Source: Heliocidaris erythrogramma (taxonomy: Eukaryota > Echinodermata > Echinoidea > Camarodonta > Echinometridae). Taken from it: DNA of 64,000 bases. A model generated the notes under the pieces. The model did no database searches and had not been told where the DNA came from. It saw only the letters and a list, made by a program, of their open reading frames with translations. Both the position numbers and the translations under genes were made by a program. The first letter of the stretch is position 1. Each line of letters begins with the position of its first letter. Below, one piece after another: positions 1-64,000 of this stretch. The stretch spans positions 30,483,162 through 30,547,161 of the forward strand of contig CM046864.1 in assembly GCA_025617745.1 (NCBI GenBank), read 5' to 3'.

Positions 1-190
1 AACATACTTACAAAAACCGGCCAAAAACACACCATTGTCTACAGGAAAACAACCAGTAGACTGCCGACACAAGCCCCCATTTTGTTACGGGCCGCTCCCT
101 GCCCGTATCCCAGGTTCCCTGCCTTATATTTAAGTAGACAGCACAACAACAGATAACTCTGGAAAACCGGTTATAAGTTAATAAAACTCC
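1..190. other. Unannotated AT-moderate sequence
   Basis: No open frame, repeat or motif that I can assign. It ends where the pyrimidine-rich left arm of the first foldback element begins. Confidence 0.5.
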
Positions 191-2240
191 ATGTTGAATC
201 TCCTCTTGGTCTCGATCCTTGTTTCCTTTTGCTTTTTCTTTGTTTTTATCATTCTATCTTTCTATATTTCCTTGTTTCCTTTTGCTTTTCTTTGTTTTTA
301 TCATTCTATCGTTTTATCTTTCTATCTTTCCTTGTTTTCCTTTGTTTTTCTTTATTTTTATCATTGTTTCATTTTCTCTTCTATCTTTCCTTTTTTTTTC
401 TTTGTTTTCATAATTCTGTCGTCATTTCTTTCTTTAGATTTCTTATGTTTTTCTTTGTTTTTGATCATTTTATCATTCTATATTTCCTTGTTTCCTTTTG
501 CTTTTCTTTGTTTTTATCATTCTATCGTTTATCTTTCTATCTTTCCTTGTTTTCTTTTGTTTTTATCATTCTATCGTTTTATCTTTCTATCTTTCCTTGT
601 TTTCTTTCTTATTCTTTGTTTTCATCATCTTATCGTCTTTTTTTCTTCAGATTTATGTTTTTCTTTGTTTTTATTATTCTATCGTTTTATATTTCTATCT
701 TTCCTTGTTTTCTTTTTTTTTTCTTTGTTTTCATCATCCTATCTTATTTTTTTCTTCAGATTTATGTTTTTCTTTGTTTTTATTATTCTATCGTTTTATA
801 TTTCTATCTTTCCTTGTTTTCTTTTTTTTTTCTTTGTTTTCATCATCCTATCTTATTTTTTTCTTCAGATTTATGTTTTTCTTTGTTTTTATCATTCTAT
901 CGTTTTATCTTTCTATCTTTCCTTGTTTTCTTTCTTATTCTTTGTTTTCATCATCTTATCGTCTTTTTTTCTTCAGATTTATGTTTTTCTTTGTTTTTAT
1001 TATTCTTCCATTTTCTCTTCTATCTTTCCTTTTTTTTTCTTTGTTTTCATAATTCAGTCGTCTTTTCTTTCTTTAGATTTCTTATATGTTTCTTTATTTT
1101 TTATCATTCTATCGTTTTATCTTTCTATCTTTCCTCGTTTTTTCTTCTGCTGTTCTTTGTTTTCATCATCCTATTGTCTTTCCTTTCTTTATATTTCTTA
1201 TGTTGTTTTTTTCATTCTTTTGTTTTATCTTTTTATCTTTCCTTGTTTTCCTTTGTTGCTCTTTGTTTTTATCATTCTATCATTTTCTCTCCTATCTTTC
1301 CTTCTTTCTTTTGTTTTTATTTGTTTTTTCATTGTTCTATCTTACCATCTTTCCTTGTTTTCTTTTGTTTTTCTTTGGTTTATCATTTTTATCATTTTCT
1401 CTCCTATCTTTCCTTCTTTCTTTTGTTTTTATTTGTTTTTCCATTGTTCTATCTTTCTATCTTTCCTTGTTTTCTTTTTTTTTCTTTGTTTTCATCATCC
1501 TATCTTATTTTTTTCTTCAGATTTATGTTTTTCTTTGTTTTTATCATTCTATCGTTTTATCTTTCTATCTTTCCTCGTTTTTTCTTCTGCTGTTCTTTGT
1601 TTTCATCATCCTATTGTCTTTCTTTTCTTTATATTTCTTATGTTGTTTTTTTCATTCTTTTGTTTTATCTTTTTATCTTTCCTTGTTTTCCTTTGTTGCT
1701 CTTTGTTTTTATCATTCTATCATTTTCTCTCCTATCTTTCCTTCTTTCTTTTGTGTTTATTTGTTTTTTTCATTGTTCTATCTTACCATCTTTCCTTGTT
1801 TTCTTTTGTTTTTCTTTGGTTTATCATTTTTATCATTTTCTCTCCTATCTTTCCTTCTTTCTTTTGTTTGTATTTGTTTTTCCATTGTTCTATCTTTCTA
1901 TCTTTCCTTGTTTTCTTTTGTTTTTCTTTGTTTTTATCATTCTATCATTTTCTCTTCAATTCTTTCCATGTTTTCCTTTGTTTTTATCATTCTGTCATTT
2001 CATCTTTCTATCTTTCTTTGTTTTCTTTTTTCTTTCTTATTTTTAGTCACTCTATCGTTTTCCCTTTCTATCTGTTCTTTCTTTTTATCATTTTATCATT
2101 TCCTCTTTCTATCTTTCCTCATGTTTTCTTTCTATAATCTTCTCTTTCTTTAAATTTCTTGTGTTTTTCTTTGTTTTTATTCATTCTATGATTTTCCCTT
2201 TCTATCTTCTATCATTTCCTCTTCCTTGTGTTTTCTTTCT
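191..2240 (+). repeat. Pyrimidine-rich tandem array, left arm of FB-1
   Basis: Imperfect repeats built from TTTCTTTGTTTTTATCATTC and TTTCTATCTTTCCTTG modules. A period of about 116 bp is visible at 662-893. A higher-order period of 440 bp is visible where the TTCCTCGTTTTTTCTTCTGC module recurs at 1131 and 1571. Several reading frames are open for hundreds of codons only because the strand is nearly free of A; the translations are F/L/S/I-rich and are not proteins. Confidence 0.85.
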
Positions 2241-2385
2241 ATCGATGGCCTGCACTTATAGGGCATTCAAGGAAAATCACACGAGATTTCCCGCGCAGCA
2301 CACACACTCGCTTCCTGTTGAAATACGCTTTAATATTGCTTTGCTTTCAAACTGCCACGTTGGAGCGGTCTAACTAAGAACCGTT

Positions 2386-2606
2386 CCTCAAGACCACCTC
2401 GCGAGGTGGTCTTCTGGAGCGCTCCAGAAGAACGCTTCTTGGACCACGTGAGCATTCACACTCAGGAATCTCTCCTGAGGAACCGTTCTTAGTTAGAGCG
2501 CTCTAACGAAGTGAGTGTGAAAGGGCTATTAGAATGTTCAAGTGGTCCAGGAAGCGTTCCGCTGGAGCGCTCCAGAAGACCACCTTGCGAGGTGTCTAGC
2601 TTGAGA
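2386..2606. repeat. Core of FB-1: serial perfect palindromes
   Basis: The loop holds adjacent perfect palindromes: GACCACCTCGCGAGGTGGTC at 2392-2411, TTCTGGAGCGCTCCAGAA at 2412-2429 and GTTAGAGCGCTCTAAC at 2492-2507, with another GGAGCGCTCC copy near 2563. This composition is quite unlike the AT-rich arms. No coding potential is seen. Confidence 0.8.
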
Positions 2607-2744
2607 AACGGTTCTTAGTTAGACCGCTCCAACGTGCAGTGTGGAAGCGAAAGCGATCCTAAAGCGTACTTCAACCGGAAGTGAGTGTGTGTATTCCGCG
2701 GGAAATCTTGCGTGATTGTCCTTGTTTGTCCAAGTGTGGGCCAT

Positions 2745-3187
2745 CGAAAGAAAGAAAACACAAGGAAAGATGGAAGAGGAAATGATAGAAGATAGAAAGG
2801 GAAAAAATAATAGAATGAATAAAACAAAGAAAAACATAAGAAATTTAAAGAAAGAGAAGACGATAGAAAGAAAACATAAGGATACACAGAAAGAGGAAAC
2901 GATAGAATGATGAAAACAAGGAAAGGTAGAATAGAAAATTATAGAATGATAAAAACAAAGAAAAACATAAGAAATATAAAGAAAGAAAATACGACAGGAT
3001 GATGAAAACAAAGAAAAGCAAAAGAAAACTAGGAAGTTATAGAAAGATAGGATGATAGAATGATTAAAAATAAAGAAACATATAAGAAATCTAAAGAAAG
3101 AAAAGACGACTGAATTATGAAAACAAAGAAAAAAAAAGGAAAGATAGAAGAGAAAATGGAAGAATAATAAAAACAAAGAAAAAAAGA
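2745..3187 (-). repeat. Purine-rich right arm of FB-1
   Basis: Reverse complement of the left arm modules (GATAGAATGATAAAAACAAA and related). About 440 bp long, so the arms are strongly unequal. Confidence 0.85.
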
Positions 3188-3508
3188 TTTAGTGTCAATT
3201 AGTCATTTTCCTTAATAACTTATTAAATCTTGCAAAATGTTTGCTTTCTTAAAAGTAGCCCAAAATATTTTCAGGATTATGTAAACACACCTATTGACCT
3301 TCTGTCATAACAGGAAATCTTGTTTGGTATTGATGCAATTAACAAATGTATAGTACATTTCAGCCTGGCAGTCACATACCACAGATGCCTGAAAAGCTCA
3401 TTTAATGTGCCTTGTCTTCTTTTGAAAAAGCAATATGTTTTTCACAATCTGATATCTTATTAATTAAAAGACCGATTAATACCAAATTGCATTTTAGGAA
3501 GATCATTA
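3188..3508. other. Unannotated AT-rich spacer
   Basis: No supported feature between FB-1 and the following TA-flanked inverted-repeat element. Confidence 0.4.
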
Positions 3509-4502
3509 CACTCTTAGAAAATGCGTAATCGGATAATGCGTGGTCAAGTTTATTCGACCACGTTCCGGGGTTGTTTTCAATCAATAATGCTCCAGCTGTA
3601 TTAAAATGACGCGAAAACTGGTACGGTTTGCGTTGTCAAAATGATGGCCACGCATTTCCGGTCATTTTAATGCACTCTGAAAAAGGATTTGTCAAAAATG
3701 TACCAGTGCGATTGGTCAACACCATATGGGTTATTTTCAACAATATGTTGGTCAATGTGTACCAATTTCACAAGTTTCACTAACGATTTGAAATGGTCAA
3801 AAAATATTGGTTATTAATAACCAATGTACTGGTCACACTTCTACCTGGTTAAACGTTGGGCCATCGTCATGAATATGCATGAGCGACAGTAAACAACCAA
3901 AATCTATTATATATAGATGACACTTGATTTGTATGTTTTTATGCAATATGATTGCACTTTGAAATGTGATGAAAAATGTGTTTCTATTAATTAATATGTT
4001 GTACATATTCAAACATGTAATTATGCCGAGGGTTAAGATCTAAAAATCTAAATTAGAAAATTATAATCTTTAACTATTTTTAGCAAGCACTGCAATACAT
4101 TCCCTGTATAATGAAGTAGATAAAAGCATTCAGAAAATAGGAATTAGGATTATAGGAGTAGGGTTAGCGTAGGATTGTAGGTGTATGTATAGGGGTGTAT
4201 ACATTAGGATAGGATAGGTTTATAGGCCACAGTAGGTAAAATATACAAAACATGTTGTGATATACTTCACTTGAAATTAGCTTTTTATCTTTGAAACGTG
4301 GATGGTTCACGCGCATCCGACAGGGTTATCACAGAATAAACGCGCAACGTGGTTAAAATTTGACCACGTTATGGGTTGAAAAATATAACCACGCTACGTG
4401 GTCATTTTGACCACGCACGGGGTTTGTGCATAGTTGATCCGGTATGCGGGGTCATTTTTAACCACGTTTGGGGTTATTTTAACCACGCATTTTTTAAAAG
4501 TG
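3509..4502. mobile_element. Probable Tc1/mariner-type MITE, TA target duplication
   Basis: Imperfect terminal inverted repeats: CACTCTTAGAAAATGCGT at 3509-3526, and CACTTTTAAAAAATGCGT read inward from 4502. Each end is flanked by TA. The subterminal regions of both ends repeat the motif CGTGGTCA / TGACCACG several times. Length is about 994 bp and there is no transposase frame. A second similar end near 3672 suggests internal nesting or rearrangement. Confidence 0.55.
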
Positions 4503-4559
4503 TAGTTATCATAGTCAGAAGGTTAGAAAATTGTTTTTCTTTACATATAGAGCATTTTT

Positions 4560-4895
4560 TTTTGGGGGGGGGGAGGGGCAAAATGTCAAAGGGCACTTTG
4601 GGGTTTTCATTTCAGGGGGTCTGACACCCCCTTCCCGATGGACAACTTTGTCAGTTTTTATATTTTTGGAATGTACGTCCATAGCTCTTCCTTCTGACAA
4701 AATTTGGTCCCTGGGCTTCAAGGGGAAAAATTTACCCCAATTTTTAGGGGCCGTCTGTCATCCCATCCCGATAGAACTTTTTGTCAGTTTTGCAAAGTCC
4801 AGTCCTACTACTTCCTACTGACAAAGTTTGGAGCATGGGGAAGATGGAGTGAAATCGACCCCACTCTGGGGCTTCTTTGTGGGGCTCTGGGGGCT
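4560..4895. repeat. Two-copy imperfect tandem repeat, about 130 bp unit, after a G-run
   Basis: Following a G-run at about 4563, two copies (around 4621-4755 and 4757-4890) share the order CCCGAT - GTCAGTTTT - CTTCC(T)ACTGACAAA - TTTGG. The short frames across it are not conserved and look accidental. Confidence 0.5.
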
Positions 4896-5365
4896 AAACC
4901 CGACGGCTACGGTTAGGCTGACAACCTCTATGTTAATGACTTAGATGGTCTAAGTAACTTTACGGTGTTAAATCGTATGGGTAAAACGGGATGACTATTT
5001 CGGGACAGGCTCCCAGACTAATAGTGCCTTTTGGAATAAAACCCAAGCGAAATTTAGTCATGCTGCTAAACGCTAATGTGCTTTGTAATGTAATTAAAGT
5101 GTCAAAGCTTGTTAACATTAGAATACACGCTCGGTTAATTTCAAAAGACACTCAACCAACAGAAACGAGCTACCACAACCCCCACCCCCTCCTTTTTCGA
5201 GACTAAACTTTGGTCAAAATAATTTATGCTGAGAATTCCCCCCCCAGGAGAAAGTCTATGGAAGAGTTTCATATTTGTGCGGAAATTATTTTTTCCTTTT
5301 TTTTAAATATCTGGGAGCATAAAAATATATATAGTCCCAAAATTAAGTTATAGTTCGTATATTTG
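4896..5365. other. Unannotated spacer
   Basis: No recognisable gene. It contains short open frames without domain features and a C-run near 5237. Confidence 0.4.
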
Positions 5366-5750
5366 GGGGTAACCTCGCTAGTCATAAGGATCAGTGGCTC
5401 ATAAGGACCGCTAGTCATAACGTGTAATTTCCTATACCTGTAGGGTCGCTATTCATAAAGCGAAAAGGGGGTCACTATTCATAAACTCATAAGGAGCATT
5501 ATTCATAAGGATTGCTATTCATAATATGAGAAGAGGGTCGCTATTCATAATCGAAGAAAAGGGTCATTACTCATCAGGGCCGCTATTCATAATAAGTCAT
5601 AAGGGTCGCTATACATAATACAGATACAGGGTCGCTATTCATAATACCAAATCGGGGTCGTTAATCATAAAGGTCGCTACTCATAATCGAAGAAGAGGGT
5701 CGCTATTCATAATCGAAGAAGAGGGTCGCTATTCATAATCAAAGAAGAGG
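5366..5750 (+). repeat. Minisatellite, outer left arm of FB-2
   Basis: Degenerate units of GGGTCGCTATTCATAA with linkers such as TCGAAGAAGA. Degeneracy is highest at the outside and units become uniform toward 5750. The array stops abruptly where the CCCATATGGG element starts. Confidence 0.85.
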
Positions 5751-5764
5751 CCCAGGTAACAGGT

Positions 5765-6809
5765 CCATGTGGGGCCCATATTGGCATCATCCGGGCCATC
5801 TGGGCCATCTGGGCAAAAGGGAACCCATATAAATCCCATATGTATCCCTTGTGGGACCCATATGGGTTAACCCATTTTGAGATGTACTTGGGCCAGCCCA
5901 TATGGGAACCATATGGGAAAAGACTGGGAAAACCCATATGGGAATGACATGTAAATGCCCATATGGGTATCATATGGGAATAAGCTGGGCAAACCCATCT
6001 GGGAAACATCTGTAAATGCCCATATGGGTACCATATGGGAATACGCTGGGCAAACCCATCTGTGAAACATATTCAAATGAGCATATGGGTATCATATGGG
6101 AATAAGCTGGGAAAAACCATCTGGGAAACATATGTAAATGCCCATATGCATATCATGTGGGAATAAGCTGGGCAAACCCATATGGGAAAACATTTGTAAA
6201 TGCCCATATGGGTATCATATGGGAATAAGCTGGGCGAACCGATATGGGAATGACATGTAAATGCCCATATGGGTATTACATGGGAATAAACTGGGCACAC
6301 CAATATGGGAAAGACATATGAAAGCCCACATAGATATCACATGGGAATAAGCTTGGCAACCCCATATAGGGAAACAACTGTAAATACCCATATGGGTATC
6401 ATATGGGAATATGCTGGGCAAACCGATATGGGAATGACATGTAAATGCCCATATTGGTATTACATGGGAATAAACTGGGCAAACCAATATGGGAAAGACA
6501 TGCAAATGTCCACATGGGAATCATACGGGAAAATGCTGGGCAAACCGATATGGGAATGACATGTAAATGCCCATATGGGTATTACATGGGAATAAACTGG
6601 GCAAACCCAAATGGGAAAGACATGTAAATGCCCATATGGGTACTTTATGGGAGTAAGCTAGGCAAACCCGTCTGGGATATATATGTCAATACCCATATGG
6701 GTAATAAATGGGAGTAAGCTGGCCAAACCCATATGGGAAAGACATATGAATGCCCACATGGATATCACATGGGAATAGGCTGGGCAACCCCATTTAGGGA
6801 AACAACTGT
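5765..6809. repeat. CCCATATGGG tandem array, left part (about 61-bp period)
   Basis: Unit order is CCCATATGGG - TATCATATGGGAATAAGCTG - GGCAAACC - CATATGGGAA - CATGTAAATG, repeating about every 61 bp from about 5958. Each unit holds two or three 10-bp palindromes centred on CATATG. Frames on both strands are long but periodic and not protein-like. Confidence 0.9.
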
Positions 6810-6813
6810 AAAT

Positions 6814-8494
6814 GAAGAGCTTACTTGCAAAAGGCCCTAAATCCATTTTTTATCATATGGCACCTTTTTATATGCCTTAATAGAGATTCACCATGTGCAT
6901 CAAACTGGCTATATTTCAGCTTCTAAAAGTTTCAGGAAGTTTGTTAAAAAATGAGATGAAAATTATGTTTTCTTTCAAAAGGCCCTAAATCCAAAACACT
7001 TTTCTTGCAAAAAGCCCTATATCCATTCATCTATCCTGCATCCTGATTGGCTAAGAGAATAGGTTTTTGGCATGAATGACCAATCACGCGCCTCCACACA
7101 ACACACAACCATCTATCCAGAGACTCTGTGTGAGAATCTTTCCAGCTTTTTGACATTTTTTATGGGAATTAAATACACCAAATTCCTTAGTTTATCAAGA
7201 TCTTGAATATTACTATAACAATGGAGCTTGCAGATATAACCAACAATCCCAGAAAAAAAGAAAGAAAATGAAATGAAATGAAATCTTATTGGATGTACAT
7301 GAGTATGTGATATGAGGATGGTGTGATATTGAAAAAGGTTCAGCAGGTGCTGTTAACTCTAATGACATGAATAATACAGCCATGACAAAGATGATGGTGA
7401 TGATGCTACTGTTAGTGATGGTGATGTTGATGATGATGGTGATGATGCTACTGTTAGTGATGGTGATGTTGATGATGATGGTGATGATGCTAGTGATGGT
7501 GATGTTGATGATGACAGTGATAAATGTGATGATGGTAGAAATGGTGACAGAGATAATGATAACAGTGGTGGCAATGATAATGGCGATAAAGGTATTTACG
7601 ATCTCCATAATGACGATGATAATGGTGATGATAATGGCAATAATGATGATAACAACAATGATGATGTCGCTTATGATGATGTTGATGCTGATTTCATTCA
7701 TGTGTATGATGGTGTGATGCTGAATGTTCTGATGATGGTAATGGTGTGGTGACGATGGCAATTATACGGGTGATAATGATGGTATTGGCTAAGTGATGTG
7801 ATGTTGATTATGATGATGCATTCTACTCTGGATACAGTAGATATTGTTTTTATTTTGACCAAAAATGCTTTATTAAGGGCAGATAATGACTGGCTACTGT
7901 CAGTAGACAATACAAATTATCTTTGGAATCGACTTAAAAATGTTGCTATATCAGGCAAGGTTTATCCGAGTAAAGAAAATATTTTATGCAGTTATCTAGA
8001 GCAAGTCTGCTTTATTTTTAAGGTCAGATGATGATTTTCGATAAGTCACCCCAATTATCTTTCGAAGTTTAAATTTTCATTGATTTTATAATGTTGCTAT
8101 ATCAGGCAAGGTTTATTATAACCCATTAAACATAGGCAGGTGGAGCAGCACAAGAGGTTAGGTGAACAAGGGCGGTGGATTTTTGGTTCATTAGAAAGAT
8201 TTCTAATGCGTAAATTACTATTATCATTCAAGACTTTTCTTGCAAAAGGCCCTAAATCCCACTTTTCTTGCAAAAGGCCCTAAATCCAAAAAAATAATAA
8301 ATATAAAAAATCATATAAAATATTTGACGGCCGCAGGATTTTTAAAATTGTGATTATTGTTACTTGTGGTGATGTCTCTTAAACATACATGAAGATATTC
8401 TTGAATGAAATCATAGAACTGTGTGAAACAAAAAATCTCGATTTACTAAGAAGTAGGTAAAGTGGATTTAGGGCCTTTTGCAAGAAAACTCTTC
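6814..8494. mobile_element. 1.7-kb inverted-repeat element with iterated subterminal motif
   Basis: The ends are GAAGAGCTTACTTGCAAAAG at 6814 and GAAGAGTTTTCTTGCAAAAG read inward from 8494, with 29 of 32 positions matching. The target AAAT is duplicated at 6810-6813 and 8495-8498. Uninterrupted array units (for example 6381-6400) read CTGTAAATACCCATATGGG, confirming the empty site. The 20-mer CTTGCAAAAGGCCCTAAATC or close variants recur near both ends (about 6978, 7008, 8239, 8267), consistent with protein-binding iterons. No transposase is seen; the interior has a GAT-rich microsatellite and a 25-bp direct repeat (about 7939 and 8091). Confidence 0.75.
7372..7800 (+). repeat. GATGATGGT-type microsatellite
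   Basis: Imperfect GATGAT/GGTGAT trinucleotide array inside the 1.7-kb element, including three near-identical blocks at about 7390-7510. Open frames on both strands (Met/Asp-rich or Ile/His-rich) are artefacts of the repeat. Confidence 0.9.
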
Positions 8495-8498
8495 AAAT

Positions 8499-9010
8499 AC
8501 CCACATGGGTATCATATGGGAATAAGCTGGGCAAACCCACTTGGGAAACATATATATTTGCCCATATGGGTATCATATGGGAATAAAATGGGCAAACCGA
8601 TATGGGAATGGCATGTAAATGCCCATATGGGTATAAGATGGGAATAAACTGGGCAAGCCTATATGGGAATTACACGTAAATGCCCATATGGGTATCATAT
8701 GGGAATATGCTGGGCAAACCCCTGGGGAAAGACATATGAATGCCCATAGGGATATCACATAGGGAATAAGCTGGGCAACCCCATCTGGGGAAACAAAAGT
8801 CAATGCCCATATGGGTTTCATATGGGAGTAAGCTGGGCAAGTCCATATGAGTATGATATTCCAAAGTCCAAATGGGTGTCATTTTGAAATGACCTGGGCA
8901 AACCCATATGTTAAAATATGTAAACCCCAATGTGGGTATCATTATTGGAATAATCTGGGCGAACCCATGTGGGTAAGATGTGTATATCATAAACTGGGTA
9001 AACCCATATT
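8499..9010. repeat. CCCATATGGG tandem array, continuation of the left part
   Basis: Same unit and phase as 5765-6809, displaced by the 1.7-kb insertion. Units decay after about 8850. Confidence 0.85.
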
Positions 9011-9134
9011 CTTGAGGGGTACATACTTCTGACAAAAAAAATTATCAGCATACTATTAAAGATCTACATTGTACACATTTGCAAACTGAATTCATATTTT
9101 GTTGTCATTATACTGGCCCTAACTTATCAAACGG

Positions 9135-9370
9135 TAATAGAGTACCGAAGTGTGACATCATACCGCCCAAGTTGTCAAGGTTGCTGGTTCTAAACAATTT
9201 TGTGCTGAACAATGGCGTGGTGATCACACCGGCACCAAACACTGAATTTGCCCTGCTCCAGCCCGTTGCTTGACTGATTCCGCGGTGAACCTCAAGCACG
9301 GGCTTTGTTGTTTAGAACTAGTAACCTGGACGACGAGCGAATATGACGTCAGCACTTCGGTACTCTATTA
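9135..9370. mobile_element. Small foldback MITE (236 bp)
   Basis: TAATAGAGTACCGAAGTG at 9135-9152 is the exact reverse complement of 9353-9370. The pairing continues inward with an ATGACGTCA-like block and a GTTCTAAACAA block, leaving an unpaired centre of about 95 bp. No coding frame. Confidence 0.65.
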
Positions 9371-9787
9371 ATCTATGCAGACCTAAAGAATGTGAGAAGT
9401 GCTTAAGAGAAAATGAAAGCACCTCCCAACCCCCATGTGCTTTTGACCCCTAGTACAAATGGTTGAGTCCACTTTTCAAACCTGCCCCACCTTTTGAGGA
9501 AACGGCATTCCATTGCTACTACTTACGAAGGAAGCACTACACATCCGCCTCCCTACTCTTTGAAGGTAAGCTGATTTTTATATCTTATCATTTCATTTCA
9601 TCATCATTTCATTATTCATCCATTTTCTCTTTGATATTGTTTATTAATTTAAAAGTACATATATAGCCTGAGATGTACCATCCAGTGACATTTTCTGGTC
9701 CATGACTGTCTTTTGAGGGATTATTATGAGTGAATTGATAGAGAAATGTTAATTCAGTTGAGATACCAGCACTATGAACACGATGAA

Positions 9788-9931
9788 CAATTGCTTTAGT
9801 AGACAAAAGAACATCCCTTCATTACTATTATGTAAAATAAGCAGAACAGGTGAATATGCATGTGACACCTGTTCTACATATTTTTACATAATAGCAATGA
9901 AGAGATGTTCTTTTGTCTACCAGGGCAATTG
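9788..9931. repeat. 144-nt near-perfect stem-loop
   Basis: Two arms of about 65 nt are nearly complementary. The left arm contains GTAGACAAAAGAACATC and TATTATGTAAAA; the right arm contains their complements. The loop is 15 nt (about 9853-9867). Roughly 88 percent of positions pair. It could be a tiny MITE or a transcribed hairpin; nothing in the sequence decides. Confidence 0.75.
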
Positions 9932-12821
9932 TGGAAGGTACAATGAGGAGCTGTATATTTTGTCCGCTTCTTTGTTCGCCATGTTCATAGTGCAGTTTAC
10001 CTTAGCTTAATTAATACTCCCGTGATAGTTTACATTCCCTACTGGTCTTTTTATAACCATGGGGTTGTGTGGTAACTCCTTGGTTTAACTAGTGGTCTGG
10101 TTTTCCATGTATATTGGCTAAGAAATCAAAATCATTTCACTAGGCAAGTGTGTATCGAGCACATAATTATGCAGCTTCAATTTCAAGACAAGATGAATGT
10201 CATAGTTTATTATGTCATAATAATGTTATTGTTCGCTTCATGTGAGGAACATCTGCCATAAAAAAATAATTGAAGTGTCATTACTACCATTCTCAAAACT
10301 ACAGATGAGCTTGATATCTTTATAAAGTTGCCTTTCTTGCACTCTATTTCTCTCCCCTCCCCTTATTTCTGTATCAGTATTGTACCTTTATTCCATACAC
10401 CATTTTATTTTCTGCTATATTTCTTGTCATTTCCCTTTGCATGGGTCAATAGGTATTATCTATATTTCTATATGTTTTCTTTTTTTCCCTTTTCTTTTTT
10501 TTTTGGTGGGGGGGGGGGAGGGTGGGACCCGACTCACTTTGATTTTTTTTTTTATTTTATGGAAACGGCATGATGTCTCGTATATGTGGTATATAGAGAG
10601 AGTGAGAGAGAGAAGGGGAGGGGCAGGAGAGAGAAAAAACGAGCTAACATTTAGATTTCCTTTTTAAAAAATATCTGCATTGGTAATCAAAAATTGTAGC
10701 ATATTTCACTACAAAAGTTTAATATTGTAAATATGCTGGTGTAATATTTTTTGTAAAATTTGTTACATGTACATATATCTCACTCTGTCGTTTCAGATCC
10801 AGCAAATAGACGAGAAAAACAACGGTACGAGGAAACAGCATAAGCAGTAACGTAGCAACTAAAAAAAGAAATTAACGTATATTCTAGATGGACAAAATGA
10901 AGAAGACTTCTGGCACGTGTTAAGATTATATCATGATTATATCCAAACTGGATGAAGCTGTTAAGGTGGCACCATAAGCAGTACCTGCAGGAAAATGTTT
11001 GCAGTATTCGGAACTGAAGAAATGTTTACTATGAATACTATGAAGGCCGGGAAAACTCCTTTCAACATGCCCTGGTCGTGTATGCATCTCAACTATGGGG
11101 GAATGCACAATCAACTGATGAAGAAAAACCGCAGCTTAAATAGATGTTGACCAGTAATTTGGATAATTATGAGGAAGTGCCAGATGGAAACAACTATTGT
11201 TTAACCTTATCGTTTGGATAGCATGATGTGATTGTAATAACAAATACTGCATAGTAATCATCTTTAATGTATGCATGGTGAAGGAGACCTAGAGATTACA
11301 ACTGGAGGAGAAAGTCTATTGTATATATATCAATTCATTCTACTTCTGACCGCCGTTCTGTTATTTGATGAATTCGCCAACTGGACCTTTGGGTATTAAA
11401 ATATTACTTACTCAGCTCTTTGTGATAAGATACATGCATTTCTGAAAGAACATTCTAAACTCATGGGGCTTGACACTGAACTCCACTAGCCTGCACGTTA
11501 TGAAGGAACTAATGGCGAAAAATGGATAGTGTGAAATTGTTTCGGGGTATCGCCTTAACCATGCCATAAGCTATAATCCGGAGTCGACCCTTCCGAACAG
11601 ATGCATATTTTTTTCAATAGTGAGAAGGAGCCGTGATATAAACTACCTAACCAATACAATATTCCATTATTTATTATTTTCACAACGTGTTTTTCTTTTA
11701 AGTTTGTTTTAAGTGTGTTGCCAGGGCTGTTCTTTAGAAATTGTACTTACAGTATCTAAACAACTTCCAACTTCCAATACCATGTGATGTGTCACAAAAT
11801 GAATTGTATGAGAAATGATTCCATCAAAATCCCATTATCATTTTTAATGGTAGACTCCTAAGCTTATTTCACTTCAATAATGTATGTCGTTGCATATCCC
11901 CTAGCTTAAAATGAAAAATCTCCAGTTCTTTTTGTAAGATGAACATTATGGTGGTTAATTGATTGATAATATATTTAACCTGACAGCTAAGAAAGCAAGT
12001 TAGCGTATGTTTGTAAGCAAGCAACCGGGGGAAAGAAATCTTTTAGTCCTATTCGAGGGACTTGGATTAATTCCTTACCAACTACACAGTATTAATTTCT
12101 AATATTAAAAAGGTTTACTTTGAAATATGATTACTTACTATTTAATGGGTAAAACTATGTAGAAATAAGTGAATACATGATTGCATGAATGGGATTTATG
12201 GGGTACTTCATGGAAATCTAATTACTGCTATGGAGTAAATTTCCTGGGCATGTACGAATAAGTGAAAATGTATTTGCAGATCAATATAAAATACATGTAT
12301 GTCGTTGCCTATTCCCAACTTAAAAGTAAAAAGTTTGATGAAAATATCATTTATAGATGCATATTTATAATAAAAAATGTTTATATACTTTGATAATCTA
12401 ATTACTACTCTGGAGTAAATTTATTGGGTATGTAGCAATAAGTGAATACATGTCAGCGTGAATGAGTTTGGTGGGGTACTTCATATATAGGCATGCTCAG
12501 AAATTTGTTGACCGCGCAAACAGGTCTGTTTTCAAGACAAAATTCCACAGGCAATACTCATTATTTGTGACATACATGTATGTACACAGGTTGCATGGCA
12601 GGTCACCGGCAACTTATATTTCAAGTACCCCCCATTTTTCATTTTAATGTTGTTGTTTTTTGTACTGGCATAGCTGTGGTGAGAGGCTGATGATGATTGC
12701 ATGATCAAGTAGTCTTTGTGTCCCATGACTTTCCTTAAAACCGATTTAGGAGTTGTCCCCTTGTATCAAATGAATAGACCAAAATAGGCATATTGTAAAT
12801 CTCAGTTGTTAAATTATTTCG
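9932..12821. other. Unassigned centre of the CCCATATGGG element
   Basis: No recognisable domain on either strand. It contains a G-run near 10506, a GA-rich stretch at about 10597-10640, and a stretch after a pyrimidine-AG at 10796 that could pass for a splice acceptor but opens only a short frame. The remaining sequence is AT-rich with no frame over about 80 codons. Confidence 0.45.
11878..12490 (+). repeat. Degenerate direct repeats
   Basis: The block ATGTATGTCGTTGC followed by CTTAAAA recurs at about 11880 and 12297. The block CTAATTACT - CTCTGGAGTAAATTT - GGGCATGTA - CAATAAGTGAA recurs at about 12218 and 12399. This implies an old tandem duplication. Confidence 0.5.
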
Positions 12822-14050
12822 GGCCCATGAGGGGGCCCATGGGAGAACACAATATATGGGATCAATCATACTGTTCCCATATATTACCCAGATGGACCCC
12901 AGATTAAACCCATATGGGCCATCGGGTATGGCCCATATGGGTCCCCAATGGGCCTTGTGTGCAAAATACTATGGGGCCCCATATGGGCATTCCAGGGTAG
13001 GACCAAAATAGGGGATAGCCTAGTATTTGCCAACATATTGCCCACATTTATACCCAGATTGGCCCCAGGCTGAACCCATATTAGCCATGTGGACGGCCTT
13101 TATTGGCCCCATATGGGCCTTGGGTGCAGAATCTTATGGGTCCCGTATGGGCATTCCCATGTGGGACCCATATGGGAACCCACAGATAATACCCATATGG
13201 GATAGCCCATATTTTGCCCACTTATTTCCCACATTTATACCCAGATGGGCCCCAGGCCGAACCCATATTGGCGATCTGGGATGGCCCATATGGGACCCAC
13301 ATGGGTCTTGGGTGCAAAATCTTATGGGGCCCATATGGGCATTCCCGTGTGTGACCCATAAGGGATAGCCCATATTTTACCCACATATTGCCCACATTTA
13401 TACCCAGATGGGCCCCAGGCCGAACCCATATTGGCGATCTGGGATGGCCCATATGGGACCCACATGGGTCTTGGGTGCAAAATCTTATGGGGCCCATATC
13501 GGCATTCCCGTTTGCCACGCATAAGGGATAGCCCATATTTTACCCACATATTGCCCACATTTATACCCAGATGGGCCCTAGGCCGAACCCATATTGGCGA
13601 TCTCGGATGGCCCATATGGGACCCACATGGGTCTTGGGTGCAAAATCTTATGGGGCCCATATCGGCATTCCCGTGTGCCACCCATAAGGGATAGCCCACA
13701 TTTTACCCACATATTGCCCACATTTATACCCAGATGGGCCCTAGGCCGAACCCATATTGGCGATCTGGGATGGTCCATATGGGACCCACATGGGTCTTGG
13801 GTGCAAAATCTTATGGGGCCCATATCGGCATTCCCGTGTGCCACCCATAAGGGATAGCCCATATTTTACCCACATAGTGCCCCCATTTATACCCAGATGG
13901 GCCCCAGGCCGAACCCATATTGGCGATCTGGGATGGTCCATATGGGACCCACATGGGTCTTGGGTGCAAAATCTTATGGGGCCCATATGGGCATTCCCAT
14001 GTGGGACCCATATGCAAACCCATATGGGGCCTACATGATCCCCATATGGG
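12822..14050. repeat. CCCATATGGG tandem array, right part (about 163-bp period)
   Basis: About six copies of a unit marked by TTATACCCAGATGGGCC, starting near 13236, 13398, 13561, 13723 and 13887, with decayed copies before. Within each unit CCCATATGGG-type palindromes alternate with CTTGGGTGCAAAATCTTATG. Unit length and sequence differ from the left array although the core palindrome is shared. Frames across it are periodic artefacts. Confidence 0.9.
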
Positions 14051-14063
14051 CTTGCTACCTGGG

Positions 14064-14425
14064 GGGTCGCTATTCATAATCACAGAAGAGGGTCGCTATT
14101 CATAATCACAAAAGAGGGTCGCTATTCATAATCAAAGAAGAGGGTCGCTATTCATAATCAAAGAAGAGGGTCGCTATTCATAATCGAAGAAGAGGGTTGC
14201 TATTCATAATCGAAGAAGAGGGTCGCTATTCATAATCAAAGAAGAGGGTCGCTATTCATAATCACAGAAGAGGGTCGCTATTCATAATCACAGAAGAGGG
14301 TCGCTATTCATAATCGAGAAGAGGGTCGCTATTCATAATCACAAAAGAGGGTCGCTATTCATAATCACAGAAGAGGGTCGTTATTCATACTCGAAAGAAG
14401 AGGGGCGCTATTCATTATCGAAGAA
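14064..14425 (+). repeat. Minisatellite, inner left arm of FB-2
   Basis: Homogeneous GGGTCGCTATTCATAATC units with CACAGAAGA, CAAAGAAGA or CGAAGAAGA linkers, about 27-bp period, same orientation as 5366-5750. It ends in GGTTAGGGTTAGGATT, only two telomere-like hexamers. Confidence 0.9.
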
Positions 14426-15640
14426 GAGGTTAGGGTTAGGATTATTTGTAAAACATTGTAATATGATTTTCAGTGTTCAATGAACACTCAAATATGAAAG
14501 AACAAAACTAATAATATTGGATGGGAGACTCCCAACGGCTGTGTCGAAGTAATATTGGGACGGACGATGAAACAAATACATCCATTAAAGTAGGTATTCA
14601 AAGAAAATCACAAATATGGCAATTAATGTATCACTAGAAACTGGGAAGCTTACAGATGGCAATCGTATAAGTTTTATGTCAACTGCGTATCTGATGATTA
14701 TAAAAACAACACAAATAAAAGCTCTTCTCAGCATCTGGAATATCCGAGGATTCGCCAGAAATATAGCGATGTTTTGATGTCGTCACACTCGGGATCGATC
14801 CTGCTTAAGCAGACGACGTCCTATAATGAATGAACGTAATTGCAATGCAATTATTTATCAAATTATAAAGAGTTTGGTGTATTTAAACATGACCTTATTT
14901 CACACCATTATAAAGGGAAAGTAAAACTGATTCTGATAGCTAAAACCGTTTGATTGTAAATACACAGGAGAAGGGTCAATGATCAATGAAATAAACCCCA
15001 CTTTCAAATTGAAAAGCCCTCCGAATAATAGCAGGATGGTATTCGTTCCCTCTTGAAACGCCGAACATGCCCCGGTGCAAGCAGCTGAAAATACAATGGC
15101 GTCTTATTTTGTTTACAAGTGACTGATTCCTTTATTTTTTTAACGCTGCATTTTTCATCAAAATAATACCATACACGAAGTTAAGAGTGAGGCAACAGAC
15201 TAACATTAAGACTGACGCTAGTGAAGGAAGAGAAATAAGTGAAGAGGATATGACAAAATAGGCTCTGAAAAATGTGTAAGATGTTATGGGACATCGTCTG
15301 CTTAGACAGGACTGGTCCATGGTGTGTCGTCACATATCTCAGCAGCGTTCGAGGAGCTCTTCAGCTGCTATATCGGGGGCTGTATTTTACCGTTTTATAA
15401 TTGATAATAATCATTACTTCAAATGTTTCCAAGCGTTGAATTTGGATAACCTTGTTTAATTTATGCCATCTATGCAATAATAAGTATTAAGCCAATATTT
15501 AAAATCATTAAAGTTCTACTTTAAAAACAGGCGAGAGCGAAAAGGCGGAGGAAGCGGAGGAAGAGAAAGATAAAAGCTACGACATTTGCATCCACCCCTG
15601 ATACATACAGTGCAGCATTGCGTCCAATAATTGAAAAGCA
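14426..15640. other. Unannotated part of the FB-2 loop
   Basis: No supported gene. Frames are short and without domain features. Confidence 0.4.
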
Positions 15641-15647
15641 GTCCGGT

Positions 15648-15870
15648 GTCGAACTAACTTTGAATCCGCCTAAAAGAAGGTGCTACATGTACGAGCCGCT
15701 ATCTTTTCTTAAATTTGCTATAAAACGTCACAGGTTTCGCGTTTCACGTGGCAAGGGGACAAATTGTAAAGTAGTCTGGGCGTCGAACTATGCCTATAAC
15801 CTTCCGCCTAAAAAGAACTGTTTGCTGCGAGCCTTTATCTTTCTCTCAAAGTTGCTACAAAACGTCAGAG
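15648..15870 (+). repeat. Two-copy imperfect direct repeat (about 134-bp offset)
   Basis: The order GTCGAACTA - TTCCGCCTAAAA(G)A - GAGCC - ATCTTTC - TTGCTA(T/C)AAAACGTCA occurs twice (about 15648-15733 and 15782-15867). The frames over both copies do not look conserved. Confidence 0.5.
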
Positions 15871-16031
15871 GGCCCCACCCCCCAGGACAAGACAATTGGC
15901 TGTAAAGGTGATTAGCCTTTGCCTCCTTCACTTCCAAAAGTTTACCTTTTCTATTCCCCAAATAATCATCACTTATCACTTCAACAATTGTGGAATCTTC
16001 AAAGAATTTCCCTTTTATTTTAACAGCGCAT

Positions 16032-16296
16032 CCAGGGGCGTATCCAGGATTTCCCAATAGGGGGCGCCAGGCATTATTGATCGCCGTCCTGGGGGAGGGG
16101 TCTAAGGGGAGGGGGTGCCCCCTCCCCTTTGGAAAATGTTTGCTTCTGAAGAAGGGCTGAGATGCAAAATAATCCTATATGTGACCAATTTTGAAGCCTA
16201 CTTGATGAACTTTTTTTTTTGCTAGTTCTTTTTTTTACGATGGCCAATGGGGGGGGGGGGGGGCGCCTGTTCCGCCACCCCTGGATACGTCACTGG
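16032..16296. mobile_element. hAT-like MITE with internal G-runs
   Basis: Inverted ends: CCAGGGGCGTATCCAGG at 16032, and CCAGTGACGTATCCAGGGG read inward from 16296. The interior has a G-rich block and a 16-nt G-run near 16247. Ends of the CAG(T/G)GGCG-ATCCAGG type are common in hAT-derived MITEs of marine invertebrates, but I could not confirm an 8-bp target duplication. Confidence 0.5.
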
Positions 16297-17181
16297 CACC
16301 ATTCTCTTTCAATAATGCCTACTCTCTCTCTCTTGCCTTTAAGTGCCTCTGCAGAGGACAAAACGCTTATTGAAATGTACTTCATATTTGTCTTTTCGAT
16401 TAACCCTTTTGGCGAGTGGCGAAATGAGACTTTTCAAAACTCAAATTATGGTCATTTTTTTTGGTAAAATGGGGCGTTACTTAGATTCTGGTTCTAGCTG
16501 CATGTGGGAAAATAATGTGACATGAACATAAATATAAAATAATATAGTGATAAAAATAGTTAAATTGGAAGGGAAAGGGCGATATTGGTATAGGAAAGGA
16601 GCACTACTGGAGGTGAATGATGAAATCTTGAGAAAGGAAAGGGTTTTCACGAGTTTAATAAAGTGGGGTGAAGGACCACTTTTCAACAAACTTCCTCTGC
16701 CCCGGAATCTCCATCTCTAAATGATTTCTTTTAAAATATCCACGTAGGCCCACATTATTTAGAGCTGACCGTCGGATTGGAACTAATGTTGTCCTTTATA
16801 ATTATTGAAAATGAATCCTAGTCAATACACATCTTATAAATAACTAAACAAATAGATAATCACATATTCGGTAATTGGCATAAAAGCGTAAAGAGTGGTC
16901 CTAAACAAAAGAGGAGGCTTACCTTATAGACCAAAATCGTGTGAACGACGTACATGTACAGAACGCTACAAGAAACTAGGCCTACTTTTCCCACTATATA
17001 TGCGCGTATCGCTTTATAATCAAGTTCTCCATCGATAAAGAAGGGCGCACGCGCAATGTGTAGGACATTTTACTCTCCTTTTCTTTTAACGAAATATCAT
17101 TTGTTTATATGATTCAATTAAGGTTATATTTATTTCCTGTCCTCTTTTTTATTAAAAAACAAACCTTTATTACTCCTTTAC

Positions 17182-17290
17182 TGCTAATTTTTTTTTTTTT
17201 GAGGGAGGGGGCGAAAATGCGGTTTGCCCCCACCTTTTTGTTGGGGGTGATCGCCCCACCCCCAATTTCCGGCGCCTATGAACGCATCCT
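17182..17290. mobile_element. Fragment of a G-rich MITE
   Basis: T-run, GGGAGGGGGCGAAAATGCGG, a C-rich block and TTCCGGCGCCTATGAACGC resemble one end of the same hAT-like class as 16032-16296. The other end was not found. Confidence 0.25.
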
Positions 17291-17359
17291 AGATCTCAGT
17301 TAGGTTTAAATGACGTCACAGTTTATGGCAGGTTTTTTTTCGAAAAACCGCATCCTTCT

Positions 17360-17935
17360 GGAGAAAACTAGAAGAGAAATATTACAAAAAAATCATACAA
17401 ATGCAAAAGGAAGAAATAAGAGAAAAATACTGAAAACATAAAAGAAGGAAAGAGAAGATGCTAGAATAAGAAAGACAGAATAGAGAAGAAGATAAAAGGA
17501 AGAAACACAGAATAAGAGATAGAGGAAAGATCAAAAGAGCAGATGAAAGGAGAACAATGAATAAAGGCACGGGGTAGGGTACAACAAAAGATGAAAGAGA
17601 TGAAAGAAGGAACAAATAAAGGAAAACATAAGGAGAAAAAAAAATGCTGGAAGGATAAAACAAAGTATAACATTTATAATGGAAAGACAGCAAGAGAAGA
17701 TAAAGAAAGGGAACAAAGAACAATTTACGGAAAGACAGAAAGAGAAAATCCAAGAATGATCAAAATACAGAAAGAGAAGAACAAAGAAAGATCAAAACAA
17801 AAAAGAGCATAAGAGAAGACAACAAGAAAAGATAAAGAAAGCTCAAAACAAAGAATAACATAAGGACAGAAAGAGAAGAGGAAGAAGAATATAAAGAGAG
17901 GCGAAGGGAAGGATAGAAGATGAAGCGAAAAATAA
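17360..17935 (+). repeat. Purine-rich low-complexity tract, target of the LINE
   Basis: AG-rich tract with modules such as GATAAAG and AACAAAGAATAACA. Matching sequence (AAAACAAAGAATAACA) resumes at about 21064-21170, on the other side of the LINE, so the LINE split one tract. Apparent frames on both strands are compositional. Confidence 0.7.
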
Positions 17936-20900
17936 TTATTCAATTATTCAATTCAGTTTATTCAAATTCCGATAAAAAGTATACAAACTTGAAATAGATA
18001 CATTAAAACAGTATAATATAGGGATTAAATATTCAATAAAATGCAATACAGGATTTTAACTATAAAAGGAATAGGGATGACCATTAAAAGACCAGGTGCT
18101 GGTCTTGTCGAGACAGCCAACCATGTGTAGATTAATAGTATTGCAGTCATGTTACACGTTTAACTCAATACAATATTGTAATACATATAGAACCTTAAAC
18201 AGAAACAAACAAAACCTAACAAACCCTACACAAATGCAGTATATATATATATAAGATGACAGTAATAATCATTAAAAACTATTCAGATAATAAATATTTC
18301 TTCAATGTTCTTTTAAATATTGTTAAAGATTTCATTAACTGCATTTCTATGGGGAGATTGTTCCAAACAACTGGTGCATGATGACGAAATGAGAAGAGTA
18401 CATAATTTCTATTGACAGGCCATAAGTGATATTTTTTACTACTTCTTGTGTTATGTTCATGTATATGTGAGTTTAAAGTTAACATGGCAGACATAGAATT
18501 ATGGAGTAAGTTTTGCTTATGTTTAAACAATAATATTGCACTTATTATACATTCAATTGATAGATATTAAGTAAATTTAGTTGAATAAACAATTCTTTAG
18601 TGTGTGCTAATTGGTATGATAATGTACAGATTCTAACAACTCTTTTTTGCAAAACAAATAATCGTTGTAATTTAGTAGGGTAGGTATTTGCCCAAACTGT
18701 ATTACAATAAGTTAAATAAGGTAAAATTAAAGTATTATACAAGATAACAAGGATATGTTTTGGCAAGAAATGGCGAAGTTTACTGATAATACCAACATTC
18801 TTCGATATTTTATTTGAAATTTCTAAAATATGATTATTCCAAGATAACTTTTCATCTATTAATACTCCTAAAAATTTGGTGTGAGTTACACGCTTTATAA
18901 TTTCATTATCCATTTTTATATGTAGGTCCATAAAATTATTTACATTTTTATTATAAAAATATATAAAATTTGATTTATCCATATTCAATAATAATTTATT
19001 ACACTTAAACCACTTACATACTTTTCCTAATTCTAAATCCAAAGTGTTATTCAAAGATTGTATATTTTTATCTGAAGCAAGTATGTTGGTATCATCAGCA
19101 AAGAGTATAAATTTTAAAATATCAGAAGATCGAGGTAGATCATTAATAAAAATTAAAAACAACAAAGGTCCTAAAATAGACCCTTGGGGTACACCACATA
19201 AAATATCCAAGGGATCAGATAAAGTTTCATTAAAAGAGACATACTGTATGCGATTATGTAAATAGCTATTAAACCACATTAGAGGAAGCCCTCTTACTCC
19301 GTATATTTGCAATTTATTCAATAGGATAGGATAATCAATACAATCAAATGCCTTACTTAAATCTAAGAAGATCCCAATTGTATGAAGTTTGTTATTTAAA
19401 GCATTAATAACATAATCATGTAAATTAATCAAGGCTATTTCAGTTGAAACATTTTTTAAAAATCCGTATTGAGTTTCGGTTAAAAGAGAATTGCATGATA
19501 AAAAATCATAAAATCGATTATAAATAATTCTTTTTAAAATTTTGGAAAAGTAAGGGAGTATAGAAATAGGGCGATAATTAGAAATATCATGTACATCACC
19601 CTTTTTATGAATGGGAATTACTTTAGCAATCTTTAAATTAAATGGGACTGTACCCAATGACAAGGATAAATTAAATATATGACATAATGGTTTCAAAATA
19701 AAATATATAACTTCCTTAATGACGGGGGACTTAAATCATCTATACCACAACTATTTGTGCACTTTAATTTCTTAACAATATCGCATATTTCATTTTCAGT
19801 TACAGGATTAAAAAATACAGAACTAGAAAAGGGTTTAGGCAAGAAAATGGCATGAGCATTCTTATCTGAACAATTAGCGGCGTCATGTATAGAAAATCCT
19901 ATTTTTACAAAAAAATCATTAAAACAGTCTGCTATATTTTTATCACCATGTACATCACTACCTTCAACATTAATATATTCTGGCAAACTTTTATTCTTAT
20001 TACCAAGTATTTCCTTAATAACATTCCAAGTTTTCTTCAAATTCCCATTAGATTCTTGAAATTTTCTTCCATAAAACCTTTTACGTGCTATTTTCAACAA
20101 TTTATTTACTTCATTTCTTAATATAACATACCTTTTCTTATTTCTATCAATTGGATGTTCACGATATTTCTTAAAACTCCTATTTTTTTTCCTTATCTTC
20201 CTTAACAAATCCGAATCAATCCAAGGCTTCTTGGGTTTACTTTTTTTCTTTTTAAAGACCTTTTTAAAAACATTTTCATATAACAAAGTAAATTTCATTA
20301 AAAATCTATTATAAGCATTATCAACATTTTCACAATATAATATATCATTCCAATCAATTAATATTAATTTTTCTTTAAATAAATCTATCGTTTTATCGTT
20401 TATAATTCGTTTTTTAAGTACAATATTATTCTTATCTAAATTATATTTCTGAGTGATTTGGAAAACTGGAAAATGGTCAGATATATCATTAAGAAATAAG
20501 CCAGAAGAAATATCTAAATCAAAATTGTTTGTAAATATATTATCAATAAGAGAAAAAGATGATTCTGTTACCCTAGATGGTTTATCAATAAGAGGTAAAA
20601 AGCTATATGAATATATTGCACCTAAAAATTGATTTACATTATTATTTGAATATTTAATTAAGTCAATATTAAAATCACCCATAATGTAAGATGGCTTTGA
20701 TTCTAAATTAATCTTTTTAAGACAATTTTCAAATGCAATAATAAACTCATTCATATTTGCTTGTGGTTTTCTATATACAATGCCGACAATAATATTCTTT
20801 TGATTCAATAACATAATTTCAATAAACAATGACTCATAATTTTTAGAAATATCTAATAAATCACTTCTTATTCTAAAACGTAATAAATCTGAAATTAAAA

Positions 20901-21040
20901 GAGCAACACCTCCACCATTTCCATATTTACGATCAGAATGTATGAAGGTATAACCATCTACATTGAATAAAAGGGGTGTATGCTCATTAATCCATGTTTC
21001 TGAAAAACCATATATAGAAAACTTAAAAAGTAAGGTTGAT
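17936..21040 (-). mobile_element. 5'-truncated non-LTR retrotransposon (CR1/L2/Jockey-like)
   Basis: Minus-strand element with partial APE endonuclease, reverse transcriptase and C-terminal region, followed by a 3' tail of short repeats (TTGAATAATTGAATAATT, read on the minus strand). That kind of tail is typical of CR1/L2-type LINEs, which lack poly(A). The 5' end is truncated within the endonuclease domain at about 21040. The element interrupts the purine-rich tract. Confidence 0.8.
18279..21036 (-). pseudogene. LINE ORF2: endonuclease-reverse transcriptase, two frameshifts
   Basis: Read on the minus strand. The open frame starts inside the APE endonuclease near 21036 (SETWIN, then GDFNIDL near 20680 and SDHFPVF near 20475). 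It continues through a linker rich in Lys/Asn into reverse transcriptase, with NYRPISILPYFSKIL, DLSKAFDCID, GVPQGSILGPLLF and the catalytic FADDTN (about 19110). The C-terminal segment has the VWNNLP..FK..LK signature of CR1/L2/Jockey relatives. Frames break near 19695, between endonuclease linker and RT, and near 18545, before the C-terminus. Both look like single-base indels. The element would nick DNA and copy its RNA at the target site, but this copy is dead. The clade is not resolvable by eye. Confidence 0.85.
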
Positions 21041-21180
21041 AAAAAGATAAAGATAAAATGATACTAAAACAAAGAATAACAAATAAACAGTTAGGGAAAA
21101 CAAATGCAGAAAGATAAAGCAATGATAAGTTTAGGACAGAAGAAAAGATAAAGGGCTGAAAATATGAACGAACATTAAGA
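21041..21180 (+). repeat. Purine-rich tract, continuation beyond the LINE
   Basis: Shares GATAAAG and AAAACAAAGAATAACA modules with 17360-17935. Confidence 0.6.
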
Positions 21181-21185
21181 GATGT

Positions 21186-21875
21186 CCTGGGGTAGTTGAC
21201 CTAAGGGGGTAGTTGTCCAGATACGATATATACATGATTGTATGCCCTGCACTTGTTTTTCAAGGGGAGAGTTCATAAATGACGGTTCTAGTAGTAGAAT
21301 TTATAGTTTAAATGCTATGAAAGCATTGATATCAAATTCACAGGAGACGGAGGATGTGGCCTGTAGGATTGGCTTGTATTACACCCCCCCCCCCCCGCAA
21401 AAATTCACCTTCAATAAATGACATGATCAAGAGGAGGAGGAGGATGACCATGATGATTATTATTCATAGGATCAAGATCGATCAACATTGGGATAATTTT
21501 TGTCATGATTTTTGTTAAGATTGTGATAAGGAAGACCGAAATAAAGATTTCAAAGAATATAATGAAATTAAACAAGTTAGTAATTACCATGAAAGCACAT
21601 GCACTCAAATGCTCTGAAAGGTGATTTTAACTCGGGGAAATTTGAAAGTCCCAACCGTGGGAGGGCATACTTCATTTCCATCCATGCCCATAAACATGGG
21701 CACACTGTAAAAAAGTGGATGCCAATGAATTGTATGTTACTAAAATCACGTATTATGAAAATATTACTATCCCACCCCAAAATAAAAACGAAAACAATTT
21801 TTTCACGGCAATTTCTAAGCCCGTATCCGGACAACTACCCCCTACAACTAATCTCCAGGATAACTACCCCCTACG
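21186..21875. mobile_element. MITE with doubled subterminal inverted motif
   Basis: The left end carries GGGGTAGTTG(ACC) then GGGGGTAGTTGTCCAGATAC (about 21190-21226). The right end carries the complement, CCCGTATCCGGACAACTACC, then TAACTACCCCCTACG (about 21820-21875). So each end has two GGGTAGTT(A/G)TCC copies. The interior has a C-run at about 21385 and no supported gene. Confidence 0.55.
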
Positions 21876-22264
21876 AGAATCCCACCCCCCCCCCCCCTCC
21901 CCAATGGACGATTGTTGAGATAAAGGCTAGGGATTAGGTCTCCACAGGAGCTGAGAAACGGGAGGATCTGGATGATTCAATGATTCATTTATTGTCATGC
22001 AACAAGGATAAAAATTGTGTTACAATCTGATGTCCCAATTTCAAGCATAAAATACATATCAGAAAATTGCACGTGATGGATAAGAATGAATACAGAAAAA
22101 CATATTAATGCACATGTATCAAAAATATATTAACACATTGAGAATAAAGAGGCATGACAATATAATACCTCATTATTCCATGATAAATCTACGTAAACAG
22201 TATACAAAAGGAAATAAGAGTACAAGCAAGAGGTCCATGTCTTGCAGAAAACCATGCAGAAACA

Positions 22265-22480
22265 AAGAAACAAAAAGCTTGAAAAGGAAGGAAGGGGGAA
22301 GAGAGAGAGAGAGAGAAAGGAGGAAAAAGAAAAAAAGAAAGAACGAAAAGGGTACATAAATAGACCACCAGTACTCTAAAAATAGGTGTGGCAATGACAC
22401 TCCAATATTCAAAACAAAGTACATGTCTGCGTGTATGTGGGTGTGTGGATGGGGGGGGGGGGGGGGGGGGGGGGGTCCTC
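22265..22480. repeat. Purine-rich tract and long G-run
   Basis: GA-rich stretch (about 22280-22350), then GTGTGTGGATG and a G-run of over 25 nt at about 22450-22475. No coding sequence. Confidence 0.7.
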
Positions 22481-22689
22481 TCCTCCCACGTAGATGTATG
22501 GATTAGACATGGTTTTTTAATTATTAAAGCATTGGCAAAGCGCGAGTATTGATAAATATAGTTCACTTTTTTAGAAAATAGGGATATATTTGACAAAAAC
22601 CGGAAATGCATTCTATAGAGCTTTCTTAAATACAGTACCGTTGGGCCTTGGGTTGTCTTTCATCCATATCCCTCTCTTATTTGATTTAA

Positions 22690-23307
22690 ATGACGACCCT
22701 CTTCTGTGATTATGAATAGCTACCCTCTTCTTTGATTATGAATAGCGACCCTCTTCTTTGATTATGAATAGCGACCCTCTTCTGTGATTATGAATAGCAA
22801 CCCTCTTCTCTGATTATGAATAGCGACCCTCTACTCCGATTATGAATAGCGACCCTCTTCTTTGATCATGAATAGCGACCCTCTTCTTTGATTATGAATA
22901 GCGACCCTCTTCTGTGATTATGAATAGCGACCCTCTTCTGTGATTATGAATAGCGACCCTCTTCTTCGATTATGAATAGCGACCCTCTTCTGTGATTATG
23001 AATAGCGACCCTCTTCTGTGATTATGAATAGCGACCCTTATGAATATTGACCTTTATGAATAGCGACCTCTATGAATAGCGACCTTTATGAATAGCGACC
23101 CTTATGATTAACGGCCCTGATTTGGTATTATGAATAGCGACCCTCTTTCCGTATTATGAATAGCGATCCTTATGTCTTATTATGAATGGCCGTCGTTATG
23201 AATAATTACCTTTATGAATAGCAACCCTTATGTCTTATTATGAATAGCGGTCCTTATGAATATTTTTTTTTATGAATAGCGGTCTTTATGACTAGCGAGC
23301 AGACCCC
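22690..23307 (-). repeat. Minisatellite, right arm of FB-2
   Basis: Reverse-complement array (GATTATGAATAGCGACCCTC) with homogeneous units inside and degenerate units outside, mirroring the left arm. Shared diagnostic variants are listed under FB-2. Confidence 0.9.
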
Positions 23308-23350
23308 GGCATTTGACTTTATTACATTCTCAATTTTATGAGAGGATAAT

Positions 23351-23659
23351 GGCCCGTATTCTCGAAAGCCGCCAAACTTCAACCCCGCCTAAGTGCGCAG
23401 ATTTAAGCCACTGAATTAAGAAGTGCCATGTGTCACCCTTTTTATCCTATACAAATCATCATAGTTACGTAACCAAATGTAAACACGATACTTGTCTTGA
23501 TGAAATTGATTACCAGTGTTAATTTCAAACCATTTTTCATATTTTTGTTTAAAATATGTAGTAATTTATATAGAACTTTGGGTTGACAAATGGCCTACCA
23601 TGACTCAGCGGCCAAGGATAAGCCAAGCTTAATTTAGGCAGCTTTTGAGAATACGGGCC
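23351..23659. mobile_element. MITE with GGCCCGTATTCTC termini
   Basis: GGCCCGTATTCTCGAAAGCC at 23351 pairs with GGCTGCC-side sequence ending in GAGAATACGGGCC at 23659. Including flanking ATAAT/ATTAT, about 28 positions are inverted with few mismatches. Length is 309 bp with no coding frame. Terminal sequences of this type recur in MITEs of marine animals; the superfamily is not assigned. Confidence 0.75.
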
Positions 23660-23934
23660 ATTATACTCAAAATTTACTCTACCAAATTGCAGTTTATTGT
23701 GTTCTTTACTCTTTGCTATCAGGTTTTCTGACGATTGGTATACGTACAGTTGAGAGGGGAAAGGAACACTACTTGACTCATACTATGGATTCACTAATTA
23801 GCAAGTCATCTCCAAAGGAACGCTCAGATGTCGTTGTCCTCCTTTTCTTAGAAAGTCTTAAGTCTAATTAAGGGAATCGGAGACCAAGTCTAATTAAGAG
23901 GATTCAGAGACCATAGTTCGATGGCGTTCAAAAG

Positions 23935-24352
23935 AGTGTACCGATTTCGCTTTCATGTTCATAGTCTATCCCAGTAGTACCTTCAAATCGGGGATGACGT
24001 GATTACGACAGCAGGATACATAACAGCTATTCGCCTGTATATTCAGGAAAAGAGAAAAGTCAAATGGTTATCTCTGGAATTCTCTCTTTTGGGCTTATTG
24101 GAAAGCTCTTTCACGCCCACGACTTTGATATGCTTGCGAAGTTCACCTTGCTTTTCTATCAGGATCAACCCGTCGATTGGCTCTTTAGGTATCTCAAAGA
24201 TTGAATGCTCAGCACAAGAATTGCGTGAGGGTGCCCTCAATCTTCCAGCATAGTGGTAACCAGTCCTCGCTCAAGGAAAAGCACATGGATAAGTTGACAG
24301 ATAAAAGTTTTGATCCTGATCAGTTTCAGTACCTAGATGCGGACAATCCCCC
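23935..24352 (+). pseudogene. MGAT4: MGAT4-like N-acetylglucosaminyltransferase (GT54) relic, 5' part
   Basis: Conceptual translation in shifting frames recovers an ordered block typical of alpha-1,3-mannosyl-glycoprotein 4-beta-N-acetylglucosaminyltransferases: DFAFMF, YLQIGDDV (family usually YLQLEDD, so the first acidic residue of the motif is Gly here), WLSLEFSLLG, IGKLFHAHD, LLFYQDQPVDWL, then FQHSGNQSSL and KLTDKSF. The enzyme family adds beta-1,4-GlcNAc to N-glycans in the Golgi. One frameshift lies near 24099, stops follow near 24207, and the frame shifts again before FQHSGNQSSL. Similarity ends at NPP (about 24352), a plausible exon end. The 3' part is at 27170-27415. Which MGAT4 paralogue it came from is not resolvable. 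Confidence 0.75.
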
Positions 24353-24417
24353 AATAGTCCGGCAGATTGGTGAAATAATTGTGCACTTTTTCATAAAAGC
24401 ACGAAATTTGACATGTA

Positions 24418-24749
24418 CACTCTAAAAACTTAAGTGTTGTTGCTGACATTACCGCTAGACTAACTCACATCGTACGATTTAGAGCAGATCATATTGTTGC
24501 ATAGTGAATTTACGACACCACATAGTTCATGTTATCTACTTGACTCCCATGACTAAACTGGATTGCAAGAAGCATTCGTTAGTCTATCGGTAACGTCAGC
24601 GCCTCTTAATCAGCGGAACATGGTTCGAGGCTCGCCACGGTCACATTTTTTTTTTGCTGGTAAATTAGCACACTACAAGTGCTAAAACAGCATTTCAAGT
24701 GCAGTCACTATACATGCCCCGAAAAAGTAGCACTTCAGTTTTTACAGTG
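24418..24749. mobile_element. TA-flanked MITE inserted in the inverted-repeat arm
   Basis: The ends are CACTCTAAAAACTTAAGTG and CACTGTAAAAACTGAAGTG (17 of 19 match), each flanked by TA (24416-24417, 24750-24751). The empty site is visible in the other arm: left flanks joined read TTGACATGTATGTAGAG, the right arm complement reads TTGGCAAGTAGGTAGAG. This is consistent with Tc1/mariner-type TA targeting. It carries a tRNA-like segment and a T-run inside. Its termini resemble those of the element at 3509-4502. Confidence 0.8.
24574..24656 (+). other. tRNA-like segment with Pol III-type boxes inside the MITE
   Basis: GTTAGTCTATCGGTAAC forms a perfect 4-bp D-arm-like stem and resembles an A box. 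CTCTTAA resembles a Lys anticodon loop. GGTTCGAGGCT resembles a B box. A run of nine T follows at 24646-24654. The anticodon and T stems pair poorly, so it is not a functional tRNA. Confidence 0.4.
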
Positions 24750-25538
24750 TATGTAGAGTTTTGGATGCCGAATAATTCTGGATATGGGGCCAACAAAAAT
24801 CGGGACCTGGGTCCCGTGGTGCCCTTTTTAAAAAAAATTGGCCCTCTTGAGGTCTTTTCCCCTCAAATTTGATGTTTGATATAATGACATATTATGTAAT
24901 ATTTCGTGGCTTCTAAAATCAAACAAATGCTTTAGGTGGCCATTTTTCCAAAAAAGGGCCATCCGATGTATAAAAATATTATGATTTTGATTTAATGAAA
25001 CATATAAGTAAATGCTCCTAATTTTGATCAGTTGACGTTACGTCTTTGAAATCAATGAGATAGTGTGGCGCAGGTGCCCATTATGACCAAAAAAGGCCCC
25101 AGAAGGCCCAAAGTAATATATCTGCAACATAATTTTAAAAAATCTTTCTTTCTAATTTCTAATGGTATATATACATCAATTTTGAAAGCGAGGTTATATA
25201 AAAAGCTCACTTTAGGTCACATAGGTCCATCGCTGACCCATTGGAGGCAATCAAATTACCTTACTGAAATGTTAGTCATGAATTATACATTAATATCCTG
25301 ATGAAGCAAACAAATACTCTTCTTTTACAAATATATGTTATTATGCTAAAATAAACCTATAATTAGATGCAAAACAAGTATGTGATAAAACTGCACTTTC
25401 CTCTTTTTTCCATCCTAGTGGCCATATTGATAAAATACAAAACTGATATGTCCTTAAGAAACAATAAAGACATTGTAAGATTTATAAAGATGCCAATTAA
25501 TATCTGTATTCTTTATAAACACCTGCAACACTTATTAA

Positions 25539-26044
25539 AGGGCAATCCAAACTTTGTAATATAAAGTTGATATGTGTGAAATCAGAAAAAAAAGAATGAT
25601 AAAAGTTTAAAAGAAATCGGAAAGTTATTAATGTCTGAGAAATGACATCACTATTTGAATCGCAAATTGGCATTTGGGTCAGTCGATTGTGAGGTTTTCC
25701 CATTCAACTCTCGATTTTGTCGTACACCATTAATTTTCTTTTTTCTCATAAGCCCCTTTTCCCTGGGGGGGGGGGGGCACTACTAAAATATATTACTGTA
25801 TTTTTTATTTTTATTTTATGAAAAGTAGACATTTTAGTCATTGTGTGTGTTGGAACAAACGGGAGAGTTCTCCGCCGCTTCATCACAGTGACATTACCGG
25901 TTCGGCCGATTTTTAAATTCCCATGTGTATAGGGATTACAACTTTCATATTGCTTGTCCGATTTCGTTCAAACTTGTAACAATTTACTTCTCTAATTTTT
26001 CTGCTTTCTTCCAGAGCAACTTGCCATTAATGTTGGATGTCCCT
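25539..26044. mobile_element. TTAA-flanked MITE between the arms
   Basis: The ends are AGGGCAATCCAA and AGGGACATCCAA, flanked by TTAA (25535-25538 and 26045-26048). A TTAA duplication is used by piggyBac and Kolobok transposases; AGG...CCT termini fit the latter slightly better. It contains a G-run near 25767. 506 bp, non-coding. Confidence 0.65.
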
Positions 26045-26499
26045 TTAAAAAAAGAGAACCTGAATACATAATTATTTATTTTTTATATTCTGCATTTTGA
26101 TGCTTTATGTCAAAATGCAAAATTATCAGATGCAAATTACATTTTAACGCTATAATGCAGTATTTTCAATTTGATGGCAATCTTGGAATTTTCAGCTTTA
26201 TAAGATATGTCTGAACCAAATACACCATTGTAACTCGCTTATGTCTATTTTAGGCAAAAAAGTTCCAACATCTATAACTTTCTGTCTATAAGATAATATA
26301 CGCTTCAAGACACAGCAAACTTAATGCAAATAACCACATCTTGAAACAGGCCAGTGGTCATTTTCAATATTACGGCCACCGTAATGAAACGAAGTGACCT
26401 TATTATACACTAGAGGTATTCTGCTTATAAAACATACCAGCTTGCGAATAGTTATACTTTAAAGCCCATACTCAAAGTTATATGCATATTCAAACTATT

Positions 26500-27085
26500 C
26501 GGTGGCCGTGCTGAGGGGAAGAATTGTCTTTGATGGGCCATCAATGGGCCCATGTGATTCCTAAAGTCGAAGTTTTATATGACCTTAATTTCCAAATTAA
26601 TGTCTACCATTTCAAATTTAAACCAAATATTTTTTAAAAATCTTATTTTGCAGATAAATTATTTGGGCATTTATGGGCCTTTTTCGTTATAATGGGCACC
26701 TGTGGCACCTATGTTGTTGATTTAAAATGTTGACTGATCACAGAAGCATTTTACTTATATTCAACATATCAGTGAATTTATAATAATTTGATATATAGGA
26801 TGGCCCTTTATTTGAAAAATGGGCACCTAAAGCATTTGTCTGATTTAAAAGGCCGGGAAATATTTCATTATATCAAACTAAATTTGATAACATCAACTTT
26901 GAGGGGAAATTATTCTGAGAGGGCCATTTTTTTTAATGGGCACAACGGGCCCCAGGGTCCAATTTTTTGTTGGCCCCATATCCAGAATTATTCTGCATGA
27001 AAACCTCTACCTACTTGCCAAATTTCATGCTTTCATGAAAAGTGCACAATTCCATCGATTTTCTTCACCGATCTGCTGGACTACA
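26500..27085 (-). repeat. Right arm of the long inverted repeat
   Basis: Diverged reverse complement of 24340-25285, lacking the MITE. The spacer between arms is about 1.2 kb and includes the TTAA element. Confidence 0.8.
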
Positions 27086-27169
27086 GGAAAAGTGTACAGC
27101 AACATGGCGGCATTTGAAAAGCACCTACTTCAGCTGAGTTACAACAAATTATATGGCATTTTTGGGGAC

Positions 27170-27415
27170 CCAAAAACCTCACAAATGCGATGCCGTCTTG
27201 CAATAGTGACAGGATCGGAAGAGCAGAGGTATTAAAAGAAGCTGAGTTAAGTTGAGCTCGGGGCTACTTCGTATCGGAAACGCACGGGCATTGCCTGAAT
27301 GCAGCACTTTTGTAGAAGTCGGACGATTCTTCAATGGTTGTATTGGCGTAAACGTCCAAGGTACATTCCCCTCTGCGGTGGCATGTATTCGAATAGTCAT
27401 CAGTCAGTCTCAGGT
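27170..27415 (+). pseudogene. MGAT4: MGAT4-like relic, 3' part
   Basis: Translation gives VTGSEEQRY, then, after frame changes and stops, CSTFVEVGRFFNGCIGVNV and FPSAVACIRIVISQSQ. These match the C-terminal lectin-like region of GT54 enzymes (family pattern TGSEEHP, then GxFxxGxAxG, then xxxRIxISxSQ). The region between this and the 5' part is missing or intronic. Frames are broken and no transcript signal is visible. Together the two parts indicate a host gene copy that has died, on the same strand and about 3 kb apart. Confidence 0.6.
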
Positions 27416-27789
27416 CAGGTACAATGTGCAGTTATTAAAGAGATTGCTGTTGGATACCTCGCTAGATTACCAATTCAAGTCTGTGCTCATGCACAATATT
27501 TTATGTGATAATAAAGGGAATACATTATTATAACTTGGCGCGTACGCAGGGAGTTTTTTGTTTGTTGGATACTCCATTTGCTATTTTCTCTTTCTTTTTT
27601 TGAGTAGAGAAATTTCGAATACCCGACTTTATTTGTTGATACTTCTTAAAGATGCGAAACCTACATTCCTTATTTTTTACACCATTCATGGCGCATGAAG
27701 ATTTCGATGTAGTGAATAATTTGAAAGTAAATTTTAAAAAGCAGGGTACGCTTAACTGACTCGACATAAACAAATATTGGAAAAAATAG

Positions 27790-28690
27790 TTTCCCCTCCT
27801 ACACATATTTTGAATCCATTACTAACAAACGGAATCGTATTAAAAAAGATGAAAATTACTAAGGTTATTTTATTTCTCAAGAAAGTCAACGCACAATATA
27901 TTGGAAATTATCGACCCATTTCACTTTTAGTTACATCTGTTTCTAAAATACTTGAAAAGTTAATCCATTCACGTACAATCAAGTTTCTTATAAATTTTAA
28001 TATTCTGTCTGACACACAATGCTTGTTTAGACAGAACCACTCCACAACTCATGCTTAATTCATGTTTATAGATAAAGTAGCTCATGTTATCGATAATACG
28101 TCTCATACTGTTGGTGCATTCCTGGACCTCCCCAAGGCCTTTAATACTATTAAGCATCATACATTTCTGCATATAAAATTATCCCTTTATGGGATCAGAG
28201 GAATGGCCTTGGAGTGCTTCAGGAATGACCTTACCGACAATACGTTAGTATCAACGGTCAAGGTTCTTATGAAAGATTATTATCTTTCGATGTCCCTTAA
28301 TGTTCTCTTCTATGCCCATTGTCATTTATTCTTTATGTAAATGACTTCTAATATTCTTCTGAAATCATGTCATTTATTATTTCTGCTGATTATTCTAATC
28401 TTTTCAATTCACAGCGCATCCCATGATAATCTTCTTAGCATTGTAATTAATGAAGTCAAGCTGTTCCAAACTTGGATAAACGCCAATAAGTTATATCTAA
28501 ATGATAAATAAAACGCACACTATGCAGTTTAGTCATTCTTTGAAATCCTCAACGGAACACATCACATAAGTATAAAATACAAAATTCAAACTCGACAATT
28601 CATGGTATCTACATTGAAAGTGATATGTTATGGAAGGTAAACATAAACTACTTATGCAAACTTCTGTCTAGAATCTTTTTTTTTTTAAGC
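27790..28690 (+). pseudogene. LINE reverse transcriptase relic (CR1/Jockey-like)
   Basis: Recognisable RT blocks in order: YIGNYRPISLLVTSVSKILE, LSDTQCLFRQNHSTTHA, FLDLPKAFNTIKH and YGIRGMALECFRN. A degraded catalytic region at about 28330-28420 and an INANKLYLND-like segment follow. Frames break repeatedly. It is not the same family copy as the element at 18-21 kb, judging by composition. Confidence 0.75.
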
Positions 28691-29139
28691 ATGAATTCCC
28701 TCCTCAAGATTGTGCAACAAAATGAACACGATATATTTATATTCTCTGCTTACAAAGAATATCTAAACAACTTGAGTGAAAAAAACATAGATACTGCCAA
28801 CACAGATTTCCAAGTCAACTAAAAGAAGGCCTATAACTGGACAAACCCTCAAATCAACCAACAGATGTACAGTTATCAAATAATTTTGTCTATTCAAAAA
28901 ATAATTGTAAATTTGTCATGATGAAGGCGCAAGCTATAGAACGACTCCTCTAAGCACAAGCTAAGGCTCAAGCCCTACCCACCTGCAGAAATACTCCTGT
29001 GTATCAGCACTTCGCATATTTGGGAAACTGCCCTTACCTACATAAGTATTCATACATTACAACACAAATAACAGTCACCTGCTCTACAAACGGAACGCAG
29101 GCAAATACACGTAATATTTTACTGGCTGCCCTACAAATT
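28691..29139. other. Unannotated spacer
   Basis: Poly-T run and AT-rich sequence after the LINE relic; no supported feature. Confidence 0.35.
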
Positions 29140-29460
29140 ACTGCATCCTGAATCTGTGCTACCTTCTCAACCATTCCTACCGAGTCTCCCCGATATGTTC
29201 AGGCCAATGATTACATGGGCTGTGTCCTTTACATATCCAGTAAATAAATCCTGCTTATAGCACACCCCAGTCTCACCCAACCTCTCATCCATATTGTATG
29301 CCTCATCAAAAAACCTCTCCTGATATTTCCGAATCCATGCTACCTGTTCCAATACTCCTGTTCAGCCTCTCAGCCATTTTGTGCCCTTTTCCCAGTCAGG
29401 GGAAAAAATCCTGCTCTTCAGCACACATCAATCTCACCCAACCTCCCAACCGTACAGTAA

Positions 29461-30511
29461 AGCCTAGGTCACAACCCGCCGTACTTGCAAGTGCGTGCTG
29501 TCTGCGTGCAAAAACGTGGGCAAAATTTGTGGATCCGTACGTGGTGAGTACTGTCTCCGTACGGATTTGGGGCACGCAGACAAGACGTAGAATTTTTACT
29601 GCAGGAGGAACTTTCGCTGCGTTCAGGCTGCGGGTGGTCTACGGATTCACCCCAGTACGGATAACGTGCGTTGACGTGCGTGCCCTCTGCTGCTAACGAG
29701 CGCACAACGCACGGACTCCGTGAGTTTTTGAAAAATTTTCCCACAGTTACTTGCTCTACGGACAAGGCACCTAGCACGTGCGTGCTCCGCATGTGATAAG
29801 TGCGGGGTCCGTGCTTATTCGGCGCTTCTCCAGTTCAATTGTCCAGTGAGCACGCAGAACTCACGTAAACCGCACCGAGGAAGTACGTACTATGCACTTA
29901 CAACGCACATCGTGCGCACTGATTTCTGCAGGATATATACATAGACAAATTAAATAGTATATATATAAAAGCCGAGCAGACTGACGAGTACGAGTATCAT
30001 CATTTCGTCTCCAAGATGCCCAAGAAGCTTAACAAAAAGGGGTCAGCTCAAAAGACAGCTAATAGGGCCAGAGAGGCCCAACAGAAACGGGCCGTAGATG
30101 ATGTAAAGCCAGGCGACGAACAGATGAGGAGCGATGAAGACTCGGCAGATGGTGACGGGAAAAACTCACGCACTTACTCCCTGCAAGTCAGTAAGGACAC
30201 CGTATGTGAAAGTACGGCCTCCGTACGATAACGAGGCAATCGCACGGCGATCGTACGTTGTAAGCACGTTGCAAGCACGTACAACTCACTTACCAGGTGC
30301 GCAACGTACGATGCACGCAACCACTCACGTCCAGGCGTGGCGTGCGGGCCACGTCCTTACACCTTGCGTTGTAGTGCGTGTGAAGTGCGTTGACGTACTC
30401 CTTCCCTGCTCTTGCTACTCCCTCCCCACGTTTTCAGAAAAACGTGGCGGACGTGGCCTCCGCAGAACACGTACGGACTAAAAACACGCACGGCGGGTTG
30501 TGACCTAGGCT
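29461..30511. mobile_element. 1.05-kb Harbinger-like non-autonomous transposon
   Basis: 22-bp perfect terminal inverted repeats (AGCCTAGGTCACAACCCGCC plus GT). They are flanked by TAA on both sides (29458-29460, 30512-30514). The satellite copy at about 31270-31318 shows the uninterrupted target. A three-base T(T/A)A duplication is the hallmark of PIF/Harbinger elements. The interior is unusually rich in CGTACG, ACGTGCG and GCGTGC motifs on both sides of a short unique centre. No transposase is encoded. Confidence 0.8.
30016..30231 (+). CDS. Small ORF, basic-acidic hypothetical peptide (71 aa)
   Basis: ATG in the context AAGATGC at the unique centre of the Harbinger-like element. The peptide starts MPKKLNKKGSAQKTANRARE, very basic, then an acidic DEQMRSDEDSAD stretch. 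No recognised domain. It could be the remnant of an accessory ORF of an autonomous parent or chance. The CG-rich repeat sequence resumes within its last third, so at least the C-terminus is probably not meaningful. Confidence 0.3.
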   Translation: MPKKLNKKGSAQKTANRAREAQQKRAVDDVKPGDEQMRSDEDSADGDGKNSRTYSLQVSKDTVCESTASVR

Positions 30512-31663
30512 TAAATGTCACCTCATTAACTTCCCTTATAATATTCTCAAGCTCACCCAACTTCCAATCCGTTTTATATGGCACATCAACAACTCCTCTC
30601 CAGACATTTCTCTATCCGTGCTGCCTGCACCGATACTCCTGCCCAGCCTCCCAGCCATTTTGCATGCCCATTTTTACAAACCCGCTGCTGTCCTGGAATG
30701 TCTCAAGTCAGTATAAAAACTAAATGCATATGTAAATCTCACGAAACCTCTGAACAGTACACATGCTACATCATTAACTTCTCTTATGATACCTCTAAAT
30801 CTGTGCTGCCTGCCTTGATGCTCGCAGCTGTTTTGCTGGTCCAATTTAATCGTGCAGTGGCCTTGTCTTAATTGGCCAGTAAAATAAATAATGCATATGA
30901 TGCCTACCTAAATCTCACCAAACCTCCCCCTCCTTATTTCATGTTTTATCAAAAACTTCTCTTACGATATTATATCTATGCTGCCTGCTCCCAGCCCCCA
31001 GCCATACGCAGTCCCATTCTTATTCCATACAGTGGTGAATCCTCTCCTTAGCCATTGAAAAAGAATCCCTCACATGTATATCTCAGTCTCTATCCTAACT
31101 TCCCATCCATATTGTAGGTCTCCTCAATACTTTATCTTATGATACACCCTTTTTTCCGTATATATGCCGTCTGCCCCACTACACCTGCCCAGCCTTCCAA
31201 CCATTCCACATGCCCATCGTAATACATGGTGTATCCCATTCTTACCCACTAAAATAAATGCATATCTCAATCTCACCCAACTTCCCAAGCGTATAGTATG
31301 CCACCTCATTAACTTCGCTTAAAGGGTGACTAAAATTAATTGCCCATTTTTCGGAGGAACGAGTTATCAGGAGCCCAAAAATATATATCACACACTTTTT
31401 TATGCATTCAGTCGTATTTCATAATCATTTGAAAAGTACATTTTTGCTGATTTACACAGTCATAAGCCCCACCCCTAAAAAAACCCATCGAAGCTACATC
31501 GGGATCACGTGATCTGTGACGTACGAGAAGTAAAGGAAAATATTCCACCCACCTATATACCGTGCACGCCCTCAGGCCTGGCAGGCCCAGCCCGGTACGT
31601 ACCACGTGTGTTTGCACCGCTCACTTCGAGGGAGGGGCCATTTTGAAATGTTAATGAGAGAAT

Positions 31664-31681
31664 CACTGAACCGGTTCAGTG
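31664..31681. repeat. 18-bp perfect palindrome near the DIRS insertion
   Basis: CACTGAACCGGTTCAGTG, 24 bp upstream of the PAT-like element. Its role is unknown. Confidence 0.6.
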
Positions 31682-31705
31682 AGCACCGCCAGGACTGACT
31701 TGCAT

Positions 31706-31852
31706 TGTCCAATTTCTATTGGTCGAGGCGGATTTGCAATATGCAAATTAAAGCCGGGATATTGTGTGACGTGACGTCACATTAGGTGTGTCGAGGTTTT
31801 GGTCATTGACCATTTGCACGACATAGAACTCACACGTTTGTCTGGATTGCTT
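31706..31852 (+). promoter_or_regulatory. A1 split direct repeat, probable promoter region
   Basis: 147-bp terminal repeat with CCAAT (31709-31713) and inverted ATTGG close by. It also has an octamer ATGCAAAT (31741-31748) and a full CRE palindrome TGACGTCA (31772-31779) preceded by a half site. These motifs together look like a Pol II promoter. It ends 52 bp before the gag ATG. Confidence 0.7.
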
Positions 31853-31904
31853 AGAGATATTCTTCAAGTCTTTTGGATTCTCGCTTCTGGCGCTGGGTTT
31901 TTAA

Positions 31905-32693
31905 ATGGATACCACTCAAGGAGCTGTTCCCGAGGGCATTGCTGACGCAGGAATGATACAACCAGGTCAAAATTCGGTACAAAATCAAGGTAATGTACCG
32001 TACATTACTTTAGAGAATATTTCTGACATTGTTAAGAACGCAGTCGGGGGCGTTAAAGATTATATTGATAACGCTCTGTCGTCTACCAAATCTCAGGTTT
32101 TGGAGTCGGCGAGAGAATCTGCCAAAGCTGCCAGTTCATTCAAATTTAAAGGCAATCGCATTCAGTTTGAATTCAACGTTAACATTAAAGAGCAGGTGGA
32201 AACTGCTGTGGCCAAAATAGAGAAAGGTGATACCGCTGCCGCTACGTCTAGCCTTAAATCGGCATTAGATGACATAAAAACCAGGAATAAACATATAAAA
32301 CTTGCTGATAAAAACGAGAGTTGGAAAGTGGTAGACGAATATAAAGCCGAGGAACTGGCTGACAATGCGGAAGATGAAAAGCGGATTAAAGCGGCTGTCA
32401 AAGCCGTGGCCTCTAAAAAGCCGAGCAAAGCGTCTAAGAAAGGTCAATTCAGAAATGTCCCGTACCAAATTCCATCTGGGAGTAGGCGTACAGATGCCTA
32501 TCCTAACTTGGATTCTAATTTTCGTGGCCATTTTCAACAAAATAGATACCAGTTTACTAGCAGCCGTGCAGGTAGTTCCAGAAGACTGCCAAATTCAACC
32601 GACATCTGTTTCAGATGCGGGGTCAAGGGACATTGGCAAAACTCATGTACAGCCCAGTACAGAAGTTTTCAAGCTGATAAACAAACCCAGTAG
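31905..32693 (+). CDS. Gag-like protein of the PAT-like element (262 aa)
   Basis: Starts at ATG 31905, directly downstream of A1. The N-terminal half has ITLENISDIVKNAVGGV, which is also found in the second DIRS-type copy at 55.8 kb. The middle is Lys/Ala-rich and probably helical. The C-terminus has a zinc knuckle, CFRCGVKGHWQNSC (about residues 235-249, CX2CX4HX4C), expected to bind element RNA. The frame stops at TAG 32691-32693. An alternative frame through 32700 continues to a good splice donor (see the putative intron). Length and layout fit DIRS gag proteins. Confidence 0.85.
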   Translation: MDTTQGAVPEGIADAGMIQPGQNSVQNQGNVPYITLENISDIVKNAVGGVKDYIDNALSSTKSQVLESARESAKAASSFKFKGNRIQFEFNVNIKEQVETAVAKIEKGDTAAATSSLKSALDDIKTRNKHIKLADKNESWKVVDEYKAEELADNAEDEKRIKAAVKAVASKKPSKASKKGQFRNVPYQIPSGSRRTDAYPNLDSNFRGHFQQNRYQFTSSRAGSSRRLPNSTDICFRCGVKGHWQNSCTAQYRSFQADKQTQ

Positions 32694-32710
32694 TTCAGCT
32701 GAATATGCAG

Positions 32711-33073
32711 GTAAATATAATTTGCAATTCTGCTTATTGTAAGGTGGCTGTATTGTTGGCAGTAGTGTCAGAATAATATGAGGTAATTAGAATGAACCCG
32801 TTCACGCGTGATAAATCGACAGGTTGTTCTTTGACATAACGTTGTGTTCGAGCAAGATTCGAACACCTGTTGTGTGCAATTTGGCATATCTCCTGTACAT
32901 GTGTATGAATGCAGTGGTCATGACTGAAAGATTATGTTCATTGCGGTCATCAGACCGGCAACACTGTAAACACGGTTTTTCAAGATCTCAGCTCACATAA
33001 GAAAAAGTGTGTGATCAACGATGATCGCAAGTTGTAATTAATGTTATATTTATTTCTGCGTTGATTTGTGTAG
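32711..33073 (+). other. Putative spliceosomal intron between gag and pol ORFs
   Basis: Donor GCAG/GTAAATAT at 32710/32711 and acceptor TTTGTGTAG/CTATTAGC ending at 33073. Joining them fuses the frame that passes the gag stop in the alternative reading (ending SSSAEYA) to the RT frame beginning AISNGSLSPEG, without a stop. DIRS elements are known to contain introns. Use of these sites is inference. Confidence 0.45.
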
Positions 33074-35175
33074 CTATTAGCAATGGCAGTCTGTCACCAG
33101 AGGGCGGTTCGTCTAGCACAATGGGAATTTTTTCAGCCGGATTTGGAAGAGGCTCGGTCCAGTTTAGAACGGAGAGACAGATGGATATATCTGAATACGG
33201 GTACGATTTTGATTTCTATTTGAATAACTATTTTGACTATGAGCAAGGCAATTCAGAGCCTATTGTGCGGGGGAGGATGAAGGCTAACCTGAATTTTTGG
33301 AGAAATATTGGAACCCCGGATGATATACTTAGAGTAATTGAGTTTGGATATCCAATTCCATTTTTTTCTACGCCTGAGGCGGCTATTTTTAATAACAATG
33401 CGTCGGCACTTGATAACACAGAATTTGTTTCCGAAGCTGTTAAAGATTTATTATCCAAGAAATTGATTATGGAATATTCAGTTCGTCCTGAAATTGTGAA
33501 TCCGTTAACAGTTTCTGTTCAGAGTTCGGGCAAGAAACGGCTTATTTTGGATCTTCGATACGTAAATTACCACATTTGGAAAACCAAGATACAATTTGAA
33601 GACTGGTCAGTTGCGCTTCAGTATTTTCGGAAGGATTTTTACATGTTTTCATTTGACCTGAAGTCAGGTTATCACCACATTGACATTTTGCCTGACCATT
33701 GTAAATATTTAAGTTTTGCATGGGATTTCGGTAGTGGTACTCGTTATTTTTCTTTTCAAGTTCTTCCTTTCGGGTTGAGCCCTGCTCCCTTTATTTTCAC
33801 CAAGTGTTTAAGGCCGTTAGTAAAACACTGGAGGAGCAAAGGTTTCTTTATTGTTGTGTATTTAGATGACGGATGGGGCATTGCACCATCTTTTTCTGAT
33901 TGTGATAAGATATCACAAATTGTGAAAGATGATCTGATAAAGGCTGGGTTTGTTCCCAATGTTGAGAAATCCGTATGGATCCCGTCGCAAGAAATTGACT
34001 GGCTCGGGATATCGTGGAACACGGGGAAAGGAGTAATAAAGGTGACTGACCGGAGGGTAGGAACTATCCTCGCGTGTATAGATGAACTTAAGGGGAAATT
34101 GCCTTATTTGACAGCCCGGCAGTTGGCTGGTTTTGTAGGGAGGATTATATCCCTGATACCTGTTTCTGGTCATATTGCTCAGCTCAGAACAAAATTTTCG
34201 TCCATGGCAATTTGTGATCAACACCATTGGGATAAGGTGTTCAGGGTGCCAGGTGACAGTCATATTATAGAAGAATTGTTCTTTTGGAAAAAGAACTTAA
34301 GAGCCATAAATAACAGATATGTATTTGATTATGCTTTACCACAGGTTTTATTGTATTCTGATGCCAGTCATAGTGGCTGTGGGGCGTGGACTAGAGATAT
34401 GGATGACAATGTCATTAAGTTCAACCAGAGCTGGACAGAATCTGAGATAGATAAGAGTTCCACGTGGAGAGAGCTCCGAGGTGTAGAGCTAGCTTTGAGA
34501 GCTTTTGCTCCAAGATTGCAAGGAAAATGTGTAAAAGTTTTCTCTGACAATAAAGGTGTTGAGGCGGTGATAAAGAAAGGAAGCATGAAAATGGATTTGC
34601 ACATTATGAGCATTGACATAGCTACGTTTTGTAGAGAAAATGATATAGAATTGCACGTGCAATGGGTTCCGAGGGACGAGAATGTCCTGGCGGATTCTCT
34701 GAGTAGAGAGGTAGACTTTGACGATTGGGGAGTTTCTCAAACCTTTTTCGATTTCATGGACTCCATGTGGGGTCCACATTCTGTTGATCGGTTTGCGGAT
34801 GATCGCAATAGGAAGTTAAGTACGTTTAATTCCAAGTATTGGTGCCCTAGTACCAGCCAGGTAGATGCGTTTGCGGTATCTTGGCAAGGAGAGAACAATT
34901 GGTTAGTGCCACCGATATATCTTGTAGGGCAAGCTGTCAAACACGTGAAAGCCTGCAGAGCTCAAGCCACTCTTGTTATCCCGTATTGGCCTTCAGCTGC
35001 CTTCTGGCCAGTTTTATTTTCTAGTGGCAGTATATATACTGATATGATAGATAGGGTGATCAGATTCTCTAACCCTTCCTTCATATATGTTAAAGGAAGG
35101 AACAAGAACTCTGTTTTTGGTTCGGACAGATTCACCAGTGAAGTACTTTGTGTACGACTGAATGGTAGACTGTAA
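33061..35175 (+). CDS. Reverse transcriptase - RNase H - methyltransferase-like polyprotein
   Basis: Open from 33061; the first ATG is at 33121 and an intron acceptor is possible at 33073, so the true start is uncertain. RT blocks: KKRLILDLRYVN, FSFDLKSGYHHIDI, LPFGLSPAPFIFTKCLRPLV and catalytic VYLDDGWG (residue about 266). YLDDG is typical of DIRS RTs. RNase H: YSDASHSGCGAW (about 431), WRELRGVE (about 468), FSDNKGVE (about 494) and VLADSLSR (about 543) supply the D-E-D-D set. The C-terminal 130 residues (VDRFADDRN, then VDAFAVSWQ, NWLVPPIYL and TLVIPYWPSAAFWPVL) match the DAM-like domain of DIRS/PAT elements. The motif IV position reads VPPI instead of an Asn/Asp-PP-aromatic, so catalysis is doubtful. 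Intact frame, 704 aa. Confidence 0.9.
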   Translation: MICVAISNGSLSPEGGSSSTMGIFSAGFGRGSVQFRTERQMDISEYGYDFDFYLNNYFDYEQGNSEPIVRGRMKANLNFWRNIGTPDDILRVIEFGYPIPFFSTPEAAIFNNNASALDNTEFVSEAVKDLLSKKLIMEYSVRPEIVNPLTVSVQSSGKKRLILDLRYVNYHIWKTKIQFEDWSVALQYFRKDFYMFSFDLKSGYHHIDILPDHCKYLSFAWDFGSGTRYFSFQVLPFGLSPAPFIFTKCLRPLVKHWRSKGFFIVVYLDDGWGIAPSFSDCDKISQIVKDDLIKAGFVPNVEKSVWIPSQEIDWLGISWNTGKGVIKVTDRRVGTILACIDELKGKLPYLTARQLAGFVGRIISLIPVSGHIAQLRTKFSSMAICDQHHWDKVFRVPGDSHIIEELFFWKKNLRAINNRYVFDYALPQVLLYSDASHSGCGAWTRDMDDNVIKFNQSWTESEIDKSSTWRELRGVELALRAFAPRLQGKCVKVFSDNKGVEAVIKKGSMKMDLHIMSIDIATFCRENDIELHVQWVPRDENVLADSLSREVDFDDWGVSQTFFDFMDSMWGPHSVDRFADDRNRKLSTFNSKYWCPSTSQVDAFAVSWQGENNWLVPPIYLVGQAVKHVKACRAQATLVIPYWPSAAFWPVLFSSGSIYTDMIDRVIRFSNPSFIYVKGRNKNSVFGSDRFTSEVLCVRLNGRL

Positions 35176-35485
35176 GGTGATTTTGAGGAGCTATTTAAGG
35201 AAAGAAAATTCTGGAGGCTCACTGGAGCTATGAAGAGATGAACGGGACGCACTGGTGTCCTATAATTAGATTAATATTGGCTCACTGGAGCATTTATGAG
35301 ATGTGACTCACTGGAGTCGATTGGATATGGAGTTGAATATATGTATGAATTTAGAGTGGGAGATTGGGAGTCTCTCTATAGGCTCGGCAGATTTTGTGAC
35401 TAGAGGTAGTCAGTTGATAATAAACTCACTGAAGTTTAATGAAGTGTAATGTTATTTAACCTTCAATTATGTTAATCAATGGAGG

Positions 35486-36478
35486 TTGGATGTGCGTATT
35501 ATTGTTTGTTTCAGAGAGGAAAAGTTTCAAAAGACTCTGGGAAATGTGATGGACGCTTCAAGAGCTGAAAGCACAGTTAAGAAGTATAAGAATGCTGTCG
35601 CAAGCTGGGAAGTATGGTGTAGACTGAACAAAGTAAATACTAAGTTAGCTGATCATGAAGATATTGCAAGGTATTTTGTTTGGATGTTCAATGACAATGC
35701 TCCATATAGCAGGATACAAACTGCATTTTTCGCTTTGAAATGGCACTTTAACTGTTGCCCGAAGACGTGTTTAAGGAATCCATGTGCAACGCGTTTTTTA
35801 CAACTTTTGTTGGATGGCCTGAAACGGTTGTTATCAAGGCCAGCTGTGAATAAAAAGGAACCTATCACAGCTGACATTTTAGTTGCTATTGTCAATAGGT
35901 TTGACGAAGATAATGTTAAAGATCTTAGACTTTGTTCTATGATGCTCATTGCGTATGCGGGGTTTTTGCGATATGATGAGCTTTCTAGTTTGAGGCTTTG
36001 TGACCTAGATATGTGTGATTCACATATGAAAATATTCTTGGAAAAGAGTAAAACAGACCAGTACAGGGAGGGCGCATGGATCATCATTGGAGCAACCGGG
36101 AAAAGTACATGCCCTGTTATGATGCTTAAAAGATACATTGATTGTGCTGCGTTTGAAGACTTGAAATCGTCTCAATATTTGTTTTCATCGATCACCATGC
36201 TTAAGTCTCAAAACAAATTTGTTATTCGTCCAAACAAATTGACATATTCCAGGTGTAGAGAGTTGATCAAAGAAGCTTTGCAAGAGATTGGATTAGACGC
36301 AAGTAAATTTGGTGTACATAGCTTGCGTTCAGGAGGCGCCTCAGCAGCTGCTGCCTTCGGTGTACCTGACAGGTTGTTTAAACGTCATGGACGGTGGAAG
36401 TCCGATTCTTCCAAAGACAGATATGTGAAAGAGACTATGCACAATAAACTCTTAGTGTCTACGAATTTAGGAATTTAA
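35486..36478 (+). CDS. Tyrosine recombinase of the PAT-like element (up to 330 aa)
   Basis: Core-binding region from about MDASRAESTVKKYKNAVASW (ATG 35549). The catalytic domain has Arg in GFLRYDELSSLRL (about residue 161), HxxR in GVHSLRSGGA (about 277-280), His in KRHGRWKSD (about 300) and the nucleophile Tyr in KDRYVKE (about 312). The R-H-R-H/W-Y set is complete, so it may be active. It would join the circular cDNA intermediate to the chromosome. A strong pyrimidine-AG acceptor ends at 35515 just before GAGGAAAAG, so expression may need splicing from the RT frame; otherwise ATG 35549 could start it. The frame is intact. Confidence 0.9.
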   Translation: MDVRIIVCFREEKFQKTLGNVMDASRAESTVKKYKNAVASWEVWCRLNKVNTKLADHEDIARYFVWMFNDNAPYSRIQTAFFALKWHFNCCPKTCLRNPCATRFLQLLLDGLKRLLSRPAVNKKEPITADILVAIVNRFDEDNVKDLRLCSMMLIAYAGFLRYDELSSLRLCDLDMCDSHMKIFLEKSKTDQYREGAWIIIGATGKSTCPVMMLKRYIDCAAFEDLKSSQYLFSSITMLKSQNKFVIRPNKLTYSRCRELIKEALQEIGLDASKFGVHSLRSGGASAAAAFGVPDRLFKRHGRWKSDSSKDRYVKETMHNKLLVSTNLGI

Positions 36479-36598
36479 TTTTTTTCAAAATCCTAATGGA
36501 TCAAAGGTACTGAGACATGTAAAAAATTGAATAAAGCATGGTTTACACGTGAAAATTAATGCTCAGAAGTGGCCCGTTCTTTATTGTTGAAAAAAGGG

Positions 36599-36747
36599 GA
36601 GCAAATGTTCTGAGTTCATCGTGCAGTCTGGTGCTCCCCTAAAGGTCAGTGTGTTTTGTTGTGTTTTATTATGTTTGCGCAAAAAAGGCGTTAAGTTAAA
36701 TAGAAATTAATTTAATTTCGGCTGAGCATGCGCGAAAGAGAAATTAA
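36599..36747 (+). repeat. B1 split direct repeat
   Basis: 149 bp identical to B2 (37118-37266). It abuts A2 without spacer. Confidence 0.95.
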
Positions 36748-36894
36748 TGTCCAATTTCTATTGGTCGAGGCGGATTTGCAATATGCAAATTAAAGCCGGG
36801 ATATTGTGTGACGTGACGTCACATTAGGTGTGTCGAGGTTTTGGTCATTGACCATTTGCACGACATAGAACTCACACGTTTGTCTGGATTGCTT
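36748..36894 (+). repeat. A2 split direct repeat
   Basis: 147 bp identical to A1, including the CCAAT, octamer and CRE motifs. Confidence 0.95.
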
Positions 36895-37117
36895 GATTTT
36901 TAGTAATTGTAAATAATCAGGGTGTTGTCGGAGTTTTTGCTTTAGGAATGACCGGCGTAACGCTGACTCACGTTGTTGGGAGGTAACTAAAAGATTGAGA
37001 GGAAAAATACGCAAATTGGAGATAAGAAGGGTGAAAATTAAGAGGGTAAGTATTCACGGGGTCCTGTATGTGCTGGAGTTCACCGGAATTGGAAGCACAA
37101 TACTGCCCTCAACGACT

Positions 37118-37266
37118 GAGCAAATGTTCTGAGTTCATCGTGCAGTCTGGTGCTCCCCTAAAGGTCAGTGTGTTTTGTTGTGTTTTATTATGTTTGCGCA
37201 AAAAAGGCGTTAAGTTAAATAGAAATTAATTTAATTTCGGCTGAGCATGCGCGAAAGAGAAATTAA
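37118..37266 (+). repeat. B2 split direct repeat, 3' end of the element
   Basis: Identical to B1. The element ends in GAAATTAA, and no target duplication is seen against the left flank, as expected for a tyrosine-recombinase element. Confidence 0.9.
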
Positions 37267-39185
37267 CTATAATTACCACCTCCCATGCGATAATGAGCGA
37301 AAACATCCCTCAATTTATTGTTTAACCAATGAATGCCCTGGGGAATGTCTTAGATAAATTAATATGTATGTAAATGTATGAATCAAGCTCTTTCATTAGA
37401 GCTAACTTATGTCACCTGAATTTGATCAAAAGTAATCTCAAATCTGGATTTTTATTTCTTCAAATTTTATGAATATGTATTTCAGATAATTTCACCATTT
37501 TAAGCAGAGGTATAGGATAAACATCCACGTAGGAAGCACAGGAAAACAAGGTCATCGTCATCTCAACTGAGGATGGCTCCAAGGCCGGTGGAGAGCGGGG
37601 GAGGGAGGGGGAGATATTTTTTTTTACCTCGAGGGATATATGTGTCCACAAAGCCCCTATTTGGGTGGGATCCACTTGGCGGAGCCCCCTGCAGCTCCCG
37701 AGATTTTGCCATTTTGAAGCTTCAACAAATTGCTGTTTTATACACCAAATTAACCATTGTAATCGAAGATGTTCTGATGATTTAATCAACTTGATAAAAA
37801 ATTCCGTCGATCTCTGAATGAAAAAAAAATTGAAGGGTCATTGATATTCCTGTAAACCTTTTCTTTTTATTACTGATTTGGGGGCAGTATGCACAAAATC
37901 TTGCGATCAAGATATCAGAAATAATTTTAGTTAGGCGAACTGGTAAATGATTGGTTTAACCTTAATTGATAGAGTATGGTGTAACTCTCAAACCCATTGT
38001 TGGTTAACCATTGACTAATTCGGGGGTCGGGTGTTATCTTTTTTTTCCTTAACAATATTCTGTTTAAATCATCTTGGATAGGACAGTGCCCGCGGAGCAT
38101 TTTTGAATGTGAGTGCGGGGGGGGGGGGGGGGTGGTGACGCCTCTTGCCCGAATATCAACCATCCTGTTTTCTACATTTTGAGCAAGCGAAGTGAACGAG
38201 CATAAAATTAAAATATAGGCCTAGACACTTAATCATGGTCGATATGTTATTTCGTCATCAAAATAAACGATATCTAAATTGTATCCGTTAACCTCGCTGC
38301 CAAATAGCACCTGTCACTGCCCGAGTAATGTGTCTGCTGCACGAAACAATCCCGGCCGTTTTTAAATCTTACGAACGATCTTTATAAAAAGTCAATTTGT
38401 TGTCTCTGAAATATTGTATGATTTTGCCATCAAAATAAACTACATATTCATAACAGTTATTAAATTTAGGCACCTTCCTGCCCGAAGATCAGGAGAGCCG
38501 GACATCCCGCTGCCCCGAAAGAGGGTATTCATGAATCTAGCTGCTGAAACATGAAGTTTTTCGCTGTTCGAACGATCTTGTTTTCAAATTTCATGAGCGA
38601 CCAAAGAAACAGACTTGGGTGGCTCATCTCCACCTCTGATCGTACCTGGGATTTTTGGCAAGAGGGGAGGGTCACTGATGATATGGGATGATGATAATCC
38701 CATTATGTCACGATTCTATTTCAGTCAATTTGATTTTAATTTGAATTTGGATTTGAATTTGAGTGTGGGACGCTGAACTTGGGAATGTCACTGGTCCTTG
38801 GATGATGACTATAATTTCTTCGCATTCGTTTCTTTATAGGCGTCCTGGCTTAGCAGTCCTTTCTCCAAAGGTGCATATGGGGCGTCGTACATCATTATTT
38901 CAACCATCTTTGAACCGACCTTTGCCAAACATTACAAAAATTCAACATGTAACTGGGATTAATTTTAAAACTTTTGCAGCATGACTATCACATCGATTTC
39001 GGATGAATTTCTGGTCTTGGTCATCATAAGTTGTATGCTGCTTAAATGGAAAATTTGTTTTGATTTGATTTGATTTGATTTAATTTTCTGTTTCAAAACT
39101 AGCATAATATGATATATATATATATATAGTGCGGAAGATGTTGATCATCGTGGTAGTACAATAAGAGTATAAGTTGATCTGCTAT
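37267..39185. other. Unannotated intergenic stretch
   Basis: AT-rich with an AG-rich/T-run block near 37605-37625, a G-run near 38117, a TTTGATTTGA microsatellite near 39058 and an AT dinucleotide run near 39117. No supported gene on either strand. Confidence 0.45.
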
Positions 39186-39189
39186 CACA

Positions 39190-40254
39190 CGAAGTAGCAA
39201 ACGAGGATTGCCCAGGTCACAGATCTTCTTAAGTTCGTGCTAGAATCCACGTACTTCATGTACAACGGTGACTTCTATGAACAACAAGAAGGAGCGGCCA
39301 TGGGGAGTCCTGTTTCCGCAGTTATTGCTAACTTGTACATGGAATCCTTTGAGGAAGATGCGCTCAGAACTTGCCCGCCCGAACTCAGCCCGAGAATTTG
39401 GAAACGCTATGTCGATGATACCTTCATTGTAACTAATAGATCCACCACCGGTGGTCTTTTAAGTCACGTGAACGCGCAGCAACCGTCTATTCGTTTCACT
39501 ATGGAGACGGAAGACAATAGCCGCATCGCCTTCCTTGACACACTAGTGCACCGGGATAGTGATGGCCGCCTCACTACCACAATGTATAGGAAGCCCACAC
39601 ACACCGATCAATATTTGGCCTATGACTCGCATCATCCCCAATCCGTCAAGCGCGGGGTAGTTAAGTGTCTTTATGACAGAGCATCGCGCATTGTTTCCAA
39701 ACCCCTGTGCACAGCCGCTGAGAAACAACACATCGCTTCCGCTCTTGTTTCTAATGGATACCCGCGTTCCTTCCTCAACCGCGTCACTAAGAAGAAGAAA
39801 GCCACCGATAAGGAAGTTGTGTATTACAAGTCTACCGTTGTTCTTCTGTTTGTCGATTCTATTTCTCGCCAGCTCCGCCGACACCTAGAGAAGCATAGCA
39901 TACGCGCCGTTTTCAAGTCCGACACCACTATTCGTAACCAGCTAGTCCACCCGAAGGACCCCACGCTACCCGACAGACTCGACGGCGTTGTCTACAAGAT
40001 CCCATGCGGGACTTGCGACAAGGTCTACATCGGCGAAACAGGTAGACCCGTCAACGAATGCTAGAACACCGCAGAGATGTTAAACACCGTCGCATAGATA
40101 GTTCAGCAGTCGCTGAGCATGCTTGAAGCGCACAGTACCTTCCAAATTGGGATGAGGTAAGTTGCATAGCGCAGGATAAGCACTGGTTCACACGGCGTGT
40201 GAAAGAGGCTATCCAAATCCGTTTACACCCCAATAATATCAATAGAGATAACGG
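39190..40254 (+). pseudogene. Penelope RT - GIY-YIG endonuclease, main part
   Basis: It begins within the RT palm upstream of STYFMYNG. EGAAMGSPVSAVIANLYMES and the catalytic WKRYVDDTFIV follow, then the thumb region with FLDTLVHR and YRKPTHTDQYL, and the endonuclease start VYKIPCGTCDKVYIGETGR. A one-base frameshift follows at about 40060. A Trp-to-stop change (TGA near 40123) lies in EHA-stop-SAQYLPNWDEV. The tail HPNNINRDNG ends at the LTR insertion. Penelope-like elements prime reverse transcription at the nick made by this nuclease. This copy is truncated at the 5' side and inactive. Confidence 0.9.
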
Positions 40255-40382
40255 CATTGTTTCAGGAAAGAATTTTTTTTTGGCCAGATGTATTTTAAGG
40301 AAAAATACAAAGGGTAATGACTTATAGGACATTAACATGCAGTTATTTATTTCAGTAAGGTTCATGTATGTATTTTAGTTAA

Positions 40383-40757
40383 AGGCATTCAGTAACTTTG
40401 TGGAAGCTTGATTTAACAAATTGTTCAATTTTGATATCTGTCTTGTATAATGATAATATATAGCCAGGCATAGAAAGGTTTTCAAATATATAATGCTATT
40501 ATTAAGATATCTGTGACTGAATACTCATATTTACGAAAGCGTATGGCCATACGCTTTAGTCTAACACTGAGTCAATCGGGAAAATGAGTCTGGCATTTCC
40601 GGTCATTTGCATATGTTTACTTTTGTGAAGCACATGGTGATTTTGAAGTGCTTTTTTCTGCATGGGCTTCATTTTTACACCATATTACATACACTGATAG
40701 CATGTAAGGCCAGACAGCTCAGATTTTATCAAGCCTCCACAAAGTTACTGAATGCCT
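40383..40757. mobile_element. TTAA-flanked MITE in the 5' LTR
   Basis: The ends are AGGCATTCAGTAACTTTGTG and its complement ending in GAATGCCT (about 22 bp perfect). TTAA is duplicated at 40379-40382 and 40758-40761. The 3' LTR gives the empty site TTTTAGTTAAAGCCTATTC. 375 bp, no coding frame. piggyBac or Kolobok type. Confidence 0.9.
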
Positions 40758-40964
40758 TTAAAGCCTATTCAAGCCAAGTCTTTGAAATATTTGTAACAGT
40801 CCTCTGGCTAGACGTTCTTGTTTGGAGTGTTAAATTGAATAATTTATTCGTTTCTACAGATGTTCACCTTTTCATTTACTGAAACATCCGCTGTAACATA
40901 TTTTGCATTAATAGAAATTTCTCAGAAGGGTATAAGTAGGGATTGATTTTAGAGAATCGGGGAG

Positions 40965-41627
40965 TGTACAATATGTAATATTATGTAAACAGACTTAGTA
41001 TGAATTAGTTTTTCTAAATCCTTTATCATTAAAATATAAATTAGGTAATTTTTCTAGCATGGTAATATTCATAGGAGCATTTTATATAAGAATAAATTAA
41101 ACTTATGATATTCTAAAATGATGCCATTGCAAACATTTAGGCGCGTTTTTATTTAGGGTATTTTAATTCTTTACAAATGCGATTGTCTCCATTAAGACAA
41201 CGATATGAGTAAGTTTGGTAGAATGGACGACCTCTAGCCCGTGCCTGAGTTATCTTAAGGGGCAGCGCTCTTATGGCCCCCGATTAGCTATACACATAAT
41301 ATACCTTGTAAGAGCCCATAAGATGGCACTTTAGTTGGGGTAGGGGATCTGTACCATCTACTGGACAGAAAGTTCGTCCAAAATATAAAATTAAAGGAAA
41401 AATAATAGTTTATAAGCGAATATCGTAAGTTTTTTTAATTCTATTTAGGGTAATAATTAGGACAAATAATATCAATATTTAGTTAAATACATAATCAAAT
41501 CTATGCCTTTTTCTGTAAGTTTTCGTGAAAAGGAAAGAAATTATACATATTGTTTTTGGTGCAAATAGCCTTAGTAGCTGAGGCACCATTAAAACCTTAA
41601 AAAAATAAACTAACTAGAATCGGGGAG
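40965..41627 (+). mobile_element. Insertion with 12-bp target duplication in the 5' LTR
   Basis: AGAATCGGGGAG at 40953-40964 is repeated at 41616-41627. The 3' LTR has the single AGAATCGGCGAG. The inserted 651 bp starts TGTACAATATG and ends A-rich (CCTTAAAAAAATAAACTAACT). A long target duplication and an A-rich 3' end suggest a retroposed SINE or LINE fragment, but no RT or Pol III promoter is recognisable. Confidence 0.6.
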
Positions 41628-41779
41628 AACACTTAAAGCCAGTCAGAAACTATTGATCTCGGTCAAGGCAGCAAACGTTTATCTGGGGGTTATCCACGTC
41701 GCGACGAGATGCAAGCGTCAGCTGCCATCCGATACTCTTCATCTCGTCGAATGGGGGCTTGATCTCGTCCTGCTAGTTT

Positions 41780-43670
41780 GTAGGAGTCAAATATGACTAT
41801 GATTATGTGGTAGATGTTGACGGTGTGGCTAAAACGTATCACACCAATTTATTGAAGCGATACTATACCCGGCCTCTGAGTGCACCAGTGGCTGGTTGCT
41901 TTGACGTCGATGACGATGAAGTCGTTGATGTCAAAGATGGGGTCGTTGATGAGGATAGATGAGTCCTTAAGTGAGAATAAGAGAGATCAAGTACAAAAGA
42001 TCCTCTGTGAATATCAAGATATATTCACTGATATCTCTAAGAAGGCAACTGTATCTAAATGTGAAATCTTGTTGACAACTAATCAACCCATACGATCTCC
42101 ACCTCACAGAGTACCTCAGGCTATGGAAAGGGAGATTGATAATGAAATCGATTCAATGCTTAAGTTAGGGATAATTGAACCCTCCAACTCCCCATATGGT
42201 CATCCAATAGTGATCGTTAAGAAACCAGGCGGCTCCAATCGATTCTGCGTGGACTTTAGGCGTTTGAATAAACTAACAGTCTTTGACCCAGAACCCATGT
42301 CAAGCCCCCAAGAATTGTTCGCTGCACTTGCCAAAAGTAAATATTTCACAAAGCTAGACTTAACAAAGGGCTATTGGCAAATCCCGATGCGCGATGAGGA
42401 TAAAGCGAAAACTGCTTTCTTAACTCCAAAGGGGCAATATCAATAAGCCAGTTCGGGGTTGCAATCTGAGCATGAGCAGATAAAGGTCATCTGTACCAAA
42501 TTCTAAAACCCACTGACACTAACATTCGATATGTGCTCATGAATGTCATGTAATCATTATTCAATTATGCACTAATGGTGCATTCCATGATATCCAGGTG
42601 GAAGTATTCTTTTTAAAGGGGGAAACAAAAGCTATTCATGAGGCACCTCTATCACTCCCAGAGTTATTTTTCTGAAGTGCACATAAAGGGACCCTCCATG
42701 TCTAAAATATCTGTGGATATTTGGGGTCATTTGTACAATCTCAGTACCATGCGCTAACCCCGAACTGGCTTATTCAAATACATGCCTTTTGGACTTGTGA
42801 CAGCCAGTGCCCAATTCACAAGAATGATGAGAAAAGTGTTGGAGGGAATGTCAAATGTTGTGAATTATATAGATGACATTTTAATTCACACAAGTACATG
42901 GGAAGAACATGTGCAGGTGTTGAATGAGGTCCTGAGTAGGTTACGGAAGGCTAATCCGGCTGCTAAGCCCTCTAAATGCACTATAGGTTCTCAGAACATA
43001 GAATTTCTAGGGCATAGGATAGGAGATGGTGCAATCCTTACCAGCGATGTACTGACCCGTAAAGTACTCGAAGCCCCAAGACCACAAACTAAGAAGCAGG
43101 TTAGGTCATTCCTCGGGCTCTGTGGCTATTATCGGGACTATATACCGAACTATGCAGACGTGGCCTTACCCTTAACAAATCTTACTCGTAAAGGCACACC
43201 TAATAACGTTGAATAGGGTCCGAAAGAAGAAGATTCATTTGTCGGGTTGAAAGAGTCTCTTGCAAACCCCCCCTGTGTTAAGATTGCCAGACTTTGAGAA
43301 GACTTTCATGTTGAAGGTTGATGCGTCTGACGTTGGTATCGGGGCAGTACTAATGCAGGAGCATGATGGGGATGATTTTCCTTTGGCGTATGCCAGCAAG
43401 AAGCTCCTCCCTAGGGAACAAAGATATTCCACAGTAGAAAAGGAGTGTCTTGCTATTGTTTGGGCTGTCAAAAGATTTGACTATTATTTGTTTGGGAGAG
43501 TGTTTGAGATACATACTGACCACAAGCCCCTTACATATCTCCAAACAATGAAAATGACAAACAAGCGAATTATGAGATGGAGTATGTGCCTACAGGAATA
43601 TAGATTCCGCCTGGTATCCGTAAAAGGGTCAGAAAACAAAGCTGCTGACCTTATGAGCAGATTGCTGTAA
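41780..43670 (+). pseudogene. Gmr1-like pol: integrase C-terminus, RT and RNase H
   Basis: The integrase end remnant (YDYVVDVDG, TYHTNLLKRYYTRP, about 41795-41875) is immediately upstream of RT. The RT has QAMEREIDNEIDSMLKLGII, VDFRRLNKLT and KLDLTKGYWQIPM. It is interrupted at 42446-42770, then resumes MPFGLVTASAQFTRMM, VNYIDDILIHT and FLGLCGYYRDYIPNYADVA. A stop (43214) and frameshift precede RNase H: VDASDVGIGAVL, YSTVEKECLAIVWA, THTDHKPL-type HTDHKPLTYL, and SENKAADLMSRLL-stop at 43670. About 1 kb without frames follows, then the LTR. Domain order is unlike canonical gypsy, where integrase is 3' of RNase H. Confidence 0.85.
42446..42770. mobile_element. MITE inserted in the RT domain
   Basis: 15-bp perfect inverted ends AGCCAGTTCGGGGTT / AACCCCGAACTGGCT. 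The coding frame (GQYQ before, YMPFG after) fixes the boundaries. The flanks TATCAATA and TATTCAAATA look like a partly diverged target duplication of about 8 bp. 325 bp, non-coding. Confidence 0.8.
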
Positions 43671-44660
43671 ATATTGACATTCAATCTTGAAGCATTAATT
43701 TGTTTTCCTTACATTTGACATAAGCCAAAATCTTGAACAGAAGACACACATTTCATTATTGCTATTATTGCTTATTCATTTGTATGATTATATGATGTAT
43801 ATGACAAATGCTTAATAAAGACATTTCTCATTTCTTTCAGAAACTCAAGAACCTGCAAGTCGCAGTTATAGGATTAAGTTCGCTGTGATAGGCTTAATAT
43901 AGGAATTATGTTGTGAATTAGCATAGGATAATTTAGGGCCAGTAGGCAGTAAAGTAATTGTACTTAAGATTCGAGCTGTAAATGATTTCATTTCCTAAAA
44001 ATGAAATGAAATATGTTGATTATAAAAAAAAAAAATGATATGCACACCATTATACTGGAATTCCTTTTATGATTAGTGTTCTCATAATGAGAGTACAATG
44101 CTTTAGGTTTGAATGTTAAAAAAAAAAGATATATATATGTTCAGGAATAAGAAAATATATATATATATATAAGATTTATAGAGAAAGTAAATATGTTCAT
44201 GTCGATGGAACATCTTTCAACAAGATGTGAAGTACTAGTAAACGAAGCATGAAGTACATTTCTAAAATGTGAAAGTAATTGATAAGAAACGATGCTTTGA
44301 ATTTTTATAATTCAACAAGGCAAATGTTCCAAAAGCTTATTTAATTCTCATTAACTATGTATAAAACGAAACAAACATATGACATTGATACATGAAACTG
44401 TTCAAAGATATAGCTGGTTTTGGCAGAGAGATTTGAGTTAAAATGCAAACTGCTTACATTGTTTGTTCGCCTTCAAAAGAACAAGTAAAAGCAAAATATA
44501 GATGATTATTATGGATGAACTTTGCATATGATATTACCGTTATTAATTTTATAAAATATTGATATGAATATCCAATTTATGATAAACATGGTATTGACAG
44601 TAAATTTCTTGATCGGATACAATTTGGATCCCCTTAATTATATCTTAAGGTGGGGGATAT
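43671..44660. other. 3' untranslated part of the Gmr1-like element
   Basis: AT-rich, with AT dinucleotide runs near 44130-44170; ends in the polypurine tract before the 3' LTR. No coding frame. Confidence 0.5.
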
Positions 44661-45528
44661 TGTCAGGAAAGAAATTTTTTTGGCCAGATGTATTTTAAGG
44701 AAAAATACAAAGGGTAATGACTTATAGGACATTAAAATGCAGTTATTTATTTCAGTAAGGTTCATGTATGTATTTTAGTTAAAGCCTATTCAAGCCAAGT
44801 CTTTGAAATATTTGTAACAGTCCTCTGGCTAGACATTCTTGTTTGGAGTGTTAAATTGAATAATTTATTTGTTTCTACAGATGTTCACCTTTTCATTTAC
44901 TGAAACATCCGCTGTAACATATTTTGCATTAATAGAAATTTATCAGAAGGGTATAAGTAGGGATTGATTTTAGAGAATCGGCGAGAACACTTAAAGTCAG
45001 TCAGAAACTATTGATCTCGGTCAAGGCAGCAAACGTTTACTCTGGGGGTTATCCACGTCGCGACGAGATGCAAGCTCCAGCTGCCATCCGATAGTCTTCA
45101 TCTCGTCGAATGGGGGCTCGATCTCGTCCTGCTAGTTTTGCCGTCGGCTGAAGCGACATCGCTGGTCAAGGAGGGACTCTGGTTGGGAACGACGCTGTTG
45201 GTAGAGGCCGAGGAGCTGAAAGGACCGCCGGTAGGGCAGCGTCTGGCTGAGTGGCCGAGTCGGCGTGAACCAGAGAGCAGCCAAGTGACCCGGGCGAGCT
45301 GACGTCAACGGCAAGGGCAGCCGACACCCACGAGTTTGCACTAAGCCGAATCGTTCATTATATTTAAGATAAGTTTGTTTATGTATAACTTGCAATTTGT
45401 TTGATTATGTTTATATACACAATGGAAATCCAACACTGAAAGCAAAAGAAAACTAAACATTAAATTGGAAATATAACTCTGTACAATTGTTTCCATTCCA
45501 GTTTATTCTGTAAGTCACTCACGTGACA
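44661..45528 (+). repeat. 3' LTR of the Gmr1-like element
   Basis: 868 bp, TGTCAGG to GTGACA, followed by the target duplicate CATTG. Confidence 0.8.
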
Positions 45529-45844
45529 CATTGAAATCCCGGAGGAATGGCTTCCCACCATCCGCCGACATGCGCCCCCTTCCGTTGCCCACCGCCCGAC
45601 GTCCGCATTTCGCCCGCCAGTAGCACCGCCCATCACCGACAGGACTTCCCCGACGTCCGCATCCCGCCCACCGATCGCACCGTCCGCGGCCTCTGATTGG
45701 TCGGTTTCACGGACCAATAGCAGCGCGGCAGTTCCGGCGCCCTCGGAACGCAGCTTACGCTATAAAAGGCGCTTGCAGCGCCGATTGTATAATCAAATTA
45801 TCAATACAACTGTCATAAGTATTGACAAGAGTACAAAAAAATAA
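45529..45844 (+). pseudogene. Penelope-like element, C-terminal tail
   Basis: Open frame EIPEEWLPTIRRH, then a Pro/Ala/Ser-rich spacer and LRYKRRLQRRLYNQ, ending at TAA 45842-45844. It continues the frame of 40254 across the LTR insertion. A CTATAAAAGG motif at about 45760 is inside the frame. Confidence 0.8.
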
Positions 45845-46122
45845 TATAAACAAACGGATCATCAGTGACCTAATATATACAATGAAACGGAGGGGCATGT
45901 TCAGGAGGCTAAACTTGATAGAATGTGGACCTCATCATAGAATATTCTCGCCAGACCATCGACACAGGAACATGAGCCATTGGAAATTCTGGGAAGCTTC
46001 CCTGCTATTATACCATTACCTACACTTTTGATACATTTTCATACATTATACGAAGCTAATTTCAAATAGATGGGCCGAATATAGAAATGCCTGTTTTGAC
46101 CAAACGGAGTCCTGCACCCTTA
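45845..46122. other. Unannotated spacer, possibly Penelope 3' sequence
   Basis: No supported feature. Confidence 0.3.
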
Positions 46123-46413
46123 GGCTTCTTACGGAAAGTTTTGTCACCGTTTTCACCGCGGCCAAAGTTAAAAAGGCCGATTAGCGGGATTTTCTCCCGG
46201 ATCTTGTCATATCCATCGGCGACTCTAAGAAGTCGCCGTTCAGCGGGATTAGCGCGAGCTTTTGTTTACGGCGATCCACTTGCTAAACGAGATAAATACA
46301 ACTTCCGCCGCATCGCTCAGTCGGCGTGTTGAGAACAAAGCCGCTCCGCAGGCGCGCCGAATCAATCGGCGCCGCCGAGGGCCCGCAGATGTAAAAACTT
46401 TCCGTAAGAAGCC
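46123..46413. mobile_element. Harbinger-like MITE (291 bp)
   Basis: 20-bp perfect inverted ends GGCTTCTTACGGAAAGTTTT, flanked by TTA (46120-46122, 46414-46416). The GC-rich interior has CGGCGACTC/GAAGTCGCCG hairpins. No coding frame. Confidence 0.85.
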
Positions 46414-46960
46414 TTAGCCAAATCACATTATCTGGCATGATAAATAGCCTCGGAAAGCAATTATCTTCTCCTTCTTTCACAACAAAATTGCTTTTATGAA
46501 ATAAAGAGTATACATGGTGAGTAATGTCGATGGAAAATGTAAGTGTGCCGTCCTTACGAGTGTCTATCAGCGAATGAGCTTTCAGTGAGCGACTACCTGA
46601 ATTAACTTCATTAAACTGAAAGTTTGGGGACAAAAATACACACATCTTGAACTATAGCATGCCTAACCAATTTCAACTATTGAATTTCTAAACGATTTTT
46701 TTAGCTTTGGAAAGTAAAAATACAAAACACAACGTTTGCGCCCTCATTTGACCGTACTACGTAGAATCGGCAAATAATTAGCGTCCTCTCATGCCCAAGT
46801 CATATACAATCACTCAAAATGTCTGCGCCCTCGAAGCGCCTACTGGTGGTGTAGTAAACGAACATACGTAGTACAGTGCCGAGGGCGAGCATGATATTCA
46901 CCGCATCGACCATTGGCATTGCATATTTTCGTGTTTAATTCCTCACAATAACGTTGATTT
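46414..46960. other. Unannotated spacer upstream of the THAP relic
   Basis: No supported gene. It could hold the promoter of the THAP-coding unit, but no element is diagnostic. Confidence 0.35.
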
Positions 46961-46974
46961 GGGGACACAGTTTC

Positions 46975-47270
46975 ATCAATAATGCCAATCGGTGTATAGT
47001 TCCGGGCTGTAGCAAGACCCCTAAAGATGACGTAAGCCTACATCATTTTCCCGAAGATGAAAATCTACGGAAATTGCACGTCGCAAAGGTAAAGCTCACG
47101 CGGGCAGAGTGGCAAGGGCCGGCCAAGAGAGTGGAGTAAAATTTGCAGTGATCACTTTGCCGAAGATGATATTGTATTCCGAATTTGGCATGAAGAAAAG
47201 GAAAAGCAAGCTAAAGATTCAGCTATTCAACGATCACACTTGGAGTCAAGTCTTCCTATCTTTTTTTTTT
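46975..47270 (+). pseudogene. THAP zinc-finger domain, frameshifted
   Basis: Translation gives RCIVPGCSKTPKDDVSLHHF, then PEDENLRKLHVAKVK, and, one frame over, EWSKICSDHFAEDDIVF. This is the C2CH THAP pattern: CX4C, HxFP, W, and CxxH in CSDHF. An ATG just before RC is out of frame by one base, and a second one-base shift occurs near 47133. THAP domains bind DNA and occur both in host regulators and in P-element-type transposases. No DDE domain is visible downstream, only a Pro/Ser-rich stretch. It could be one exon of a larger broken gene. Confidence 0.75.
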
Positions 47271-47308
47271 CAACGACATCGTCTCCAGTAGCTGCAGCAG
47301 CTTCACCC

Positions 47309-47352
47309 GTAACTCCAAGAAGCTCCAACGCGTTGGAGCTCCCTGGAGTTAC
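47309..47352. repeat. 44-bp imperfect palindrome
   Basis: GTAACTCCA ... AGCTCCAACGCGTTGGAGCT ... TGGAGTTAC, with a perfect 20-bp centre; the arms are flanked by a repeated TTCACCC. Confidence 0.7.
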
Positions 47353-47878
47353 TTCACCCACGCCCCCTACACCAGGCCCCGGCGCGTATTTTGCGAGGGG
47401 TTCAAACATATGGTCGATTTCCCCTTGCCACTCGAGCTTCTTTGCCTTCGGAATCTGATAAATCATCTGATAAACCACAGGTCGTATCTGCATGGCTCAA
47501 AAAAGTCCAACTCGGAATCGCGGTCACTTTTCATCTCACTTGCAAGGTGTGGCTGTAACAAATGACCAAATGGCATGTTTAATGATTTAAGTAAGGCTGC
47601 TCTGCTCGCATCGTATATTACATTTTATAGTCCGATGCCCCATACATGCTCATTTGATAATATCCAGTAGGATACTAAACTCTCCCGTTTATATTAATAA
47701 TATCAATTTTTCCTCTGTTTGCAACTATCTCTCGTGAGATTGAATATAGCAGCGTTAATTACTCAATATACCAAATACGTACAGTTGTAGTGTCATGTAA
47801 CCCTATAAATTCGATATTATAGCCTGTTCCACTGATATATGATTTTATTTTATCCGCGTGTCTATATCCAGTATTATA

Positions 47879-48968
47879 CAGTGCGTCCCAGAAAAAAGGA
47901 AACCCGTTTTTGGAGACAGATATCTTGATGATGAAATAGGATTGGAATAAAACATGGACACTTTTAGTAAGAATAAAGTCTCTTCTTTTATGTAATACCA
48001 AATACACGAAGATTTGTTTATGCTTGACCGACTTAGAACAATTTTACCAGCTTAATGTAAGATTCGATTTGCACAGGATATTGGTGCGAACGTTTTAATG
48101 CAGATTATTCGAGTTTGTTTTCAATTCCCTTCATGTTGTTATCACGTTTTCTGTTTTGTCTTCAGTATCTTCTTTCTTGTGTTTGGTTTTCTGTTTCTGT
48201 TACAGTTTTCATGTTTCTGTTAATTCAGGTTTTTCTTTTCATTTCCCCTTTTCGCTCACTCCTTGCTTTTAATGTGATACATTTTGTTTCACTTTATGAA
48301 TCATTTCTGGCTATTTGCATCTTTTCGCTTTTTACATTTTCACAGTCTCCATGCGTCCTCATTTTTCATTCCTGATTTCTATTCATTCTTTAACTAAGTT
48401 GATCTTCAATTCATTTCAACCTTCTTATTCCATTTCAGTGATATTCTAACCTCAATCTTTTCAATCTCTTGCATATCTCAACTTGCTCTCTTGCTGTCTT
48501 CTCTTGTTTTCCACTTAAAAGAATTGTGACGCCTAATTGTGACACCGAATAACGACACACAAACAAATGATGAAACTAAGTTTTATTTCTTTTTATTTCA
48601 TCCTTTACAAGAGCAACTCATAAATCTTGGACCGTATAACTCTATCCCCAACGTCCCTCAACATGTCCACCATGCCTGTCCACGCACACCAGAGGTCCTG
48701 TGCTCTGCCCCTCATGGCTCCTACTGCCTGGCGAATCACAGGTTCTTGGTGCCGAAGTGCCTCACACTCTCTCACGATCCTGTTACGCAGGTCATTAGTG
48801 TCTCGTGGTGGGGAGGTGTAGACCTTACTCTTCAGAAAGCCCCAAAGAAAGAAGTCACACGGTGTGAGATCTGGTGACCTGGGAGACCATTCGACATCAT
48901 GATTCAACGCAATGACTCTGTTGTTGAAGAGTTCCAGCAGTCTCTCCCTGACGCTAATCTTCGTTGAG
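47879..48968 (-). mobile_element. Mariner-type transposon remnant
   Basis: The end at 47879 (CAGTGCGTCCCAGAAAAAAG, preceded by TA) is typical of a widespread mariner family. The transposase fragment lies on the minus strand at 48605-48960. The other end is missing; a G-rich hAT-like end (48972) abuts it. Between 48070 and 48540 lies a pyrimidine-rich stretch that may be another insertion. Confidence 0.55.
48605..48960 (-). pseudogene. Mariner-like transposase, C-terminal fragment
   Basis: Minus-strand frame contains RERLLELFNNRVIALNHDVE, then WSPRSPDLTPCDFFLWGFLK and SKVYTSPPRD, ending at a stop near 48605. SPDLTPCDFFLWG carries the third catalytic Asp of the mariner DDE/D domain. The helix-turn-helix and first two catalytic residues are absent, so the copy is inactive. 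Upstream (higher coordinates) a frameshifted GAPPQR-like remnant remains. Confidence 0.8.
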
Positions 48969-48971
48969 GCG

Positions 48972-49020
48972 GTGCTCCCAGGCGCAGATCCAGGATTTCT
49001 TAGGGGGGGGGGGGCAAATT
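48972..49020. mobile_element. hAT-like MITE end with G-run
   Basis: CCAGGCGCAGATCCAGGATT followed by a 12-nt G-run matches the left end of 16032-16296. The opposite end was not found. Confidence 0.35.
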
Positions 49021-50569
49021 TTAAATCATGTGAGCTACATATTGCTACAATAATGGTGACAAATGGCGTATCCTGCCGAATTAAAAAGCAGATTGAAGTA
49101 GGGGCAGATTTTGATACCCTAAACCCGTTTGTCCCCTATTTTTATACCATTAACGGCGTTTTTATATCGGGCTTAGTATTTTACATCCTATTTAGGCCTA
49201 CATCATCATCATAAGACTTCTTTTTAGCTAAAAAGGAACCGTAAAAGACCAATGCAACACTTTCGTTCGGTAAGCTCAGATGGATTGTTTTAAAAAAAGT
49301 TAAAAAACCAAACATGAGCTGTATATTTGGGCAAAAGTGTTTGCTGATCTTGTAGAAAATATATTGATAATGATTATTCACTCCTAAAATTATATTAAAC
49401 ACTATCAGAACTACTTTCGAAAAATAAACCCAAGGGCAATTTTAAAGACCTATTGTACTGCCCCTAGAAATCAGGTTCGGATTATGTAATACACAATTGT
49501 GATGTTCGCACATTTCTAAAGGTGATAGACATGGCTATTGAATCGTCTTGAGTTTATTTTTCGAAAGTAGTTTTTAATCGTGTTATTGATTAATTTCCTT
49601 TTTTCATAAATTGTCCGTTGAACAGAGGGGTCACATACCGCATTGTGTGTACATGTTATATGCTGCAGCCTGCAGATCTGTGCATCTTACTCTTCATACG
49701 TCACTTGGGGGTTGTGACGTCAATTAACCAATCAGCTCACGAGTTCTAAGGAACGGTCAAAAAACCTGTAATTCCCCCCCCCCCCCTCCACTTTCACCAA
49801 AACAAGACATAATTTGGACAATCGATTGCCAGATTCGTGATTAGAAGGCAAATATACATGGAAAGAGCACCCATTTTCTCTCTAATTTAGTCAAGCTTTA
49901 AAATGAAAAATGCATGACCTTTACGAATAGCTCCATAAGCGTACTAAAATAAGCTTAAATGAGCACGCATTGCCAATTCGCGAGCTAAAAATAATAAAAC
50001 ACATGTCCATACCCAGGAAGGGGAACGGTTTATGTAAAGGTTTAAACTTCTTTTGTAAATTCGCGCCTAAATGTCTTTTTCGAGAAGTAGACAATAATTG
50101 TCTTTCTCGTACCAGTTACATATTTCAGATGTAGAATATAAAGCAAATAATCACCTTTTGATTTCAGGCGATGAGAAATACTATCACTTCCTAGGCGATC
50201 CGAATGAATCTTTCCTCAGCTTCGCTTCGGATAGATAGCTACATCCAGATCGCCTCGCAAATGATAGTTTGTCCCATCACCTTCAGCAACGGTAATTATT
50301 TGCTTACTATTTGCACCAAACCCGCAACCTCACCGCACCCACTTGATCACTCAGTTTTTACAGAGAGAGTTATGTCGCCTAATTTTTTTTACGAGGCCGC
50401 CATCCATCTCCAGCCTAACCGCTCACGATGGCGGTCTCCTGCGTTCTAAATTACCTCTTTAGTTTTTTTTAGTTTATTAACAGTTTGACGATGATTTTTA
50501 AATGTGAGGACCCCATGATTGGTAAGTCGCATATGTATTCTTTGACTCCTACCTGGATCTGTCGGTATA
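49021..50569. other. Unannotated intergenic stretch
   Basis: AT-rich, with a C-run near 49776. No domain-bearing frame on either strand. Confidence 0.4.
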
Positions 50570-50975
50570 TACAAGATATATTGACTCCTTCAATATTCGA
50601 GGCACAGTTGCTCCTGAACCCGTATTGATTTGAATTGAGTATATTGTGTTTTATTGATAAATGTATGTAAGCTATTATGAACGATTTTTTTTTTCTAGTC
50701 CTGCTGATGACCCCTTGGTGAGCCTCGGGGTCATTGCAGGATGTAAGGTCCCCTTGAGCCTATATAAACAATTGTTCCGCTCATAGCAGTCAGTATATTT
50801 ATTTCATTATTGTACATGAGTTTCTACTTATGTAATAATTAACATTTAACAAATTCATAGTGACGAAGCTCTTCGACCTGCACTCATCGGGTCACAACGC
50901 AGGAATGAGAGAATACAAGAAAATACGAAAGTCAAGGAAGGGTGTGTACAGCGACCCGGATATGATCCGGGCACG

Positions 50976-51240
50976 CTAAAATAATCGAAGAGCCTGTACA
51001 AACTCCTTTTGTCGGCACAATAGCGAATGAATGAACAACGCCTCTAAGAAGCGAAGATGCTGAGAGCTGCGTGCTCGGGCAACAATAGTGAACTGAGCAG
51101 GGTTATACGCCTTGGAACAAGCCGGACTATTCAGCAAGTGCTGACCAATAGCAGAGTCGCAGTGATTGCGGCATTGAACATTAGCGACGCTAGCAGTGGG
51201 TTTGCAATTACTCTTCGGCTGTGCTCGGCTACCAGCTGAT
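50976..51240 (-). pseudogene. Penelope GIY-YIG C-terminal fragment, minus copy
   Basis: Minus strand: CDSAIGQHLLNSPACSKAYN, FTIVARARSSQHLRFLEALF and RQKEFVQALRLF-stop, the conserved tail after the GIY-YIG nuclease core. The core itself is lost. Confidence 0.75.
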
Positions 51241-51263
51241 GTCTGTCGTACCACGGAGGGTAC

Positions 51264-52195
51264 GTGCTGTTTAATGCGGTCATTTATATTTGTAAACCCG
51301 ACAAAGGCACCGGTGTTCTTTTGAATAAGCGTGATTATGTTGGTAAGATGATGGATGTTCTTAATGATGATTCCAAATTTCGGTGCATTGGTCCTGCATG
51401 TAATCACGATCGGACCAGTTGCCTCGAGGGTAGGTTGCAGCACTACCTGCTGGATTTGCGTAAGGGTGATCAGCTAGCGCATAATATTCATGGCAGGATC
51501 CGCCCGCACGGCTCTCGGCGCCCCCGTATGTATGGCTTACCGAAGACGCATAAAGCCAATACCCGATTCTTTCCATTACTGGTTCAGCGCAGCATCTGGC
51601 TAGGTGGTTGATTGAGCTCCTGCAACCTGTGCGTGAGCGATACTCAACCTATGCAATTAAGGACTCTTTTACATTTGCTCGGTCGGTTCGTCAGATGGTA
51701 ATTAGTGAATCTGATTTGATGTCTGCAGTTTGTTCACCAACGTGCCACTTAAGGAAACCATTGATATCTGTGTCTCCGCCCTCAACCATGGTGAATTGGA
51801 TGAACATCCTATCTCCGAATCTGTGTTTGTTGAACTAATGAAACATGCTACAAGTGCTGACGAGTTTTGCTTTAATGGTATCATGTATTTGCAGATCGAT
51901 GGTGCTGCTATGGGTTCCCCGCTGGGCCCCGTGCTTGCTAATAATTATCTTTGTTGGTTATCATGATCCTAGCCTTATCCCGCTCGCCTACTTCCGTTAC
52001 GTTGATGATACCTTGCTATTGGTCAGCACTTGCTGAATAGTCCGGCTTGTTCCAAGGCGTATAACCCAGCTCAGTTCACTATTGTTGCCCGATCACGCAG
52101 CTCTCAGCATCTTCGCTTCTTAGAGGCGTTGTTCATTCAGTCGAGAGATCCGCTATTGTGCCGACAAAAAGAGTTTGTACAGGCTCTTTGATTAT
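51264..52195 (+). pseudogene. Penelope RT joined to GIY-YIG tail by deletion, plus copy
   Basis: RT blocks: KPDKGTGVLLNKRDYVGKM, GSRRPRMYGLPKTHK, LFTNVPLKETIDI (a TTNVPL-type Penelope signature), DGAAMGSPLGPVLANNYL and FRYVDDTLLLV. Frames shift near 51590 and 51725, and a stop lies near 51966. Directly after YVDDTLL the sequence jumps into the endonuclease tail found in the minus copy, through the shared GCTATTGGTC, so RT thumb and nuclease core are deleted. Ends VQAL-stop near 52190. Confidence 0.8.
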
Positions 52196-52337
52196 TTTAG
52201 CGTGCCCGGATCAAATACGGGTCGCTGTACACACCCTTCCTTGACTTTCGTATTTTCTTGTATTCTCTCATTCCTGCGTTGTGACCCGATGAGTGCAGGT
52301 CGAAAAGCTTAGTCACTATGAATTTGTTAAATGTTAT

Positions 52338-52762
52338 CTTTAAGTTTTGTAAAAATGTATTGTATTTGTCATTAGAACGCACAAATAAGTGCAAGCAACC
52401 AAACAAACAAACTTAAAGCTTTGCTATAAAATCTGGCTTTGGATAGTCAAAGAGTACGACATCTTTTTCGTAAATTTTCCACATATTTTGTAAATTGTCC
52501 CTGGGCATGTCTCGAAAAGCTTTTTCAAATGACTGTTGCTTTTAGACGGAAATTCAACAAATCAGTCTAACTGCAAGTATTTCAGCATATACTCTAGGTC
52601 ATCTGACACAGTTTCTAAATGGCCTACGTAATCATATCTGATTTTACAAGGCGAGCAAACTTTGAAAATGTCTTCCCAATGGTCATAAAAAAAGGCCGCT
52701 GTGGCTGTGTCAGAAATTTCACAAACACTGTCCATGTTATGTTTTCCCCTCTTTTGACCTCT
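52338..52762. other. Unannotated spacer
   Basis: No supported feature. Confidence 0.35.
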
Positions 52763-52990
52763 CTGAGCTAACTCACATATTTAATCACTCGTCATCACAA
52801 GGTGTTTCCCCTGATCTATTCAAAATAGCTAAAGTCAATCCAATTTTCAAAAAAGACGATCCGCACGAAATAAGTAATTATCGTCCCATTTCCTTACTTC
52901 CAGGTATCTAAACTCTTAGAAAAAAATCGTTTATAATAGGTTATATACATTTATCAATAAAACACAATATACTCAATTCAAATCAATGCC
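52763..52990 (+). pseudogene. LINE reverse transcriptase fragment
   Basis: PDLFKIAKVNPIFKKDDPHE then ISNYRPISLLPGI, followed by a stop and LRKK..YNRLYTFI in another frame: the N-terminal RT blocks of a CR1/Jockey-type LINE. About 230 bp remain. Confidence 0.75.
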
Positions 52991-53129
52991 GGCTTTGTCC
53001 ACCAATGGTCGCATTGTGCTTGTCCGAAAGACTAGCTCGTTCTTTCACCGCGGGAATCCTGCAATCGATTTGTTCTCCTCACCAGCCGATTCGCCTAGCC
53101 TATATAGCTCCCTCTACGGCTAAAGTTAT

Positions 53130-53275
53130 CGCTAATGTTTTAGTTTTATAAACTGATTCAGCGGACCCAGGTTCGAGACTGAGTCACGTCTTTCGGATGG
53201 TGACGTTAAAGGTCGGTCCCAGACGTAAATAATCATATCTGATTGATACACGTCTGTAAAAACCCAGTTACATAC
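53130..53275 (+). repeat. SINE-like segment (tRNA-related)
   Basis: GGACCCAGGTTCGAGACTGA contains a B-box-like GGTTCGAGACT. It is followed by TCTTTCGGATGGTGACGTTA and AGGTCGGTCCC, resembling the conserved body of some tRNA-derived animal SINEs. A clear A box is not visible. Confidence 0.4.
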
Positions 53276-54133
53276 ACACACACACACATTTAGCAGCCTT
53301 GAAGTTCACTTGACTAGTTTAATAGTGGTTGAGTTCCCGGCGAGTTATTATTGCATTCCTTTAGGATTGGGTCAAAAACAGTACAGGGTTGTTTACAAAA
53401 AAAATAATCTGTAATCGCTTAGATACATACAATTATTATTATTATTATTAATATTATTATTTATAAAAAAGTCCTGTTTAGAAATGCATTCAGCTGTATG
53501 TTATGAGATCAAGTCGCAAAGTTCACTTTTCAATTGGAACACCGATGATGCAATTTTCAGTCAAATTTAATTCCAAAAGAAGAAATATGCTTTTGAAGGA
53601 GTTATGATTCCAAACTTTTTTATATTGATTTCAACTTCACGTTATAGTTTGAAAATGTGTGCTCCCCTCTCTCTCTTCCTCTCTACTATTTATCTATTTT
53701 CACACCATCTCTTCAGTTTACTCTCCCTAGAACCATTGCAGAACTTGCTTTAATATTTACGTTCACCCATTCTGTAATTCTGGAAACCTTCCACAATTCA
53801 CCTCATATCATATTTATTCTTTAAAAAAATCTTGTTATTAATAATTGTAAATTGATTCAAAAATTGTGTCGCAATATGGGCTGAATAAGAAAACAAATTA
53901 TTAAGTAAAAATGAAAAAAGTACTAAAACACTCGATGAATATGTGATAATTGACAAGATTTTGCTCTGTAAGAAAAATGTTCAGTTAAGAACGGAGAAGA
54001 CTCGGCGGAGGAGCGCGGTAATAAAAAGGAATAATCGGAAAGAAAAAAAAACACATTTTGGCAAGATGAAATTGATCTTGATAACTTTTTTTTCGAAGTA
54101 CTGGAATCAGAGACTGCTAAACAATTTAAAGTG
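53276..54133. other. Unannotated stretch with microsatellites
   Basis: Short CA run (53275-53290) and ATT run (53430-53460). No gene supported. Confidence 0.4.
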
Positions 54134-54400
54134 TCAGAGGCGGCGACAGGGTATTTTGACTGGAGGGGGGGGGGGGGGGGGGGAGACGACCTTAATGTGA
54201 CGTCATTTTTTTCTCAATTGAATAACAGGGGTAATATAAAGTTACACGCCCCAGACCTTTTTTAAATATTCTTTCTTTTTCCCCCTTTTCTTTCTCTTCT
54301 GTTTTCTTTTATTTCCTTTTATTTTCTTTTTTTTCACTACTTGATAAAATCATAGGGGGCGGTCGCCCCATGCCCCTCCCCTTGTAGCGCGGCTCCTGTC
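54134..54400. mobile_element. Probable hAT-like MITE with G-run
   Basis: The left end CAGAGGCGGCGACAGGGTAT and right end (complement) CAGGAGCCGCGCTACAAGGG enclose a G-run of about 20 nt (54162) and a CT-rich block. End similarity is partial, so the boundaries are tentative. Confidence 0.35.
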
Positions 54401-54769
54401 AAAATGATATTGATTTTTTTAAAATGTCCTTTTCATCCTTAGAAAAGGCGCAGAGAATAAGCCTGTATTTAAAAGAATTTACTGATCTACAGATTATCCA
54501 TACGGCAAACGCGTGTACTGATTCAATGCAAAATATGACCTTACAATTTAGACCGATTCTTAGGCCCTAATCATTCATTCGATCACCATCCTAAATGAAC
54601 TTTATTATTGACGAATCTAGGTTCTGAAGAATTATCTTGAAATGGGCCGTTACGTTAGGCTATTGGGGTTATTCAGGAATTTCTTGTTCAAAACCTTGAT
54701 GCTTGAAATCACCCACAATCCCATTTCTTAGCAATTCTATTCGATTTTAATAGAAAGGAAACATGTAAC

Positions 54770-55185
54770 ATTTGCCCCCCCCCCCCCCCCTCTCTCTCGT
54801 TGTGGTTTGGGCTTGTATAGTGCCCTCTCCAAAGAAAATGGTTCCTCTTTTTCTCTTTCTCTTCCGTGACTTCAGACCCTATTTCACTCCTTAACACCGT
54901 CTCTATCGCTCCCCTACCGGTCCCTTCTCAACCTGTTGCCCCCCATCACTTTGTCTATCACCCAATTACACCTGTCCCCCCTCTCTCTCTTTTTCTATCA
55001 TCCAATTACGCCTGTTGCCCCCCCCCCCCCCCCCGATAAATCTCTCGCTCTATCAACCCTTTATGCCTGCCCACCTCCCCCTTTCCCTGATTATTTCTCA
55101 CGATCATGTTTGTCTCCTTCCCTTCAGTTATGATATTATGTCCAAGAATAACCAAACATGACAGGGGGGGGGGGGGGGGGGGGAG
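54770..55185. repeat. C/T-rich low-complexity block with C- and G-runs
   Basis: C-runs at about 54775-54790 and 55018-55034 and a G-run at 55165-55182. The module TCTATCA-CCAATTAC-CCTGT-CCCCC is repeated. Proline-rich frames are artefacts. Confidence 0.7.
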
Positions 55186-55735
55186 ATTGAATTTAAATTT
55201 GTTCATCACAAAAAGGCAATTCATTACTAGATTATATGAAAGTTTAAGCCCTAAAAGAGTAATGATGTGAAGGACATGAAATAAAATTGCGTTTTAGTGG
55301 ATAAATTTTGCGATTTTAGATGAAAATTTATTTTGATCGGTGCCTGATCAAAATAAAACATCTGCGTATTTTTCCTTTTCAATATAAAACCACTTCTCAA
55401 ACATGGTCATGGAATCGGCTGAAAATTTCAGGATATAATGTTTGTTTATAGCTTTTGTGATATCCAATCACTATGAATCGACGGTTGAAAAAGATTCAAC
55501 AGCCACTACTCTTTTTAAAGATTGGAATTTAATTTCCTATTGTTAGCAGGAGTACTCATGGGTAATATGCTAATTACTAGGTTGGCGGGAATTGTGAAGT
55601 ACGACTAGTGCGGCGTGAGTAAGTCACTGACGGATTTCGACACCGTGGACAGCGGTTGTGTTGCTAGAGCGTCGTGGCTTAAATATGGTTTACGTGCTTG
55701 TGTATTGCTTGCGTGTAATAAATCCTGGCGTTAGT
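55186..55735. other. Spacer leading into the second DIRS-type element
   Basis: The last part (from about 55550) may be the 5' repeat and leader of that element, but no second copy is in the window to prove it. Confidence 0.35.
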
Positions 55736-55750
55736 ATAATTATTGAGATT

Positions 55751-55966
55751 ATGTATAAGCCTACTACTGAAAGAGAACAGTTTTCATCAGCGGCTTCGTT
55801 GGGATCAACAGAAAGGCCAGATCCCAAGGCGACGGTTAATAGCGTCCTAATTACGGCAGATGATATCTCTAGAATTGTACACGAGGTTGTAGGTGGAGTA
55901 TTGGCTAGTGACACCGACGATGGAAAGAGGATTAGGAATGCGCAGGCAAGTGAGGGAAACTCATAG
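55751..55966 (+). pseudogene. DIRS-type gag, N-terminal part
   Basis: From ATG 55751: ITADDISRIVHEVVGGV aligns with ITLENISDIVKNAVGGV of the intact copy. Then DDGKRIRNAQA aligns with DEKRIKAAVKA. The intervening 100 or so residues of the intact gag are absent, so this copy has an internal deletion. The frame stops at 55966, 67 bp before the gypsy LTR. Confidence 0.7.
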
Positions 55967-56033
55967 TGGTTAATGGGATTTGATGGATGTAAAATACCTT
56001 TTATGTTCAATTCTTTGATGATAAGTAATGATG

Positions 56034-56591
56034 TATAGGATCATGCACTTTTCTTGTTGTAATCTACATGTAATTAGTTTGTTTACGTCTCCGAGCAACC
56101 AGTGACCAATCCGTTGGCTTATGCTAATTTTCTGACATGATTTTGGACGCACGAAAAAGCACACTCGTGGTTTAGTTTTCTTCACGCGACGTCACCTTTA
56201 TCGCTCGCTCGAGACATCAGAGTAGTATCATTGGATTTCTTCGTTGATTACGATTAACATCCTAGATCTTTGGAATTATCAATTATGTGTGTTTTTACAT
56301 CGCAAGGAGTGATGGAATATCTTTTGGGGAAATGTGCAATATTATGAGCGTTTTCTAACACACCTTTCCACGTGTTCGTTTCTTCACGCCGAGCTCGGCG
56401 CCGACACAGCTAAGTACGGATATCGCGAACTCAGCTCTACGTAATTTCCAGTGACGCGATTCTATGCTACACTACAGTCAGCCTAGCTTCTACGGTACAC
56501 TTTATTATCACCGTCAATTGACTGCACTTGGGATTCTTATACCAGTTGTGGTGAGTAGGATATTTGTCTTATGCATTATATTTTTCCTACA
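56034..56591 (+). repeat. 5' LTR of the gypsy element
   Basis: Begins TATAGGATCATGC and ends TTTTTCCTACA. Differences from the 3' LTR: GTGATGGAATATC against GTGATGAAATATC, AGCTCTACG against AGCTCCACG, and one extra C in ATACCAGTTG. Confidence 0.95.
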
Positions 56592-56612
56592 TTGGTGACC
56601 CCGACGTGATCT
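56592..56612 (+). promoter_or_regulatory. Primer-binding site
   Basis: TGGTGACCCCGACGTGAT directly follows the LTR. It should pair with the 3' end of a host tRNA; the tRNA is not identified here. Confidence 0.8.
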
Positions 56613-56643
56613 ATTTTTGTTTCGCTTTGGATTTGCCACAACC

Positions 56644-57560
56644 ATGGATGACGTAGAATCTCCAACTCCGAGTCCCGCTACTGATTCGGCGGCTACTCCC
56701 GCGGTCACTGCCGTGAGTTTGAAGCTTCCGCCATTTTGGCCGAACGATCCGGCGCTGTGGTTCGCTCAGATCGAAGCTCAATTTAGCACACGGGGAATTG
56801 TAACTCAAGATACCAAGTTTAGCTACGTGGTGAGCTCGTTACAACCCGAGATAGCACAAGAAGTACGCGACTTCATAATTTCTCCACCTTCTTCTGATAA
56901 ATACCAGAAGCTCAAATCAGAATTGATTAAGCGGACAAGTGCATCAGAGCAGAAGCGACTTCATCAATTATTAATTGCTGAAGAACTAGGAGATCGTAAG
57001 CCATCCCAGCTTTTGAGAAAGATGCGACTATTACTCGGCGAGTCAAAGTTGGAGGATAACATTCTCAAGCAGTTATTTTTGCAACGAATGCCAAGGAGTG
57101 TGAAGGCTATTCTTGCCTCAACACCAGACACCATTTCACTAGAACAGTTGGCAGAACTCGCAGATAAAATTATCGATGTAGCCACTCCTTTGATTGGACA
57201 CATTGCTACTCCAGAGCCTTTGCCAGACACTCTTGCAGCAGGAGTTAGGCCCCCCCCCCCCTTCTTCAGAGAGTGGGCGTGTCCGCGATGACGTCCAACG
57301 TTTATCTGCTCAAGTAGCCCAACTGACCGCTCAAGTGCAAGCTCTCACCTGCAATCTGGAACGTGGGCGTAGGCCTAAGTCGAGCAGAGACTCGTAGTCG
57401 CAGTCGCAGTCGAGATGGGAAGCCACGCTCAACTCAAACGCATGCTGGTTCCGAGTGTTGGTATCACTGGCGTCATGGTGAGAAAGCCAAGCACTGCGTA
57501 CCTCCATGCACTCATCAGAAGCAGGGAAACTAGCGAGCCAGGACCTGACGACGACAAGTA
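56644..57560 (+). pseudogene. Gypsy gag, broken by a C-run and stops
   Basis: ATG 56644 (MDDVESPTPSP). The capsid region has LPPFWPNDPALWFAQIEAQF, typical of Mag-like gypsy gags, continuing to about 57249. An 11-nt C-run (57250-57260) shifts the frame. In the next frame coding continues (SAQVAQLTAQVQAL), and further shifts reveal a cysteine-histidine motif [18 protein letters not shown] (about 57461-57515), the family's nucleocapsid finger. The C-run length may be a sequencing artefact, but the later shifts are not at homopolymers. Confidence 0.85.
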
Positions 57561-58425
57561 ACCCTGGCAAGTGGAATAATAGTCGTCTTAACTCATCTAG
57601 TATTTCAAGTAAGGAAAGTCAGCTGTTTTATGTGACTGATAAGTCTACTGGCACGAGATTCCTTATTGATACTGGTGCCGAAGTTAGTATTATTCCACCA
57701 ACCTTGACCGATAAACGTCATCATACTAATGCTGGGATTTCACTTCAAGCAGTAAATGAATCAGCGATTACTACATATGGAGAGCGTTCACTAACTTTGG
57801 ACATTGGTCTTCGTAGGACTTTTCGCTGGATTGTTATTGTTGCCGACCTACGTACGCCTATCATCGGGGCAGATTTTTTGGCAGAGTTTGGTTTGTTGGT
57901 GGACGTAAAGCACAGCAAATTCATAGATTGTATTACCAATCTTGCTGTCAATGGAATCTCCGCCAATGTCAGTTCAGACTACGTTCGTCCCATGATTTCA
58001 AAGCTGGATGATAGTTGTCGGTTTCACACCCTCCTTCAAGAATATCCTGAGATAACCCGGCCGGTCTACCATGAGAAGGATGTGAAGCACACAACGACAC
58101 ATCATATCCTCACTCGTGGCCCGCCTGTCACGGCTCGCCCTCGTCGACTGGACGATAGACGTCTGAAGATAGCTCGTGCCGAGTTTGAACACATGCAAGA
58201 GCTTGGGATTGTCAGGCCATCTAGTAGCAATTGGGCTTCACCCCTGCACATGGTGCCCAAGAAGACAGCCGGCGATTGGAGGCCTTGTGGAGATTACCGT
58301 TCTTTGAATGCTTCGACAATACCTGACAGATATCCGATTCCACACTTACAGGATTTTGCTACATCCCTCCAGGGCAAGAAAGTTTTTTCTAAGTTGGACT
58401 TGGTTCTGTGGACAGGGCTTACCAT
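57561..58425 (+). pseudogene. Gypsy protease and N-terminal reverse transcriptase
   Basis: The protease active site [14 protein letters not shown] is at about 57659-57700. A folded region with [12 protein letters not shown] follows, then the RT start [32 protein letters not shown] and VFSKLDLV. At about 58406 some 8 nt are inserted between the codons for SKLDLV and AYHQIPV, shifting the frame. Confidence 0.9.
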
Positions 58426-60135
58426 CAAATACCTGTGGAACCCGGGGATGTTAACAAGACGGCAATTATTGTTACACCCTTTGGTCTTTTCGAGTTTGTC
58501 AGGATGCCATTTGGATTGAGGAACGCTGCACAGACATTTCAAAGATTTATAGATGAAGCTATTAGAGATCTTCCTTACGTCTATGCTTACATTGACGATT
58601 TATTGGTTAGCAGTGCCTCCACGGAGGAACATGAGCATCATCTTCGTCAGCTTTTTGATCGCCTTTCTCAGTACGGAATCGTGATTAACCCAACCAAGTG
58701 TGTGTTTGGAGTACCTTCACTGACTTTCTTAGGACATGTTGTAGATGAGAACGGATTACGTCCATTACCAGATCGAGTGGAAGCAATCTTGAATTTATCT
58801 CCACCCACTTCTCTCCGCAAGCTTCGTGAAATGCTTGGACTGATCAACTTTTATCGCAGATTTATTCCGCGATGTGCAGACATTCTACAGCCACTAACTG
58901 ATCTTCTTGCCGGCAGGAAGAAGAAGAATCAGCCAATCGAGCTTGTTGATACTGAACTGAAAGCCTTCAATGAGATTAAGTCTGCATTATCTCGTGCAAC
59001 CCTTCTAACACATCCATGCAAGGATGTTCCACTGTGTCTGCACACTGATGCCTCAGACTTTGGTGTTGGCGCTGTTCTTCAACAGTTTGTAAAGGGCGAG
59101 TGGATACCCATTTCTTTCTTCTCGAAGAGACTTCGCGGTGCTGAGACGAGATATAGTACATTCGGAAGAGAGTTACTCGCGATATATCTCGCCATTCAAC
59201 ATTTCCGCCACTTTTTAGAAGGAAGACAATTTCATGTGTATACGGATCACAAGCCACTTGTGTATGCTCTCCGATCAAAGCCAGATCGACATTCACCGAG
59301 GGAAATTCGTCATCTTGACTTTATTTCTCAGTTTACCACAGACTTGCGTCACGTTAGTGGTAAAGAGAACACTGTAGCAGACGTTCTTTCTCGCCCTCAA
59401 ATGGACTCTCTACATACAGTCCCATTACTTGACTTTGTTGAGATAGCAAAAGCTCAACAGGATGATGGCGATCTACAAGAGCTACGCAAGGGGAACTCAT
59501 CTTTTCAGTTATCTGATGTACCTCTGCCTTCATCTGAAGGCACAATCATTTGTGACATATCTACAGGTAACTCGCGTCCTTATGTTCCTGGACATTTTCG
59601 TCGAGCTGTTTTTGATGCCTTACATAACTTGTCACATCCTGGTATACGTGCCTCGCAGCATCTCGTAACTCAACGATTCTTTTGGCCTGGCATGAATCGC
59701 GATGTACGTCAGTGGAGTAGGTCGTGTTTAGCATGTCAACGTTCTAAAGTGCATCGACACAACATTTCTCCATTGGGGAACTTTTCGACTCCTGATGCAA
59801 GGTTTGATCATGTACACATTGACATTGTTGGACCTCTACCTCCTTCGGAAGGTCACACTTATCTTTTAACTGTCATTGATCGTTTCACTCGTTGGCCAGA
59901 AGCTATACCCATTCCGAACATCACAGCTGACACTGTCGCCAAAGCATTTGTTTCGAGATGGATATCTATCTTTGGCGCACCATCCATTATTACGACTGAT
60001 CGTGGACGCCAGTTTGAAAGTGCGTTATTTCAATCGTTAGGACGATTACTTGGCAGTAAACGCACTAGGACTACAGCTTATCATCCTGCCTCGAATGGCC
60101 TTGTGGAACGGTTTCCTTGTGGAACGGTTTCATAG
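58408..60135 (+). pseudogene. Gypsy RT, RNase H and integrase
   Basis: [29 protein letters not shown] and catalytic AYIDDLLV (about 58590). RNase [26 protein letters not shown] and [10 protein letters not shown], then [10 protein letters not shown]. Integrase: zinc finger HPGIRASQH...CLACQ, catalytic Asp in [10 protein letters not shown], Asp in [10 protein letters not shown] and Glu in NGLVERF. Immediately after VERF the 16-bp string CTTGTGGAACGGTTTC is duplicated in tandem (about 60102-60133), shifting the frame into a stop at 60133. The nuclear cDNA-joining function is therefore lost. Confidence 0.95.
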
Positions 60136-60760
60136 GCAACTGAAAGCTGCTCTCAAGTCAAAAGATAATCCCAATTCCTGGACAATCTCCCTACCGCTAG
60201 TTCTGTTAGGCATACGAACTGCAATCAAGGCAGACTTGAAATGTACTACTGCAGAATTGGTATTTGGAACTACTCTACGATTGCCAGGTGAATTTGTAGC
60301 ACCCATCACTGAGGACGCCGATCTTGACCCCAGCAGTTATGTGGACACATTACGGCGGCTGATGAGAGAGTTACGTCCAACTCCTACTAGAGCTCAGCAG
60401 CAACGTGCATCTTACCTGCAGAATGATTTGTCTACATGCACACACGTTTTCGTACGGGATGACACTGTCAGAGCTCCCCTGCAAGCGCCATACAAAGGAC
60501 CTTTTTTAGTCGTTGAGCGAAAGGACAAGCATTTTGTATTGGACGTTAAAGGAAAGCGTGACAATATGAAAAGTTGCATATCCTGATACTTCAGATACTC
60601 TTGTAAATAAGCCATCCCCCATTCCACCTAGCAGATCTTCAACGCGTAACCTAGAGCCTCCATGTAGTGCACCACAGGCACAAACTGAACCGCGGAGAAC
60701 TCGTTCAGGTAGGCAAGTACATTGGCCTGCCCGTTACGTACAGATGTTGATGCCAGGTTG
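60120..60760 (+). pseudogene. Gypsy integrase C-terminus after the 16-bp duplication
   Basis: Resumes [44 protein letters not shown] and the C-terminal fold APYKGPFLVVERKDKHFVLD. A further frameshift near 60570 precedes the tail with RRTRSGRQVHWPARYVQML-stop, a motif common at the end of Mag/gypsy integrases. Confidence 0.9.
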
Positions 60761-60846
60761 AAGGAAATATTTTGTGTTTTGGAGTATTCATCTTGTATTC
60801 GATCGCAGTAGCTACAGGTAACCTACAGTGATCTAGAGGGGGATTA

Positions 60847-61403
60847 TATAGGATCATGCACTTTTCTTGTTGTAATCTACATGTAATTAGTTTGTTTACG
60901 TCTCCGAGCAACCAGTGACCAATCCGTTGGCTTATGCTAATTTTCTGACATGATTTTGGACGCACGAAAAAGCACACTCGTGGTTTAGTTTTCTTCACGC
61001 GACGTCACCTTTATCGCTCGCTCGAGACATCAGAGTAGTATCATTGGATTTCTTCGTTGATTACGATTAACATCCTAGATCTTTGGAATTATCAATTATG
61101 TGTGTTTTTACATCGCAAGGAGTGATGAAATATCTTTTGGGGAAATGTGCAATATTATGAGCGTTTTCTAACACACCTTTCCACGTGTTCGTTTCTTCAC
61201 GCCGAGCTCGGCGCCGACACAGCTAAGTACGGATATCGCGAACTCAGCTCCACGTAATTTCCAGTGACGCGATTCTATGCTACACTACAGTCAGCCTAGC
61301 TTCTACGGTACACTTTATTATCACCGTCAATTGACTGCACTTGGGATTCTTATACAGTTGTGGTGAGTAGGATATTTGTCTTATGCATTATATTTTTCCT
61401 ACA
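60847..61403 (+). repeat. 3' LTR of the gypsy element
   Basis: Nearly identical to the 5' LTR; the polypurine tract lies at about 60834-60843. Confidence 0.95.
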
Positions 61404-61426
61404 GATGCATGATTTGCTTTATTCAG

Positions 61427-61731
61427 GCTAGGGCGGCCATTAAAAGAGAAGGGAAAGCAGAACAGATTTGGAAAACCGTACCAAGCTAAACGTCGGGCGC
61501 AAACAGATTTTAATAGTGTTCATGGCAGTATGTGTTAGTTTCGCAGCTACTGGAAGGCGACCAGGCCCCTCTGACCAGTGTTTCGGATGCGGAGCAATGG
61601 GTCAATGGAGAAGAGACTGTCCTGGTTCAACAAACCAGGCAATAGCAAAGATGGTGGCGTCCAACGGTGGTAGTTACGAGAGTTCTGTTGGTGAAGCCGG
61701 GGTGCATATCAAGGAATTTGGAGGTATGTGA
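61427..61731 (+). pseudogene. DIRS-type gag, C-terminal part with zinc knuckle
   Basis: Preceded by a pyrimidine-AG (TTTGCTTTATTCAG, ending at 61427) that resembles a splice acceptor. ARAAIKREGK continues the sequence left at 55943. After a frameshift NRFGKPYQAKRRAQTDFNS aligns to the intact gag, and the zinc knuckle CFGCGAMGQWRRDC follows (CX2CX4QX4C, with His replaced by Gln). It ends at GGAG/GTATGTG, a splice-donor-like site at the position equivalent to the donor of the intact element. Confidence 0.7.
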
Positions 61732-61799
61732 TAATATAAATTGAGAGGAAAAGAGTACTTTTTACGCTTGTAATAAATAGCATGTGAACAGGAATTTGT

Positions 61800-62470
61800 C
61801 AAGTTGTATTAATGCCCTGGCATTATTTAATAGCATATTCATAAAAGTGAATCATGAATGGATGTGTGACTGAACAATTGCTTATTTATGACGATGGTCA
61901 GTCCTTCCCTGGGCAAGATCGGCTCGAATAGTAATTACGATGCTTGAAGTCAATTATGATTAAGCTTGTGATAAAGATGTTACCGAGTTGTAAAGGCCCT
62001 GGCATTAACAGCATTTTCATAGAGTTAATCATGAACGGACGTGTGACGGTACATTTGCTTCTGTTATGACGGTGGCCAGTTGTTCCGATCCCTGAGCTAG
62101 ATCGGTTCGTACAATACTTGTGTTTGTGAATTAGCATGTGTTTGTAGCTTCTTGATGTTACTGAGTATTAAAGGCCTGGCATTAACAGCTTATTGATAGC
62201 AGTTAATTTTGAATGGACGTGTGACTGAACAATTGTTTATATTATGTCAGTGGTCAGTCATCCCTTGAGTTAGACCGGCTTGAATAATTCTTATGCTTGA
62301 GGTCAACATGAATTAGCATGTGTTTAGGATGTTACTGAGTTTGTAAAGGCCCTGGCATTAAGTAGTATAGCAGGTAATCATGAAGGAATGTGACTGAATA
62401 ATTGCTTATAATAATGGTGGTCAGTTCTTCGCTGAGCTGGATCGGCTCGCTAAGTGAGTGTATATTGTAA
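61800..62470 (+). repeat. Four-copy tandem repeat, about 178-bp unit
   Basis: GGCCCTGGCATTAA recurs at about 61814, 61997, 62171 and 62348. Each is followed by CATGAA(C)GGA(C)GTGTGACTG, TGGTCAGT and GATCGGCT blocks. It occupies the position of the putative gag-pol intron of the intact DIRS copy. Confidence 0.8.
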
Positions 62471-62792
62471 TCACTTGCATAGATACACACGTGGAATGGG
62501 AAGTAGACTCGGTCCCGAAGTCGCGGTTGAGTGGACAGGATACGATTGGACAACCTAGCTGCTCTGAAATGCTGGGCAATAGTGAAGGTAAAGTGCACGG
62601 GTAAGATAACACATTTTATATGAGAAAATTGTACGAGTAGGCCTATGAACAAGGAATTTCGAATCCAATCATTAAAGATAGAATGAAATCGGCTTATGAC
62701 GTGTTTGGGTTTCAATAGGCACAAATTCAGAAATGCTGAGTGTGATTGCGGATGGTTTATAAACTTCCACTTAAAATTGTTACTCCGCCTCC

Positions 62793-63885
62793 ATGTACCT
62801 GAAGAATAACGGATCAGCAGTGAATCATGCACAATTCGTTTCTGAGGCGATTAATGAACTTTTGAACAACAATTTAATTATCGAGAGATCTGTTGCACCG
62901 GGTATAATTAACCCGTTATCAGTATCTGTTCAAAGTACAGGCATGAAGAGACTTGCGTTATATGGGTTTTATGGAAGGAGAAAATATCTTTTGAAGATTG
63001 GCGAGTTGCTATCGAAATTTTCAAGAAAGGAGAGTTCATGTAAATATTTCCGAGCCACACAGAGTATCTAAGTGATGCTTGGGAGTTTCAAGGTATTATA
63101 AGGTATTTTTCCTTTTTAGTTTTACCTTTTGGATTATCTACAGTTCCTTATATTTTACAAAGTGCCTGAGGCCATTGGTGAAGCACTGGCGAAGCAAAGG
63201 TATCTGTATGGTTTTATACTTGGATGATGGTTGGATTAGAGGCGATACATATCAGGAATGTGATTATAGTGCAGCAGTAGTAAAGGCAGATCTAATAGCT
63301 GCTGGTTTAGTGCCAAATTATTGAGAAGTCTGTCTGGCAACCCACTCAGGTATTAGATTGGTTAGGTATGACGTGTAATGCGGTACAAGGTACTATTGCA
63401 GTAATTATAAGAAGAATAAGAGACATCTTGAGCTGCATTGAAGTAATGTTAAATACCATTCCATCAGTAACGGCTAGGAATTTAGCAACGTTGGCAGGTA
63501 AAATTATTTCCCTTCCCTGTCGCTGGATCCTTAACTAAACTGAGGTCTAGGTGCATACATGTACATCATGAGATTGTGAAACAGTGCCATTGGGATAAAG
63601 TTCAGATAATGGGTGATTGATGAGATATTCTTTTGGAAGAATAACATTGAGTCGTTGAATAATCGACTTTTATTGACTATTCGTTATCACAGATTATTAT
63701 GCATACAGATGCGAGTAGCAGTGGATGTGGTGCACTATGTGGTGATCTTAGATTTAACCAATCATGGGAACCTAATGAAAGAGGTAAAAGTTCCACATGG
63801 AGAGAGCTAGAAGGGGTTCTGTTAGCTTTAGAAGCTTTTCTTCCAGAGATCAAGCGGAAAAGAGTGAAAACTGTTCACAGATAAT
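62793..63885 (+). pseudogene. DIRS-type RT and RNase H, decayed
   Basis: AQFVSEAINELLNNNLIIER and INPLSVSVQSTGMKRL align with the intact RT. The GYHH region is damaged. TKCLRPLVKHWRSKG and VLYLDDGW (catalytic, about 63215) follow, then ADLIAAGLVPN. RNase H is seen in MHTDASSSGCGALCGDLRFN and KSSTWRELEGVLLALEAFLP. At least four frame changes and stops occur. After 63885 the frame of IRGVVATVNN-type RNase H sequence continues in another phase to the window end. Confidence 0.85.
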
Positions 63886-64000
63886 AGAGGCGTAGTGGCA
63901 ACAGTGAATAACGGTCAATAATGAGTTGCAAAATTCGAGTCTGGAAAATTATAGGCTGGCTAGAGAAAATTATATGATCCTTGAAGTACAATGGGTACGT

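Follow-up and report, generated by a model that had tools for sequence, protein, structure and literature searches.

The window, a 64-kb stretch of DNA from the sea urchin Heliocidaris erythrogramma, contains a block at positions 5751-14063 in which two palindrome arrays flank a central region, and this raises the question of what kind of DNA the block is. It is one copy of a transposon. The copy, an entire non-autonomous DNA transposon on the plus strand, is 8,313 bp long with a later nested insert counted in, and was delimited by ends common to copies across the genome, by a 2-bp target site duplication and by the phase of the empty site. The duplication reads GG, with a left copy at 5749-5750 and a right copy at 14064-14065, as found from a table of end pairs and a phase test on the surrounding minisatellite. 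Deletion of the block plus exactly 2 bp gave minisatellite spacings of 26, 26, 26 and 26, and deletion of the block plus 0, 1, 3 or 4 bp failed to restore the phase. The sequence-only reading had proposed that the block was inserted as a unit into a minisatellite that resumes its phase on the other side, and both proposals are borne out at the sequence level by the exact empty-site phase, the 2-bp duplications and the ends shared with other copies. The minisatellite around the block is one arm of a larger element, with the inverted arm at about 22674-23297.

Complementary CCCAGGTARC ends had also been predicted. This motif occurs exactly twice in the 64 kb, at 5751 (plus strand) and at 14054-14063 (minus strand), within a left terminal inverted repeat (CCCAGGTAAC..., 5751-5774, plus strand) and a right one (CCCAGGTAGC..., 14040-14063, minus strand) that are identical at 20 of 24 bp. 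Both carry the family end motif; the left end has one T replacing C and still fits the family pattern. Aligned tip to tip over 30, 40, 60 and 100 bp, the ends ranked first among 408, 405, 398 and 385 inverted offsets, respectively, and no direct offset equalled these scores over the same lengths. Over 240 bp the tip alignment ranked 21st of 127 and was not special, which marks the true inverted repeat as short.

The ends define a family. Exact occurrences of the 22-bp end motif number 268 across the host genome of 1.06 Gb, against none for the reversed control, confirming that other copies share these ends. Among the 100 ends listed, 66 form 33 facing pairs spanning 58 bp to 20 kb, every one of which joins a left-type to a right-type end; for the other 34, no exact partner lies within 25 kb, and no back-to-back pairs were found within that distance among the same 100. 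A 2-bp target duplication flanks 31 of the 33 tabulated pairs (which represent 32 insertions), and the other two show a 3-bp AGT match and no match, respectively. The duplicated dinucleotides in the 31 matching pairs are of 12 different kinds, with no fixed sequence.

All 12 array loci examined carry at least one terminal motif, so that in this sample the arrays do not occur as ordinary satellites; further array clusters exist, such as one of 15 kb at C2:5344944-5359405. In 11 of the 12 loci the centre and the 61-bp array occur together with the left tip, which is partial in one of them; the right array is also present in eight of the 12, the remainder being truncated or extending past the sequence examined. 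At least two copies have the same ends and a different interior: a relative at C1:35118821 with array only (1,027 bp) and an arrayless copy of 58 bp at C3:51444039. As judged from the sequences compared, unit insertion, common ends, 2-bp duplications and a constant layout with variable arrays are established for the family. Centre divergence among nine copies (the window copy and eight loci) is mostly 0.009-0.028 K2P, indicating recent spread; the mean of 0.021 takes in one pair at 0.095 in which two unrelated inserts were aligned, and the loci C1:16345094 and C2:7263264 lie outside this alignment. An older copy, C2:766912, diverges by 0.054-0.072 and is outside the nine-copy mean.

The arms of the window copy are built from a ten-letter palindrome. 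The left arm is a 61-bp tandem array found by TRF and motif mapping (5896-6813, plus strand), continuing past the nested insert at 8495-8973 (plus strand; TRF). The right arm consists of an inner palindrome-array part (12811-13190, plus strand), recognized by motif mapping and copy comparison, followed by regular 163-bp units with 96% matches (13191-14012, plus strand; TRF). Exact matches to CCCATATGGG number 30 in the window, all within 5857-14050, where 0.10 would be expected. The wider form CCCANNTGGG occurs 48 times, 23 in the left arm and 25 in the right, confirming a common core despite the different unit lengths; it is absent from the nested insert, the centre and the remainder of the window, and dinucleotide-shuffled arms contained means of 0.43 and 0.63, with a maximum of 5. 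Lone half-sites mirror each other between the arms (16 CCCA and 59 TGGG on the left, 41 and 24 on the right), a contrast whose Fisher value overstates significance because it assumes independence and tandem units are not independent. Cruciform formation had been suggested as well. When folded as single-stranded DNA, two left-array pieces outscored their shuffled versions (z -3.5 and -2.6). The advantage was less clear for the left tip (z -1.8) and for a piece of the right array (z -1.5), and a centre control gave z +1.0; these scores point to a capacity to fold, not to its use.

A separate inverted-repeat element (GAAGAG...CTCTTC, 6814-8494, plus strand, 1,681 bp) entered the left array later, and the flanks rejoined across it align to the array. 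Its duplication reads AAAT, or AA when both of its ends are set one base further out. The centre (9031-12810, plus strand) shares about 94-98% identity with most other copies across long pieces, and 87% with C2:766912. It contains a 232-bp MITE with a TA duplication (9137-9368, plus strand), which C2:766912 lacks, the two flanks there overlapping by 2 bp as in a natural empty site, and a hairpin with 51-bp arms that are 90% complementary (9787-9932, plus strand). The layout first described, an inserted unit with array arms, stands, with corrections for the nested insert, the MITE and the minisatellite being an element arm.

A six-frame Pfam scan of the window copy's centre gave no transposase match, as expected of a non-autonomous copy. 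A spliced frame with GT/AG signals across 9454-10850 gave two weak PDB matches (E 0.5 and 0.81), judged to be chance; no conserved protein was found in this candidate, which has stops and differs in length between copies, although a single frame and alignment are no proof. ORFs of at least 170 aa outside the arrays at other array loci resemble, by eye, reverse transcriptase or other inserts. The extra DNA in two longer copies, considered as ancestral coding sequence, proved to be two different inserts at one TTAA site (C1:61133308, C2:13387435), and a 3.9-kb extra stretch at C2:7263264 has no ORF over 119 aa.

The best explanation, in which we have good confidence, is that the block is a cut-and-paste DNA transposon, non-autonomous and of the TRC/CACTA (En/Spm-like) type known from animals, whose subterminal repeats have expanded to kilobases. 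CCC-starting inverted repeats, the 2-bp duplication (31/33 pairs) and repeated subterminal motifs agree with this type; the window copy has no Transposase_21 domain of its own, and with a centre free of Pfam matches its membership is provisional. Transposase_21, the TRC/CACTA transposase, has 14 matches in the host genome, 13 of them over the cut-off, and none in 14 control genomes. For the three matches comparable with the ends listed (C2, C4 and C6), the nearest listed end lies 6.4 Mb, 145 kb and 1.9 Mb away, and none of the three genes is located between listed CCCAGGTA ends. In 20 samples of 160 bp around five Transposase_21 loci CCCANNTGGG was absent; a different palindrome, GCAAGCTTGC, is dense beside three of the five. 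The CCCAGGTARC ends would be cut by a Transposase_21-type transposase that a different element provides, and insertion would use a staggered cut of 2 bp. The CCCANNTGGG palindromes may be bound by a protein analogous to TNPA, encoded by a transposon and probably dimeric, which would draw both element ends together; tandem duplication would have multiplied these sites until the arms measured anywhere from hundreds of bp to 9.5 kb. The palindromes are probably docking sites for an element-moving protein. That they bind a factor, as first suggested, is plausible, and a transposon protein is a likelier binder than a host E-box factor.

The palindromes might instead have no role, being satellite-like arrays grown by slippage or unequal exchange and merely carried by the transposon. 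Left arrays do differ in length among copies, from about 1.3 kb in the shortest to 9.5 kb in the longest, and the arrayless 58-bp copy still has its flanking 2-bp duplication. However, the core survives in 61-, 163- and 188-bp units and in a diverged 61-bp unit at one locus (L035), and dense GCAAGCTTGC palindromes recur beside transposase genes, which makes this reading rather unlikely.

Foldback elements (FB/TU/Tetris/Galileo-like), with long terminal inverted repeats of tandem units and a Mutator- or P-type transposase, are a poorer fit. Mutator and P elements leave duplications of 8-9 bp, and the 2-bp duplications weaken the comparison. Past the ends, neither arm is an inverted copy of the other: the two share about as many 8-12-mers in direct as in inverted orientation, local alignment scores 65 inverted versus 50 direct, and the tip match, special up to 100 bp, is lost over 240 bp. 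On these grounds long inverted arms were rejected. Variable-copy tandem-repeat arms around a non-coding centre are nevertheless described for Tetris, Galileo F and Tm1, and secondary transposase sites in the arms are proposed for Tetris and stated for one Galileo; the long inverted repeats of these elements and the 9-bp duplication reported for Tm1 differ from the present family, in which the tips alone are inverted, and we consider a foldback origin improbable.

About as improbable is another cut-and-paste group with 2-bp duplications, either ISL2EU (PHIS) or Mirage, which has been grouped with CACTA in CMC. Tc1/mariner elements duplicate TA. Duplications of 2-4 bp are reported for CMC and of 2 bp for ISL2EU, but ISL2EU duplicates AT, which here accounts for only 6 of the 31 matching pairs, alongside 11 other dinucleotides. 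A domesticated regulatory or chromatin element, with arrays that serve a host E-box (CANNTG) factor or some other homodimeric transcription factor, is very improbable: CANNTG lies within every CCCANNTGGG, but conservation reaches out to CCC/GGG, and the copies resemble one another, lie scattered and have target duplications at their flanks.

En/Spm subterminal regions are far shorter than the arms seen here. The earlier view that no family has this layout is not supported, since animal TRC elements, part of the CACTA superfamily, are reported with CCC ends and 2-bp duplications, and plant CACTA elements with protein-bound subterminal repeats. Such TRC ends are described from Aedes (CCCAGTCAAC), Tribolium, Schistosoma (SmTRC1, with the duplication in 7 of 14 copies) and Hydra (Spongebob/EnSpm-4N1_HM; CCCAGCCAAC..., also given as CCCAGCCAACATTGAC), and SmTRC1 has a tandem-repeat region. 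Unlike these, the window copy has no Transposase_21 gene, and in both of its arms a 10-bp palindrome is repeated in long arrays, which the TRC descriptions consulted do not mention. Repeated subterminal motifs are a general CACTA feature, one that those descriptions do not state for TRC. Plant En/Spm, Tam1 and Tgmt* likewise combine short inverted ends with repeated subterminal motifs that are bound by a protein the transposon encodes (TNPA), the motifs differing between families; their ends read CACTA, and Tgmt* has a 3-bp duplication. For palindromes as docking sites, Hermes (hAT) may serve as a precedent by analogy: two transposase domains are reported to bind a quasi-palindromic subterminal repeat pair cooperatively, although in another superfamily and with a handful of sites rather than arrays. 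KolobokP, described as a Kolobok lineage whose terminal direct repeats are long, differs from the present family, and amphioxus mirage minisatellites, reported as exon-boundary duplications, are unrelated. Viral contigs contained no exact match to four patterns, and three prokaryote matches to a three-palindrome pattern were judged to be chance. The titles and abstract openings searched do not name this layout; Repbase and most subscription journals lay outside that search, and absence from print is not claimed. Provisionally, the block is a TRC/CACTA-like element with kilobase palindrome arrays, and not a new element class.

An odd palindrome cluster is thereby resolved into a transposon family whose copies can be counted and whose ends and target rule are known, and a satellite-like sequence is tied to a transposon. 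The natural length series, from 58 bp to 20 kb with left arrays of about 1.3-9.5 kb, offers a test of the role of subterminal repeats, and the presence of GCAAGCTTGC next to transposase genes suggests that the design may be general, which can be tested. We tentatively entertain the possibility that CACTA-type transposons here use 10-bp palindromes as family address codes (CCCATATGGG versus GCAAGCTTGC), amplified into kilobase arrays with which non-autonomous copies win a dimeric binding protein away from their source. If true, this would amount to a selfish multiplication of docking sites, in which each family would be pressed to change its code.

The block at window positions 5751..14063 interrupts a 26-bp minisatellite, the period of which is exactly regained when 5751-14063 is deleted along with one GG of a 2-bp duplication. 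Deletion of the block plus 0, 1, 3 or 4 bp did not regain the period. The sequence-only reading, in which the block was inserted as a unit into a minisatellite whose phase resumes on the other side, is thus borne out. Its outline needs correction, since it took in an inverted-repeat element of 1,681 bp that is separate from the block, carries an AAAT duplication and splits the left array. The centre of the block (9031..12810) holds a TA-flanked MITE, which is missing from the family copy at C2:766912 (contig:position), and this copy supplies the empty site. A single TTAA in the centre (near window 9400-9406) received two different elements in two family copies (local ~4396-5100 in joined stretches L019/L020 and ~11161-11960 in joined L029/L030).

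The minisatellite (5376-5750/14064-14429) and an inverted copy at ~22674-23297 resemble the left and right arms of a larger element, 5374-23299. Alignment of the arms gave 287 and 571 inverted versus 16 direct, with tips CTCGCTAGTCATAA, and the tip motif CTCGCTAGTCATAARGA has 1620+1539 genome matches (control 0). We infer that this element is foldback- or TU-like; a target duplication was looked for at 5374-23299 and none was convincing. A short TTAGGGTTAGG stretch (14430-14440) borders the minisatellite on its inner side. Elsewhere in the window, a T-rich (216-2208) and an A-rich (2801-3185) tandem array are inverted copies (score 423 inverted versus 12 direct), perhaps representing another element with tandem-repeat arms. 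Reverse transcriptase and tyrosine recombinase ORFs flanked by identical 147-bp direct repeats at 31706-36894 suggest a DIRS-like element. A Gypsy-like LTR retrotransposon at 56034-61403, with direct repeats of ~558 bp that are 99.5% identical, inserted recently. The retroelements of the window point to an animal as its source.

In the window (30483162-30547161 on contig C12), CCCATATGGG has 30 matches versus 0.10 expected, all within 5857-14050, and the looser palindrome CCCANNTGGG has 48, all of them in the two arms of the block and none in the remaining window parts. The terminal motif CCCAGGTARC is present in just two, mutually facing copies in the whole 64 kb. The left and right ends of the block are identical at 20 of 24 bp, and their tip-to-tip alignment outranks every other offset tried at lengths from 30 to 100 bp; over 240 bp it is not special (rank 21 of 127 offsets).

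The block belongs to a family. In the genome searched (1,064,227,859 bp, 26 contigs), a 25-mer from the 61-bp unit gave 941 matches (542+399; reversed control 0), and the 22-bp end motif gave 136+132 (control 0+0), i.e., the ends recur 268 times, as expected if they are common to other copies. The 100 of these 268 positions that were listed come from contigs C1 through part of C8; we labelled them left-type or right-type. They include 33 facing pairs (66 ends), each of one left-type and one right-type end (33/33), with end-to-end lengths of 58 bp in one case and 5.3 to 20 kb in the others. Among the 100 listed ends, 34 are without an exact partner inside 25 kb, and none form back-to-back pairs. 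Twelve array loci were fetched from the top of the 25-mer match list, and all carry at least one terminal motif, which argues against arrays that occur as ordinary satellites without such motifs. The left tip, 61-bp array and centre are present in 11 of the 12, counting the copy ending at C2:12650655 with a partial left tip, and the right array is also visible within the fetched stretch in 8; a short copy, C1:6348656, has a right tip and fragments of the left and right arrays without the centre. Uninterrupted left arrays measure ~1.3 to 9.5 kb among fetched copies. By TRF, five other copies have ~12 to 62 of the 61-bp units and the window has 15 plus 8, and right-array periods are 163, 188 or of mixed length. 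The sequence-only reading had suggested seeking copies with family ends and different centres, and two that have the ends but not this centre were found: a 1,027-bp relative, C1:35118821 (L035, 1501-2527), with the same kind of ends around palindrome arrays only, of a diverged 61-bp unit and lacking the centre, and the 58-bp C3:51444039.

Identical 2-bp flanks, of 12 different dinucleotides, were observed in 31 of 33 tabulated end pairs, the chance expectation being 1 in 16; the exceptions are one 3-bp match (AGT) and one pair with no match. Two rows have one right end in common, so that the pairs represent 32 insertions, 30 with a 2-bp match. The table takes in the window and C1:40832159 (one change in the left tip) and excludes lone ends, three of the listed pairs (on C6) and the 168 ends outside the listing. 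TG stands on either side of the 1,027-bp relative. The 58-bp copy, one of the tabulated pairs and the sole result when CCCAGGTARC ends separated by 20-50 bp were sought, is flanked by AC, and thus a unit barely longer than both ends has, at least once, a 2-bp duplication.

The block ends CCCAGGTAAC/CCCAGGTAGC, together with a 2-bp duplication whose sequence is not fixed, agree with animal TRC/CACTA elements. In the available text of PMC1636069, TRC elements of Schistosoma, Aedes (CCCAGTCAAC) and Tribolium have inverted repeats starting CCC, are flanked by 2-bp direct repeats (7 of 14 copies in Schistosoma) and are reported to contain a Transposase_21 domain. Excerpts of PMC4298943 describe a Hydra element with CCCAGCCAACATTGAC and 2-bp duplications, placed in TRC/CACTA on those two features, and CACTA-like MITEs with CAC ends likewise have 2-bp duplications (PMC6004678, in part). 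ISL2EU makes an AT duplication according to the consulted part of PMC4482050, whereas the flanks in the block's family are of many kinds. The kind of transposon is already known, and the earlier remark that no family with this layout was known is not supported, as CCC ends with a 2-bp duplication are reported in the TRC accounts cited (PMC1636069, PMC4298943). Transposase_21 has 14 matches in the genome, 13 of them above the curated cut-off, and open frames of 826-877 aa hold 5 of the 14, including the one below cut-off; 0 of 14 control genomes had any match. The three matches in the contigs covered (C1 to part of C8) are at least 145 kb from any listed CCCAGGTA end. Membership in TRC/CACTA, based on ends and duplication, is provisional, the comparison of Transposase_21 matches with CCCAGGTA ends covering 3 of the 14.

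By analogy with plant CACTA TNPA, Hermes, Tetris and Galileo, the most likely role of CCCANNTGGG would be that of a docking site for a dimer, which the arrays would multiply. The passages seen of PMC2613891 describe TNPA as transposon-encoded, binding repeated subterminal motifs that vary from one plant CACTA family to another, and able to act in trans. In Hermes, two DNA-binding domains cooperatively bind a quasi-palindromic pair of subterminal repeats (PMC10368747, in part), and the arm tandem repeats of Tetris have been proposed, and those of one Galileo stated, to hold secondary transposase sites (PMC4079207, PMC3573991, both in part). Consistent with docking, the palindrome core is kept across arrays of differing unit length, and unpaired half-sites are mirrored, with 16 CCCA and 59 TGGG in the left arm and 41 and 24 in the right arm. 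Counted over whole element halves with the centre, other copies show a weak bias on the right-hand side, e.g., 38 to 35.

A second, 10-bp palindrome, GCAAGCTTGC, was found in 3 of 20 samples of 160 bp taken around five Transposase_21 matches, at ~1.9 to 3.3 kb downstream of the matches: 5, 3 and 3 copies in L108 (C20), L113 (C13) and L117 (C2). The C13 and C2 samples are copies of each other and additionally contain GCTTGCAAGC. GCAAGCTTGC was not found in samples at the C8 and C21 loci (upstream sides alike), in the window or in 172 kb of fetched loci. Its position beside transposase matches is a suggestive parallel to the CCCANNTGGG arrays. Long palindrome arms in one family together with a second palindrome beside transposase genes appear unusual against the portions of the literature consulted.

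The centre of C2:766912 is more diverged (K2P 0.054-0.072), and this copy is older than nine others. Divergence among the centres of those nine is low (mostly 0.009-0.028), which indicates that the family spread recently or was homogenised.
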